A stretch of DNA of 52,274 nt, taken from Bacteroidales bacterium (lineage in GTDB: Bacteria > Bacteroidota > Bacteroidia > Bacteroidales > UBA932). Position 1 is the stretch's first letter. Every line of letters starts with the position of its first letter. Below the pieces are notes generated by a model that worked only from the letters and a program-made list of their open reading frames with translations, was not told where the DNA came from and searched no databases. Of this stretch, positions 1 through 52,274 are shown in pieces. Both the position numbers and the translations under genes were made by a program. The DNA lies in NCBI GenBank assembly GCA_017549145.1, contig JAFYVM010000054.1:1-52274 (forward strand). The letters are read 5' to 3'.

Positions 1-49
1 CAGTCTTTTTAAGAACTCCTCTCAACCCGTGTTTTTTCGAATCGGGCTG

Positions 50-79
50 CAAAGGTACGCTTTTTTCAATAACCTCCAA
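50..79 (-). promoter_or_regulatory. Bacteroidetes-type promoter firing left out of the window
   Basis: On the minus strand the -7 element TACCTTTG lies at 57-50 and matches the Bacteroidetes consensus TAnnTTTG. A TTG (plus-strand caa at 77-79) sits 19 bp upstream, the expected spacing for the -33 element. Transcription would start near position 43 and serve a gene beyond the left edge. Confidence 0.6.
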
Positions 80-118
80 ACTTTTTTGCAACAAATTTTT
101 AACTTTTTTACATCAAAA

Positions 119-158
119 AACCTCCGGATTATCGTAATTAGCTGATAGTCCGGAGGTT
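119..158 (-). terminator. Rho-independent terminator of the SusCD/GH144-like operon
   Basis: Arms at 119-133 and 144-158 form a 15-bp stem with one imperfect pair (core aacctccgga / tccggaggtt). On the minus strand the stem is followed directly by a run of six T. It lies just after the stop of the leftmost minus-strand gene. Confidence 0.85.
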
Positions 159-169
159 ATAAAAAAGCG

Positions 170-1531
170 TTACTTCACATACTCAAAACCGAGTTTATCA
201 AGCCCGTCAAGTATGCAGACATTTCGCATGAAAAGATCCCAGAGGAGGCCGGTACGATAATTCTCTATCATTATTATAATAGGTCCCTGATCGATGGCCA
301 GGTATGACGGGGCGAACCACTGCTCATGGAGGGAAAATGAATCGCAGAATCCATATTCACCAAAAGCCCGGTCTCCTAATATATAATAATAGTAACGTAG
401 GGCACGCATACTTTGAGTCGGGGTATAAGGCAGAGATGATATGGCCGCTGTTGGGGCAATGACTCCATGATCATCAGTTGGAGAGCATGCAGCATAGCCA
501 CCAGGAATATCACAGGCAGTCAAGCCCCATACATTCTGCCCATATCCTACCCAACCTTTTGGATTACGCCTACAGTAGTCATAGTTAATCATCGCATGAC
601 TGGCATTCTGCCTCCAGTAGTCAGCATATTGATCTGAGAGCTCACGAGGATCCAGACCAAGAAAAGAATAGTGGGCAAAGAAGAGAGGGCCACCAAAGTC
701 AGGTCCCAAAGGAAGAAGGATATTGTAAAAACGCTTCCCGTTACGCATCTCTCCATTACGCGCCCAGCCTTCATCATACGCTTCCCTCGGGATAGGAAAG
801 GTCGGAGAAGAAGCTGCCAACACATACGCAATCAATGCCTCATTCCATCCATTGACCCGCATATTCATATCCCAGGCAAAGTCTGGAGACCAGTGCCAAT
901 AAAGAACATTCTGTCCGTTCAAGTACCAATTCCACTCCACGTTTTCCCAGATCTGGTCGATACAATCACGAATAACCGTCTCAACCGGATCGGATGTATT
1001 GAAATACTGCTTAGCCGTCAAGAGCCCTTGAACCAGGAGGGCTGTTTCGACGATATCGCCCCCATTGTCGTACGTACTGAATGGTATGGCCTTGCCTGTT
1101 GCACCGTCCATCCAATGTGGGAAAGCTCCATGAAAGCGGTCAGCCTGCAATGAAAGGAAACTTAGAATCTTGAAAAGTCTTTCAGCACCTTCCTCACGGG
1201 ATATAAATCCGCGCTCAATGGCAACAGGGATACACATCACGCCAAATCCTGATCCTCCGATTGTCACAAGTTCCTCAGAACCGAGCCTCTCTCGAGCCAG
1301 ACCAGACACAGGGTGAGCGTAATCCCAGAAATATCGGAAAGTCCTCTGCTGAACCAGAGTCATGAGACTGTCATCTGATATTACAGGATACTTAAAGGAT
1401 GTATCCACATAAACAGCAACCGTATCCAGTTTTTCAACCTTAGACACATCATGTATGATATGGCGGGCCTGCGAGCAACCGCAGCCTTGGAGAAAAAGCG
1501 CGCCCCAAAGGAGCAAAACTACAGTTTTCAT
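170..1531 (-). CDS. GH144-like endo-beta-1,2-glucanase family lipoprotein (Glycoamylase domain)
   Basis: A lipoprotein of about 453 residues that probably hydrolyses a beta-glucan at the cell surface or in the periplasm. The N-terminus has a hydrophobic stretch ending in LQGC, a lipobox. The rest resembles the Glycoamylase (PF10091) / GH144 all-alpha barrel: FRYFWDYA near the start, then GGSGFG, FPHWMDG, YDNGGDIVETA and a Gly/Trp-rich C-terminal half containing WGLTACDIPGGY. GH144 members characterised in Bacteroidota cleave beta-1,2-glucan, and they often sit beside SusC/SusD genes as here. The ATG at 1531 is preferred; a GTG one codon upstream is possible. The gene begins 12 bases after the susD stop, so the two are co-transcribed, and a terminator follows. 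The exact linkage specificity is inferred from the family. No GH3 beta-glucosidase partner is visible nearby. Confidence 0.8.
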   Translation of the reverse strand: MKTVVLLLWGALFLQGCGCSQARHIIHDVSKVEKLDTVAVYVDTSFKYPVISDDSLMTLVQQRTFRYFWDYAHPVSGLARERLGSEELVTIGGSGFGVMCIPVAIERGFISREEGAERLFKILSFLSLQADRFHGAFPHWMDGATGKAIPFSTYDNGGDIVETALLVQGLLTAKQYFNTSDPVETVIRDCIDQIWENVEWNWYLNGQNVLYWHWSPDFAWDMNMRVNGWNEALIAYVLAASSPTFPIPREAYDEGWARNGEMRNGKRFYNILLPLGPDFGGPLFFAHYSFLGLDPRELSDQYADYWRQNASHAMINYDYCRRNPKGWVGYGQNVWGLTACDIPGGYAACSPTDDHGVIAPTAAISSLPYTPTQSMRALRYYYYILGDRAFGEYGFCDSFSLHEQWFAPSYLAIDQGPIIIMIENYRTGLLWDLFMRNVCILDGLDKLGFEYVK

Positions 1532-1543
1532 CACCTCTATATA

Positions 1544-3019
1544 TTAGTAGCCAGGATTCTGAACAAGATTTGGGTTGAGCTGGCGCTGATTCGCCGGGAT
1601 CGGGAAGATTTCATTTTTTCCAGTGGTAAATCCATTTGGAGAAAGAACCTCTGAGGCCTGTCCTGTGCGGATAAGGTCGAAGAAACGATCCTCTTCCAAA
1701 GCGAGCTCAGCTCTACGTTCATCCCATACATTCTGCAAAGTCACTCCACTAAGTGGCTGGAGTTGAGCGCGGTTACGAACAAGATTAACTGCATGATCTG
1801 CCGTAAATCCAGAGTCCCCTACCGGGGCGCCATTAAGCAAGGCTTCAGCATACATCAGCAAGACTTCAGCATAACGCAGAACTCTTACATTATGGTCGTA
1901 TCCATAACCATTGTTACTCCAGTTATTATATATGGAAGGCGTGTAGCATTTTCCATTATACACAGGATTTGTACAACTGGCCTTGATTTCATCTCCTTCC
2001 GGAGTGATTGTTCCACGATAAAGAAGAGTTGTAGCAGGTCGCACGACCTCATTGCGAGACTGGTAGAACTCTATCAGATTCTCGCTCGGAGTGCAGAATC
2101 CCCAGCCCTGCATATTGGCTGGTGAATTTCCACGTGGTCCCTGAACGTATGCATATTCTATATATGGGGCTGTTCCCGTGATGCCTCCGAGGGTGGAGCT
2201 TTGAATCTCGAACAAAGACTCCTTGCCGTTTTCACCATCAATCGAAAACACTTCTCTGAAGTCTGCCATCAGTCCAAATCTCCCGCTGGTGATAATCTCG
2301 TCTGTGAGCTTTGCCACCTCTGTCCAATCTCCTGTGTACATCATGACTTTCGCCTTGATCGCACGTGCTGTATAGGCAGTGATACGTCCTGCATACGCAC
2401 TTGGATATGCTACAGGAAGTACTGAGATTGCATAATCTAAATCATTGGCAATGAACTGATAAACCTCATCACGAGAAGTCTGTCTCAACGAAGCCAACTG
2501 ATCGGCAGTCATGACAGTATCAACAAGAGGGACACTACCGAACAACCTCACAAGATTAAAGTATGAATAAGCCCTGATGACTCTAGCTTCAGCCTCACAT
2601 TGATCTATGGTAATGCGGGTCTGGGCGTTCTGAATGGCATTTCTGAAGAGTGGCATCTGGCTGATGGCATTATTTGCTGCACTGACGACATCATAATAGC
2701 CTACCCATAGGTCGTTAATCAGACTATTGGAGGCATCGTAGGTAAATTTATCCAAAGCAAGTGCAGTTGGATTATCCTCAGGAGAGGAGCCCTTATCTGC
2801 ATTATCGGACGTAATTTCGAAGGCGCAGATATATGGGAAGGCATGCACATTTCCCGAACGCATGGAAGCGTAGGCTGCACTTACAGGTTTGAAGATATTC
2901 TCCGACTTGGAGTAATCTATGCCTTCCGCAGGGGTGGTTCCTTCCGGGCGTATGCCGAGAAATTCGGAGCAGGATGCTACCAGGAGGACCGGGATTATTA
3001 TTTTGATGATTGGTTTCAT
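1544..3019 (-). CDS. SusD/RagB-like glycan-binding lipoprotein
   Basis: A 491-residue SusD-family surface lipoprotein that would bind oligosaccharide and act as the lid of the SusC transporter encoded just upstream. The signal sequence ends in LLVASC, a lipobox at about residue 17. TPR-like helices include AEARVIRAYSYFNLVRLFG, the usual SusD N-terminal signature. The C-terminal RagB/SusD segment contains YAEVLLMYAEALLN, then WDERRAELALEEDRFFDLIRTG and a closing NPNLVQNPGY, all typical of the family. The gene lies between susC and the GH144-like gene in one minus-strand operon. An 84-bp gap before it holds a short tandem repeat. Substrate identity (beta-1,2-glucan) is inferred only from the neighbouring hydrolase. 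Confidence 0.93.
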   Translation of the reverse strand: MKPIIKIIIPVLLVASCSEFLGIRPEGTTPAEGIDYSKSENIFKPVSAAYASMRSGNVHAFPYICAFEITSDNADKGSSPEDNPTALALDKFTYDASNSLINDLWVGYYDVVSAANNAISQMPLFRNAIQNAQTRITIDQCEAEARVIRAYSYFNLVRLFGSVPLVDTVMTADQLASLRQTSRDEVYQFIANDLDYAISVLPVAYPSAYAGRITAYTARAIKAKVMMYTGDWTEVAKLTDEIITSGRFGLMADFREVFSIDGENGKESLFEIQSSTLGGITGTAPYIEYAYVQGPRGNSPANMQGWGFCTPSENLIEFYQSRNEVVRPATTLLYRGTITPEGDEIKASCTNPVYNGKCYTPSIYNNWSNNGYGYDHNVRVLRYAEVLLMYAEALLNGAPVGDSGFTADHAVNLVRNRAQLQPLSGVTLQNVWDERRAELALEEDRFFDLIRTGQASEVLSPNGFTTGKNEIFPIPANQRQLNPNLVQNPGY

Positions 3020-3034
3020 AATTTATTTATTTTT

Positions 3035-3093
3035 AGATCCTTCGCTTTGCTCAGGATGACAGGGAGACTCAGGATGACAGGGGGACTCAGGAT
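3035..3093. repeat. Head-plus-tandem repeat element between susC and susD
   Basis: The head agatccttcgctttgctcag starts at 3035. It is followed by iterated 18-bp units of the form agggagactcaggatgac (3061-3078 and a partial unit to about 3093). The same head and tail recur at 10288-10351 and, inverted, at 13217-13318. Here it sits in the transcribed spacer between susC and susD, where it could affect mRNA processing. It has no coding role that I can see. Confidence 0.8.
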
Positions 3094-3103
3094 AAATATG
3101 GGT

Positions 3104-6100
3104 TTAGAACGACAGTTTTAAACCAAGGGTGTAAGTCGCCTGTAGGGGATGAGTAGAGGTGTCGATACCGGTAGCAATCGGAGATCCGCCAACCTCTGGA
3201 GTAAAGCCATTATACCTAAAATACGTATAAGGTCGTTGAGCTGTGAGAGACACACGCAACTGATTGATTCCCTTTAGTTTACTAAAGGTATATCCCAGCT
3301 GTACATTCTGGATTCTGAAATATGAGGCATCCTCGACAAAGAAACTGTTGGCTTGCTGGATAAAGGCTGTATTGTAGGCCGCTGCAGATGGATAGGTCTC
3401 AGACATTCGGGAAGGTCTCCACACATTTTCATAGAAGTTCAGGTCATAGTTGCCATCGGTAAATACATCCCTATTCATTCGCTTGGCATTCAAGACTTTA
3501 TTTCCCACCTGTCCTAAGAAAGACACACTAAAATCAAGGTTCTTCCACACCAGACCGAAATTCAAACCGCCCATCAGCCATGGAATCGGACTTCCGAGAT
3601 AGGTCTTATCCCTTTCATCAATGATACCATTGCCATCAATATCCTTGTACTTAAAATATCCGGCAGCCTTTATTTCCTGCTGGACAGGATCTCTATACGC
3701 TTCTTCATTCGAAGCATAGACTCCGTCAATTTCATATCCCCAGAAAGCACCAATCGGATAGCCTACCTGAGTTCGGGTCGTATAGTTACCTCGAACGCTG
3801 GCACCAGGGATATAATCTCTGCCATCCAGAGCCAAGACTTCATTGGAAACTGTGGTAAGGTTCAGGCCAATGTTGTATTGGAAGTTCTCTCCTACTGAGT
3901 CAGACCAGCCCAAGGTCAATTCCACTCCTGAGTTACGCACACGACCGTTATTACTAAGCAGTTCAGCAGTACCACCTCCAGTAGCTATCGGGACATAAAA
4001 GACAACATTATCAGTAGTTCTATTGTAGTAGTCCAGTTCTCCTGAAAGGCGGTTTTTAAGGAAGGCAAAGTCTAGTCCGGCATCCCATTCGCTGACAACT
4101 TCCCACTTCAGGTAATTCTGGATAACAGTCTGAGCACCAATTCCGTCATATAGATTATCTCCAAACACTGCCGAGACACCAGTTCCTATACTGCCAAGAA
4201 TCAATGTAGAGTTGGCTGGAACCGCATCATTTCCCAACTGTCCCCAGCTAAGGCGCAACTTCAGGTAATCCACCACTTTCTGCTTACTCATAAACGGCTC
4301 TTTTGATATCACCCAGCCTAGTCCGGCAGATGGAAAGAAGCCCCATTTACGGTTGTACTTTGAACTGCCGTCAGCTCTAAACGTGAAGGTCGCGAGGTAA
4401 CGGTCCTTGTAGTTATAGGTTCCACGCGTGAAGAAGGATACTCCATGGTAAAGATATGGAGCTGGACTAAGGTCATTCACAGAGGAGTTGCTATTGGAAC
4501 CGTTGCCAATATATTTAGATTGATCATCATAAGCCGGAACATTAACTGCCGATCCTGAAAGTGCGGTAAATCTTTCTATTCTTGTGGACTGGCCGACCAT
4601 AGCAGAAAATGAACTACCGTTGACTTTATCGGAATATGTGATGGTGTTATCGATAATATGCGTGTCACCTCGGGCAAGTATCTTGGCCAGAGACGAAACT
4701 GAAATACCCTGAGAACCACCGACAAAATATTCCGGAATATAGTTCTGAGTGATATAGGAATTGAAGTCGAGGTTATATGAGGTGCGGATCTTTAGCCTCG
4801 AGTCCATGAACTGAAGCTGAGCGTAAGTGGAAAAGACCAGATTGAGTTCTTTCTCAATATTCTCATTGTATTGTGCTACAGCATAAGGGTTTGCGTAGGA
4901 ATTGCCAAAACCATAGAGCTGAGGTGCATCATATTTCACGGGATAGGCAGCAGCATTATCGTCATTGTAAATTCCATAGACCGGCGGATTTACGAAGGCC
5001 TGGAAAAATGCATTTCCGTCAGCCCAGGTCCTTGAATTTCTTGACACCACTGCATTGGCTCCGACAGTTAGCCAAGGGACAACCTCCTGATCAAGACGCG
5101 CACGGAAGTTAATTCTCTCGTAACTATTATCTGCTATAAGGATTCCATCCTGATCAAGATATGAGAGTCCCAATGCATATTTGGTCTTCAATGTTGCTCC
5201 TGACACATCTAGGGAATGATTATGTATCAAGGCGTTACGAAGAATGCTCGAATACCAATCCGTACTCATAGGATAGTCGGAAGGCTTTTTCGGCACATAT
5301 CCGCTGACCGATGAGTTTGCCTCATTGAGCAGGTCGACATATTGTTCAAGATTGGCTAGTTTCATAACATTTACAGGAGTCTGAACGCCAACATAGCCGT
5401 CATACGTGATGCTCACCTTAGACGCAGATCCTTGTCTGGTGGTAATAATCACTACTCCATTCGCTGCACGAACTCCATATATCGCTGCTGCAGAGGCGTC
5501 CTTCAAAACCGTAATATCCTGAATATCACCAGATCCGATAAAATCCAGATTATCAACAAAAACTCCATCCACGATATAAAGAGGATTAGCATATTCTCCT
5601 ATAGAGCCCATTCCCCTGATCTTCACAGTCGGTGAAGCGCCTGGCGCACCAGAGCTGATAATCTGCACACCCGCAATCTTTCCCTGAATGGCAGACATCG
5701 GATCGGAGCTGACCTGACGAGAGAGCTCCTCACCTTTAATGCTTACAATCGGAGCAGTGAGATCTTTTGATTTCTGAGTTCCATAACCAATGACTACCGT
5801 CTCTTCCAACATTTGAGAATCTTCCTGCATCACCACATCTATAACAGTGCGGTCATTAAGAGAGATACTGACATCCTTGAATCCGATACAGGAAAACTGA
5901 AGGGTAGATTCTGGTGGAACATTAATAGAATAACATCCTTGGTCGTCTGTTGAGACACCATTTGATGTTCCTGACTGCAGAACAAAAACTCCGGGTAGAG
6001 GCACACCGGAGGATTCTGTAACAATTCCGCTGACATTGACATTCTGAGCATTTGCTGCCAGAGATGCCAGCAGAATAAACATTGATAATAATACACGACG

Positions 6101-6106
6101 TTTCAT
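3104..6106 (-). CDS. SusC/RagA-like TonB-dependent outer-membrane transporter
   Basis: A 1000-residue TonB-dependent receptor that would import oligosaccharides across the outer membrane. Order of parts: signal peptide ending ANAQ near residue 20; carboxypeptidase-regulatory-like domain at about 22-105 (VSGIVTESSGVPLPGVFV); a TonB-box/plug start at EETVVIGYGTQ near residue 105; plug domain to about 225 (LKDASAAAIYGVRAANGVVIITT is the SusC signature); then a long beta-barrel ending in aromatic LGLKLSF. No N-terminal STN or anti-sigma domain is visible, so this pair probably does not self-signal through an ECF factor. It is the first gene of the minus-strand SusC-SusD-GH144-like operon. It is divergent from the gene at 6234, with about 127 bp between them. 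Confidence 0.95.
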   Translation of the reverse strand: MKRRVLLSMFILLASLAANAQNVNVSGIVTESSGVPLPGVFVLQSGTSNGVSTDDQGCYSINVPPESTLQFSCIGFKDVSISLNDRTVIDVVMQEDSQMLEETVVIGYGTQKSKDLTAPIVSIKGEELSRQVSSDPMSAIQGKIAGVQIISSGAPGASPTVKIRGMGSIGEYANPLYIVDGVFVDNLDFIGSGDIQDITVLKDASAAAIYGVRAANGVVIITTRQGSASKVSITYDGYVGVQTPVNVMKLANLEQYVDLLNEANSSVSGYVPKKPSDYPMSTDWYSSILRNALIHNHSLDVSGATLKTKYALGLSYLDQDGILIADNSYERINFRARLDQEVVPWLTVGANAVVSRNSRTWADGNAFFQAFVNPPVYGIYNDDNAAAYPVKYDAPQLYGFGNSYANPYAVAQYNENIEKELNLVFSTYAQLQFMDSRLKIRTSYNLDFNSYITQNYIPEYFVGGSQGISVSSLAKILARGDTHIIDNTITYSDKVNGSSFSAMVGQSTRIERFTALSGSAVNVPAYDDQSKYIGNGSNSNSSVNDLSPAPYLYHGVSFFTRGTYNYKDRYLATFTFRADGSSKYNRKWGFFPSAGLGWVISKEPFMSKQKVVDYLKLRLSWGQLGNDAVPANSTLILGSIGTGVSAVFGDNLYDGIGAQTVIQNYLKWEVVSEWDAGLDFAFLKNRLSGELDYYNRTTDNVVFYVPIATGGGTAELLSNNGRVRNSGVELTLGWSDSVGENFQYNIGLNLTTVSNEVLALDGRDYIPGASVRGNYTTRTQVGYPIGAFWGYEIDGVYASNEEAYRDPVQQEIKAAGYFKYKDIDGNGIIDERDKTYLGSPIPWLMGGLNFGLVWKNLDFSVSFLGQVGNKVLNAKRMNRDVFTDGNYDLNFYENVWRPSRMSETYPSAAAYNTAFIQQANSFFVEDASYFRIQNVQLGYTFSKLKGINQLRVSLTAQRPYTYFRYNGFTPEVGGSPIATGIDTSTHPLQATYTLGLKLSF

Positions 6107-6177
6107 AACACACTTTTATGCCGTTTTTCGACTAACTAACGGCGAGTGCATTTGCATTTCGTATGCCAATTATTCAC

Positions 6178-6208
6178 TTGTAGAAACGGAAGTTTTTATG
6201 TAAGTTTG
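6178..6208 (+). promoter_or_regulatory. Bacteroidetes-type promoter of the DUF5009 operon
   Basis: TTG at 6178-6180 and TAAGTTTG at 6201-6208 are separated by 20 bp and match the Bacteroidetes vegetative promoter closely. The predicted start near 6215 gives a leader of about 20 nt before the ATG at 6234. Confidence 0.7.
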
Positions 6209-6233
6209 TAAGTTTTATAAATTGAACCACAGA

Positions 6234-7349
6234 ATGAACACACAGCAACAACAAAGATTGATGTCACTCGACACATTGAGAGGTTTCGACATGCTGTTTA
6301 TTATGGGATTTGCATCCATCGTAGTTTCCGTATGCAAACTTTTCCCTGAAGGAGCAGATTGTTGGCTAGCCCAGCAGATGTTACACGTAAAGTGGAATGG
6401 CTTCGCTCAGCATGACACCATCTTCCCACTCTTCCTTTTCATTGCTGGTATTTCATGGCCATTCTCATATTCAAAGCAGCTTGACGGTGGCTCAACCAAG
6501 AAGCAGATTTATCTAAAAATCCTCAAGCGCGCTGCCATTCTTGTATTCCTTGGCGTTGTTTACAATGGATTATTCAAACTGGATTTCGAAAATTTAAGAA
6601 TCTGCAGCGTACTTGGACGAATCGGACTTGCGTGGGGAATTGGAGCAATTCTTTATATCAATTTCAAGCCTAAGACCCTAGCCTTCATTTCCGGCGGAAT
6701 CCTTCTGGTATATTGGGCACTTCTTGCACTGATTCCTGCACCGGACATGCCTGGAGCCGATCGATTCTCTTTGGAAGGCAATCTTGTGGGATACATAGAC
6801 AGACTTATCACCCCTGGTAAGCTTCTCACTAAAGACATCTTTGATCCGGAAGGACTTCTCAGCACGGTTCCGGCAGTGGTCACTGCCCTACTCGGTATGT
6901 TGACCGGAACATTCGTCAAACAGCCAGATTCAAAGATCAACGGAAATCGCAAGACTGTCTACATGCTTGTCGGTGCAGTTGCAATGGCAGTGATCGCAAT
7001 ATTGTGGAACCAGGTTTTCCCAGTCAACAAGAAACTATGGACAAGTTCGTTCGTAATGGCAGCCGGAGCGTATAGCCTTGGCCTGTTTGCCTTGTTCTAC
7101 TATATTATTGATGTCAGAAAGTGGCAGAAATGGACATTGTTCTTCAGAGTTATCGGACTTAACTCTATCACAATCTATCTGGCACAGAAGATATTCAAGT
7201 TTGACAGCATAAGCAAGTTCTTCTTGTCGGGGCTTGCATCTAAACTGCCGGAGCAATGGTCGACACTTTTACTTCAGTGTGGATTTGTGGCAGTATCTTG
7301 GCTATTCCTATACTTCCTGTACAAAAAGAAGGTATTCCTAAAAGTATAA
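6234..7349 (+). CDS. DUF5009 / NagX-like membrane acyltransferase
   Basis: An integral membrane protein of about 371 residues resembling the DUF5009 / heparan-alpha-glucosaminide N-acetyltransferase-like family. The hallmark is LDTLRGFDMLFIMG just inside the N-terminus (about residues 12-25), followed by a conserved stretch with FAQHDTIFPLFLFIAG. About ten hydrophobic segments alternate with short loops. In animals the related HGSNAT moves acetyl groups across a membrane to sugars; bacterial members are thought to modify amino sugars, but the substrate here is unknown. The ATG at 6234 is favoured over a TTG at 6222. It is first in a plus-strand operon with a polyprenol-phosphate glycosyltransferase 20 bp downstream, which would fit a shared role in envelope sugars. 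Confidence 0.85.
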   Translation: MNTQQQQRLMSLDTLRGFDMLFIMGFASIVVSVCKLFPEGADCWLAQQMLHVKWNGFAQHDTIFPLFLFIAGISWPFSYSKQLDGGSTKKQIYLKILKRAAILVFLGVVYNGLFKLDFENLRICSVLGRIGLAWGIGAILYINFKPKTLAFISGGILLVYWALLALIPAPDMPGADRFSLEGNLVGYIDRLITPGKLLTKDIFDPEGLLSTVPAVVTALLGMLTGTFVKQPDSKINGNRKTVYMLVGAVAMAVIAILWNQVFPVNKKLWTSSFVMAAGAYSLGLFALFYYIIDVRKWQKWTLFFRVIGLNSITIYLAQKIFKFDSISKFFLSGLASKLPEQWSTLLLQCGFVAVSWLFLYFLYKKKVFLKV

Positions 7350-7369
7350 TTTGAAACCAAAGACGATAT

Positions 7370-8098
7370 ATGGATAAGAAGATTGTAATTATTCCTACTT
7401 ACAACGAGAAGGAAAATATTGAGAAGATCATCCGCGCGGTCTTCTCACTTGAGGGAGAGTATCATATCCTCGTTATTGAGGATGGTTCACCAGACGGAAC
7501 AGCGCAGATTGTGAAGACACTGCAGCAGGAGTTCCCTGAGAGATTGTTTATGATTGAGCGCAAGGGCAAACTCGGCCTTGGAACTGCATATATTACAGGT
7601 TTCAAATGGTCGGTAGAGCATGAGTACGACTATATTTTCGAGATGGATGCAGACTTCTCGCACAATCCGAATGACCTTCCACGTCTTTATGAGGCATGTG
7701 CCAAGAATGGAGCAGACCTTGCCATCGGTTCACGTTACTGCAATGGAATCAGCGTAATCAACTGGCCTATCGGACGAGTGATCATGTCATATTATGCGTC
7801 GGTTTACGTGCGCACAGTGTTGGGAATGAAGGTATTTGATACCACTGCAGGTTTCAAATGCTACACCCGCAAGGTACTTGAGACAATCGACCTCGACAAG
7901 GTGAAGATGAAGGGATATGGTTTCCAGATCGAAATGAAATATAGCACATACAAGCTTGGATTCAAGATTCAGGAGGTTCCGATTATCTTCGTGGACCGCA
8001 CAGAGGGTACTTCAAAGATGAGCAGCGGTATCTTTGGAGAGGCATTCTGGGGTGTTATGAAACTTAAGATGAGAAAAATCAGACCGGTTAAGAAATGA
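7370..8098 (+). CDS. Polyprenol-phosphate mannosyltransferase-like GT2
   Basis: A 242-residue family 2 glycosyltransferase of the dolichol/polyprenol-phosphate mannose synthase type. It would move a hexose from a nucleotide sugar to a lipid carrier at the inner face of the membrane. The GT-A fold motifs are clear: VIIPTYNEKENI at the N-terminus, VIEDGSPDGTA, the metal-binding EMDADFSHNP near residue 95, and AIGSRYCNG. There is no transmembrane C-terminal extension, so it is the short soluble form. Its stop overlaps the start of the dihydroorotase gene by 4 nt (ATGA), which implies translational coupling. Transfer of mannose rather than glucose is the family default and is not shown by the sequence. 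Confidence 0.9.
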   Translation: MDKKIVIIPTYNEKENIEKIIRAVFSLEGEYHILVIEDGSPDGTAQIVKTLQQEFPERLFMIERKGKLGLGTAYITGFKWSVEHEYDYIFEMDADFSHNPNDLPRLYEACAKNGADLAIGSRYCNGISVINWPIGRVIMSYYASVYVRTVLGMKVFDTTAGFKCYTRKVLETIDLDKVKMKGYGFQIEMKYSTYKLGFKIQEVPIIFVDRTEGTSKMSSGIFGEAFWGVMKLKMRKIRPVKK

Positions 8099-9435
8099 TA
8101 CTTCTTCAAGACGCGACCATAGTTACTGCCGAGAAGGTCGGCAAGGGCTCGATCCTGATCTGCGAGGATAAGATCAAGGAAGTGTGGTGGGCAGAAAGCG
8201 AGGACTACTCGTTCAGAGTGGATATGCTCAAGAGCAAGCATCCGGAAGCTCAGGTTCACGACCTCACAGGAAAACATGTTATCGCGGGTGGTATTGACGC
8301 ACATGTGCATTTCCGCGATCCAGGCCTTACACATAAGGCTGATATGGCCACAGAGTCACGCGCGGCAGCTGCTGGTGGAGTTACCACCGTGTTTGACATG
8401 CCGAATACAAAGCCTGCAACGACTCAGGCAGTCCATATCGCAGAGAAGCTGGCACTTGCAAAGGAGCGTAGCGTGGTAAATATGGGTTTCCATATCGGAG
8501 CTACCAATGAGAATGCAGCTCAGATTGCAGCCCTCGTGAAGAACGGCGACGCCGAAACAGGTGTCAAACCTTCAGACATTGCTGGAGTGAAGGTATTCAT
8601 GGGTTCTTCTACAGGTAATATGCTTGTGGATGCAGAGAGCACATTGGCGGAATTATTCTCTATCAGCGAGAAGCCTGTGCTCGTACACTGCGAGGACGAG
8701 GAAATTATCCGCAGAAACACAGAGAAGGCAGTTGAGACTTATGGAGATGAGATTCCTTTCAGCGAGCATGAGAACATCCGCAGCAGAATGGCCTGCATCA
8801 GATCCAGCATCAAGGCGCTAGAGCTTGCGATTAAATATAACACCAGACTTACTCTCTGTCATATTTCTACAAAGGAGGAGATTGAGATGGTGCGTGCTGC
8901 CAAACTTAACAACCCTGCTATCGTAGCGGAGACATCATGTAACTACCTATGGTTCAGCAATGAGGACTACGCTATATTGGGAAGCAAGGTCAAGTGCAAC
9001 CCTTCGGTGAAGACTCCGGCAGACCGCCAGGCTCTAAGAACAGCGCTCAGCGAAGGTCTGATCGATACCATCGGCTCTGATCACGCTCCTCACCTGCTTT
9101 CTGAGAAGGATGCTCCTTATACTAAGGCTCCGTCAGGTCTTCCATCAATCCAGCAGACACTGCCTGTACTTCTCACTATTGCCCAGCAGGAGGAGATTCC
9201 TCTCGAGAAGATTGCTTCAGTATTTTCAGAGAAGGCTGCTGAGATTTACGAGTTGAATCGCGGAAAGATCCAGGCAGGATGGCAGGCTGACCTTGTGGTA
9301 TTTGACTATGGCAAGGAATTCACAGTCAAGGCAGAGGACCAGAAGAGCAAGTGCGGCTGGAGCCCTTATGAGGGCCAGACCCTCAAGGGAGTTATTGAGG
9401 CCGTATATATCAATGGCAAACAAGTAAATTTATAG
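8095..9435 (+). CDS. pyrC: Dihydroorotase
   Basis: A 446-residue cytosolic zinc amidohydrolase of the class I dihydroorotase/allantoinase branch. It catalyses reversible closure of carbamoyl-aspartate to dihydroorotate in pyrimidine synthesis. It shows GGIDAHVHFRDPGLTHK at about residues 64-80 (HxH metal site and substrate Arg), GVTTVFDMPNTKP, a metal-bridging Lys region in GVKVFMG, a His in LVHCEDE and another in TLCHIST, and IGSDHAPH near residue 325 with the catalytic Asp. The C-terminal beta-sandwich contains the usual LNRGKIQAGWQADLVVFD. Length is normal. It overlaps the upstream glycosyltransferase by 4 nt and is followed 4 nt later by a thioredoxin gene. Confidence 0.95.
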   Translation: MILLQDATIVTAEKVGKGSILICEDKIKEVWWAESEDYSFRVDMLKSKHPEAQVHDLTGKHVIAGGIDAHVHFRDPGLTHKADMATESRAAAAGGVTTVFDMPNTKPATTQAVHIAEKLALAKERSVVNMGFHIGATNENAAQIAALVKNGDAETGVKPSDIAGVKVFMGSSTGNMLVDAESTLAELFSISEKPVLVHCEDEEIIRRNTEKAVETYGDEIPFSEHENIRSRMACIRSSIKALELAIKYNTRLTLCHISTKEEIEMVRAAKLNNPAIVAETSCNYLWFSNEDYAILGSKVKCNPSVKTPADRQALRTALSEGLIDTIGSDHAPHLLSEKDAPYTKAPSGLPSIQQTLPVLLTIAQQEEIPLEKIASVFSEKAAEIYELNRGKIQAGWQADLVVFDYGKEFTVKAEDQKSKCGWSPYEGQTLKGVIEAVYINGKQVNL

Positions 9436-9439
9436 GATT

Positions 9440-9877
9440 ATGAAAAGTAGACTTCTTTATATCGTTGCAATGATTGCAACTGGAATTATGGCATTCAGCA
9501 TCTGTGCAAGTGCACAGGAGAAAGGTAAGGTTGTTACACTCACTACAGCCGAGTTCAAGGCTAAGGTTTGTAATATCGATGCTGAAGGCTTCAAATATCT
9601 TGGAAAGAAGCCGGCAATCGTTGATTTCTACGCAGATTGGTGTGGTCCATGCCGCGCAATTGCTCCTACATTGGAGGAACTTGCAAAGGAGTATGGAGAC
9701 AAGATTGTAATCTACAAAGTAAATATCGACAAGTCTCGTGAACTGGCTGTTGCATTTGACATCAGTTCAATCCCTGCTATCATGTATATTCCTGTCAAGG
9801 GTAAGCCAAGGATGACTCTCGGATCACGCAGCAAGGATAAATTCAAGAAAGAAATAGAGACATACCTACTCAAATAA
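9440..9877 (+). CDS. Exported thioredoxin-family protein
   Basis: A 145-residue thioredoxin fold protein with an N-terminal signal peptide of about 26 residues ending near SICASAQ, so it should act in the periplasm. The active site WCGPC follows VDFYADWCGPCRAI near residue 65, and the cis-proline is in SSIPAIMYIP. The mature part is close to a standard thioredoxin, without the long N-terminal extension of TlpA/ResA proteins. It could reduce disulfides in exported proteins, or help DsbD-like partners. The gene is packed between pyrC and the HI0933-type flavoprotein (1-4 nt gaps). Confidence 0.92.
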   Translation: MKSRLLYIVAMIATGIMAFSICASAQEKGKVVTLTTAEFKAKVCNIDAEGFKYLGKKPAIVDFYADWCGPCRAIAPTLEELAKEYGDKIVIYKVNIDKSRELAVAFDISSIPAIMYIPVKGKPRMTLGSRSKDKFKKEIETYLLK

Positions 9878-9878
9878 T

Positions 9879-11231
9879 ATGAAGAGTGTTGATGTAATTG
9901 TCATCGGTGCTGGAGCTGCTGGACTGATGGCTGCTTGCGGAGCAGCGCGCACAGCAGAGTGCAAGGTGGTTGTGTTGGAGAAAATGCCTCGTCCGGGTCG
10001 TAAGATTATGATTACGGGCAAGGGCAGGTGTAATTTCACCAACGCGAAGCCCTGGAACGAGTTTTCTCAGCATATCCACCCGAAGCCAAACTTCCTTAAA
10101 CCATCGTTCTATAACCTCACTTCTGAAAAGATGATTGATTTCCTTACCGAGCAGGGTATGGAGTCAGTTGTGGAGAGAGGTGACAGGGCCTTCCCTACTT
10201 CGCATCTTGCTTCTGATGTTGTAGATGCGCTTTTGAGGGCTGCTGAGAGTGCTGGAGCGGAGGTTTTATGTGGTAAGGAGGTGAGGGAGATCCTTCGCTG
10301 CGCTCAGGATGACAGAAAGGTGCAGGATGACAGAAAGGTGCAGGATGACATGGAGCCGCAGGGGTATACTGTTAAATGCTCGGATGGCAGCGCGTATAGC
10401 TGCAAGAAACTCATAATCTGCACTGGAGGACTTTCATATCCAAAGACAGGTTCGACTGGTGACGGTTACAAATGGGCTACTCAGATGGGACATACCATCA
10501 AGACACTCTTCCCTTCTCTGACAGCAATTGTCCCTAAGGGGTATAAGATTACAGAAGTATCAAAAGGTCATATTGACCGTAGCACGCCGTGCTCAGAAAT
10601 CGGTGGAATGCTATGCGGCAATCAGCTCAAGAATGTAGGACTCAGCCTCATAGTTGATGGAAATACAGCAGAGGACGAGTTCGGTGATATGGATTTTACC
10701 GACGGCGGAATCGAGGGTCCTATTGGATTCAAGATAAGCCGCAAGTGCGTCAATTCCATAATCAATGGTTCCAAAGTCTATGTAGTTATTGACCTTAAAC
10801 CGGCAGTGGACCTTGAGGACCTCACAGTGAGAATCAACACATTGTGGAACGAGATTGCCAAAGATAAGCGCAGCGCTAATAAGCTCTATAAGGATCGATT
10901 CAAGATCCTTCTTACCAAGGTGCTGCCTATGCAGCTCATACAGGGATTCATGAAACTGAATCCGAACATCGATCATAAGAGTCTGCCTAAGGCACTCAAG
11001 AACTGGAAGATGGAAGTGGATGGATATGTAGGCTACGAAAGATGCGTTGTGACTGCCGGTGGAGTAAGCCAGGAGGAGGTATCTCCTAAGACACTCGAAT
11101 CCAAGATGGTCCCTGGACTATATTTCGCTGGTGAAGTTCTGGATCTTGATGCTAACACAGGTGGATACAACCTCCAGACAGCCTTTTCAACTGGCTATCT
11201 TGCAGGTATATCCGCAGCTAAATCACTTTAA
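9879..11231 (+). CDS. HI0933/YhiN-family NAD(P)/FAD-dependent oxidoreductase
   Basis: A 450-residue flavoprotein with the N-terminal dinucleotide-binding motif [42 protein letters not shown] is the signature of the HI0933/BaiN-like family. A second FAD contact is in [19 protein letters not shown], and the C-terminal [28 protein letters not shown] closes the site. The physiological substrate of the family is unsettled. Residues from about 137 to 158 (LRCAQDD followed by two RKVQDD units) are not family sequence: they are a genomic repeat element translated in frame between two strands of the insert domain. The final codons overlap convergently with the end of mnmA by 4 nt, with no terminator in between. 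Confidence 0.9.
10288..10351. repeat. Repeat element inserted in frame inside the HI0933-type gene
   Basis: The head agatccttcgctgcgctcag begins at 10288 and is followed by two 18-bp units of the form aaaggtgcaggatgacag (10316-10333 and 10334-10351). It is the same family as at 3035-3093. Since 18 is a multiple of three, each added unit leaves the reading frame intact and adds six residues (RKVQDD). Confidence 0.85.
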
Positions 11232-12694
11232 ATTACTCCGGAACCAATCATTTCGACGCTGGTATCCTTGTGGAGAGAGTCTGAGGCTTCCTTAGATTCT
11301 CCAAGGGGGTTGTACCATACTGCAAACTGTCCTGAAGTAATGCCTCGCTGAGGCTGGTCGAAGAGGATATATAATCCGTTCTCACGCATGATGAGAGTTG
11401 CATCCTGAAGAGGCTGACGATAGCGGATACGCACACGATATCTTCTGATCTCCCCTACTGCCATCTTCATATCTTCACGAATCCAGTGAATTTCTGACGG
11501 ATCGATACGCAAGCAGCTTCGCGAAAGGCCCTTATGAGTATGGCCTTCTCCTACATATATTATATTATCAGGAATATCTGTTTCAATTACGAAGATCGAG
11601 TCCTTGTGGCCACCGATGTTGAGACCTTTGCGCTGACCGATTGTATAGAACTGCGCGCCATCGTGCTTTCCGACGATTTTTCCATATGGATTTTCCTTGT
11701 AGCGGGTCTTCTTGATATGCTTACGACCGCTTCTATATGTCTCAGTCTCGAACTTAATGTCGTATTTAACCGGCTGAGCAAGCTGGTAGAGCTGATCGTC
11801 TGAAAGAGCTGCTATAGCTTCCATTGACCAAGGACAACCATTTGCGACAGCACCGTCTCTTACCACAGTTGAAGCCTTGTCCTCAGAGATATAGTCAGTA
11901 ATCATTTTAAGCTGGGCATCTGAGTCGGCCATAATTGACTCCAGCGTATTGCGCACGAAGTTATACTGTTCATTTTCAGTATAGTAAGCATCATACACCT
12001 CAACAACATCTCCCTCACATGGTTTGAGCTTCTGCTGTAGGAAGGTAGGTAGATCCACTTTTCCGACAAAGCATATTCCCTGTGAGTCCTTCTTCTCGGC
12101 TGATGGAAGATCTGCCTCTGCTGCGAGCCTGCGTACTTCAGGCTTAGGAATGTCTCCGATCGGGAAAAGTGCTTTTGAAAGCTGGTCCTGAGTAAGCTGA
12201 CAGAGGAAATAGCTCTGATCTTTGTTAGGATCTGCACCTGCAAGGATTCTATAAACCGGAGAGCCGTCTTCTGCAGTCTCTACAACCTTGCGGCAGTAAT
12301 GACCTGTGGCCACCATGTCCGCACCCATCTTGACAGCGCATTTGAGGAATGCATCAAACTTGATTTCCCTGTTGCAAAGCACGTCTGGGTTAGGTGTGCG
12401 ACCCTTTTCATATTCGTCAAACATATAGTCCACTACCCTCTTGCGATATTCTTCGCTGAGGTCCACGAAATAGAACGGAATACCTATCTTGCGAGCTACA
12501 AGTTCTGCTACAAAACGGTCTTCTTCCCATTCGCAATCTCCGTGAAGCGTGGTCGATGCATCGTGCCAGTTCTGCATGAAAAGAGCGAAGACATCATAGC
12601 CCTGCTGCTTCAATAGAAGAGCTGCAACACTTGAATCTACACCTCCTGAGAGGCCGATACACACTTTTATATCTTTGTTATTCGAATTTTTCAT
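11228..12694 (-). CDS. mnmA: tRNA-specific 2-thiouridylase MnmA with a large insertion
   Basis: This enzyme thiolates U34 of tRNA-Lys, -Glu and -Gln. From the chosen ATG at 12694 it has 488 residues, against about 360 in most bacteria. It has the PP-loop [20 protein letters not shown] near residue 16, the catalytic Cys in [12 protein letters not shown] (about 107), and the second Cys in SQGICFVGK (about 208). The tail [19 protein letters not shown] is normal. Between FLQQKLKP and the KIVGKHDG motif lie about 105 extra residues (nt 11685-12001) with mixed helical character that I do not recognise. An upstream in-frame ATG at 12754 is rejected because it overlaps cdd and the promoter. The 3' end is convergent with the HI0933-type gene. 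Confidence 0.93.
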
Positions 12695-12702
12695 TATATT
12701 TG
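12675..12702 (+). promoter_or_regulatory. Possible cdd promoter
   Basis: TATATTTG at 12695-12702 matches the -7 consensus, about 42 bp before the cdd ATG. The best TTG (12675-12677) is only 17 bp upstream, shorter than usual, so the -33 element is uncertain. Confidence 0.4.
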
Positions 12703-12719
12703 TATGCTTTGCATAATTG

Positions 12720-12750
12720 CAAAGATAATTTAATTGATCTGTTATGACAA
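12720..12750 (-). promoter_or_regulatory. mnmA promoter overlapping the start of cdd
   Basis: On the minus strand TATCTTTG (12727-12720) matches the -7 element, and a TTG (plus-strand caa at 12748-12750) sits 20 bp upstream. The predicted start is close to the mnmA ATG at 12694, and the -33 element lies inside the first codons of the divergent cdd gene. Confidence 0.6.
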
Positions 12751-13217
12751 ACAAAGAGATTAAAATTGCTTATCAGGAGTGTAACTCTCTAGATCAGCTT
12801 GATTCTCAAGACAGAAAACTTGCAGATGCAGCTATCGCTGCTATTGCAACATCATACGCTCCATACTCCAACTTCAATGTTGGAGCTGCAGTGCAGCTGG
12901 AAGACGGAGAAATCATCCAGGGCTCTAATCAGGAGAATGCAGCATATCCATCAGGAATCTGTGCAGAAAGAACTGCACTGTTCTACGCTGGAGCATCTCG
13001 TCCAGACAAGTCTGTTGTGAAGATTGCCATTGCAGCGGGCCAGAATGGAGTTCTTTGTGAGTCGCCAGTCACTCCATGCGGTGCATGCCGCCAGGTAATG
13101 GCTCAGTACCAGCTCAAGGGAGGACAGCCGATTGAGATTCTTCTTATCGGAACCGCTAAGATCTGGAAATTTGCTAAGGTAGAGGACCTTCTTCCTTTTA
13201 CATTCGATAGCATCTAG
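12744..13217 (+). CDS. cdd: Cytidine deaminase
   Basis: A 157-residue zinc-dependent cytidine/deoxycytidine deaminase for pyrimidine salvage in the cytosol. The zinc site is complete: [10 protein letters not shown] supplies the first Cys and catalytic Glu, and PCGACRQVM the other two Cys. [14 protein letters not shown] and [14 protein letters not shown] match the substrate-binding region. Length is about 20 residues above the small homotetrameric form because of an N-terminal helix. It is divergent from mnmA, and its stop codon runs directly into a tandem repeat that lies in front of the thiamine riboswitch. Confidence 0.95.
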
Positions 13218-13318
13218 TCATCCTGAGCACTCAATGTCATCCTGAGTACTCAATGTCATCCTGAACACTCAATGTCATCCTGAGTACTCAATGTCATCCT
13301 GAGTGAAACGAAGGATCT
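13217..13318. repeat. Tandem 19-bp repeat array abutting the TPP riboswitch
   Basis: Four 19-bp units of the form gtcatcctgagtactcaat run at 13217-13235, 13236-13254, 13255-13273 and 13274-13292, with one or two differences among them. They end in the head gtcatcctgagtgaaacgaa followed by ggatct, at 13293-13318. This is the inverse orientation of the elements at 3035 and 10288. It begins at the last base of the cdd stop codon and ends seven bases before the riboswitch. Confidence 0.9.
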
Positions 13319-13324
13319 AAATAA

Positions 13325-13402
13325 GTTAGGGGTGCTGAGCAAAGTCTCGGCTGAGAACATACCCTCTGAACCTGATATGTATAATGACAACGCAGGGAAA
13401 CA
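13325..13402 (+). promoter_or_regulatory. TPP riboswitch (thi box)
   Basis: The conserved parts of the thiamine-pyrophosphate aptamer appear in order: GGGGTGC, GCTGAGA, ACCCTCTGAACCTGATAT, and the closing CGCAGGGAAACA. The aptamer ends three bases before the first ATG (13406), with no room for a separate terminator. Ligand binding would therefore most simply block translation initiation of the thi operon. Confidence 0.95.
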
Positions 13403-13405
13403 ATT

Positions 13406-13672
13406 ATGAAAACAACAATTTCTAACGACGTGCTTTCGGCAGCTGTCGCTGCTGTGAGGTCTCAGAGACCTCTTGTGCACAACATCACAAACTATGTAGT
13501 AATGAATAACTCCGCCAATGCGCTTCTGGCCATTGGTGCATCTCCTGTTATGGTCCATTGGACTCAGGAGATGGAGGAGATGGTATCAATCGCAGGTGCT
13601 TTGGTTGCGGCTAATTCTCGTGGCAATGGTTCCATGCAGATGCATTTCCTAGATGAACTTTATAATTTGTAA
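13406..13672 (+). pseudogene. thiM: Internally deleted hydroxyethylthiazole kinase remnant
   Basis: An open frame of 88 residues, whereas ThiM is normally about 260. Residues 1-66 match the ThiM N-terminus, including [28 protein letters not shown] and the following [13 protein letters not shown]. The final 20 residues ([16 protein letters not shown]) look like the ThiM C-terminal helix. About 170 middle residues with most of the ATP site and catalytic Cys region are missing, and the join near nt 13604 keeps the frame. The protein cannot phosphorylate 4-methyl-5-hydroxyethylthiazole. It may persist because it is the first gene behind the riboswitch and couples translation to the next gene, which starts two bases after its stop. 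Confidence 0.85.
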
Positions 13673-13674
13673 GC

Positions 13675-14988
13675 ATGAAACAAGCATTAAAACTATATTT
13701 GGTAACAGATCGTGATCTCTCATTGGGAAGATCACTGGAAGAAGTCGTACGCGAGGCTGTTGCGGGCGGAGTAACCATGGTCCAGCTACGCGAAAAGGAC
13801 GCTGCTACCGGAGAGTTCATAGAACTAGGCAGAAGACTCATGGCTGTGCTGAAGCCACTTGGCATTCCCCTCATTATCAACGACAGGGTGGATGTGGCAT
13901 TGGCAGTGGATGCTGACGGAGTGCACATCGGTCAGAGCGATATGGCGTATGCTGATGCACGCAGATTGCTCGGTCCTGACAAGATAATCGGTCTGTCAGT
14001 GGAAAACATGGACGACCTACTCAAGGCCAATGAATTGGATGTAGACTATATCGGCATTTCGCCTGTCTACGGTACACCTACCAAGACAGATACGGCTGAG
14101 CCGTTCGGTCTAGAAGGCTTGAAAGAAGCAGTAAGACTGTCATTGCATCCGACCGTGGCTATCGGAGGAATGAACAGACATACTGCAGCCGATGTTATGG
14201 CGACAGGATGTGACGGTATCGCTGTTGTGAGTGCAATTTCTTCAGCAGAAAACATCAAGGAGGCAACTACAGAGCTGAAGGAAATCGTAGATGCAAATGC
14301 AAAAGAGAGCTGGTGTCAACAGATATGGAGGCTGTCCAACAAGATATATAAGGAGATTCTGGGGCTTGAGTTCATCGCAGATCTCTCTGACGGAAGCCTT
14401 GACAAGGATATATTTTCAAGATACATAGCGCAGGATGAAATATACCTGGGAAACTATTATCGTAATATGTTTGCACTCGCTGACATGATGGACGATGCTT
14501 CTGACAGGACATTATTCCTTTCATTTGCAAAGGACGGCATGGAGGGCGAAAAGGCTATGCACGAGCTGCTTATCGAGAGATATGGAATGGATATCAATGT
14601 GGAGTCGTCCGTGGTCACAACAGGATATAACAAGCTTATTCAAGATGCAATAAATAGCGGAAATAAATATTATGCACTGGCAGTTATGCTGCCTTGTATG
14701 TGGATATACAACCGCGTGGGGCTGCATATTCTCAAAACCTCAAATCTGAAGGACAATCCATACAAAGAATGGATCCTGGAATATGGTAACGAAGAGTTCT
14801 CTAATGGAACCAACAGAGTTCTCGAAATTATTGACAGTTGGGCAAAGGAGGTAGATGAGGCAACAATTCAGGAGATGAATCGCCTGTATCTTATGGCGGC
14901 TCTATATGAATATGCATTCTGGGATTATGCCTATTGTGGTGATGCGAAGTCGTACGAATACACAAAATCATTGGAAGGATGGCTATGA
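13675..14988 (+). CDS. thiE-tenA: ThiE-TenA fusion: thiamine-phosphate synthase plus TenA aminohydrolase
   Basis: A 437-residue two-domain cytosolic enzyme. Residues 1-208 are ThiE, which joins HMP-PP and thiazole phosphate: LYLVTDR, TMVQLREKDA, INDRVDVALAVDADGVHIGQ, YIGISPVYGTPTK and VAIGGMN are the usual (beta/alpha)8 motifs. Residues about 214-437 are TenA, a helical aminopyrimidine salvage hydrolase: AQDEIYLGNYYR carries the catalytic Asp, LPCMWIYNRVG the catalytic Cys (about residue 341), and EYAFWDYAY the C-terminal Glu. The join has no stop or start between the domains and a short linker rich in Ala, Lys and Glu. It would couple pyrimidine salvage to thiamine assembly. The gene follows the thiM remnant by 2 nt and overlaps thiL by 4 nt (ATGA). 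Confidence 0.93.
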   Translation: MKQALKLYLVTDRDLSLGRSLEEVVREAVAGGVTMVQLREKDAATGEFIELGRRLMAVLKPLGIPLIINDRVDVALAVDADGVHIGQSDMAYADARRLLGPDKIIGLSVENMDDLLKANELDVDYIGISPVYGTPTKTDTAEPFGLEGLKEAVRLSLHPTVAIGGMNRHTAADVMATGCDGIAVVSAISSAENIKEATTELKEIVDANAKESWCQQIWRLSNKIYKEILGLEFIADLSDGSLDKDIFSRYIAQDEIYLGNYYRNMFALADMMDDASDRTLFLSFAKDGMEGEKAMHELLIERYGMDINVESSVVTTGYNKLIQDAINSGNKYYALAVMLPCMWIYNRVGLHILKTSNLKDNPYKEWILEYGNEEFSNGTNRVLEIIDSWAKEVDEATIQEMNRLYLMAALYEYAFWDYAYCGDAKSYEYTKSLEGWL

Positions 14989-16016
14989 GCAGCAGAGGGG
15001 AATTCGGTTTCATAGATTTCATAAAGGAACATTTCAAAGCTCCTGATGGAGTGACTGGCATAGGAGACGACTGTGCAGTGCTTCCGATTTGGCCTATCAG
15101 GAGTTATCCAGCATGGCAATGGAGAAAGATGGAGAATATGCCGGGGGTGACATTTCCTACTGATTCCGGAGAACTGCTGGTATCGACAGACCTGCTGATG
15201 GAGGGGGTGCATTTCCTGAGGGAGGAGTCATCTCCGGAAGACGTGGGTTGGAAGGCGGCAGCAGTGAATCTCAGCGACATCGCTGCCATGGGAGGAAGTC
15301 CGATTGCGACTTTTCTTTCCATAGCTCTTCCCAAAGATGCACAGGAGGAATGGGCTGAACGCTTTATCAAGGGATATGCAGAAATCAGTGATCTCTTCGA
15401 CGTGCCTCTTCTTGGCGGCGACACAACATCTTCATTGAGAGATATTGCAATAAACGTCTGCGTGCTTGGACGTTGCCCGAGCGGCAAGTCAATCACTCGC
15501 AGCGGTGCCCAAGTCGGCGATGTGATATATGTAACAGGTCCATTGGGAGACTCTGCTGCAGGCTTGCAGGCAATCCTCAAAGAAGTAGAAAGAACGGAAG
15601 ATGTGCAGACCTTGATCCATAGGCACAAACGCCCTTTCCCGAGGTTGAGAGCTGCCACAGACCTTATAGACACCGGAGTTGTCGGAGCGATGATGGACAT
15701 CTCGGACGGTATAGCCTCAGATCTCAGACACATACTGAAAGCTTCAGGAGTTGGTGCTGTCGTCGATCTTGACAGGCTGCCTCTATCGGAAGAATTTCAG
15801 GCAGTATGCAAGGAACAGAAGTGGAATGCATATGAGCTGGCAACTGGTGGAGGCGAAGACTTCGAGTTGCTGTTCACTGCACCTGCCGGGCTGGAAAAGC
15901 GCACGGACATCATCTCAGTCTACCCTATCGGAAAAATCGTTGAAGGCAGCGAGATTCAATGGGTGAATGGTGGAGTTCAATCTGACTTTGACGCTACAGG
16001 TTACAAACACTTTTAA
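14985..16016 (+). CDS. thiL: Thiamine-monophosphate kinase
   Basis: A 343-residue ATP-dependent kinase that makes thiamine pyrophosphate from thiamine phosphate, the last step of the pathway. N-terminal GVTGIGDDCAVLP and STDLLMEGVHFLRE bind metal and substrate; VGWKAAAVNLSDIAAMGG and GGDTTSS are standard for the AIR-synthase fold, as are MMDISDGIASDLRHI and ATGGGEDFELLFT in the C-terminal domain. A short extra stretch (about 20 residues around SYPAWQWRKMENMPGV) lies between the first two motifs. The ATG at 14985 overlaps the thiE-tenA stop; the ATG two codons upstream is an alternative. Confidence 0.94.
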   Translation: MSSRGEFGFIDFIKEHFKAPDGVTGIGDDCAVLPIWPIRSYPAWQWRKMENMPGVTFPTDSGELLVSTDLLMEGVHFLREESSPEDVGWKAAAVNLSDIAAMGGSPIATFLSIALPKDAQEEWAERFIKGYAEISDLFDVPLLGGDTTSSLRDIAINVCVLGRCPSGKSITRSGAQVGDVIYVTGPLGDSAAGLQAILKEVERTEDVQTLIHRHKRPFPRLRAATDLIDTGVVGAMMDISDGIASDLRHILKASGVGAVVDLDRLPLSEEFQAVCKEQKWNAYELATGGGEDFELLFTAPAGLEKRTDIISVYPIGKIVEGSEIQWVNGGVQSDFDATGYKHF

Positions 16017-16017
16017 C

Positions 16018-16044
16018 AGATGCTTCACTACGTTCAGCATGACA
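16018..16044. repeat. Variant copy of the short repeat head between thiL and thiD
   Basis: The sequence agatgcttcactacgttcag followed by catgaca has the same layout as the head agatccttcgctgcgctcag plus gatgaca found elsewhere in the window, with a few substitutions. It is a single copy without tandem tail units and fills most of the 39-bp thiL-thiD spacer. Confidence 0.6.
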
Positions 16045-16055
16045 ATTAGAAAATT

Positions 16056-16862
16056 ATGAAAAAGAAATATAATAGAGTATTGACAATAGCCGGCAGCGAC
16101 TCTGGTGGAGGCGCTGGAATCCAGGCAGACATTAAGGCAATCAGTGCAATGGGATGCTTCGCAGCATCAGCAATCACTGCAATCACAGTGCAGAACACAG
16201 TAGGCGTAGAAGCTGTGCATGCCGTTCCGCTGGAGATTCTTGCGGGACAGATTGATGCCGTGCTGTCCGACATCGGTGCAGATGCCATCAAGATCGGTAT
16301 GCTTCACTCTGCTGAGGTTGTGAACCTTGTTGCAGACAAGATTGAGAAATACGGCATCAAGAATGTGGTTCTGGACCCAGTAATGGTCTCAACCTCCGGT
16401 CATAGGCTCATCGAGGAGAGCGCAATTGAGGTTATCAAGAGCAGATTGATTCCTCTGGCTCGTGTCATTACTCCTAATATCCCTGAGGCTGAAATCCTAG
16501 CTGGCTGCACAATCTCCAGCGAAGAGGACTTCCCTAAAATTGCCAAGATACTAGTTCAGAACAACAAGGGAGTCTCAGTTCTGTTGAAGGCTGGTCACCT
16601 CACAGGGGATGTTCTGGTAGACTATTTCTTCAACGCTGAAGACGGCACCACAACCCAGCTTCCGTCAAAACGAGTATACACTCGCAACACTCACGGCACC
16701 GGCTGCACCCTCTCATCAGCATTTGCTGCAGCACTTGCACGAGGCGAAGAACTCACAGCTGCGGCAACATCTGCAAAGAAATATATCGAAGGTGCGATCA
16801 TCTCTGGAGCGGAATACGAAATCGGCCACGGACATGGTCCTGTAAACCATTTCTGGAAATAA
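16056..16862 (+). CDS. thiD: Hydroxymethylpyrimidine/phosphomethylpyrimidine kinase
   Basis: A 268-residue ribokinase-fold enzyme that phosphorylates HMP twice to HMP-PP, the pyrimidine substrate of ThiE. It shows [19 protein letters not shown] at the N-terminus, [34 protein letters not shown] and the anion-hole motif [20 protein letters not shown] near residue 210. Length is normal. It is the last gene of the riboswitch-controlled unit. With TenA it allows growth from salvaged pyrimidine; the window has no thiC, thiG or thiH. Confidence 0.95.
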
Positions 16863-16934
16863 TATTTCCGTCTTCTACCCTATTCCACGGCATAATTTGT
16901 GACTCGCCATGGCCTGTCATTAAAATTATGCATT

Positions 16935-18347
16935 ATGGAAAATAGAAATAACTCAAACAAAGATAATTCTCTCATCTTCGGATCAGAACAGATGAGAGAA
17001 CCCGTTGCTGCCGAATTCATTCCTGAACACGGCACACCGGCACCTATAGCGTACCAGATAGTCAAGGACGAAACCTTCCCGCAGACTCAACCTCGCCTCA
17101 ATCTTGCTACTTTCGTCACCACTTATATGGATGACTACGGCACACGATTGATGAACGAGGCTGTCGGCATCAACTATATTGACGAGACAGAATACCCACG
17201 AGTAGCTGTTATGTGCGGACGCTGCATCAACATGGTAGCAAACATGTGGCACACTCCGGAAAAGGGAGATTGGAAGACAGGTGCAGTAGGTATTGGATCA
17301 TCAGAAGCATGTATGCTGGGTGGTGTAGCAGCATGGCTCAGATGGCGCGAACGTCGCAAGGCGGAAGGAAAGCCTTTTGACAAACCAAACCTGGTAATGA
17401 GTACTGCTTACCAGGTTGTATGGGAGAAGTTCTGCCAGCTCTGGCAGATCGAAATGCGCACAGTTCCTATTACTCACAAACATCCTACTCTGGATATAGA
17501 ACAGGCACTTAAACTCTGCGATGAGAACACAATCTGTATCGTACCGATTGCCGGCGTCACATGGACAGGTATGAACGACGACATCGAAGCCTTGGACTTC
17601 GCTCTTGACGGCTACAATGCGAAGACAGGATATAACATCCCGATCCACGTTGATGCCGCGTCAGGAGGTTTCATTCTTCCGTTCCTCAACCCTGAAAAGA
17701 AATGGGATTTCCGCCTCAAATGGGTACTCTCCATATCCACATCAGGTCACAAATATGGCCTCGTATATCCGGGTCTCGGCTGGGTTGTCTGGAGGGATAA
17801 GCAATATCTGCCTAAGGAGATGAACTTCAGCGTGAACTACCTCGGCGCAAGCATCACTCAGGTAGGCCTCAACTTCTCACGTCCTGCAGCACAGATCCTT
17901 GCACAGTACTACAACTTCCTTCATCTCGGTGTGGAAGGTTACCGCAAGATCCACTCGAATTCAATGGCTATAGCCAATTACTGCCACGAGGCTATCGGCC
18001 AGATTCCATGCTTCCAGAACTATTCTAAGGAGCTGGAGAATCCTCTTTTTATCTGGTCACTCAAGCCTGAATATGACAAGACTGCCAAATGGACTCTATT
18101 CGACCTGCAGGACAAGCTCATGCAGCACGGATGGATGGTACCGGCCTACACGATGCCGAAGGACATCGAGGATATGGTGGTGATGCGTATAGTCGTACGT
18201 CAGGGAATGTCGCGAGATATGGCAGATATGCTCATCACAGACATTCAGAACGCCGTTACAGAGCTTGAACAGCTCGAGTTCCCTACTCCATCGCGCCAGG
18301 CAGCAAACCAGAGTAAAAAGACAAAAGGTAAAGTGTACACACATTAA
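16935..18347 (+). CDS. gadB: Glutamate decarboxylase
   Basis: A PLP enzyme of about 470 residues that converts glutamate to GABA, consuming a proton. The start at 16935 (MENRN) fits the family better than the ATG at 16899. GSSEACMLGGVA and HVDAASGGFILPF bind the cofactor, and the Schiff-base Lys lies in STSGHKYGLVYPG at about residue 273, close to K276 of E. coli GadB. The N-terminal part matches hexameric group II decarboxylases (MNEAVGINYIDETEYPRVA). The antiporter gene gadC follows after 11 bp, the classic acid-resistance and GABA-export pair. Confidence 0.96.
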   Translation: MENRNNSNKDNSLIFGSEQMREPVAAEFIPEHGTPAPIAYQIVKDETFPQTQPRLNLATFVTTYMDDYGTRLMNEAVGINYIDETEYPRVAVMCGRCINMVANMWHTPEKGDWKTGAVGIGSSEACMLGGVAAWLRWRERRKAEGKPFDKPNLVMSTAYQVVWEKFCQLWQIEMRTVPITHKHPTLDIEQALKLCDENTICIVPIAGVTWTGMNDDIEALDFALDGYNAKTGYNIPIHVDAASGGFILPFLNPEKKWDFRLKWVLSISTSGHKYGLVYPGLGWVVWRDKQYLPKEMNFSVNYLGASITQVGLNFSRPAAQILAQYYNFLHLGVEGYRKIHSNSMAIANYCHEAIGQIPCFQNYSKELENPLFIWSLKPEYDKTAKWTLFDLQDKLMQHGWMVPAYTMPKDIEDMVVMRIVVRQGMSRDMADMLITDIQNAVTELEQLEFPTPSRQAANQSKKTKGKVYTH

Positions 18348-18358
18348 AAACATGTACT

Positions 18359-19825
18359 ATGGAGACGAAAAATAATAATGTGGGCAAGGCATTCAAGTTG
18401 AGTGTCGCAACCCTTGCGATAATGAATATTACCGCTGTCGTAAGTCTGCGAGGTCTTCCAGCCGAAGCTGTGTATGGGCCATCATCTGCATTCTATTATC
18501 TTTTCGCTGCTATCGTATTCCTGATCCCGACAGCTATGGTTGCTGCGGAGTTGGCTGCAATGTTCTCCGACAAACAGGGAGGAGTCTTCCGCTGGGTCGG
18601 AGAGGCATTCGGTCCTCGCACGGGCTTCCTGGCTATCTGGCTACAGTGGATAGAATCTACTATCTGGTATCCCACTGTGCTGACATTCGGAGCAGTATCG
18701 TTTGCATTCATCGGAATGGATGGAGCTTCGGATGCAGCCTTGGCATCAAATAAGGTATTCACCCTGGTGGCAGTGCTTGCCATTTATTGGCTAGCTACAT
18801 TCATAGCTATGAAAGGCCTTGACTGGGTGGGTAAGATCAGCAAATGGGGCGGTATGATAGGAACCATCATTCCTGCAGGTTTACTCATCGTTTTAGGTAT
18901 AATATACATTGCCTCAGGAGGTCATAACAACATGGATATGTCACAGGGATTCTTCCCTGACCTTACAAAGCTGGACAATCTTGTACTTGCCAGCAGTATC
19001 TTCCTGTTCTATGCCGGAATGGAGATGATGGGTGTGCATGTCATGGATGTAAATAATCCTTCGAAGAACTACCCTAAGGCCATTATCATCGGTTCGCTTG
19101 CAACTGTTGCAATCTTTGTTCTTGGTACATTCGCTTTGGGATTCATCATCCCGGCAAAGGACATCAACCTGACTCAGTCGCTGCTGATCGGATTTGATAA
19201 TTACTTCAGGTATTTCCACGTTTCTTGGGCAGGTCCTATCATAGCTATCGCCCTCATGTTAGGAGTTCTTGCGAGCGTGCTTACATGGGTAGCAGGTCCT
19301 TCAAAGGGTATCTTCACCGTTGGTAAGGCGGGCTATCTGCCTCCATTCTTCCAAAAGACCAATGAGAACGGAGTACAGCGCAATATCCTTCTCGTTCAGG
19401 GAGGAATTGTTACCTTACTGTCGCTTCTGTTTGTCGTGATGCCTTCTGTTCAGTCCTTCTACCAGATTCTTTCGCAGCTTACAATCCTGCTGTACCTGAT
19501 AATGTATATGCTGATGTTTGCTGCAGCTATTGCCCTACGCTATAAGATGAAGGATGCACCGCGTCCGTTCCGCCTTGGCAGGGGTAAGGGCAATGCGCTT
19601 ATGTGGATCTTGGGAGTGGTTGGATTTGCAGGATCTCTCCTGGCCTTTGTGCTTAGCTTCATTCCTCCGGGACAGATTGCCACTGGCAGCAATACGGTAT
19701 GGTACACGGTGCTGATTGCAGGGTGTGTGATCATGGTGGTGATTCCACTGATCATCTACTCAATGCGCAAGCCGTCATGGCGAGACCCTGATACCGACTT
19801 TGCTCCATTCCATAGTGACAAATAA
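18359..19825 (+). CDS. gadC: Glutamate/GABA antiporter
   Basis: A 488-residue inner-membrane antiporter of the APC superfamily with about 12 hydrophobic segments. It would bring in glutamate and release the GABA made by the decarboxylase encoded upstream. Family landmarks are NITAVVSLRGLPAEAVYGPSS in the first helix, GGVFRWVGEAFGPRTGFLAIW and the helix-pair region IFLFYAGMEMMGVHV. The C-terminal tail is about 25 residues and fairly polar (SWRDPDTDFAPFHSDK), as in GadC, where the tail acts as a pH-sensitive plug. A perfect 16-bp inverted repeat 59 bp after the stop probably ends this transcript. Confidence 0.95.
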   Translation: METKNNNVGKAFKLSVATLAIMNITAVVSLRGLPAEAVYGPSSAFYYLFAAIVFLIPTAMVAAELAAMFSDKQGGVFRWVGEAFGPRTGFLAIWLQWIESTIWYPTVLTFGAVSFAFIGMDGASDAALASNKVFTLVAVLAIYWLATFIAMKGLDWVGKISKWGGMIGTIIPAGLLIVLGIIYIASGGHNNMDMSQGFFPDLTKLDNLVLASSIFLFYAGMEMMGVHVMDVNNPSKNYPKAIIIGSLATVAIFVLGTFALGFIIPAKDINLTQSLLIGFDNYFRYFHVSWAGPIIAIALMLGVLASVLTWVAGPSKGIFTVGKAGYLPPFFQKTNENGVQRNILLVQGGIVTLLSLLFVVMPSVQSFYQILSQLTILLYLIMYMLMFAAAIALRYKMKDAPRPFRLGRGKGNALMWILGVVGFAGSLLAFVLSFIPPGQIATGSNTVWYTVLIAGCVIMVVIPLIIYSMRKPSWRDPDTDFAPFHSDK

Positions 19826-19883
19826 AGGAATCAGCAAAAAGCTTATGGGAGCGTAAAATGTAATCCGTTGACCTACAGCAAGA

Positions 19884-19927
19884 TACGTAAAGTGCGTGCC
19901 GACAATGGGGAGCACGCACTTTACGTA
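19884..19927. terminator. Perfect 16-bp inverted repeat downstream of gadC
   Basis: Arms tacgtaaagtgcgtgc (19884-19899) and its exact reverse complement (19912-19927) flank a 12-nt loop. There is no long T run after it, so it may be an unusual terminator or an mRNA-stabilising 3' hairpin for gadBC. A protein-binding palindrome is another possibility. Confidence 0.55.
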
Positions 19928-19965
19928 AGTTTATGGATAACAAGGAGTTACACTTTAGGTTTTTA

Positions 19966-19997
19966 TTGAATGTTACGAGATATTTTTACTAACTTTG
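19966..19997 (+). promoter_or_regulatory. Promoter of msrA-fRmsr giving an almost leaderless mRNA
   Basis: TTG at 19966-19968 and TAACTTTG at 19990-19997 are 21 bp apart and fit the Bacteroidetes consensus. The ATG of the gene lies only eight bases after the -7 element, at 20005, so the transcript should start at or next to the start codon. Confidence 0.65.
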
Positions 19998-20004
19998 AAG
20001 AATT

Positions 20005-21003
20005 ATGAAGACAATATATCTAGCAGGAGGGTGCTTCTGGGGCACTGAACATTATATCAGACAATTCGAGGGTGTACTCGAGACTGTCGTCGGATATGCC
20101 AACGGCAATATCCCCAATCCATCATACGAACAGGTCTACACAGACCAGACAGGATATGCGGAATGCGTAAAAGTAACCTACGATGAGCATATACTGCCAC
20201 TCAAGACCCTCCTCAAGCTATATTTCAGGTCAATAGACCCGCTTTTGAAGAACCGTCAAGGCGGAGACGTCGGCACAAGGTACCGAACCGGAATATATTG
20301 GTCAGATGGAGCAGATAAAGAAACTGCGAATGAAGTCTATGATGAGGTTCTGTCAACATACGAGGCAGATGGTCACAGCGAGCTTGCAGTCGAACTACGT
20401 CCACTGAAATGCTTCTATCCGGCGGAAGACTACCATCAGGACTATCTGATAAGGAATCCTGAAGGTTACTGCCACATATCACTCACTACACAGCACTTTG
20501 CCAGGACTTTCGCAAAGCTCACCAAAGAGCTGAAAGCAGCAGAAGGACATGAGCAGCCTCTTGAAAAAGAAGAAAAATACCGAATTCTCCTGGAGTATAT
20601 CTCACAGCTCTCCAAACTGGACTACAGTCTCAGAGACAAACTTACAGACATTTCGTTGATGATTCATCATACCTTTGGATTCTGGTGGACTGGATTCTAT
20701 CTCGTAAGTGGAGATCATCTCATTCTGGGACCATATCAGGGCCCACTCGCCTGCCTTCGCATTGCATATGGACGAGGAGTCTGCGGAACAGCGTGGAAAG
20801 AGGAAAGAACAATAGTAGTTCCGGACGTGGAAGAATTCCCGGGACACATCGCCTGCAGCAGTGAATCCAAGAGCGAAATTGTCGTCCCGCTTCATTCCAA
20901 CGACGAAATTGTAGGAGTCCTTGACATAGACAGCGAAAAGCTCGCAACTTTCGATAATATCGATGCTCTCTGGCTGGAACGCATTGTGGAGTTGATTCAT
21001 TGA
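20005..21003 (+). CDS. msrA: MsrA fused to free-methionine-(R)-sulfoxide reductase (GAF domain)
   Basis: A 332-residue fusion that would repair both stereoisomers of oxidised methionine. Residues 1-160 are MsrA, specific for Met-S-sulfoxide: AGGCFWGTEHYIRQFEGV with catalytic Cys10, VGYANG, and PAEDYHQDYL. Residues about 190-332 are a GAF-fold fRMsr, specific for free Met-R-sulfoxide: FWWTGFYL, LACLRIAYGRGVCGTAW and HIACSSESKSEIVVPL. Its three Cys at about 250, 260 and 284 have the same spacing (10 and 24) as the functional Cys84, Cys94 and Cys118 of the E. coli enzyme. The usual fusion partner of MsrA in many bacteria is MsrB, so this pairing is uncommon. It has its own promoter. Confidence 0.93.
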   Translation: MKTIYLAGGCFWGTEHYIRQFEGVLETVVGYANGNIPNPSYEQVYTDQTGYAECVKVTYDEHILPLKTLLKLYFRSIDPLLKNRQGGDVGTRYRTGIYWSDGADKETANEVYDEVLSTYEADGHSELAVELRPLKCFYPAEDYHQDYLIRNPEGYCHISLTTQHFARTFAKLTKELKAAEGHEQPLEKEEKYRILLEYISQLSKLDYSLRDKLTDISLMIHHTFGFWWTGFYLVSGDHLILGPYQGPLACLRIAYGRGVCGTAWKEERTIVVPDVEEFPGHIACSSESKSEIVVPLHSNDEIVGVLDIDSEKLATFDNIDALWLERIVELIH

Positions 21004-21072
21004 CATCAGCAAGTACACACTTTTTTCTTTGGCAAAATTTGCATATATTCACATCCTCTAAATTAGATAAAA

Positions 21073-24000
21073 ATGAATACTGTTGCGCAAACATGCCTTA
21101 ATAACGTAGATTTGGTACTTCAATATATTGAAGCCCAAGAGAAAATAGATTCGATTACCAAAGACTATGACCAGCAGATAAGTCAAGCTCATAAAACAAA
21201 GGAGCAACACTCTTTGAATATGTCTGAACAACAAATCATGAACGAATTCGAAAGAGTGGCTAAAATCATGACAAATAACCTGCGTGCAAGATATCAAGCA
21301 CAATACAATGTGGAGGACGAAAAATTCAAAAATCTCATATGCGATTATTCGTCATATATCAAACAGAAGAATTCCTTAGTGGAGGAATACACTAGGGAAA
21401 TTCCAAGGCTTGAAAAGTTGTATAACGAACTTAATCAGAGATATGAGAAAATCAGCAAAGACCTTACCAGTGATGTATACCCATTAGTAAGAAAACTATC
21501 TGCCAGCAAATATAAGGAGATAACAGACAATCCAATCACAGAAAATCTAAACACGCATTTCCGGTATTTAAAGGACAACGTCAAGGAAATTCCCGAAGAA
21601 AACATTAGTATTTTATCTGGCGGTAAGACAATATCCAAAAATGACTTTCTAAACAAGTACATCCCGACATATAACGTTAAGAATGAGGATAAATATCCCG
21701 AGGAATTAAAAATCACTATTATATTTCCTAACGGCCTGAAAGGTTCGATTTTCAAAAAAATGAAATCGCGCGAACTTGAACAGATTGAGATATTTCAAAA
21801 TTCGTTCAATAGCTACTTAAAGAAATGGTGTGCAGCCGAAAACTACATGTGCCTCTTCAAGTATCATGACGTCAATGGTATATGCAACCGTCTAGATATG
21901 ATGAAAGGTAAGCTCCCTACACTAAAAAAAGAAGTGAGAGAGTACGAAAATAAACTTTCTAAAATAGAGAAACAGCATAAGGATTTCATCGCCATAAGAG
22001 ACATCAGACGTTACATCGATTCTGGCTACCTTAAAAATTTGACAAAGCAGGAAGTAGAAGAAGTTAAGCGCAAGAGTTTGAAAGAGGCAGCTTCTAGACT
22101 CGCAATAAAAGAAGATGACCTACTTGACTATATTGCCTGCAGCGAATCCAATGAAAATTTCGTTTTTTTCCAAACAGCATGTTTTAAGGAGCGTGCTAAG
22201 AAATATATTGAATCCAGCAACAGGAAACAATCTCACATTGCTATATTAGAGACAGAGAAGGCTCAAAAATTATCAGCAATAAAAATTCCAAACCTGGAAT
22301 TGATTTTCAGAAAATGGAACGATGAGTATCCTCTTTATGCTCAGATGGGTTTTCCGGAGCAGATGGATCAGGAAAGTGTAGAGAAAACCATGGAGGCAAT
22401 AGCTCGTACTGCCGCCAAGAATTATGGACTTAAGATTTTCCCTAACGGAGATTGCTTCCATCTGCCAACTGCAAGTGGATTAGCAAAAAACGCTAAGGGA
22501 GAATATTTATGGGCTCCTTCATTCAGCTCACCTAACGGAAGTATTCCGAATTTGATGCTTGCCTATAGCAAAGAAACCATGGTTGAAGCTAAGCAGTCAC
22601 TGAACCGAGCGCTTATCAACCTACTTCTCTCCGTGCCTCCACGTAAGGCCAAACTGCGCATCATTGATTTAGCAGCCACTAATATGGCATCCTTGATAAC
22701 CACACGTCTAAGCCCTTCTCTTTACAATAATGAGGTTGTGATGAATGACAGGGAGCTTCGCAGTGTTATCGAAGAATGGCAGGCAAGAACAAAGCGCATA
22801 ATGCAAAAGTGCGAAAACCTGGCCCAATACAACGAACAAAACAAGACATGGCTCGAGCCATATGAAATCGTTGTCGTTCTCGGATATCCTCAGAGCATAT
22901 CACCAAACTGCGAAGACATGCTTCGTCCGTTTGTACAGAATGGTGCAAAATCAGGCATCTACTTTATTTGGGTAACAAACACTGATATGCTGCAGGAAAA
23001 CAGCCAGTCAATCATCAAGGAAAAGGGACTTTTCAAAACTGTGCTTCCATTCATTCCTCGTGGAAAGTACTTCCCTTATCCATACACTCCGATTGCAGAC
23101 CAGAAACAGCTGCTGGATTATACCTTCGAATACCTCAACGCCGAGGCTTGCAAGAAAGAGGAAAAACCAATTGCCGTACAGGATGTCCGCCAATTGGCAG
23201 AAAGACCATATCAACCAGACACTGCAGCCAACATCAAAGTTGCTGTCGGCGATGACAACGGACGCAATGTCTACTTCGAATTAGACACATTAAACCACCT
23301 ACATGCCTTTATCCTTGGTCAATCAGGAACTGGAAAATCGCGTTTCCTGCATAATATCATAGGAAACATCATGCTGGCTCATAGCCCGCAAAATGTTGAG
23401 CTCTACCTTATGGACCTCAAGTTAGGAGGAGTGGAATTCAATGTATATAAGGGTGAGAAGCATGTAAAAGCTCTTCTTGTAGATAATAACGACCGTCAGA
23501 TTACGCTCGAGGTGCTCAGAGACCTAAGCATGCGTATGGAACAGAGAAACAAGGAGTTTGCTGAAGCTGGAGTGCGTAATCTTGAAGCATACAACCAAAA
23601 GGCAGGTACGCCTATGCCTCAGATAGTATTGGTCGTCGATGAGTGCCAGATGCTGTTTACTGAGCGTCCGGACAATACAGAAAGAGAGCTTCGCGACATT
23701 CTATCTCTTATCGTGAAGCAGGGTCGTAGCCAGGGCGTCCACATGATACTCTCGACACAGACACTGATGAATTCAACAATTCCTATCGATGTGCTTCAGG
23801 GTGCCGGACTTACTGATTTCTATCTATTGAACTGCGACCCACGCGACTCCGAGAAACTTGTCAAAGGCAGCAGTGCTAAGACTGGCACGCTCCAGACTGG
23901 TGAGATTTATTATCACCATCATCAGCATAGCGCTCCAGACGCACAGTTCAGAGCATTCTATGTGGATGACGAGCAGCAGAATGCGATATTGGAAGGAGCT

Positions 24001-24951
24001 ATTCAGAAGAGCAAGGATCTGGATGCCCCTGGTCAATTCTATTTCAGTGGTAAGTTACAGGCACATTTGTCAGAGGAGGTCATCTCATCAATGCAGCGTC
24101 GTAGCAGAAGATCACTCTGCGCATCATTCGGTGTCGGTATCGACCTTAAGCAGCAGCCTGTCAACATTTCCCTCTCAGAAGAGCAGGGAGAGAATGTGCT
24201 CATCTTCGGACTTAACCAGAGACATCAGGCAACTCGTACTGCAACGGAGACATTCCTCTCAGCACTATATTCTGCACGTGCAGCTGGCAGAGATACTGAA
24301 TTCATTGTAATTGACTGTCTCTCATCAGAGGATGAGACCCCATATCAGATATTGTTCGACTCACTCGAAGACCAGGGACTGATCCGTCAGGTTTTCGGAA
24401 GACAAAGAGGCGAACTTCTCTCAAAACTGGGAGACTCTGTACGCTCACACAAGGCAAATGAAACACTGATTCTTATTTTGGGTCAGGATAGATGGAGAGA
24501 ACTTCGCAACGACAAGGAGCTTGAAGTGGCTCAGACTGGAGTGGAGCAGAAACCTGCCGAAGGAGCATCTTTCCTCGGAGGACTGTCATTCCCTTCAAGT
24601 CGAACACAACAGCGCACCTATCGCAGTGAGCTTCAATATCTGCTCGAGAATGGTGCAGAGGATGGAGTACACTTCATAGTACAGGTTGACAAGCCACAGA
24701 ATCTGATAGGTGGACAGAATGTTTCACAACAGATGGTCAAGAAACTTTTCCGTCACTGGATCATGCTACGCTCTGCTGCAGATGCGTCATTGTCGCTTCG
24801 TCTGAGAGACGACATCAGACTTGAGAACCTCTCTGACGATTTGGATCGTCTGCGTGCAATTTACTATTGCGACGACACGGATTCATATCAATTGATTACC
24901 CCGTACCGTTACACAACAGAAGAAGAAAATAAGAATTTGATAAACCTTTAA
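21073..24951 (+). CDS. FtsK/SpoIIIE-superfamily ATPase, EssC/EccC-like, with coiled-coil N-terminus
   Basis: A 1292-residue protein. Residues 1-430 are charged and largely coiled-coil. About 500-680 look like a degenerate ATPase-fold domain (KLRIIDLAA, EIVVVLGYPQS, GIYFIWVTNT). An intact FtsK/SpoIIIE module follows: Walker A GQSGTGKS at about 750, Walker B IVLVVDE at about 853, then QGRSQGVHMILSTQTL and TDFYLLNCD. A third module (about 1030-1280) keeps the fold (VLIFGLNQR, FIVIDCL) but has lost the P-loop. Serial FtsK-like domains with one strongly conserved site are the plan of EssC/EccC, the motor of type VII secretion. Differences are no obvious transmembrane helices and no FHA domains. 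Four bases later begins a small gene with a WXG100-like turn, and two more small helical genes follow. The alternative is a soluble AAA machine of unknown role. Confidence 0.8.
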   Translation: MNTVAQTCLNNVDLVLQYIEAQEKIDSITKDYDQQISQAHKTKEQHSLNMSEQQIMNEFERVAKIMTNNLRARYQAQYNVEDEKFKNLICDYSSYIKQKNSLVEEYTREIPRLEKLYNELNQRYEKISKDLTSDVYPLVRKLSASKYKEITDNPITENLNTHFRYLKDNVKEIPEENISILSGGKTISKNDFLNKYIPTYNVKNEDKYPEELKITIIFPNGLKGSIFKKMKSRELEQIEIFQNSFNSYLKKWCAAENYMCLFKYHDVNGICNRLDMMKGKLPTLKKEVREYENKLSKIEKQHKDFIAIRDIRRYIDSGYLKNLTKQEVEEVKRKSLKEAASRLAIKEDDLLDYIACSESNENFVFFQTACFKERAKKYIESSNRKQSHIAILETEKAQKLSAIKIPNLELIFRKWNDEYPLYAQMGFPEQMDQESVEKTMEAIARTAAKNYGLKIFPNGDCFHLPTASGLAKNAKGEYLWAPSFSSPNGSIPNLMLAYSKETMVEAKQSLNRALINLLLSVPPRKAKLRIIDLAATNMASLITTRLSPSLYNNEVVMNDRELRSVIEEWQARTKRIMQKCENLAQYNEQNKTWLEPYEIVVVLGYPQSISPNCEDMLRPFVQNGAKSGIYFIWVTNTDMLQENSQSIIKEKGLFKTVLPFIPRGKYFPYPYTPIADQKQLLDYTFEYLNAEACKKEEKPIAVQDVRQLAERPYQPDTAANIKVAVGDDNGRNVYFELDTLNHLHAFILGQSGTGKSRFLHNIIGNIMLAHSPQNVELYLMDLKLGGVEFNVYKGEKHVKALLVDNNDRQITLEVLRDLSMRMEQRNKEFAEAGVRNLEAYNQKAGTPMPQIVLVVDECQMLFTERPDNTERELRDILSLIVKQGRSQGVHMILSTQTLMNSTIPIDVLQGAGLTDFYLLNCDPRDSEKLVKGSSAKTGTLQTGEIYYHHHQHSAPDAQFRAFYVDDEQQNAILEGAIQKSKDLDAPGQFYFSGKLQAHLSEEVISSMQRRSRRSLCASFGVGIDLKQQPVNISLSEEQGENVLIFGLNQRHQATRTATETFLSALYSARAAGRDTEFIVIDCLSSEDETPYQILFDSLEDQGLIRQVFGRQRGELLSKLGDSVRSHKANETLILILGQDRWRELRNDKELEVAQTGVEQKPAEGASFLGGLSFPSSRTQQRTYRSELQYLLENGAEDGVHFIVQVDKPQNLIGGQNVSQQMVKKLFRHWIMLRSAADASLSLRLRDDIRLENLSDDLDRLRAIYYCDDTDSYQLITPYRYTTEEENKNLINL

Positions 24952-24955
24952 TTAT

Positions 24956-25237
24956 ATGTCAGCAAATGCAAGTGTTAAAAGCGTCGATGAACTACGCGCT
25001 TTTTCGTCATATCTGAAGAATCTCAGTGCAAATCTCACTAATGAGTTCGCCAACGCTCAGCGCGAAATGTTCCGCGTAAACGAAGGATGGAACGATGAAG
25101 AGAATATGAAATTCATGCAGGAGTTCGAACAGACTGTACAGATTATAAACAGGATTTCTGAACACATGAATGAATATGGTTCTTTCATCCAGAAGAAGTG
25201 TGACATCCTGGACCTTTATATGAGTACTCGCCTATAA
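24956..25237 (+). CDS. WXG100-like small helical protein (WND variant)
   Basis: A 93-residue protein predicted to be a helical hairpin: an N-terminal helix to about residue 40, a turn with G-W-N-D (Trp45), and a second helix from about 48 to 90. Length, two-helix shape and Trp position are close to ESAT-6/WXG100 proteins, where the turn is W-x-G at about residues 43-45; here the Gly is replaced by Asp. It has no signal peptide or Cys pair. It starts 4 bp after the ATPase stop, so it is certainly co-translated with it. The most direct reading is a substrate or adaptor of the ATPase. The C-terminus DILDLYMSTRL lacks a clear YxxxD/E export signal. Confidence 0.7.
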   Translation: MSANASVKSVDELRAFSSYLKNLSANLTNEFANAQREMFRVNEGWNDEENMKFMQEFEQTVQIINRISEHMNEYGSFIQKKCDILDLYMSTRL

Positions 25238-25249
25238 TAACAATCCGAT

Positions 25250-25735
25250 ATGGCCTCAGATGCACAAGTAAGGGAAGTCGAGAGTCTGTACATGCTCAGA
25301 TCAGACATTTTGAATGCCGTCAATTCACTCAGATCGAGCCTGTCATCCGCTGCTCAACGTGTCAATTCCGAAAGCAGTGAGTTGATGGGGTTGTTCAATG
25401 AGGTAGACGCAAGATGTGAGAGATGCAAAGATGAATATTATGCAGCTCAGCAGGAGTACGACTATTATTGTTCACAATCGTCTTCAGACCCTGACTACTC
25501 CAGCTATACAGAAAGTCAGCTTCGCCAAGCAGTAGAAAATGCACGTACAAGGATGAATCAGGCTATACACGATTTATATCATGCCCAAAACCTTATAAGC
25601 CAGGCGCAGCAAGTACTTTCCAGCATCCAGTCATTGGCTCAATCTGGAGCTGTTTCCATTGACTCCGAAGCATCAGGGATTGCCTCAGCAATAGAGCGAG
25701 CCGCATATGAAATAGATAAATACACTCAAGATTAA
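25250..25735 (+). CDS. Helical/coiled-coil protein of the FtsK-WXG locus, unknown function
   Basis: I do not recognise this 161-residue protein. It is rich in Ser, Ala, Gln and Glu and should form long helices: about 5-80 and 88-160, separated by a Tyr/Ser-rich stretch (DYYCSQSSSDPDYSSYT). Three Cys lie within about 20 residues of one another (EVDARCERCKDEYY and YYCSQ). There is no signal peptide or transmembrane segment. The gene sits 12 bp after the WXG-like gene and 14 bp before a second one, so all are in one operon with the ATPase. It may be a partner that binds the small WXG-like proteins or a larger substrate with an LXG-like helical domain; both are inference from position. Confidence 0.65.
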   Translation: MASDAQVREVESLYMLRSDILNAVNSLRSSLSSAAQRVNSESSELMGLFNEVDARCERCKDEYYAAQQEYDYYCSQSSSDPDYSSYTESQLRQAVENARTRMNQAIHDLYHAQNLISQAQQVLSSIQSLAQSGAVSIDSEASGIASAIERAAYEIDKYTQD

Positions 25736-25749
25736 ACAAAGCTAAAAGA

Positions 25750-25965
25750 ATGGATTCAGAAATTCAGCAAATAGCAGAGAATGCACAGCGACTGGAGTCG
25801 TTATCTTGTGCATACTCATCAGGATGGAACGACAATGTGTCTGAAAAAGTGTTTGGAGCTATCTCAACATTAGCTTCAAACGCAACATCAATCTCATCAC
25901 AGCTATGTGCATATGTCTCTATATTGAACAGCATCAAGGCAGAGCTATCAAGCCTGGCCAGATAA
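25750..25965 (+). CDS. Short WXG100-like helical protein with G-W-N-D turn
   Basis: A 71-residue protein with a first helix of about 22 residues, the turn SSGWNDNVSEKVF (Trp26) and a second helix to the end (SILNSIKAELSSLA). The G-W-N-D motif is identical to the one in the first small protein of the operon, although the two are otherwise diverged. It is shorter than a typical WXG100 protein because the first helix is trimmed. It lacks a signal peptide. As the last gene of the ATPase operon it could pair with the 93-residue protein as a heterodimer, like EsxA/EsxB. Confidence 0.68.
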   Translation: MDSEIQQIAENAQRLESLSCAYSSGWNDNVSEKVFGAISTLASNATSISSQLCAYVSILNSIKAELSSLAR

Positions 25966-25981
25966 AAAAAACGAGATTTTT

Positions 25982-26011
25982 TTGCAGCTTAGTCAATTTT
26001 GACTATGTTTG
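25982..26011 (+). promoter_or_regulatory. Bacteroidetes-type promoter before the 136-residue gene
   Basis: TTG at 25982-25984 and TATGTTTG at 26004-26011 are 19 bp apart, an excellent match to the Bacteroidetes consensus. The leader to the ATG at 26108 would be about 90 nt, so the downstream gene can be expressed apart from the FtsK-WXG operon. Confidence 0.7.
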
Positions 26012-26107
26012 CATCTCCAAACGAGCCGAAATTCTTCGGCAACAAATTCCGTCTAACATATCAGGCGATGGTCAGAGACTGTCGTCATTTCTTAATCTAT
26101 TTATGTT

Positions 26108-26518
26108 ATGATGGAAAGAATTTATCAATTAGTAGCATGTACAAGTAATATAGCCGACAAGGAGAACTCTAGGCTATATTTACATCCTACCCTTGAGTGC
26201 GAGCTTAGATCAGCACTTATTAATGACATTGCTTATATTCATAAGGAAGAGTATAAGCATAATGGTGCCATTAGTCTTGAGTTAGCCCTGAAGGCTATCA
26301 GAGCAGAGGAAAGAATGGCCAGATTTTATATCCTTACAGGACGTATTGGTTGGGGTATAAGATACTTGTTCTTCGCAGCTAAGTATGCTTACTTGAAAAA
26401 GGAGCTACGACACGAGTTTGTAAGACTTTGTGATAAGGCTGTGTACCTTGCAAAGAAATACAACAGAGAGGATGTTCTTCAGGAAAGCAATCCTAAATTT
26501 TGCCTATCTGTAGGGTAA
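26108..26518 (+). CDS. Hypothetical helical protein
   Basis: I do not recognise this 136-residue protein. It is basic and mostly helical, with many Arg, Lys, Ala and Glu residues (SLELALKAIRAEERMARFYILTG, IRYLFFAAKYAYLKKELRHEF). One mildly hydrophobic stretch around residues 80-95 is too polar to be a sure membrane helix. It has no metal or nucleotide motif. It has its own promoter and 142 bp separates it from the FtsK-WXG operon, so a link to that system is possible but weak. Two in-frame ATGs (26108 and 26111) are equally likely starts. A symmetric terminator follows. Confidence 0.7.
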   Translation: MMERIYQLVACTSNIADKENSRLYLHPTLECELRSALINDIAYIHKEEYKHNGAISLELALKAIRAEERMARFYILTGRIGWGIRYLFFAAKYAYLKKELRHEFVRLCDKAVYLAKKYNREDVLQESNPKFCLSVG

Positions 26519-26524
26519 ATAAAA

Positions 26525-26550
26525 AGGGTCCGATGAATTCATCGGACCCT
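26525..26550. terminator. Bidirectional terminator, perfect 26-bp palindrome
   Basis: The palindrome agggtccgatgaa / ttcatcggaccct lies between two convergent genes. It is preceded by a run of A and followed by gagtttt, so it can end transcription from both sides. Confidence 0.85.
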
Positions 26551-26572
26551 GAGTTTTATAGAATCTGTTCAA

Positions 26573-29275
26573 TTATTTTGCCTGATAAGCACCTGGCTGG
26601 TAGTCACCAGTACGTGTCTCACCACGACCATCCTTGAACACCTTAGTGTCACCTGACTCAGTAACCTCACCGATTGCCTTAAGCCAGTTGTAGAAGTCAG
26701 CACCAAAGTTATCAACGCCTACTGTAGCATTAGCATCAGTACACTCTGAAATAGCAGTATAAACGTCAGCTGCAGTAGCTGGAGTAAATCCTGTCAAGCT
26801 GTTTGTCCAAGAGTAAACGCCATTACCGTAAGTACCTGCAAGAGTCTCAGCTGAGATTGACTTAAGGTCAGTAGCAGCCAAAACAGCCTTATCATGATCG
26901 CCAGCACAGCTCATTACATTGTGGCCATAGTCCTTGTAAATATCTGTTGACCTAAGCAAGAAGAGCTTATCTGGATTCATTGTATTAATCATGATGTTGT
27001 TGCAGAGAGTAACCTTTGAAGTTCCATTAGCACGCAAGAGCTGAGGGGTCTTATCAATGATTGTCGAGTTAACGATAAGCCAACCACCATCACTGTTGAA
27101 AGATGGCATTGTTACACCTGTCTCGAGGTTTACATTGTAGTTATTGTAAGATGTAACGTTATTCATACATACGTAAGCATTACCTGCATGAATTGCCACA
27201 CCATACTGGTTACCAGCCTTCATTGTCTTATTCTCATGGAATACAACGCGGTTCATATAAAGCATTGTGTTAGCTGTTGGGTTGATCATACCACGAGTAT
27301 CACCCTCATTAGCATCGAATACACATCTGTTCAAGTAAAGCTTCTCACCAGCCTTCTCCATCTTGATACATCCGTGGTTAGCGTATGCCTTATTGTTGAG
27401 GAACTGACAGTCTGTACATGATACTGTACATACGTCGTTCACATGAAGAACAGCTGAACTGTTCTGAACAATGTTAGCCTTGAAGATACAGTTCTCGAAC
27501 TCGATGTTTCCGTAAGCGATCTGACAAGCACCACCGTTGAAGTTACCGTTTTTACCGTCCTTATCCTTAACCGAACCATCATGATTTGCTCCAGAACGAC
27601 AAATAATATCATGGAAGTTACAGTTAGTAAACTTACCAGCCTTAGGCTCTGTAGCAGTACCTAAGTATATAGCGACAGCTCCACCATTTCTTGCACGTCC
27701 ACCAGTAAACTCGCAATTGTCGACATTGAAGAGATCGGCAGATTTTACATAAATAGCAGCACCATTTGAGTACTCAACGGCTGAACCATCCTCCTCTTTA
27801 CCTGCCTCATTGTCTGCAAACTTAACATACTTAAGATCAACCTTAGTATTGTCACCGATCCACATTGCACCACCGTTACCCCCAGCCTTAGCTGTAGTAA
27901 GAGTGTTATTGTTAGCGAAGAGAACAGGAGCGCTGCTAGTACCAGTCACGTAAAGCTCACCAAATGACATGATACAACCACCGTGATACATAGAAGTATT
28001 AGCTGTGAATGAACCGCCGTTGATAGTAAGCTTAGCACCAGTCTTTGTAGATACGATAGCTCCACCGCTACCAGTTACAGCCTGGTTCTCAGTTACAGTA
28101 CAGTCATTAAGAGTACATACAGCAGCATCATTGCGAAGAATGATTGCACCACCTACGTTAGGAATTGAAGTACCACCGTTCTCATTAGTAGTTACAGGCT
28201 GAGTTCCTGTATTCTTAGCGAATGTACAGCCATTGAATGTAGCTGTTGCAGTCTCAAGGCTGACAGCACCACCGTAAGGAGCTGTATTCTCATTGAATGT
28301 ACAGTTTGTAAAAGTCGAGACTGCGCCCTCTCCATTTGAGTGGAAAGCTCCACCACCCCATGAGCCAGCTTTATTCTTAGTGAATGTACAGTTCTTGAAC
28401 TCAACTTCCTTACCACCGTTCTGAACGGCACCTGAAGTGTTAGCTGTTTCGTTAGTCTCAAAAGTACAATCCTCAACAACAACTGCACCTCTACCAGCAT
28501 TCATATTGATTGCCGAACCGTTTCTTGCAAAGTTGTTAGCGAAATAGCAGTTTTTGATTTCAGCTGCGGCATTTACCAAATAGATACCAGCACCGGTCTT
28601 ACCCTCAGCATTTCTGTTAGCTGTGAACTTACAGTTTGTAAGAGTAACCTTACAGTCACCTGTCTCACCTGCACTTGCGTAAACAGAACCGCCATTATCA
28701 GTGAAAGCACCATTCTTGAATGTGAAGCCGTCAAATGTAACATCAGTCTGATTTCCAAGTTCCAAGATACCAGTAAGATTGTCACCTGTGAACTCTGTTA
28801 CGTTAGCAGCTGCATCACGACCAGTTGTTGCCTTCTCAGTCAAACCTGCTGGATAACCACCAAGAACTGTAAGAACTACAGGTTTAGTGTAGTTGCTGAA
28901 CTCAATCTTTACAGGTATATAAGACTCACCTGCAAGGAAATACTCACCAGCTGCAACGTGAACTGTTGTTCCGTCGAGCAAAGCAGCCTTAGCATGAGCA
29001 TCTGCATCAATCTGATTGCCCTCTGCATCTACTGGCTGAGCAAGGAAAGCGTTAAGCTCAGCTACGCCCATTGCGTTCTCCCAATCCTTACCAGTCTTTT
29101 CACCGGCACCAGCTACTGTTACGAACCAATCAGTAATAACCTCAGGAGCAGGTTCCTCACCTGGATCTTCTCCTGGATTCTCAGTAGGATTATCCTGTGG
29201 ATTGTCCACCACTGGCTTTTCACATCCTACAAGAGGAAGGAGTGCTACCGCACACAATAAAAGAATTTTTTTCAT
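26573..29275 (-). CDS. PMP-like right-handed beta-helix surface lipoprotein
   Basis: A 900-residue protein with lipobox LLPLVGC (Cys18), an acidic Pro/Glu/Asn/Gly linker to about residue 45, and a head WFVTVAGAGEKTG...DWENAMGVAEL shared with three other proteins of the locus. The body is a long series of beta-helix coils with repeated FxxN and GGA motifs (CTFNENTAPYGGAVSLE, CTFAKNTG, GGAIILRNDA), which is the pattern of chlamydial Pmp-type repeats. The end has FGADFYNWL and a short tail YQPGAYQAK, again common to the family. There is no autotransporter barrel, so it should be lipid-anchored. No catalytic site is apparent; adhesion or polymer binding is the likely role. It lies 29 bp after the larger GDPD-beta-helix gene. 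Confidence 0.82.
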   Translation of the reverse strand: MKKILLLCAVALLPLVGCEKPVVDNPQDNPTENPGEDPGEEPAPEVITDWFVTVAGAGEKTGKDWENAMGVAELNAFLAQPVDAEGNQIDADAHAKAALLDGTTVHVAAGEYFLAGESYIPVKIEFSNYTKPVVLTVLGGYPAGLTEKATTGRDAAANVTEFTGDNLTGILELGNQTDVTFDGFTFKNGAFTDNGGSVYASAGETGDCKVTLTNCKFTANRNAEGKTGAGIYLVNAAAEIKNCYFANNFARNGSAINMNAGRGAVVVEDCTFETNETANTSGAVQNGGKEVEFKNCTFTKNKAGSWGGGAFHSNGEGAVSTFTNCTFNENTAPYGGAVSLETATATFNGCTFAKNTGTQPVTTNENGGTSIPNVGGAIILRNDAAVCTLNDCTVTENQAVTGSGGAIVSTKTGAKLTINGGSFTANTSMYHGGCIMSFGELYVTGTSSAPVLFANNNTLTTAKAGGNGGAMWIGDNTKVDLKYVKFADNEAGKEEDGSAVEYSNGAAIYVKSADLFNVDNCEFTGGRARNGGAVAIYLGTATEPKAGKFTNCNFHDIICRSGANHDGSVKDKDGKNGNFNGGACQIAYGNIEFENCIFKANIVQNSSAVLHVNDVCTVSCTDCQFLNNKAYANHGCIKMEKAGEKLYLNRCVFDANEGDTRGMINPTANTMLYMNRVVFHENKTMKAGNQYGVAIHAGNAYVCMNNVTSYNNYNVNLETGVTMPSFNSDGGWLIVNSTIIDKTPQLLRANGTSKVTLCNNIMINTMNPDKLFLLRSTDIYKDYGHNVMSCAGDHDKAVLAATDLKSISAETLAGTYGNGVYSWTNSLTGFTPATAADVYTAISECTDANATVGVDNFGADFYNWLKAIGEVTESGDTKVFKDGRGETRTGDYQPGAYQAK

Positions 29276-29304
29276 AATAAATTAAATTGGTTATAGTTGA
29301 AAAA

Positions 29305-32300
29305 TTAATGTTTCTCGTATGATCCCGGCCACATTGCTGCAGAATTACGGGCGTTACCGGCCTGGTCAAGAGCAAGTGGATTCTTGCCACCACCGAATTC
29401 TTGGAGCCAATTATAGAACTCAAGTCCCACATTGGAATACGGACCTGCTGCTCTATTGCATTTGGTCTTGACTGCATCTTCCACTACTGAAAGACTAGCC
29501 TGGGTAAATCCAGACACCTGTCCACTCCACTGATAATATCCCTCATCATACCACCTCATTCCCAATCCCGAGAGCGTACATTCTGTCTTATCTGAATCAG
29601 AGGGATAGTAATTCTCATTATTGGTTCCTGTAAGATTGTAACCCAAAGAAGTCACATTGTAGCTTGTACCATTCACATGCACACTAGTATAGCCGTCAAA
29701 TAGCATGATTGTATTGAGCAGTGCAGCGGTACGGTCAGTTCCCGACTCATTTCTGAATGTCATATTCGCACCAGATGTAGACGAGACATAATCCGCAACT
29801 ATTGTAGAATTTACCAAGAGCCAGTTACCGCTGCCATTCAATACGCCATAATGTCCGTCATTGCAGGCAATAGTTGTATTGTTGGCAAGGAAAGATCCGC
29901 TAGTCACATGCACTGCGCTTCCGAATCGATCCGTAATAGCATTATCGTGTACAGCACAAGCATTTAGGAATATAATACCAGTTCCCTCTGCAATTCGAAG
30001 CGCACCGCCACGCGAATACGCCTGACAGTCGTATATCTCGCAATTATCAAGAGTTGCGAGAGAGTTCTTTCCTGCCCAAACCGCACTTCCCCCATGGTAT
30101 TTCGTATCAGAATCTTTATATCCGTAAATATCATGGAACACGCAATTGGTCAAATCAACCCTAGCCTGGGCTCCGGAGGTAGAAGAGTTAAGCATGAAAG
30201 CCTTCTGATCCCATCTCGAAACTCCGTATGAATGAGCGAAGGTCACGCCGTCAACCTTAAAATAAACGAATCCGTCCAAGCAGAATATACCACAGTCATC
30301 GGCATCAGCCTTGCCGTTACCGTTAAGGTCTGCATTGAACTCGGTAATATTTACTGCAGGATCCCTCTTTAAAAGGTCTGTTCCCTTGCTTGTCGAATCA
30401 TAACCTCCAAGAATAGTTACCTTGCACATCTTGCCGTAATTGGTGTACTTCATATAGACATTGCCTTCCTCTGGAGTGGCAATACAATATTCACCTTCCA
30501 TAAAATGGAATACAGAGCCATCAAGACGTCCACATTGTCCGTAGCTACTGCCAGTATCATCAGAGGCTACCAGTTTCCTCCACTGCTGCAGTCCCATTGC
30601 ATCATCCCAAGAATCTCCAGTCATGGCACCTTTGCCTTCTGGAGTCACAAAATAATCCCTTGGCTCGCTTGCATAAGGATATCCATCAAGCACATCTACC
30701 AGCTTGTCAGACACATCTGTCTGGATTATGCGCGTAGACGGAAAATACTCGAAGAGTTGCTCCAGTTTATCAATCTCCACATAGGACGAAGACACACCGT
30801 TCAACATATTGACCGTACATATCATACCCTGCGACAATGCCGCTCCCAGGCTTGGCTCAGTATCAGGATTGTAGGTATACTGTACGAAATGTTCACCAGG
30901 CAACTGCTTCAATGCAGCGTAATATGTATTCCATGAATAGGCATGAGCATATGGGTTAATATTTCCAACCTCATTGACCTTCGCTGTCGAGTTGCAATAA
31001 AACAGCACCTGCTCCATCATACCAAGTTCCTGGACAACAGCCATCACCTGCGCAGTAGAAGCCGTACGAGGAGAATAGTCAAGGTTAACATAGACTTTAC
31101 CACGCGCTGCCTCAAGGAATTCCGCCAACGTAGGCATCATCTCAGTGGTTGCCTTGCCATTCCTGTCCTTGAGTTTATAACTACGGATCTGAGCGAGAGT
31201 AAGATTTGAGATATTTCCCGTACCTGTTGTAGTTCTGCTGATAGATTCATCATGACAGATTACGATATTGCCATCTGCTGTAAGTCGGGTATCAGTTTCA
31301 ACCATCTGCACTCCGGCTGCATATGCCGCCTGGACTGCAGGGATTGAGTTTTCAGGTATGGATTTGTCAGAAGTATTCGCCCTATGAGCCATCACCCACA
31401 CATCTGTGCACTCCCCTGTCTTGAACCTTCTTGCAACCTCAGTCAAGGCAGTCAGAGAGTAGACATATATATCACGGGTAACTGTTTGTCCATTACTGCT
31501 GAGTGCAACTGTGTATGTCTTATCAACACCGGACTCATTGACAAACTGGTGCTGAATAGAGCTTGGAGCAGTAAACACTTCCACAGGCGAGCCGTCTCCC
31601 CAATCTATAGTAACCTTCTTTCCTTCAGGAATATTGCCATAAGAGACAGCCACCTTCTCCATATTATACGCCATAGCAGGCAGAACAAGCTGCGGGAGAT
31701 TCATTTCAATTCGTGGAAATGCTTTCATGCATCCGCGAGTAAATGTTCTAGGCGAAGATGTGATTCTTTGCGAGCCTTCAATAACCACTCCATCCTTATC
31801 CAAAAGCTTAATATCGAACAACTTATACTCACCAACAGGAAGTGGAATATATACGGTGGCAAGAGATTGCGCCTGTTGAAATTCCACGACAACTCTACTT
31901 TCAGCGACATCAGCAGCACTTTGGCACTCCACACACGGCTCGTCACTAGAGAGATTGAGCACGAACGCACCATTTATCTTGTTACCGGCAGAGTCATCAT
32001 CTTGAGATTGGGCTGTCAGAACAAGACTTGCGCCTTCAGGGACATCAGCAACCTCAACCTTAAAGATTCCGACAAGATGTCTGAATAACATATTGTTGTC
32101 CGAATCCACAACTGCAGACATTATAGCATTTGCCTGTCCCTCTAAATAGACATATGATTCAGGGAGATTAAGGGTCAGAACAGTTCCGTCAATAGAAGAT
32201 GCGACGGATGCAGGATATACAGCAACTGCTTCGGCTGAAGGCTGCACAGAACCAGTGAATTTACCATTACTGGTACCACCTTCGGCGACAAGATGAAAAG

Positions 32301-32526
32301 ACGAGAACTCCGAATCCGAAATCTGGACTGCAATCTGGTCGCCCTTAGTCCATGCATAGTTCACCTTTCCTGAATGAGAGTCAGCTAGGGCCCCAACCTT
32401 GACATCCGACTGTTCAACGACGGCGTTCAGTACAACAATATTTCCTTCTACAGATGCATCAATTTTCTCCTCGACGCAAGCAACACCAAAGAGCATTACA
32501 ATAAGTAATATAAATATCCTTTTCAA
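29305..32526 (-). CDS. Fimbrillin-like / PKD-like / GDPD / beta-helix fusion lipoprotein
   Basis: A 1073-residue lipoprotein (lipobox FGVAC). Regions: about 25-275 resembles the N-terminal half of fimbrillin-type proteins; 280-360 is PKD-like (TIDWGDGSPVEVF); 370-615 is a glycerophosphodiester phosphodiesterase with MAHRANTSDKSIPENS (His near 380), METDTRLTADGNIVICHDESI, VNLDYSPRT and a C-terminal QTDVSDKL; 622-1073 is the shared beta-helix with YFVTPEGKGAMTG, an EF-hand-like DLNGNGKADADD, GGALRIAEGTG coils and tail FYNWLQEFGGGKNPLALDQ. All usual GDPD catalytic residues are present. It would cut glycerophosphodiesters at the cell surface while the beta-helix holds the polymer. A terminator and a promoter element upstream make it the first gene of a two-gene unit. 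Confidence 0.85.
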   Translation of the reverse strand: MKRIFILLIVMLFGVACVEEKIDASVEGNIVVLNAVVEQSDVKVGALADSHSGKVNYAWTKGDQIAVQISDSEFSSFHLVAEGGTSNGKFTGSVQPSAEAVAVYPASVASSIDGTVLTLNLPESYVYLEGQANAIMSAVVDSDNNMLFRHLVGIFKVEVADVPEGASLVLTAQSQDDDSAGNKINGAFVLNLSSDEPCVECQSAADVAESRVVVEFQQAQSLATVYIPLPVGEYKLFDIKLLDKDGVVIEGSQRITSSPRTFTRGCMKAFPRIEMNLPQLVLPAMAYNMEKVAVSYGNIPEGKKVTIDWGDGSPVEVFTAPSSIQHQFVNESGVDKTYTVALSSNGQTVTRDIYVYSLTALTEVARRFKTGECTDVWVMAHRANTSDKSIPENSIPAVQAAYAAGVQMVETDTRLTADGNIVICHDESISRTTTGTGNISNLTLAQIRSYKLKDRNGKATTEMMPTLAEFLEAARGKVYVNLDYSPRTASTAQVMAVVQELGMMEQVLFYCNSTAKVNEVGNINPYAHAYSWNTYYAALKQLPGEHFVQYTYNPDTEPSLGAALSQGMICTVNMLNGVSSSYVEIDKLEQLFEYFPSTRIIQTDVSDKLVDVLDGYPYASEPRDYFVTPEGKGAMTGDSWDDAMGLQQWRKLVASDDTGSSYGQCGRLDGSVFHFMEGEYCIATPEEGNVYMKYTNYGKMCKVTILGGYDSTSKGTDLLKRDPAVNITEFNADLNGNGKADADDCGIFCLDGFVYFKVDGVTFAHSYGVSRWDQKAFMLNSSTSGAQARVDLTNCVFHDIYGYKDSDTKYHGGSAVWAGKNSLATLDNCEIYDCQAYSRGGALRIAEGTGIIFLNACAVHDNAITDRFGSAVHVTSGSFLANNTTIACNDGHYGVLNGSGNWLLVNSTIVADYVSSTSGANMTFRNESGTDRTAALLNTIMLFDGYTSVHVNGTSYNVTSLGYNLTGTNNENYYPSDSDKTECTLSGLGMRWYDEGYYQWSGQVSGFTQASLSVVEDAVKTKCNRAAGPYSNVGLEFYNWLQEFGGGKNPLALDQAGNARNSAAMWPGSYEKH
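29312..29385. repeat. Near-identical 3' end shared by two beta-helix genes (copy A)
   Basis: 74 bp at the 3' end of the GDPD-beta-helix gene match 32668-32741, at the 3' end of the neighbouring beta-helix gene, with 5 differences. This includes 42 identical bases in a row. The proteins differ much more elsewhere, which points to recent gene conversion or a selected C-terminal tail. Confidence 0.85.
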
Positions 32527-32545
32527 AGCATCGTAGTTTTACAGA

Positions 32546-32553
32546 CAAATATA
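32546..32553 (-). promoter_or_regulatory. Candidate -7 element of the GDPD-beta-helix gene
   Basis: TATATTTG on the minus strand (32553-32546), about 20 bp before the ATG at 32526, matches the -7 consensus. No good TTG is present at the expected distance. Confidence 0.45.
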
Positions 32554-32602
32554 CATTTTTTATATCACATAACACCCGAGATAGCCGTTTAATTTAACAC
32601 AA

Positions 32603-32635
32603 AAGACCCCCCGGCGATAAAGCTCGAGAGGTCTT
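32603..32635 (-). terminator. Terminator after the 772-residue beta-helix gene
   Basis: Outer arms aagacc (32603-32608) and ggtctt (32630-32635) close a stem whose inner part is G/C-rich with imperfect pairing. On the minus strand it is followed by tttgtgtt. It lies 26 bp after the stop codon and separates two transcription units. Confidence 0.6.
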
Positions 32636-32660
32636 ATATTGAGAATATCAGTTCAACCGA

Positions 32661-34979
32661 TTAGTTCTTCTCGTATGCACCTGGCCACATTGCTGCGGTA
32701 TTACGGGCGTTACCGGCCTGGTCAAGAGCAAGTGGATTCTTTCCTGACTCAAGTCCCTGCAACCAGTTGTAGAAGTTTGCACCGAGAGATGTTGACTTAA
32801 CTACAGCCTCTACATCTGAAAGCTTAGCTGCAGTAAATTCTGGAACAGCACCGCTCCATGTGTAGTATCCATTGTTCCAAGTCAAGCCGAGACCTGAGAC
32901 AGTCATAGAAGACTTATCAGAATCATGGGCAACAAATGTACCTGGGCTGATTGATGTATCTGTACATACTGTGCCGTAAAGGTTGTATCCCTTAGATGTA
33001 AGGATTCTATTTTCACCAGATGCAACAACGATACTTGGTTTGTCACCCTCGAAGAGAGCAATTGAATTTACCATGATAGCATCATTTGTTCCGGCAGTAG
33101 ACTCATTTCTGACAGTCATATTGCGTGAATCATCACTTGATAGATGAGAGTTGATAATTGTAGAGTTTACAATCATCCAGTTACCACCACCATTGAGGGC
33201 ACCACCGGCACCAGTATTCTTGGCAACTGTACAGTTGTTCATGGCGAGGTTTCCGTTAGAGATCTGGATTCCGTTACCCCATACATCGTTGACCTTATTG
33301 CCGTATACAGCACAGTTATTCATATATAGAACTGATGACGCATCAACTGTTCTGATTGCACCACCACGTGAAGTGGATATACATCCTGTGAAATCACAAT
33401 TGTGGATTGTTACTGTTGATGCCTTGCATACCCAGATAGCAGTTCCTCCCTGATATTTACCATCATTGTCCTTATATGCATCCAGATCGTAGAACTTACA
33501 GTTAACAAGATTCAAGAGTACTGATGCTCCTGATGTGTCTGTATTAAGCATGAATGCTTTCTGCTTCCATCTATCAATTCCTACTGCATGTGCAAATGAA
33601 CATCCGTCAAAAGTAACGAAGCAATACGCATCGAGACAGAAGATACCAGTATCACCAGAATCAGCTTTACCATTGCCATTAAGGTCACCGGTAAACTTAG
33701 TCTCGTAAGTCTTAGGATTTCTGTTTGTAAGATCCTGACCTGAGCTAGAAGCTGCATATCCACCAAGGATAGTGAAGTTACATGCCTTGCCATAATTCGG
33801 GAACTGAATCTTCAGACGATTCTTCTCTGATGTAGTTGTGCAGTAACTTCCCTGCTTGAAATAGAAGGTCTTACCATCGATAGCCTCACACTGCTCAGCA
33901 GTCTTGGCACTGTAATCTGAGCTGATCATAGCACGGAACTCTGCAATACCCATTGCATTGTCCCATGAAAGACCACTCTTGTCACCGGCACCTTCTACAG
34001 AAACGAAGTATCCTACGAATGGCACAGATGGCTGCTCCGGCTCTTCAGGCTGCTCTGGAGTATCAGGATTTTCAGGGTTCTCAGGGTTTTCTGGCTCATC
34101 TGGCTGTCCTGGCTGATCTGGATCTACTTCTGGATTTTCAGGAACATCATCAGAAGGAAGAGCCTCATTCCAGCATGTAACCTCAGGCTGGCTCAATGTA
34201 AGAGATGAGCTTGAAACTGTTACAGTATAAGAATATGCGTTTCCTGCTTCGAATTTTGGAATACCACCTGTCTTCAATGACTTTCCGTTGTATGTCAAAG
34301 TCACAAACGGAATCTTTGAAGAAGCTGGTCCTGGGATAACGAGGGCAGTATATACACTTCCCTTTTCACCTGCAGGAATATCAGCAGTCTCAACATATGG
34401 AGAAATGCTTGTGCTTCCACTTGGAGCACCATCCTCTATTACAGAGTAAGAACCGATCTTGAATGACTGTACCTTCTGACCTGTAGAAAGACCAGCAAGC
34501 TTGACTGTAACCTTAGCCATTCTTCTGTGGAGAACGATTTCTACGTCCTCTCTGTACTTGTCAACTGCCTCACCAGTCATGTAGTCAGATGCCACAAGGT
34601 TATCAAGAGAGTACTGGTTAGGTCTTACAGCGAACTTGTCGTATCCGCTGCTTTTGTTGACAGGATAGTAAGCTCTGAAAGTTACAGGATCTGTATTCCA
34701 ACGGAAATAATAACGGTCTGTCGGATTCCATCCTGTGCTCGATTTATAGTATTCAGCTACAAGGTCTGGAGTAAAGATGCAAACCTTGTCATTGAATGAG
34801 AACTGTCTAAGTTCTTCTCCTGTTGCAAGCGGAGAAGACTTAGTGCTGTGCTCACAGCCGATGACAGCAGAGAGCTTTACAGCCTCACTGTCCTCATTGT
34901 AATAAATCTGCTCCTTTCTTGTCGCGCAGCCAGCCAACATAAGAAGTGCTGCTGCATATGCTATATTTCTAAATTTCAT
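32661..34979 (-). CDS. Fimbrillin-like plus beta-helix surface lipoprotein
   Basis: A 772-residue lipoprotein with lipobox LMLAGC (Cys18). Residues about 25-275 look like the fimbrillin-type fold used by Bacteroidales pili and related lipoproteins (WNTDPVTFRAYYPV, ADIPAGEKGSVYTALVIPG). Residues 277-322 are an acidic Pro/Glu/Asp/Asn linker with repeated PENPENP and PEQPEEPEQ units. Residues 325-772 are the beta-helix family module: YFVSVEGAGDKSG head, EF-hand-like DLNGNGKADSGD, coils such as CDFTGCISTSRGGAIRTVDA, and tail FYNWLQGLESGKNPLALDQ. No enzyme motif is seen. It is probably a surface binding protein of the SusCD system. It starts 11 bp after the preceding gene's stop and ends before a terminator. 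Confidence 0.8.
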   Translation of the reverse strand: MKFRNIAYAAALLMLAGCATRKEQIYYNEDSEAVKLSAVIGCEHSTKSSPLATGEELRQFSFNDKVCIFTPDLVAEYYKSSTGWNPTDRYYFRWNTDPVTFRAYYPVNKSSGYDKFAVRPNQYSLDNLVASDYMTGEAVDKYREDVEIVLHRRMAKVTVKLAGLSTGQKVQSFKIGSYSVIEDGAPSGSTSISPYVETADIPAGEKGSVYTALVIPGPASSKIPFVTLTYNGKSLKTGGIPKFEAGNAYSYTVTVSSSSLTLSQPEVTCWNEALPSDDVPENPEVDPDQPGQPDEPENPENPENPDTPEQPEEPEQPSVPFVGYFVSVEGAGDKSGLSWDNAMGIAEFRAMISSDYSAKTAEQCEAIDGKTFYFKQGSYCTTTSEKNRLKIQFPNYGKACNFTILGGYAASSSGQDLTNRNPKTYETKFTGDLNGNGKADSGDTGIFCLDAYCFVTFDGCSFAHAVGIDRWKQKAFMLNTDTSGASVLLNLVNCKFYDLDAYKDNDGKYQGGTAIWVCKASTVTIHNCDFTGCISTSRGGAIRTVDASSVLYMNNCAVYGNKVNDVWGNGIQISNGNLAMNNCTVAKNTGAGGALNGGGNWMIVNSTIINSHLSSDDSRNMTVRNESTAGTNDAIMVNSIALFEGDKPSIVVASGENRILTSKGYNLYGTVCTDTSISPGTFVAHDSDKSSMTVSGLGLTWNNGYYTWSGAVPEFTAAKLSDVEAVVKSTSLGANFYNWLQGLESGKNPLALDQAGNARNTAAMWPGAYEKN
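32668..32741. repeat. Near-identical 3' end shared by two beta-helix genes (copy B)
   Basis: Partner of 29312-29385: 69 of 74 bases agree and the run from about 32700 to 32741 is identical. Confidence 0.85.
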
Positions 34980-34990
34980 ATCTGTCGGGA

Positions 34991-36457
34991 TTAGTTCAGA
35001 TTAGAATCATATGAACCAGGCTGGAGTTTCTCAACATTACGAGCCTGACCTCTATAGTCAACCTTAAAGCCTGCCTCTGTCACCCATTCATAGAATTTTA
35101 CACCAAGATTGGTATAACTTGAACTCATTGTAGGGTTAAAGCCCTTTACAGCGTCAAGGAGGGTTGCAAGAGTTACATAGTTAGTCATGATACCGGCAGG
35201 ATTATACATCCAGCACTCACCGTCAAATGTACCAGAAACTGGCTTGATAGCATCAGTAGCTGCTGGAGTATAGATAGTAGTAGCCTTATTGTTGTTATCA
35301 CCGTATCTGATAGCCTGATAGATGTTACCACCAAATGAAGTCACATCCGGTGCATCCACATTGATATTGATACCATAACCTGTAGACTTCTCTGTCATGA
35401 ATACGTTATTGACAAAGCGAGTACATTTTCCAGCCTTACTCTCGACGCGAAGAGCAAAATCAGTTCTGTCATTACTATCGAGAACGATAGTTGAGTTGCT
35501 GATAAAGAATGCACCACCACCGTTAACTACGCCGCACTCTCCGACATTATCCACAAATGTAGAGTTGTTGATGCAGAGGTGACCACCTGAAAGCTGGATT
35601 GCAGATCCGAACTTACCGGCAAGCTTGTTTCCTGTAAAGAGACATTTGTCAAAGAAACCGCACGCCTCGTCGCTATTGAATCTGACAGCACCACCACGAC
35701 CACCTTTGGTCTCAGCGTTATTGATGAACTTCGTATTCTTTGCTCTGTAATTTCCTGACTGTACAAGAACTGCAGGGCCACCGGCTACAGATGAGCTTAC
35801 ATTGTTGTCTGCACCTGTGATATTGTCTCTGAACTCACAATTAATTGTTGTTACAGAAGTTGAAAGTGGAAGTCCGTTGATGTAGATACCTGCACCAATC
35901 TGACCTGCAAGAGTTGCAGATGTCTCCTGATTGAGGTAACCATGGCGGAAACTTACACCCTCAAACTGAATGTTACCACTTGTTACTTTAAAGATTCCGC
36001 AGTCACCATCGTCTGCTCTATTATTACCATTTACATCGCCTGAAATAATGGTAACATACTTTGCAGGATTCCAGTCAGTTGTGCTGTTTCCAGAGCTGGA
36101 TGCACTGAAACCGCCCTTTACATTGTAGATATCCTTAGTGATGGTAAGGCCTTCTCCTGCCTTGTTTGAAACTACATACTTACCCTCAGCAACATAGATT
36201 GGCTGTCTTGAAAGGTTCTGGTAGTTTGTAAGCAGGTCGAACAAGCCTGTTGCATCCATTGCATTGTCCCAAGATGTACCGTCCATTGTACCTGCTCCGT
36301 GAACAGTCACATAAAACGGCATACTTCCTCCGATCTCCTCGTCAAGGTCGTCCTCAACCTCCTTGATAGGTGGAGCAACCATCGGATAGTATTTCTGGCA
36401 AGCCTCAGGTAGGATCATAAGCATTGCCAAAGCAAATATTTTGATGATATTCTTCAT
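34991..36457 (-). CDS. Beta-helix surface lipoprotein of the SusCD locus
   Basis: A 488-residue protein with signal MKNIIKIFALAMLMILPEAC; PEAC is an unusual but acceptable lipobox. The family head FYVTVHGAGTMDGTSWDNAMDATG starts near residue 48 with no extra N-terminal domain, so this is the minimal form of the four paralogues. An EF-hand-like loop DVNGNNRADDGD is near residue 145, followed by about ten beta-helix coils (CEFRDNITGADNN, GGAVRFNSDEACGFFDKCLF, NSTFVDNVGECGVVNGGGAFF) and the tail YTNLGVKFYEWVTEAGF...LQPGSYDSN. No catalytic residues can be assigned. It follows susD by 11 bp. A role as an extra surface glycan-binding protein, as SusE/F-type genes play in this position, is inferred. 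Confidence 0.82.
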   Translation of the reverse strand: MKNIIKIFALAMLMILPEACQKYYPMVAPPIKEVEDDLDEEIGGSMPFYVTVHGAGTMDGTSWDNAMDATGLFDLLTNYQNLSRQPIYVAEGKYVVSNKAGEGLTITKDIYNVKGGFSASSSGNSTTDWNPAKYVTIISGDVNGNNRADDGDCGIFKVTSGNIQFEGVSFRHGYLNQETSATLAGQIGAGIYINGLPLSTSVTTINCEFRDNITGADNNVSSSVAGGPAVLVQSGNYRAKNTKFINNAETKGGRGGAVRFNSDEACGFFDKCLFTGNKLAGKFGSAIQLSGGHLCINNSTFVDNVGECGVVNGGGAFFISNSTIVLDSNDRTDFALRVESKAGKCTRFVNNVFMTEKSTGYGININVDAPDVTSFGGNIYQAIRYGDNNNKATTIYTPAATDAIKPVSGTFDGECWMYNPAGIMTNYVTLATLLDAVKGFNPTMSSSYTNLGVKFYEWVTEAGFKVDYRGQARNVEKLQPGSYDSNLN

Positions 36458-36468
36458 AATTCTATGTA

Positions 36469-38235
36469 CTAAATTGTAGGATAACCAGGGTTCTGTTTCA
36501 GATAAGGATTCTGCTCAAGAGCAGGCTGAGTGATAGGGAAAAGTTCCCAATGCTTATCAGCATCCTGTGGCTTGTCCCACCATGCCTCCTGGAATCTTCC
36601 GAAACGGATAAGGTCTGTACGGCGACGGCTCTCCATGATGAACTCACGGCCCCACTCGTCAAGCATCTCTTCCATATTGAGAGCAACGCCACCCTCTGGC
36701 TGATACTTGATGTTGTTACCGAATGATGTGTAGTTACGTGCACGAACCTTATTCAAAAGCTTACCTGCCTCTGAAGCGTTGTTCAAACGAAGTTCGCACT
36801 CTGCCTGAGTGTAGTAAACCTCAGCAAGACGCATCTGAACGCAGTCAGACTCAATAAAGTAACCACCGTTGAATGAATAGAACGGATATTTCACACAGTA
36901 AAGGCAAGAGTTAAAGTCTCCGTTTGTCATGATGGATGCACCCTTTGAAGATACATCGATCTTTCCTTCCGGTGCCTTGCTGTTGAATGTACCGCACTGG
37001 TCGAGAAGATACATCTCGTAACCATCCTGTGACTTCACTTTCGATCCGTCAGCACATACGATATATCCTTCAAGCATGAACATACCCTCGCGAGAGTTGA
37101 TGCTGAGGTTCTTATACTGCATGAAACGACGGTCTCCAGGATATTTCTGGAACTTCTGTGTCACCATACCGAGCTTGTACGGATGGAGCTGACGTGGAAG
37201 CTGGTTGTCATAGCTAGGAGAAAGTGCATATTTAGGGTTTCTTGCACCATCACCTTCGATATCAAAGTACTTAGAGCTACCGTAAGGCATACCGCGACCG
37301 TAGATTGTACGGTAGTTGTTCTGCATATGCCAGCTTGTAGTTGCATAAGATGCAGGGAATGCGAAGATCACCTCATTACATGTCTCGTTGTTCCAGTCAA
37401 ATGGCTGATACCACTCCTCTGCGAGAGAATAGTTACCGTAGTCACCAGCGATGATCTTCTTGCAAAGGTCACGGCACTCAGCATACATAGGCTTTCCGAT
37501 CCAAACCTCAGCATTAAGGTAAAGTCTCATAAGAAGCACTGCTGCTGCACCCTTGGTAAACTGACCCTGACGGATAGAGTTTCCTGCATCACCTGTCTTA
37601 GTCTCAAGCTGCTCAAGACAGATATTAAGCTCTGAAACGATGTAGTTAAAGAGAACCTCAGGATCAACCTGCTTACGGTTCTCAGGTTTCATATTCTCAT
37701 CCGGGTTAGAAGTTGTTGTAAGGATACAGTGACGGAAATGGTTAAGAAGAACAACATAGCAGTATGCTCTCATTGTACGAAGCTGGCTGTTAAGTGCATC
37801 CCACTCAACCTGTGTCATTCCGAACTGATCAGGAGAAAGTCTTGCAAGGTCATCAAGTACAAGGTTACACTGTCCGATACCCTTATACATACTGTCCCAC
37901 ATCTTTGACCACTCTACTCCGTCTGTAATCTCACTGTAATTATGTCTGTGGAGGTCTTCCCATTTTCCACCGTCATACCAACCGTATGCACCACGTGAAA
38001 TAGTCACGAACTGGTCGCCGGTAAGCTCCTCATTCTGGAAGTAAGCACACACAGACTCAAAGATGTGCTCATGTGGACGGAAGACCGCATGAATCACGTC
38101 GGCGCGAGTCTGGTAGTAGTTACCTGACATGACCTGATCATATACATTCTCACCGAGGTCAGTACATGATCCCATAGTAAACACAGCCAATGCTGCAATC
38201 ACTACCTTATATATATATGATTGAAATCTTTTCAT
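36469..38235 (-). CDS. SusD/RagB-like lipoprotein of the GDPD locus
   Basis: A 588-residue SusD-family surface lipoprotein with lipobox FTMGSC (about Cys24). Typical elements are QLRTMRAYCYVVLLNHFRH in the N-terminal TPR-like region, QFTKGAAAVLLMRLYLNAEVW, YTQAECELRLNNASEAGKLL and, near the C-terminus, WGREFIMESRRRTDLIRFGRF followed by ITQPALEQNPYLKQNPGY. It lies 15 bp after the SusC stop and would cap that transporter. It is larger than the other SusD in the window, with longer loops between residues 290 and 450, which fits a bulkier or branched ligand. The ligand is unknown; the neighbouring phosphodiesterases suggest a phosphodiester-containing one. Confidence 0.93.
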   Translation of the reverse strand: MKRFQSYIYKVVIAALAVFTMGSCTDLGENVYDQVMSGNYYQTRADVIHAVFRPHEHIFESVCAYFQNEELTGDQFVTISRGAYGWYDGGKWEDLHRHNYSEITDGVEWSKMWDSMYKGIGQCNLVLDDLARLSPDQFGMTQVEWDALNSQLRTMRAYCYVVLLNHFRHCILTTTSNPDENMKPENRKQVDPEVLFNYIVSELNICLEQLETKTGDAGNSIRQGQFTKGAAAVLLMRLYLNAEVWIGKPMYAECRDLCKKIIAGDYGNYSLAEEWYQPFDWNNETCNEVIFAFPASYATTSWHMQNNYRTIYGRGMPYGSSKYFDIEGDGARNPKYALSPSYDNQLPRQLHPYKLGMVTQKFQKYPGDRRFMQYKNLSINSREGMFMLEGYIVCADGSKVKSQDGYEMYLLDQCGTFNSKAPEGKIDVSSKGASIMTNGDFNSCLYCVKYPFYSFNGGYFIESDCVQMRLAEVYYTQAECELRLNNASEAGKLLNKVRARNYTSFGNNIKYQPEGGVALNMEEMLDEWGREFIMESRRRTDLIRFGRFQEAWWDKPQDADKHWELFPITQPALEQNPYLKQNPGYPTI

Positions 38236-38250
38236 AATCGTACTCCTGAT

Positions 38251-41235
38251 TTAGAATCCCACCTGAAGGCCGAACACAAACTGGAATGCAGACGGATAGT
38301 AAGCTGCTGAACCGCCGAAAGTACCAGGTGTAAGTCCGTTGACCTCATATACCGATGGGTCAATGCCTGTAAACTTAGTTAAAGTATAAAGGTTGTTTGC
38401 ATTGAAGAATACGCGAACCTTATCAATAAACTTCTTATTGAGTTTCAAAGAATATCCTACAGACACATTATCAAGCTTGAGATAGTCTCCTGGCTCGAGG
38501 AAGTAGTCTGAAATAACGTTCTTACCAGAGGTAATGTGAGCGTTTCTGGAATATGCTGAAACCAAAAGGTTAGTATTCATACTCTGGAGTCCATAATAGA
38601 AATCATGAACATTGAAGATCTGGAAACCAGCTGCACCACGAAGTGAGAAGCTGAAGTCAAAATCATAAAGCTTGAAGCTTGATGTGATAGAGCCTGTGAA
38701 CTTAGGGAGACCATTACCAGTTACAGTCTTGTCCTCCTCAGTACCCTGAGATACTGGGATAACATTGTTATTCTTGTCGAAGATCAACCAGTCACCTGAG
38801 TTATCAACACCAGCATAACGATAAGTGAAGTAGTTACCTACTCTCTGACCTTCCTCGATTCTCTGAAGAGATCCCGGGTTATTAGGGTTCTCCATTGTAC
38901 ATGTCGAATAGTAGCTCTGGCCCTGATAGAGGTCATTTGAGAATGAGAGGAACTTATTGTCACTAGTTGCTCCAACAACGGTGAGATCCCAATTGAAGTT
39001 CTCCTTTCTGATTGCGTTCACTGTGATATCGAACTCGATACCCTGGTTACGCATTGTACCCACGTTGGCGTAGATCTTATTGAAGAGGTTTGGTGGTACA
39101 GGTACATCATACTCACCAAGAAGGTCTGTCTGATATCTGAGGAAGTAGTTGAGGGATCCGCTTAAACGGTGGTTGAACATTGAGAAGTCAACACCGAAGT
39201 TCTGGTTATGACCCTTCTCCCAACGGAGATCGGCATTAACGTTCTTACTAGGTCCCCAAACCTTGAAGCGCTCGCCCTGATACTCGTAGTATCCGAATGA
39301 ACGGTATGTTGCAAGTGACTGATAGTTACCGAAATCCTGGTTACCTGTCACACCATAGTCATAACGTACCTTAAGGTCGTTAAGCCATGAAGATGCGCTC
39401 TGCATCCAAGGCTCGTCTGAAAGACGCCAACCGAGCGAAACTGCAGGGAAATATCCCCATTTGTGATTTGCTCCGAAACGTGATGAACCCTCATAACGGA
39501 GTGATGCAGACAACATGTAACGCTCTTTCCAGTCGTAGTTTACACGGGCAAAGAATGATATGAGAGTATGGTCATTCTTGTATGAGTCCATTCTTGTCTC
39601 ACCGTCTTCACCAGCCTTAAGACCTGAGCCGAGATCATTGAATGTCAAAAGATCAGAGTCGAAGTTCTGGTTAGAAGCAGACATACCGCTTGCAACTCCA
39701 TAGTTCCAGCTGTAACCAGCCATTGCGCGGATCTGGTGTCCCTGGATCTTTGTAGAGAAGTTAGTCACCCACTCAAGGTTTGTGTCAGTGCTGGTATCAT
39801 AAGATCTTGATGCACTACCCTGGATGGCGTTATTGATGTTAGAAGCATAAGTTGAAGGTGTGAAATAACCTCCGAACTTATCTACAAGTTTCTGAGAGAC
39901 TGAGAGGACAGACTTAAGAGTCATATTATTGTTCTTCGGAGTGAACAAAGGAAGGATGTTGATTCCTGCACTTGCATTCCACTCGAGAAGTTTGATCTCA
40001 GTCATATCGATTTCCTCACTCATCTGCTCAATGATGTTGTAACCAGGCTCTGCTGAAGGCCATGCATAGAAGCCGTTCTTTGTGTTATCATCATAGATCG
40101 GATTTGTAGGGTTGTTAAGCAATGCGTTCTTGAACACTGATCCAGCACTCTTGTTTCTCTTGATGATACGTGGAGTCACGCTGGCAGTGAATGTAAAGAG
40201 GCCATCCTTTGTTGTGTGAGAAACGTTTGCTCTTGCACCATACTCCATACGGTCTGAACGAAGGTCAATACCCTCAGCGTCACGGAAGTCAGCAGTTACA
40301 CGATAGTTAGTCTTTGCATTACCACCTGAGAGTGTAAGAGTGTGCATATGCTGCATTCCGACCTGAGTAGCTGCATCGAACCAGTCAGTGTTACCACCCT
40401 TGTCAGACAGAGGGTTGAGAACGCATCGGTAAGCGCGGAACTGGTCGGCATTAAGCATCTTGAGCTCTCTCTTTGCTACATTCATAGTGAATGATGCGCT
40501 ATACTGAGTGTGTACATTTCCGTCCTTGGTTCCCTTCTTAAGATTGACGAGGATAACACCGTTACTTCCTCGTGTACCGTAGATTGCAGATGCAGCACCG
40601 TCCTTAAGTACATCGATAGACTCAATATCTGCAGGGTTGATGTTTGTCATATCACCACCAGGAATACCGTCGATCACGTAAAGAGGACCTGTTCCGGCAC
40701 TTCTAGATGAGACACCACGAATCTGAATTGAACCCTGGCTATTAGGGTCAGCAACTGCTGTATTAGTTACAGACACACCTGAAACCTTACCCTGAAGGAG
40801 CATTCTAGAGTCCAATGAGGTAACATGGTTAAGGTCTTCTGCTCCGACGTGAGAGATAGCTGATGTCATCTCCTTTCTTGTCATGGAACCGTAACCGATT
40901 ACCACAACCTCGTCGAGGGAAGTTGTTTCCTGCTGAAGAACAACGCGAAGATTTGTCTGACCATTGTAAGGGACATCCTGAGTCGCGAATCCGATGTACG
41001 AAACGCGAAGGGTCTGGCCATTTTCTACTGAAATTGTGAAATTACCATCAAGATCGGTAACCTCACCCTTGTTGGTTTCAACGACGAAAACGGCTGCACC
41101 AATAATTGGCTCGCCGTCTTGGTCAATCACAACACCTTTTAGAGTCTGCTGCTGAGCATGCGCATGTATTCCAAAAGACAGGAACATTGCAGCTGCTGCA
41201 GCTAAACACAGACCTATTCTGTGAAATAACTTCAT
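38251..41235 (-). CDS. SusC/RagA-like TonB-dependent transporter of the GDPD locus
   Basis: A 994-residue TonB-dependent outer-membrane transporter. The signal peptide ends IHAHAQQ near residue 28; a carboxypeptidase-regulatory-like domain spans about 30-115 (LKGVVIDQDGEPIIGAAVFV); the TonB-box/plug start is LDEVVVIGYGSM; the plug contains LKDGAASAIYGTRGSNGVILV; the barrel ends FQFVFGLQVGF. It lacks an STN domain, so regulation through an anti-sigma partner is not expected, and none is encoded nearby. It is 25 bp downstream of the GDPD lipoprotein gene and 15 bp upstream of susD, within a five-gene minus-strand run. The transported product is presumably released by the surface phosphodiesterases. 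Confidence 0.95.
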   Translation of the reverse strand: MKLFHRIGLCLAAAAAMFLSFGIHAHAQQQTLKGVVIDQDGEPIIGAAVFVVETNKGEVTDLDGNFTISVENGQTLRVSYIGFATQDVPYNGQTNLRVVLQQETTSLDEVVVIGYGSMTRKEMTSAISHVGAEDLNHVTSLDSRMLLQGKVSGVSVTNTAVADPNSQGSIQIRGVSSRSAGTGPLYVIDGIPGGDMTNINPADIESIDVLKDGAASAIYGTRGSNGVILVNLKKGTKDGNVHTQYSASFTMNVAKRELKMLNADQFRAYRCVLNPLSDKGGNTDWFDAATQVGMQHMHTLTLSGGNAKTNYRVTADFRDAEGIDLRSDRMEYGARANVSHTTKDGLFTFTASVTPRIIKRNKSAGSVFKNALLNNPTNPIYDDNTKNGFYAWPSAEPGYNIIEQMSEEIDMTEIKLLEWNASAGINILPLFTPKNNNMTLKSVLSVSQKLVDKFGGYFTPSTYASNINNAIQGSASRSYDTSTDTNLEWVTNFSTKIQGHQIRAMAGYSWNYGVASGMSASNQNFDSDLLTFNDLGSGLKAGEDGETRMDSYKNDHTLISFFARVNYDWKERYMLSASLRYEGSSRFGANHKWGYFPAVSLGWRLSDEPWMQSASSWLNDLKVRYDYGVTGNQDFGNYQSLATYRSFGYYEYQGERFKVWGPSKNVNADLRWEKGHNQNFGVDFSMFNHRLSGSLNYFLRYQTDLLGEYDVPVPPNLFNKIYANVGTMRNQGIEFDITVNAIRKENFNWDLTVVGATSDNKFLSFSNDLYQGQSYYSTCTMENPNNPGSLQRIEEGQRVGNYFTYRYAGVDNSGDWLIFDKNNNVIPVSQGTEEDKTVTGNGLPKFTGSITSSFKLYDFDFSFSLRGAAGFQIFNVHDFYYGLQSMNTNLLVSAYSRNAHITSGKNVISDYFLEPGDYLKLDNVSVGYSLKLNKKFIDKVRVFFNANNLYTLTKFTGIDPSVYEVNGLTPGTFGGSAAYYPSAFQFVFGLQVGF

Positions 41236-41260
41236 GATTGATATAGGGTTATTAGTTTGA

Positions 41261-42361
41261 TTATCTTAGTCCTTTACCTTTGAGGTATGGAATGAGTTCG
41301 TCTGAAATATCCGACTGGATAACGCGAACGTCAGGATATGTCTTAAGGAGGTCATCAATCTTACCACCATTAAGGAAGTTCACGGTAGGAATCATACCGG
41401 CCTTCATAGCAGCACCCAGATTAGTAGACTTTCCTGGCTCATAGCTGCACTGGATGAAATATCCTGGTCCAGGAAGTGCTGAATAGTTTGAATGCCAAGG
41501 ATAAGCCTGAGCTGTAGGATCGATAGAAAGCACCTCATTCACTTTCTCAACAGAGTTGCAATAGAAGAGGGTCTGTCCCATCATATCCAACTTTTCTACG
41601 ACAGACATTACATCAGCAGTAGATGCTGTTCTTGGAGAGTAGTCGAGATTGACATAGATCTTTCCACGTGCAGCCTTGAGGAACTCCTCAAGAGTAGGCA
41701 TAGTCATGTCAGTAACAACACCTTTGCGATCCTTAAGCTTATAGCTCTTGATCTGCTCCAAAGTCATCTTAGTGATATCACCAGTTCCGTTTGTTGTTCT
41801 GTTGATTGTCTGGTCATGGCAGATTACCACATGACCGTCAGCTGTGATATGAGTATCGGTCTCGATAAACTCAACTCCTGCTGCGATACAAGCCTCGACT
41901 GCAGCAATAGAGTTTTCAGGAATGCTTGTGTTTGTTGTGTTAGCTCGGTGAGCCATTACGAGCACCTTGTCATAACCAGGAGTAGTCATTTCTTTAACGA
42001 GCTCTGAAATCGCTCTGAGCGGATAAACCAGGATTCTCTTTTCGATGGTCTGACCCATTGCGGTTACCTTGATGTGGTAAGCGCCATCCGGCTGACCAGA
42101 AGAAGGTTCTTCATACTTGTGAGTAGCAGCTACAGGTCCAAGTACAGATACTGGAGTAGAGCCATCACCGAAATCTACAACGACCTCAACATCTTTCTCA
42201 ATGTTTCTGTAAGCTACGGAAATCTGCTCCATTCTCATAGCTCTGAGAGGTGCGTCAACATACGGTGTTCCTTGCAGAACTTGATTCTCCTCACAAGAAA
42301 CCAGGCTACCAGAAATAAGGCACACCAGGCACACGAAGAGAAGAGGAAAAATTTTCTTCAT
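41261..42361 (-). CDS. Glycerophosphodiester phosphodiesterase lipoprotein with PKD-like domain
   Basis: A 366-residue lipoprotein (lipobox LVSC, about Cys23, followed by Glu-Glu, which favours surface export in Bacteroidetes). Residues 35-115 are PKD-like (VVDFGDGSTPVSV). Residues 130-366 are a complete GDPD barrel: MAHRANTTNTSIPENS with His138, EFIETDTHITADG with Glu167 and Asp169, CHDQTINRTT with His182, VNLDYSPRTAST, and IQSDISDEL near the end. The family hydrolyses glycerophosphodiesters to glycerol-3-phosphate and an alcohol with a divalent metal. The same PKD-GDPD block is found, clearly homologous, inside the 1073-residue protein of this locus. It is the first gene of the SusCD operon, with a -7 promoter element upstream. 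Confidence 0.93.
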   Translation of the reverse strand: MKKIFPLLFVCLVCLISGSLVSCEENQVLQGTPYVDAPLRAMRMEQISVAYRNIEKDVEVVVDFGDGSTPVSVLGPVAATHKYEEPSSGQPDGAYHIKVTAMGQTIEKRILVYPLRAISELVKEMTTPGYDKVLVMAHRANTTNTSIPENSIAAVEACIAAGVEFIETDTHITADGHVVICHDQTINRTTNGTGDITKMTLEQIKSYKLKDRKGVVTDMTMPTLEEFLKAARGKIYVNLDYSPRTASTADVMSVVEKLDMMGQTLFYCNSVEKVNEVLSIDPTAQAYPWHSNYSALPGPGYFIQCSYEPGKSTNLGAAMKAGMIPTVNFLNGGKIDDLLKTYPDVRVIQSDISDELIPYLKGKGLR

Positions 42362-42405
42362 ATTTTATGTTATTTTAGTGTTAAATCAATAGTGGTTAAA
42401 TCACG

Positions 42406-42413
42406 CAAATATA
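42406..42413 (-). promoter_or_regulatory. Candidate -7 element of the GDPD-SusCD operon
   Basis: TATATTTG on the minus strand (42413-42406), with a predicted start about 35-40 nt before the GDPD ATG. A TTG at standard spacing is not evident, so this operon may depend on an activator. Confidence 0.45.
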
Positions 42414-42457
42414 CACAAAATATTACAATTCCCTCGACCTTTATAACATCAAACTGC

Positions 42458-43111
42458 TTATTCCGGCCAGACAAAATGAGAATTTATAGACTCTCCCCCA
42501 TCAACAATAATGCTCTGACCTGTTGCGAATTTATTTTCGACTGTCAGGAAGTATGCCCACTGCGCAATTTCCTGAACGCTGGCCCATCTTTTAAGTGGAG
42601 TCTGGCCCATGATTTCGTCCCAAAGAGCAGGGTCATTTACCACACAATCATTTAGTGGAGTGAGTACTCCACCCGGATCAAGACTATTGCATGTGGCCCC
42701 ATAAGCAGCAACGCGAAGAGCAACGTTCTTGGTGTAGGCAATCACACCTCCCTTGCTTGCGCAATATTCCGGAAATTCGGAGCCAGTATGACCACTGGCG
42801 GAACCGATATTCAAAACCGACTTGATTCCTTTGCGGACTCCATACTTTTCAGTGACTTTGATAAGCGACTTAAGGTTGATATCAATATCATCCTCGTTCT
42901 GAGTTCCTGCGTTGTTGATCAGAATGTCAACATCATCAATCTCAGGGAAAGACGCCCAATCACGGACATCACAGACATAATGAGTGTAGTCTTCACTGTC
43001 AATCGCTGACGCCTGTCTGTCAATTCCGACAACACTATGTCCCTTTTCCAAGAAAAGCTCTGCGACTCCCTTTCCAATTCCCTGCGATGTACCTGTGATC
43101 AAAACTTTCAT
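42458..43111 (-). CDS. Short-chain dehydrogenase/reductase
   Basis: A cytosolic NAD(P)-dependent oxidoreductase of about 217 residues from the ATG at 43111 (an upstream ATG at 43153 adds 14 unlikely residues). It has the Rossmann glycine motif TGTSQGIGKG at the N-terminus, an acidic VVGIDRQ after strand two (suggesting NAD preference), NNAG, the catalytic Ser in NIGSASGHTG and YCASKGG as the YxxxK motif, and the C-terminal QSIIVDGGES of classical SDRs. The substrate is unknown. It ends about 100 bp before the GDPD gene on the same strand, but promoter-like sequence in between suggests separate control. Confidence 0.92.
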   Translation of the reverse strand: MKVLITGTSQGIGKGVAELFLEKGHSVVGIDRQASAIDSEDYTHYVCDVRDWASFPEIDDVDILINNAGTQNEDDIDINLKSLIKVTEKYGVRKGIKSVLNIGSASGHTGSEFPEYCASKGGVIAYTKNVALRVAAYGATCNSLDPGGVLTPLNDCVVNDPALWDEIMGQTPLKRWASVQEIAQWAYFLTVENKFATGQSIIVDGGESINSHFVWPE

Positions 43112-43630
43112 ATCAAAATCATTTAGTTTGACAAAAATAGAAATTATATCCAAAACTGCACATCATCATTTTAACACATCGTTCACTCAACTTGCTAGTT
43201 GAAAGGCTGGGCACAAAAGGGCTGCTTTTGTGGACAAGGGTTCAAAACGAGGGAGGGTGTAATGCTAGGGAAAGTACACTATACGAAAAAACCTCAATAG
43301 AATGAATTCTACTGAGGTTTTCTGTGGTGCCACCGGCTTGCAAACTTGATACTTCCTGCAACTATTTTCTATATCAAATTCAATTCTTACACCCTATTTG
43401 TTACTTCCTGCAATTAAATGGAGTAAAAAATCAGTTATACATATAGTTATACACATGGTCTCATCATGAAATTCCAAACCAATAAATTTACTTTGATTAA
43501 GTAATAAATATTTATCTTAGCGAAAGCGTATCAGCACCATAATGAGCCAACAACAAATTCCTTATCATTTATAATTAGTTCATTTGGTGCTGTGCTCATG
43601 ATTTTGTGGTTACTCTCCAATTTTCATAAA
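43112..43630. other. Non-coding junction between the chromosome and the island-like region
   Basis: No convincing gene in about 520 bp. It holds a small hairpin with 8-bp arms (cacaaaag at 43212-43219, cttttgtg at 43225-43232), a terminator at 43290-43319, a 12-bp direct repeat tacttcctgcaa at 43350-43361 and 43402-43413, and a tandem pair agttatacatat / agttatacacat at 43433-43456. The repeats could mark a recombination boundary, but I see no second copy near the recombinase gene. Confidence 0.5.
43290..43319 (-). terminator. Rho-independent terminator downstream of the defence-like operon
   Basis: Arms aacctcaatagaat (43290-43303) and attctactgaggtt (43306-43319) pair with one mismatch around a 2-nt centre. 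On the minus strand they are followed by a run of six T (tttttt then cgtatag). It lies about 310 bp beyond the DUF262 stop. Confidence 0.75.
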
Positions 43631-45145
43631 TTATGCTATAGGATATTCTACTTGTAAATCATATTCTTCAAGAAGACTATCAATCAGCGTATAAAGAAGT
43701 CGTTTTCTTTCATACTCAAATCCCGAAAAATCGAGATTTTTAACCGAATTAAGCATCTTATTATTAAGCACATAACGTTTCAGATCATCATCAGGCACTT
43801 CAACTTCAGTCATAAAATAAGACATTAGATTAGACTTATCAGCCTTGCTTAATAATACGATTTGCCACTCAGGAGACTTGGGATTAACTGGCGTATAAAC
43901 TCCGACATATTCCAATATTGACGAATTTTCCACGCATCGCATATAATTGCGGAGTAAAGCTATAAGCAAAAAATCAGAACTAGCATTTCTCAGACTAAAC
44001 TTAAAGCTGAAGTCAAATGGCTCCAAGTAATTATAATCTATAGCTGTCTGCGACCTTCCTAACAAATATTCTTCGAATCGTCTGTAAATCTTTCTTACGT
44101 TTGTGAGAGAACCGTTCTGAAACACTTTTGCATATGTCGTATACATAAACCACTTCTGCAATTCATATACTTGTGAGGATGTTGGATCACTATAGAGCCG
44201 GAAAAACCATGTCAATGCAATAAGTTGCTTTATATATGGAAGTATAGCTAATGAAAGAACATAACATTTATCATGGAGGAATCTTACGCTTTTTACGATA
44301 CACTCTTTAATATTGGGGATAACAGAAGCAAAATCCATTACCTCAAGATCTTCAAGTTTAGCATCATAGAAATTCTTATCGATGAATTTATAGAAACAAT
44401 TTAGTATATCCTCTTGAGCCAATGTCCTAAAGCCATATGGCTCAAGAGAGATTTGGATATTTTTTATTTCTTCAGAAAGCAAAACCCCATTTCTATTGTA
44501 TGTAATAGCTTGAAGCATATCAGACTTCGAGATCTTTGTGCCTTCCGAATTAATTCTTGAAAAGACTTTTTCTGCTTCCCGTAGACTGCAATTATTTATA
44601 TATATTTCCCCAACGACATATCCTTGAAGAATGGCATTTAATTTTTTAGCCCTATCCACATAAGATTTAGCCTTCTCTTTTGTAGGGTCAGATGCAAAAT
44701 CCTGCATTATATTAAGCATGATAAAGGTGTCATAGGCATCTGATACCTTTATATAGTTATGCTTATCATTCCTATTATATGCAAAAGTTTCATTATCAAG
44801 GTTAAAATACAAATCAAATCTTGAATCTTTATATGATGAATCATACACGCATCCAAAAAATGCAGTAAGTCTTTGTCTCCCATCCAACACAAAATACTCA
44901 GGCTTCTCTATCTCACCGATTTTATCCGTCAGTATATCCTTAACTGGCATTTCTAAATCAGGTTGCCATAAAATTATGGATCCTATAGGATAACCTCTCC
45001 ATATACTATCAAAAAAATCTATAATTTGGGTAGGCTTCCAAACAAAATCTCTCTGAAAGACTGGTATAGCATACTTACCCTTAACTATTTTATCGAAAAT
45101 TTCACGGAAAAACTCTCTTTCCGATTTTATGTCTATTCTTGACAT
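43631..45145 (-). CDS. DUF262 (GmrSD/ParB-like) protein of a putative defence operon
   Basis: A 504-residue protein. The N-terminal DUF262 domain has IPVFQRDFVWKPTQIIDFFDSI...GYPIGSIILW at about 27-60, DGRQRLT at 88-94 (usually DGQQR; the nucleotide-handling loop), and later VFSRINSEGTKISKSDMLQA. DUF262 is the NTP-using, ParB-like part of GmrSD type IV restriction enzymes and of SspE. The usual C-terminal DUF1524 HNH nuclease is missing: the last 200 residues are helical with no HNH motif. Nuclease activity would therefore have to come from a partner, and the gene one base upstream encodes a Toprim-like protein. It is the last of three tightly packed minus-strand genes and is AT-richer than the left part of the window. 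Confidence 0.88.
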   Translation of the reverse strand: MSRIDIKSEREFFREIFDKIVKGKYAIPVFQRDFVWKPTQIIDFFDSIWRGYPIGSIILWQPDLEMPVKDILTDKIGEIEKPEYFVLDGRQRLTAFFGCVYDSSYKDSRFDLYFNLDNETFAYNRNDKHNYIKVSDAYDTFIMLNIMQDFASDPTKEKAKSYVDRAKKLNAILQGYVVGEIYINNCSLREAEKVFSRINSEGTKISKSDMLQAITYNRNGVLLSEEIKNIQISLEPYGFRTLAQEDILNCFYKFIDKNFYDAKLEDLEVMDFASVIPNIKECIVKSVRFLHDKCYVLSLAILPYIKQLIALTWFFRLYSDPTSSQVYELQKWFMYTTYAKVFQNGSLTNVRKIYRRFEEYLLGRSQTAIDYNYLEPFDFSFKFSLRNASSDFLLIALLRNYMRCVENSSILEYVGVYTPVNPKSPEWQIVLLSKADKSNLMSYFMTEVEVPDDDLKRYVLNNKMLNSVKNLDFSGFEYERKRLLYTLIDSLLEEYDLQVEYPIA

Positions 45146-45146
45146 A

Positions 45147-46073
45147 TCATATTAATTTTACGAGTTTTAATAGAAACAACTGAATTTCAGAGACACGTCC
45201 CCCTTGATGATAAAAAGATTGCAACCCTGCTTCGTAAAGTTCTCGTGACATACCTTTTGTCAAATCTTTTAGTTTATCTTTACTAAAACCTGTTCCTTTA
45301 CTTATCTTTTTATAATTCCTATCTATGGGAATGGCTGGCCATCTATTTGTATGCACTCCTATTCTTTCATATTGTTCATCTGGGAAATAGTTCTCAATCT
45401 CTCTTTTATACCACATGTGCCAAATATATTTTGATTGTTTCAGTGTATAGATATCATCATCTCCAAGTTGAGAACTATCTTTTCCAGAAAGAAACTTAAA
45501 AAGAGTATCTCTTGTTGAAAGTCTCGTGTATTCAGGGCCATCCGCATCCCTATCTATTACAGTACAAAATTTATATTTTGCGATTCCTCTGTAACCTTCT
45601 GCATCTGCCTGCTCAAGTAGACCCAAAAAGTTACCAAACCCACCACTATGACCATATTCTAACCGTCCTGTCTTTCTCGCTTCCTTCAACTTTAAATAAA
45701 GATTACGGAATGACGGATCCCTTTCATATATCTGAATCATATTGTCATATACCGGACCTTCGTATACACTATTTTCGACAAGAACCTTAGATGGTTTATT
45801 CAATATTCTAACCAAATCATCAAAAGAAAAGTCAGAGGCTTTCAACGTCGTTAAAAACTTACGTAACTTCCCTGTCAGACTAATAGTCTTTCCTGTCTTC
45901 ATCAACTCTTTCTGATATGACGAAGCGTGTTTCTCAACACTGTCCCGTATCACATCCATACTATCTCCTTTCCCATCAAAGAAATGTTCATTTTCTAATG
46001 CTTCACAGTATAGTTGTGAGGCTTTAACTTCCCCGATTGTATTCAAATAATCCTTATCAATACAGATAATCAT
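45147..46073 (-). CDS. Toprim-like (DUF4435/AriB-type) putative nuclease
   Basis: A 308-residue protein. By motif it resembles the Toprim domains of OLD and DUF4435 proteins: VLVENSVYEGPVYDNM with Glu100 in place of the VEGxxD start, GGFGNF at 144-149, CTVIDRDADGPE with the DxD metal residues Asp174 and Asp176, and KREIENYFPDE at 223-233, like the conserved ELENY segment of that family. Toprim domains with these residues cut DNA or RNA using Mg. It overlaps the upstream ATPase gene by 4 nt (ATGA) and ends one base before DUF262. This ATPase-then-Toprim order is that of AriA/AriB in the PARIS anti-phage system. Assignment is by motif only; the N-terminal 95 residues are unrecognised. Confidence 0.65.
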   Translation of the reverse strand: MIICIDKDYLNTIGEVKASQLYCEALENEHFFDGKGDSMDVIRDSVEKHASSYQKELMKTGKTISLTGKLRKFLTTLKASDFSFDDLVRILNKPSKVLVENSVYEGPVYDNMIQIYERDPSFRNLYLKLKEARKTGRLEYGHSGGFGNFLGLLEQADAEGYRGIAKYKFCTVIDRDADGPEYTRLSTRDTLFKFLSGKDSSQLGDDDIYTLKQSKYIWHMWYKREIENYFPDEQYERIGVHTNRWPAIPIDRNYKKISKGTGFSKDKLKDLTKGMSRELYEAGLQSFYHQGGRVSEIQLFLLKLVKLI

Positions 46074-47215
46074 TGTCTCGCACGATTAATCAAATTCAAC
46101 AACTGAAAATCTTCTTCAAAGACTCCTTCAGGCCAATCAGTATATTCAAAGTTCTCATCTATCTCTATTTTACTTACTATAGTATTTTGCCCATCATGGT
46201 CCATAGAATAGATAACAATATCTTCTGAAGCAAGTTTTCCTATCGCTATCAAATATCTTAATCCTAATAAGAAATTTTCAGAATGAGTCTCAATCACAAA
46301 CTGTTTACTAGTCTCTTTTACTGCATCTGCCAAACAACAAGCGACCTTAGCATGTGCAGCAGGATGTAGATGAAGCGAAGGCTGTTCGATAATTGTAATT
46401 GAATGCTTTTCTTTCTTTATATATGATTGCACAACGATAGGCAACAACTGATTAATTCCCTCTCCAACATCTGCAATGCATATTGAATGATGATCATTTC
46501 TTCTCACATAAAGACTATATAATCCGGACCCGACTCCTTGCTCACGAATCTCCAATTGCTGTCCATCCATATTATCCGCAAACCATGTTGATACTCTCTT
46601 ATAAAGTTCCCCATCAGTTAGATACGAATTCAATAAAATCTCGTATGCCTTTTCTCCTTTGTAACCGACATATGATGTATCTTCGATTGCCATACGCTCT
46701 ATAGCTCTTTTGGACTCGGATCTTATGGGCCCTATATAATCTACATCGAAAATGATGTCATGTTTTAAATCTGTGTATTCCGATTTCCAAGGTTCTGTTG
46801 ATAACAAAGAACATATGCTACCCAACGATGCTGCTGACAACTCATTAAATTTCATATACTTATTCCTAGAGGCGGAAATGGTCGTAAAATCCGAATATAA
46901 TAAGGAGCCGGTCATCATCAACAGATGGGCTGATATACTTAAACTATTATCATATTCTAATGCAATATGAAGTCCAGATGTTTCTCTATTATAAAAAAGG
47001 TCCTCGAAATTGCTTCCTAGAACAACGCCACCTGCATTTATGGGAATTGGATATGGTCCTTTAGTAGACACCGAATTTGATAATGATTTGATTAGCTTAC
47101 ATATCGAACTCTTACCACTACTATTCTTTCCTATCAAAACAGTAATTGGTCTTAACTCGAATTCTACCAATTCCTTAAAGGCCTTAAAATTTTCAACTAT
47201 TAACTTCTTTAACAT
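46070..47215 (-). CDS. AAA/ABC-type ATPase (OLD/AriA-like) of a putative defence operon
   Basis: A 381-residue SMC/OLD-type ATPase starting MLKKLIVENFKAFKELVEFELRPITVLIGKNSSGKSS (ATG at 47215; an ATG at 47284 adds 23 unlikely residues). The Walker A GKNSSGKS is at about 29-36, a signature-like ADVGEGINQLLPIV at 248-261, the Walker B IIEQPSLHLHP at 275-285 with a Glu-Gln rather than Asp-Glu pair, and a switch His in VIETHSENFLLG near 311. It has no fused Toprim, which is encoded separately by the next gene. ATPases of this class act as sensors or assembly platforms in PARIS, Gabija, Septu and retron systems. It is first in a three-gene operon with a strong promoter. Confidence 0.85.
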   Translation of the reverse strand: MLKKLIVENFKAFKELVEFELRPITVLIGKNSSGKSSICKLIKSLSNSVSTKGPYPIPINAGGVVLGSNFEDLFYNRETSGLHIALEYDNSLSISAHLLMMTGSLLYSDFTTISASRNKYMKFNELSAASLGSICSLLSTEPWKSEYTDLKHDIIFDVDYIGPIRSESKRAIERMAIEDTSYVGYKGEKAYEILLNSYLTDGELYKRVSTWFADNMDGQQLEIREQGVGSGLYSLYVRRNDHHSICIADVGEGINQLLPIVVQSYIKKEKHSITIIEQPSLHLHPAAHAKVACCLADAVKETSKQFVIETHSENFLLGLRYLIAIGKLASEDIVIYSMDHDGQNTIVSKIEIDENFEYTDWPEGVFEEDFQLLNLINRARQ

Positions 47216-47299
47216 ATTGCACCTTATATAAAACCAAGATTGTGTGTTACTATAATTACAGCCAGCATAAAACCATCCGAGCAATTATATGTTATCTCG

Positions 47300-47329
47300 C
47301 AAATATACAAATTGAATATCAATTGACAA
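47300..47329 (-). promoter_or_regulatory. Promoter of the ATPase-Toprim-DUF262 operon
   Basis: On the minus strand TATATTTG (47307-47300) and TTG (plus-strand caa at 47327-47329) are 19 bp apart, an excellent Bacteroidetes promoter. Transcription would start near 47293, giving a leader of about 78 nt. Confidence 0.7.
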
Positions 47330-47448
47330 AATATAATCAGACGCATATCCTTGCAATTCTCCCATTAATTCCCTACATTAGCAATGCATTTGTATAACCA
47401 CCCTCCTGGCAGCCAAAACTGACGGGAGGCTTAAAAGCTACTGTATTT

Positions 47449-48871
47449 ATGGCTACAATCAGATTTTTTATCCGAGCCGGAAAGACAGAGGAAAGGGATG
47501 TCTCTGTCTGGGCAAACGTCTTCATCTCCAAGAGCGAAAAAGGCAGGAGAATCCAATTCCAATTCAACACCGACATCAAGGTTCCCATTGAAAGGTGGGA
47601 CGAGATTACCGGGCGCGTAAGGGTCGGAGGATACACCAAGGAAGAGAACGACAGAGGCAAGAAGATCAATGCTCGTCTCGACAGCATCGTCGAGCTCCTC
47701 AAGGACGGCATCACTGAGCACGACACATTCTCTGCCGACATTGCGCGTGGTATAATCCGCAGCTACATCGAAAGTATGGAAACCGAAATATCAGAAGTTC
47801 CAGCAGACATTCAACAGTACATCAAATGGCTGATAGAAGAGATGAGGATCGGCAGAAGGCTCTACAAGGGCAATCGTTATTCTCAAGGAACCATCAAACA
47901 ATATGGCAATCTTCTAAATGTAATGAGGGATTTCTCTGCCTATTACAGGGAAACGATGAATATGCCGCTGATTTGGGGGTGTTTCAGAAAACAAGCCACT
48001 TGCGACCTTTATATGACATTCCTCAGTAAAGGATATAATGTCAGCAGCAGAAATAAATATGTATCTGCCACACAGACATTGATTCGCTACGCAAAGAAAG
48101 ATGGCTTGCATTCACACGACGGTCATACCTTCCTCTATCAAATAGAAGAGAATTCTGACAACATGAAGAAGAAAATCTATCTGACAGATGAAGAAATCCA
48201 GGCCTTGTACGAGATGAAATTGCCGCAAGGAAGCAAATATGAAGAAGCAAGGGATGTATTCCTTGCTGGATGCTACACCGCACAGAGAATCAGCGACTAT
48301 AACAACCTGAGTTCTCGAAACTTCACCACCACGGAGAACGGCATCAAGATCGTCAAGCTCGTTCAGAAAAAGACAGGGGCAAGAGTAGTCATCCCTATTC
48401 TGAATGAGAACCTGTTACACCTGGCAAAGAAGTACTCAAAAGAGTTTCCAAAAAATAGCAGATCAGACTGTAAACAAGTATATAAAGAGATTGCTTGAGC
48501 GTTTATCCGACACACTTCCCTCGCTCAAGAAATACGAAAAGACCATCCTGGATATGAGGGAACAAGAGCTCGAAGATAAGGGTAAGATTGTATTTGAAAG
48601 AGACGAAGACGGAGATGTCATCAAACCGCGTTACCAGCTTGCAGTCACACATACAGCAAGACGCAGCTGCTTGACCAACCTTTATAAACTGCACATCTTT
48701 TCAGACGAGCAGATAATGAGCATCTCAGGGCACAAAGACAAAAGAACCTTCTACTCATATATTCTCCTCAGCGGAGAAGAAGTCGCAGAAGAAATAACAG
48801 CAAAACTGAAGGAACTTGAAAAGCAAAAGATAGAAGAGAAGAAGGTATCATCTAACGAGAGCCTCTTCTAA
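47449..48871 (+). pseudogene. Tyrosine recombinase (integrase) split by a one-base frameshift
   Basis: A Bacteroidetes-type tyrosine recombinase of about 470 residues if the frame is restored. Part one (to about residue 335) has an arm-binding domain (IKVPIERWDEITGRV), a SAM-like core-binding domain and the first catalytic Arg in AGCYTAQRISDYNNLS. Part two continues in another frame from about 48455 with the HxxR box HTARRSCLTNLY, the late His in ISGHKDKRTFYSYIL and the nucleophile Tyr just after it. The frames meet at a run of six A (48450-48455); five would join them. So the gene has gained one A, or the run is a sequencing error, or a +1 slip is used. The final codons and the following terminator are duplicated at 51413-51469. 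Confidence 0.88.
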
Positions 48872-48904
48872 GCCCTCAGCCACAGCAATCGGTGGCTGAT
48901 TTTC
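48848..48904. repeat. 57-bp direct repeat, copy 1: recombinase 3' end plus terminator
   Basis: Covers the last codons (peptide SSNESLF and stop) of the recombinase gene and the hairpin cagccacag-caat-cggtggctg with its T run (one mismatch in the stem). It matches 51413-51469 at 52 of 57 bases. Confidence 0.88.
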
Positions 48905-49021
48905 CATATAGCGTGTGGAAAATCTTTGAAAACAACCTTTGAAGCTCAAAAACTGATAAAAATTAATAATGATGGTTAGCACATTATATGGAGATATAAC
49001 TGACAATGCATACAAATTATG

Positions 49022-49029
49022 TATATTTG
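49022..49029 (+). promoter_or_regulatory. Candidate -7 element of the histidine kinase operon
   Basis: TATATTTG lies 24 bp before the ATG at 49054 and matches the -7 consensus exactly. No TTG is found at the expected -33 position, which may indicate regulated transcription. Confidence 0.5.
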
Positions 49030-49053
49030 CGTACCAACAAAAACTGATATAAG

Positions 49054-50397
49054 ATGCTATACTTTACTATCATCAGCTGGATACTTATTTCCTTCTTTGG
49101 AATCCTTTACTTTATCACTACAATTATGCCCTTAATTATAGTTAAAGACAATGTAAAAAATGTTTATCTACATGTATTATCACATCTGTTTGCTACTATT
49201 ATTTTCATTTCATTGAAAGATGTAGTAAACGTCAAGGCGAGCATTATAACATGGAAGATTCTTGTTGGCATCCCATGGGCACTCTCTATCGTTATCTTCT
49301 TCTACAAAGGAAGATCACCACATAAGTATATTATCTTCGTTTTAAACACAATATTTGGTTCTGTACCTTTTTTAATTAACGCCAAGTTCCATATTCCAGT
49401 ACAAGAATTAAATATAAGCTACTTCATCAACAATTACACATTAGATTCACTAATGTCTATGATTTCTGTGATATGCTTATTAATGGCTGCATTATTAGTT
49501 GGCCTTACTATATCCAGAAACAATTCCCTGAAATTACATATTGACAAACGATTAGGTGAACAGGAAATACAATCGCAACAATTTTCCAGAAATTATATTG
49601 GCATATATAATCAGTTACATGCATTAAACTCAAATATCAAGAAAATTCAACCAGCAACAGTCTCAAATCCAGAGCTTTATATTACACTGAACAACTTCCT
49701 AAAGGATTTCCCTAAATTTTTAAAACAAATACAGACAATTAAAGAACAAGGACCGAGTGCAACAAAAATAGAGTCTCCTCAAATTATTAATGACATCAAC
49801 CATTCCATAGCAACACCTCTGTCGCAAATAAACATAAATTGTGAGTTTATTAAGAGTGCCGAACAGAAAAAGGAAATATCTCTTTTTGCTAATCGAATAC
49901 AAAGACACATACAACTTTGTCATTGCATAATCCAAGGATACAAAGATCTTGTTGACCCTAACAATACTGACGATCAAACAAATATTGCTGATATGCTTCA
50001 AGACGCCTTTGATGTTTATAAACATGACTCTCAAAAACAAAACATCATCTTTAGTCAAAAGCTTAATAATATTCAAGAAGGATATTCTTCCAAATTATTA
50101 GTAAGCATAATATGCCCGTTGATACAAAATGCTGTTACAGCATCTCCTGACGGTGAAACTATTTTTATAGAAGGAAATATTAAAAATGGAACCAAGCAAA
50201 TCGTTATTAAAAACATCTGTGAAAATCTTCCAAATAATGATTTACTAGACAAAATCGGATATTCATCAAAAAAAGACCATATTGGAATCGGGCTTGATAC
50301 AGTTAGAACACTGTTAAAATTGAGCAAATATGGCGTCCTTAAATACAATATAGACAAAGAGACTGCCACTGCAACATTTATTATTGACCTCTCTTAA
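49054..50397 (+). CDS. Membrane histidine kinase
   Basis: A 447-residue sensor kinase. Residues 1-155 are hydrophobic with about five or six membrane helices and short loops, so sensing is probably within the membrane or of a small molecule rather than by a periplasmic domain. A helical linker leads to the dimerisation region with NHSIATPLSQIN (His near 250, divergent from the HELRTPL consensus but with the TPL kept). The HATPase domain at about 335-447 has ICPLIQNAVTASPDG as N-box and HIGIGLDTVRTLL as G-box. The response regulator gene follows by 12 bp. Base composition is AT-rich, like the rest of the island. The stimulus is unknown. Confidence 0.88.
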   Translation: MLYFTIISWILISFFGILYFITTIMPLIIVKDNVKNVYLHVLSHLFATIIFISLKDVVNVKASIITWKILVGIPWALSIVIFFYKGRSPHKYIIFVLNTIFGSVPFLINAKFHIPVQELNISYFINNYTLDSLMSMISVICLLMAALLVGLTISRNNSLKLHIDKRLGEQEIQSQQFSRNYIGIYNQLHALNSNIKKIQPATVSNPELYITLNNFLKDFPKFLKQIQTIKEQGPSATKIESPQIINDINHSIATPLSQININCEFIKSAEQKKEISLFANRIQRHIQLCHCIIQGYKDLVDPNNTDDQTNIADMLQDAFDVYKHDSQKQNIIFSQKLNNIQEGYSSKLLVSIICPLIQNAVTASPDGETIFIEGNIKNGTKQIVIKNICENLPNNDLLDKIGYSSKKDHIGIGLDTVRTLLKLSKYGVLKYNIDKETATATFIIDLS

Positions 50398-50409
50398 TTT
50401 ACACTTAGT

Positions 50410-51396
50410 ATGAATTACAATCCAGAAATTCTCTTTGTAGATGATGAACTCTCAGCAGCCAAAGATTATGCAAAATTAGTTCAAGATAAACTTGGAATTA
50501 ACACTATTGCGTGCGACGAACCGAATGAGGCAATAAGAATTATTAAAGATTATAATATCAAGGTTGCAATTCTAGATCAAGTTATGCCTAAAAAAACTGG
50601 CAACGAATTACTAAAAGATATTCTATTATTAAAACCTGATATAAAATCGTTATTGCTAACGGGAGAAGCTTCTAGTGAACAAGTTGGGAATGCTCTTAAT
50701 ACTGGTTTTAAAAAATACCTTGGAAAGTCCAATGTCTCAGACCTGTGTCCTGTTGTATTAGATTTATACCAACAATATGAGTTGGATATTTTAGAAAAGT
50801 ATAATTTGCCCGCTCCTGTTGATCTAAAATTAAACCTGTCGTCAAAAATGGGGTTAGTAAAATATTTCCTTATAAGCTGCGATCCTATTAAGGGTAGTGA
50901 AAAACCAGACGATTCACAGTCATCCCAACTCGTTGAGATCTTCGCTGGAGAAGAAAAAGAATACGAAACCGGAATATCACTTAGCAATGATTTAGTCATA
51001 GAGAGTTCTGTCGAGGCAGAAATCACATCAAATCTTTCTCTTTCTGCTAATGCCCTAAAAACATTGGAAGAGAAACTAAACACCGCTATATCTAAACAAT
51101 ATAAAGTCACGACCAATAAATCGGCAAGTATTCAAGAACGTTCGCGCAGAAAGATAAAGTTACCCGATCAATCTACCGATGTTACTGAAACATATATAAC
51201 TAGAAGAACCATAGATCAGGTTCCCTATTATCAAGATTACAGGGTTATTATAAAAAGTGTTTGCCGGCTTTGTCACTGCACTAAAGTATTTGCATACATC
51301 ATCTCCAAACCAACAGGAAAGTACCAACTTATTCAAACAGATTATCTGAGTGACGGAACTCCTAAAGTTATATCTATTGGAGAAGCAAAGAAATAA
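50410..51396 (+). CDS. Response regulator with an unrecognised non-DNA-binding output domain
   Basis: A 328-residue protein. Residues 1-120 are a complete receiver: acidic pair Asp11/Asp12, phosphoacceptor Asp56 in VAILDQVMP, Thr84 in LLLTGEA and Lys106 in YLGKSN. The remaining 200 residues are not a known helix-turn-helix, LytTR, GGDEF or other common output. They include a Ser/Thr-rich, possibly beta-rich stretch (SLSNDLVIESSVEAEITSNLS) followed by a helix, a basic segment (RSRRKIK) and CRLCHC at 285-290, a possible metal site. It may act through protein contacts. It is paired with the kinase gene 12 bp upstream and ends just before the second copy of the 57-bp repeat. Confidence 0.85.
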   Translation: MNYNPEILFVDDELSAAKDYAKLVQDKLGINTIACDEPNEAIRIIKDYNIKVAILDQVMPKKTGNELLKDILLLKPDIKSLLLTGEASSEQVGNALNTGFKKYLGKSNVSDLCPVVLDLYQQYELDILEKYNLPAPVDLKLNLSSKMGLVKYFLISCDPIKGSEKPDDSQSSQLVEIFAGEEKEYETGISLSNDLVIESSVEAEITSNLSLSANALKTLEEKLNTAISKQYKVTTNKSASIQERSRRKIKLPDQSTDVTETYITRRTIDQVPYYQDYRVIIKSVCRLCHCTKVFAYIISKPTGKYQLIQTDYLSDGTPKVISIGEAKK

Positions 51397-51412
51397 TAAA
51401 AGAGGGAAATCA

Positions 51413-51469
51413 TCATCAAACGAGAACCTCTTCTAGCCCCTCAGCCACCGCAATCGGTGGCTGATTTTC
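51413..51469. repeat. 57-bp direct repeat, copy 2: orphan recombinase tail plus terminator
   Basis: Encodes SSNENLF and a stop in the same phase as the true recombinase end, but with no gene body before it. It is followed by a perfect 9-bp terminator stem cagccaccg-caat-cggtggctg and a T run. As placed, it terminates the kinase/regulator operon. It is apparently the scar of a second, related recombinase gene. Confidence 0.85.
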
Positions 51470-51628
51470 GTTAAAATAAATCTTTACCACCATAAAATAA
51501 ATTTTAATATCTATTCTAGAAAATAAGAAAAGTGCAATGATTATAAAAAAGAGAAAAATCTCACAGCATTTCGCCACATAAATTTGCCAGTCACCAAAGT
51601 TCTCCCATAACTTCATACGAAAAAAGAT

Positions 51629-52274
51629 ATGGAAGAAGCAATCGCAATCATAATTGTCACTATCACTATACTCATCTCTAACTGGCGAATCCGAAAGTGG
51701 AAGAAAGAAGCCGCCACTGCATACTTAATAATTGGGCAGAAAGCCATCACCTCTGACGAACGCGAATGGGCCTACCGCAAAGCCGTCAAATACGGCCACC
51801 CCAAGGCTAAACTATTCTATATCTATGCAGCCGCAGATACCTTCAGTGGACGTAAGCCACTAACTCCATTTACCATAGCCACCCACAAAGGCGACACTAC
51901 AGCCATATTTTACGACTATTACATCCGCTCCAAACATCTCCCATACGCCACCGACATCCAACAAGGAATCACCCAAAGAGTCCTTGAACTCAAAGACGGT
52001 CTAAACCCTTCATCTGACCTATATTCCGAAGCTTTGAAAATCCTCGAAGCACATTTCAACGAATATTGGAAACATCCACAAGGCCCAACAATCATCTTTA
52101 TGCCCTGCAGCAGCGAACAGACATACTACAGCAGTTTCTCAGCACTCGCAAGAAGCCTCTCTAAAAGATATAATTACAATACAGATATCGATGCGATCCA
52201 ATACACTAACTCACGTAGCAGCAAACATCGCAGTCAAAACCGCAACGCTATTGAGTCAAATTCCAACATAGTAA
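51629..52274 (+). CDS. Partial ORF cut by the window end, membrane-anchored protein of unknown function
   Basis: An open frame of at least 215 codons with no stop before the window ends. Residues 4-18 form a single hydrophobic segment (AIAIIIVTITILIS), then a basic patch (NWRIRKWKKE), so it is probably an N-terminally anchored cytoplasmic protein. The middle part (WAYRKAVKYGHPKAKLFYIYAAAD) recalls a Sel1/TPR-like helical repeat. From about 173 on, PTIIFMPCSSEQTYYSSF could start a Rossmann or phosphoribosyltransferase-like strand, but the rest is missing. I do not assign a family. It lies about 160 bp after the repeat and terminator and should have its own promoter. Confidence 0.7.
   Translation, partial: MEEAIAIIIVTITILISNWRIRKWKKEAATAYLIIGQKAITSDEREWAYRKAVKYGHPKAKLFYIYAAADTFSGRKPLTPFTIATHKGDTTAIFYDYYIRSKHLPYATDIQQGITQRVLELKDGLNPSSDLYSEALKILEAHFNEYWKHPQGPTIIFMPCSSEQTYYSSFSALARSLSKRYNYNTDIDAIQYTNSRSSKHRSQNRNAIESNSNIV

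What the first reader, a model, noticed from the sequence alone, without database searches (positions are those of the whole stretch)
21073..25965. A type VII secretion-like FtsK ATPase and WXG100-like operon in a Bacteroidales genome
Seen: a 1292-residue FtsK/SpoIIIE ATPase with one intact P-loop (GQSGTGKS) and degenerate ATPase modules before and after it, then three genes of 93, 161 and 71 codons spaced by 4-14 bp. Two of the small proteins share a G-W-N-D turn between helices, with Trp45 in the 93-residue one at almost the same place as W-x-G in ESAT-6. Known: EssC/EccC with WXG100 substrates define type VII secretion, classically in Actinobacteria and Firmicutes. Inference: this is a distant, minimal relative, or an intracellular machine that uses WXG-like subunits. 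Missing EssB/EsaA/EccD-like membrane genes and the lack of transmembrane helices in the ATPase argue that it is not a standard secretion system.
Basis: partly seen in the sequence, partly recalled or inferred. Interest (0 to 1): 0.85.

Follow-up and report, generated by a model that had tools for sequence, protein, structure and literature searches.

The report
Minimal type VII-like module in Bacteroidales
A Gram-negative Bacteroidales bacterium carries a four-gene set related to the type VII protein-export machines best known from Gram-positive bacteria; some relatives of this set carry antibacterial-type toxins, but this copy carries none that could be found, so what it exports, if anything, is open.

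Summary
In detail: at 21073-25965 lie an EccC/EssC-type ATPase (1292 aa, one P-loop) and three small genes. The type VII link is supported. Pfam WXG100 over the whole genome gives two hits at E<=1, this operon's 93-aa and 71-aa proteins. A profile of the 93-aa family finds solved WXG100 proteins first in the PDB; AlphaFold2 gives a hairpin with Trp45 in the turn. The 161-aa protein is the short form of a longer helical protein that, in a Bacteroidales relative found blind and on a Helicobacter plasmid, ends in an HNH-type nuclease and precedes a SUKH-type immunity gene, the Bacteroidales one just under Pfam's cut-off. Best reading: a minimal, toxin-less T7SS-like cassette; export is inferred. 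It is not a canonical T7SS: W-x-D, no predicted transmembrane helix, no YukD or EssB. Nor is the kind new: Zhang 2012 noted WXG plus a three-module ATPase in Bacteroidetes, and Helicobacter pylori HP0062/HP0066 is a described case. Additions: the conserved cassette, toxin and immunity partners in Bacteroidales, a bare-carrier subtype.

The parts
21073..24951 (+). FtsK/HerA-type ATPase of EccC/EssC kin, probably three modules, 1292 aa
   Evidence: ORF; TIGR03924 EccCa 2.7e-27, TIGR03928 EssC 4.3e-25 (both far below the curated cut-offs); A1 profile: EccC5 7b9f 4.5e-49 against FtsK 2ius 3e-27
21073..22392 (+). N-terminal region (residues 1-440), charged and coiled-coil-like by eye, no predicted TM helix, no family over its cut-off; low G+C at 21000-21999
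22510..23172 (+). module 1 (about residues 480-700), degenerate: no P-loop
   Evidence: aligned across 7 loci; the core ATPase profile gives weak second matches in this part of relatives L046 (12.6 bits) and L047 (10.1 bits)
23170..23847 (+). module 2 (about residues 700-925), active-type: P-loop 749-756 (23317-23340), Walker B D856-E857, R885
   Evidence: PF01580 3.7e-26 at 709-897; G752, G754, K755, S756, D856, E857 and R885 invariant in 7 of 7
24028..24951 (+). module 3 (residues 986-1292), degenerate: the place of the P-loop reads GLNQRHQAT
   Evidence: A8 profile: best PDB hit EccC5 second module, E 0.056, marginal; core profile 22.5 bits on this part of L048; picks out the family in genomes
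24956..25237 (+). W1: 93-aa WXG100-type hairpin with W-N-D in the turn
   Evidence: PF06013 E 5.6e-4, 20.6 bits, under the cut-off; genome-wide best hit; family profile to EsxB/EsxA/HP0062; AlphaFold2 pLDDT 88.2, helices 10-41 and 48-92
25250..25735 (+). LX: 161-aa protein, short form of a longer helical carrier, without a C-terminal effector domain
   Evidence: hhalign of window+L046 to five other LX proteins score 50.6, P 1.1e-7; 60 shuffles at most 16.3; reversed 33.0
25750..25965 (+). W2: 71-aa second W-x-D protein
   Evidence: second genome-wide PF06013 hit, E 0.142; hhalign of the W2 set to the W1 set 40.1, shuffles at most 19.3, reversed 17.3

Best explanation
The locus is a minimal T7SS-like module. 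SHOWN by sequence and model: an EccC/EssC-type ATPase with a P-loop only in its middle module; a WXG100-type hairpin (W1); a longer carrier protein (LX); and a second W protein (W2), in an order found in other Bacteroidales. In some relatives LX bears a C-terminal nuclease and is followed by an immunity-type gene. INFERRED: W1 docks on the ATPase as EsxA/EsxB does on EssC/EccC; LX and W2 pair as a substrate with its Lap-type partner; hydrolysis in module 2 drives the complex across the inner membrane with the help of an envelope partner not yet identified. In this lineage (window and SW299) LX has no effector domain, so the exported object would be the LX-W2/W1 complex itself, or a cargo encoded elsewhere.
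For: ATPase family. Tree: 10 FtsK-type rows form a clade with 100/100 support that excludes the window ATPase; window plus L046 100/99. WXG100. Cassette. Blind test: G267 was found only by module 3 (E 2.1e-11) and proved to have two W1-type genes (1.4e-14 and 1.8e-12 with a profile that did not include it), LX with HNH (PF01844 24.4 bits, cut-off 21.4), SMI1/KNR4 (22.0 bits, cut-off 25.4), a 73-aa W protein (0.012) and a kinase. Helicobacter plasmid L164: WXG (24.0 bits, cut-off 27.3), LX with WHH nuclease 44.6 bits (cut-off 25.1), SMI1/KNR4 29.1 bits (cut-off 25.4), ATPase. Control: the W profile finds nothing below E 0.04 in 79 other viral-collection loci (1.17 Mb; one of them, L081, is itself a probable relative) and nothing below E 1 in 53 Bacteroidota FtsK loci (0.19 Mb, short flanks).
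Against: No transmembrane segment in any gene of the window's run. No YukD or YukC/EssB in the genome, which is however only 83% complete. No toxin or immunity gene seen beside the cassette. W1 as a single sequence is under Pfam's cut-off and alone finds no solved WXG100 protein with confidence (best HP0062, E 0.23, behind ten unrelated rows). With the core profile, three EccC-like yardsticks (85-123 bits) score hardly above FtsK (77-105 bits), and the tree does not resolve whether the family is sister to EccC. LX has no match to Pfam's LXG, and its reversed control is not negligible. 4 of 13 Bacteroidales ATPase loci show no W gene. No export was or could be shown.
Confidence: 0.6

Rival explanations
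1. An intracellular conflict or stress machine: the ATPase handles W and LX proteins (or nucleic acid) inside the cell, without export, as part of TerY-P-like signalling or phage defence; toxins in relatives would then act on the own cell.
For: No transmembrane segment in the window or in the SW299 ATPase itself; relatives beside vWA, PP2C, kinase and CARF genes (Caballeronia, as annotated) or a TerD gene (Rhodococcus); the SW299 cassette lies among integrase- and primase-like genes (read by eye) and L088 beside phage-like head genes (by eye); a PADLOC SspH match at 1.5e-21, which covers the shared ATPase domain only.
Against: Three relatives have a hydrophobic segment in the N-terminal part of the ATPase (L047, L048, L050), and the SW299 ATPase gene overlaps by 4 bp a Sel1-repeat gene ending in a strong TM segment. 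A nuclease-tipped carrier with a SUKH-type immunity gene is the usual layout of toxins delivered between cells (established knowledge; table passages of PMC3482391).
Confidence: 0.27
2. A decaying toxin locus: LX has lost its effector domain and the immunity gene, and the rest is a remnant.
For: Window LX is 161 aa, against 262-520 aa in five other Bacteroidales loci (L034, L048, L197, L047, L050) and 276 aa in L088; no immunity gene seen adjacent.
Against: SW299 (another family, ATPase about 30% identical) has the same toxin-less four-gene form, all genes uninterrupted, so the form is old and kept.
Confidence: 0.09
3. An ordinary FtsK DNA translocase beside unrelated small genes.
For: PF01580 match; with the core profile FtsK rows score 77-105 bits, close to the EccC-like yardsticks.
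Against: The genome has its own better FtsK match (C73, 175 bits); EccC chains beat FtsK in the PDB search (4.5e-49 against 3e-27); tree; W genes are absent beside control FtsK loci.
Confidence: 0.02

Closest known systems
'Mobile versions of T7SS' of Zhang et al. 2012 (PMC3482391, Table 1 footnote 6; passages seen)
   Same: [quoted passage not shown] Bacteroidetes are named in the footnote
   Different: The footnote speaks of solo WXG domains; here there are two W proteins and an LX protein in order, and some relatives carry nuclease-tipped LX with an immunity-type gene
Helicobacter pylori HP0062/HP0066 'WXG100 secretion system' and TerY-P islands (PMC4978471, passages, one of them in the abstract; PMC3397514, passages)
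   Same: Hairpin with W-R-D in place of W-x-G, clustered with an FtsK/SpoIIIE gene; HNH/EndoVII nuclease in a linked cluster
   Different: Other phylum; shorter ATPase in the Helicobacter plasmid relative seen here (823 aa); nuclease carrier present there, absent here
Canonical T7SS (T7SSa, T7SSb, T7SSc-j; PMC11217815: abstract, passages and Discussion)
   Same: EccC/EssC-type ATPase and WXG100 hairpin; LXG-type substrates with small partners; kinases and FHA genes near some (FHA in our relatives by eye only)
   Different: Those have four predicted NTPase domains, a membrane-bound ATPase and mostly TsxB/YukD, and are described from Bacillota and Actinomycetota
LXG polymorphic toxins with WXG/Lap partners (PMC5555719, passages)
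   Same: Conserved N-terminal domain, variable toxic C-terminus, small W partner, immunity gene in relatives
   Different: No match to Pfam LXG; the window copy has no C-terminal domain

Membership tests
Canonical type VII secretion system | FtsK/SpoIIIE ATPase of EccC/EssC type | tested here: met
   the curated cut-offs of the equivalog models are not reached (95.8 against 509 bits), so kin, not orthologue; tree backbone unresolved
Canonical type VII secretion system | ATPase anchored by transmembrane helices | tested here: not met
   No hydrophobic segment in the window ATPase or its gene run (Kyte-Doolittle only); seen in 3 relatives
Canonical type VII secretion system | Four NTPase modules | tested here: inconclusive
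   Three modules in the alignment; the outer two only weakly matched; a fold of the ATPase was not obtained
Canonical type VII secretion system | TsxB/YukD ubiquitin-like protein | tested here: not met
   0 matches to PF08817 in the own genome, 83% complete; T7SSd lacks it too (PMC11217815)
Canonical type VII secretion system | EssB/YukC (T7SSb) | tested here: not met
   0 matches to PF10140
Canonical type VII secretion system | EccB/EccD/EccE or EsaA/EssA membrane parts | not tested
   The genome was not searched for these families
Canonical type VII secretion system | ATPase-dependent export of the WXG protein | not testable with these tools
   Needs an experiment
WXG100 (PF06013) | Helical hairpin of about 100 residues with W in the turn | tested here: met
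   AlphaFold2 pLDDT 88.2, helices 10-41 and 48-92, W45 in the turn; family profile hits EsxB 5.3e-7, EsxA 2.6e-6, HP0062 5.6e-5
WXG100 (PF06013) | Curated Pfam score | tested here: not met
   20.6 bits against 27.3; the Caballeronia relative passes, 30.8 bits
WXG100 (PF06013) | W-x-G motif | tested here: not met
   W-N-D here; in the 11 rows of A3, which were picked partly for having W, D follows at +2 in 10
Three-module 'mobile T7SS' (Zhang 2012 footnote) | WXG protein with a three-module ATPase of which only the middle module is active | tested here: met
   One P-loop, in the middle of the conserved part; W1 and W2 adjacent; outer modules weakly matched
Three-module 'mobile T7SS' (Zhang 2012 footnote) | Mobility | tested here: inconclusive
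   Present in own but not seen in the 18 other genomes of the genus (three candidates scored in each at most); relatives on plasmids; no integrase seen next to the window cassette
LXG toxin (PF04740) | Match to the LXG model | tested here: not met
   No LXG hit for the 9 of 10 LX proteins scanned (L046 not scanned)

The most novel reading that the evidence does not exclude
Bacteroidales possess a genuine, envelope-crossing T7SS-like export system that works with a three-module ATPase and without the known T7SS membrane parts; its window/SW299 subtype exports a bare LX-W2 complex (a structural or adhesive object rather than a toxin).
Probability: 0.3. Interest if true: 0.85.

Novelty: new variant of a known kind. 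Interest (0 to 1): 0.6.

Why it matters
A recent survey of T7SS diversity treats it as a Gram-positive system (PMC11217815; its main text holds no occurrence of 'bacteroid'). A W-LX-W-ATPase cassette with nuclease and immunity-type partners in Bacteroidales, a dominant gut order, would add a further antagonism route beside their type VI system and raises the question of how such a machine would cross two membranes. The toxin-less subtype with only four genes is small enough to be rebuilt and tested outright.

Tried and rejected
Rejected: ordinary FtsK translocase; a chance resemblance of the W turns; the 161-aa gene as a third W protein (it has no tryptophan turn and aligns with other LX proteins).

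Led nowhere or was weak: single-protein scans of genome contigs and viral contigs with the window ATPase found no relative; viral scans with the L088 and L034 ATPases returned only the L088 contig again, with L047 nothing. The flanking MsrA-GAF gene gave no empty site: in 5 sister loci fetched, none of the 19 other window genes tested had a match. PADLOC matches of the ATPase lie on the shared ATPase domain. The Bacteroidetes-type promoter pattern has no match just upstream of the operon. W93 alone against the PDB is not significant. Whether this clade is sister to EccC/EssC is not shown. G598 (E 6.8e-51) has stops inside and was left out of the counts. The search scored only two candidates per genome and that three, so absence there is weak evidence. 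In the LX comparison the rows of L050, L048 and L164 were left out. Below E about 0.005 the list mixes in unrelated coiled coils.

Wanted but not obtained: a fold of the ATPase and a structural search with the W1 model. The W1 job was also turned back as busy five times before it ran.
Full report
WHAT IS THERE. The window is a whole contig (C53) of a 2.35 Mb, 78-contig draft genome, 83% complete. Other genes on it are typical of Bacteroidota: fimbrillin-like, SusD. The four ORFs of the finding are exactly as described: ATPase 21073-24951, then 93, 161 and 71 codons with gaps of 4, 12 and 14 bp. The next gene of note, 136 aa at 26108, starts 142 bp later, matches no family, and I do not count it in.

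THE ATPASE. NCBIfam's best matches are EccCa, EssC and EccCb (2.7e-27, 4.3e-25, 1.4e-21), best over the central domain and far under their equivalog cut-offs; FtsK follows at 3e-8. A seven-locus profile (A1) finds 4nh0 at 3.6e-57 (listed as FtsK/SpoIIIE; that it is an EccC is recalled), EccC5 at 4.5e-49 and YukB at 1.1e-40, against FtsK at 3e-27. Only one P-loop exists, at residues 749-756. The regions before (about 480-700) and after (986-1292) are alignable across the seven loci. The profile of the last region has EccC5's second module as its best PDB hit, marginally (E 0.056), with the P-loop replaced by GLNQRHQAT in the window. The core profile also finds weak second matches on outer parts of L046, L047 and L048 (12.6, 10.1 and 22.5 bits). 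So three modules with only the middle one active is likely, but the outer two rest on weak matches. In a tree of the core domain, 10 FtsK-type rows are a clade with 100/100 support that excludes the window; window and L046 pair at 100/99; the backbone between this family and EccC is unresolved, and with the core profile three EccC-like yardsticks (85, 106 and 123 bits) score hardly above FtsK (77-105 bits), while the two plasmid relatives not in the profile score 177 and 194.

THE SMALL PROTEINS. Pfam's WXG100 model, run over the whole genome in six frames, has two matches at E<=1, and they are the 93-aa (0.0021) and the 71-aa protein (0.142), both under the curated cut-off. A profile of 11 W1-type proteins (A3), picked from the loci partly because they have the tryptophan, keeps D at +2 in 10 of 11. 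Against 177,635 distinct PDB sequences its 12 best are rows named EsxB, EsxA, SAG1039, gbs1074 and HP0062 (5.3e-7 to 6.1e-5; that SAG1039 and gbs1074 are streptococcal WXG100 proteins is recalled); unrelated coiled coils begin at about 0.006. The window protein alone does not reach them. AlphaFold2 with five sequences gives two helices, 10-41 and 48-92, pLDDT 88.2, with W45 and D47 in the turn. Profile-profile, W1 (10 rows) against the WXG-type proteins of Helicobacter, Caballeronia and Rhodococcus scores 67.6 (60 shuffles at most 17.0; reversed 16.3). W2 (5 rows) against W1 scores 40.1 (19.3; 17.3). W2 against the three WXG proteins scores only 20.1 (14.5; 17.8). LX of window and SW299 against five other LX proteins (L047, L034, L088, L197, L165; L050, L048 and L164 left out) scores 50.6 over 152 columns, collinear from residue 1 (shuffles at most 16.3, but reversed 33.0 over 39 columns), so this homology is likely rather than proven.

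RELATIVES. In 199 genomes of the family, five others have a relative of the ATPase at E 1e-20 or better; the next match is 9e-15 and the rest are at the level of ordinary FtsK. In 393 genomes of the order, five others match at 1e-16 or better, and the module 3 profile adds two (G459, G267). In 395 genomes of the phylum the module 3 profile finds two, own and G453. Of the 13 Bacteroidales loci so gathered (window included; G598 with stops left out), 9 have a W gene in the ATPase's neighbourhood (window, G453, G500, G370, G279, G548, G053, G020, G267; in G548 the motif is W-Y-G, and in G020 three genes lie between). Three (G163, G070, G459) are of another type with vWA-like genes (read by eye) and 94-97-aa proteins without W, and G063 ends too soon to tell. 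L088, a viral-collection contig, adds a locus with four W-x-D genes, and a Rhodococcus plasmid locus beside TerD has an 87-aa W protein (profile E 1.1e-9). The order in window, G453 and, with an extra gene, G500 is ATPase, W1, LX, W2; G370 and G279 have a second small gene before LX. G453 is Bacteroidales bacterium SW299 (L161 holds the same genes as L046); its LX is equally short (167 aa).

BLIND TEST. G267 (L197) was found by module 3 alone and was in no alignment. Downstream lie two W1-type genes (1.4e-14 and 1.8e-12 with the A3 profile), an LX of 309 aa ending in an HNH domain (24.4 bits, cut-off 21.4), a SMI1/KNR4 match (22.0 bits, under the cut-off of 25.4), a 73-aa W protein (0.012) and a protein kinase. 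G459, found the same way, had no W gene: one of two. The same profile on 79 other viral-collection loci (1.17 Mb; L081 among them is a probable relative) gives nothing below E 0.04, and on 53 Bacteroidota FtsK loci (0.19 Mb, short flanks) nothing below 1. The Helicobacter plasmid locus L164 reads WXG, LX with WHH nuclease (44.6 bits, cut-off 25.1), SMI1/KNR4 (29.1, cut-off 25.4), a 77-aa protein, ATPase. Of ten LX proteins considered (window, L034, L046, L047, L048, L050, L088, L197, L164, L165), two carry an effector domain over Pfam's cut-off (L197, L164), one is just under it (L047, GNAT, 20.1 against 20.7 bits), and in seven none was found (L046 LX was not scanned and is judged by its length).

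HOW IT MOST LIKELY WORKS. Shown: family of the ATPase, hairpin model of W1, kinship of W2 to W1, cassette conservation, nuclease and immunity-type genes in two relatives. Inferred: that LX-W2 is the substrate pair, W1 the co-factor of the ATPase, and that something is exported. Membrane link: hydrophobic segments occur in the N-terminal part of the ATPase of L047, L048 and L050, and a Sel1-repeat protein with a strong C-terminal TM segment overlaps the SW299 ATPase gene. The method is a plain hydropathy scan and can also ring on buried strands. The window's gene run has no such segment. This is the main point against export, and the reason for giving the intracellular rival 0.27.

WHAT IS KNOWN. 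Zhang et al. [quoted passage not shown] HP0062 is a solved hairpin with W-R-D, clustered with an FtsK/SpoIIIE gene (PMC3397514, passages). Garrett et al. 2024 (PMC11217815; abstract, passages and Discussion) describe T7SSa-j from Bacillota and Actinomycetota. My searches for WXG or type VII secretion with Bacteroidota, Bacteroidetes or Bacteroidales (one search listed 25 of 35 papers) showed no title or abstract beginning that describes such a system in that phylum; I opened only the papers named here, and the library holds only open-licence papers.

VERDICT. The finding is real, and its reading as a minimal distant relative of type VII secretion is supported. It is a variant of a known but, in what I saw, hardly studied kind. 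Additions here: the W1-LX-W2 cassette in Bacteroidales, nuclease-tipped LX with a SUKH-type gene in a Bacteroidales genome, W-x-D in place of W-x-G, and a toxin-less four-gene subtype found in two families.

Noticed in passing
window 20005-21003 +: Methionine sulfoxide reductase A fused to a GAF domain; in several sister species the two halves match on separate contigs.
   Followed up: partly
window 21000-21999: G+C drops to 0.346 over the N-terminal part of the ATPase gene, against about 0.47 upstream; composition of the charged N-terminus or a separate origin of that part.
   Followed up: no
window 26108-26518 +: 136-aa gene of no known family, 142 bp after the cassette.
   Followed up: no
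window 26573-34979 -: Three large genes in a row, surface-type by eye; one has a GDPD domain and one a fimbrillin-like domain, and the last two end in very similar residues by eye.
   Followed up: no
window 13675-14988 +: Looks by eye like a thiamine phosphate synthase fused to a TenA-like domain.
   Followed up: no
L037 6302-7198, L038 5300-6530, L196 2614-3202: The vWA-type ATPase loci carry runs of 94-97-aa proteins with a G-x-P-x-E stretch in the middle instead of W; the W profile touches some at E 0.004-0.05, perhaps a W-less branch of the same hairpin family.
   Followed up: partly
L034, L047, L050, L088, L165, L197 LX proteins: These LX proteins share an acidic loop with Cys (like C...D.D....DC..E; L088 keeps only the second Cys), across Bacteroidota and Betaproteobacteria; the window keeps one Cys and SW299 none.
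   Followed up: partly
L165 2363-13122: On a Caballeronia plasmid the ATPase and WXG gene stand with vWA, CARF, PP2C, kinase and AAA genes as annotated, a signalling set that would fit an alarm-triggered system.
   Followed up: no
L088 5050-14666: The cassette in an IMG/VR contig runs on towards genes that look by eye like a phage head protease and capsid protein; prophage cargo or prophage border.
   Followed up: no
L048 3983-4252, L050 7542-7805: The second small gene has Y-x-G where the others have W-x-D in both loci, by eye.
   Followed up: no
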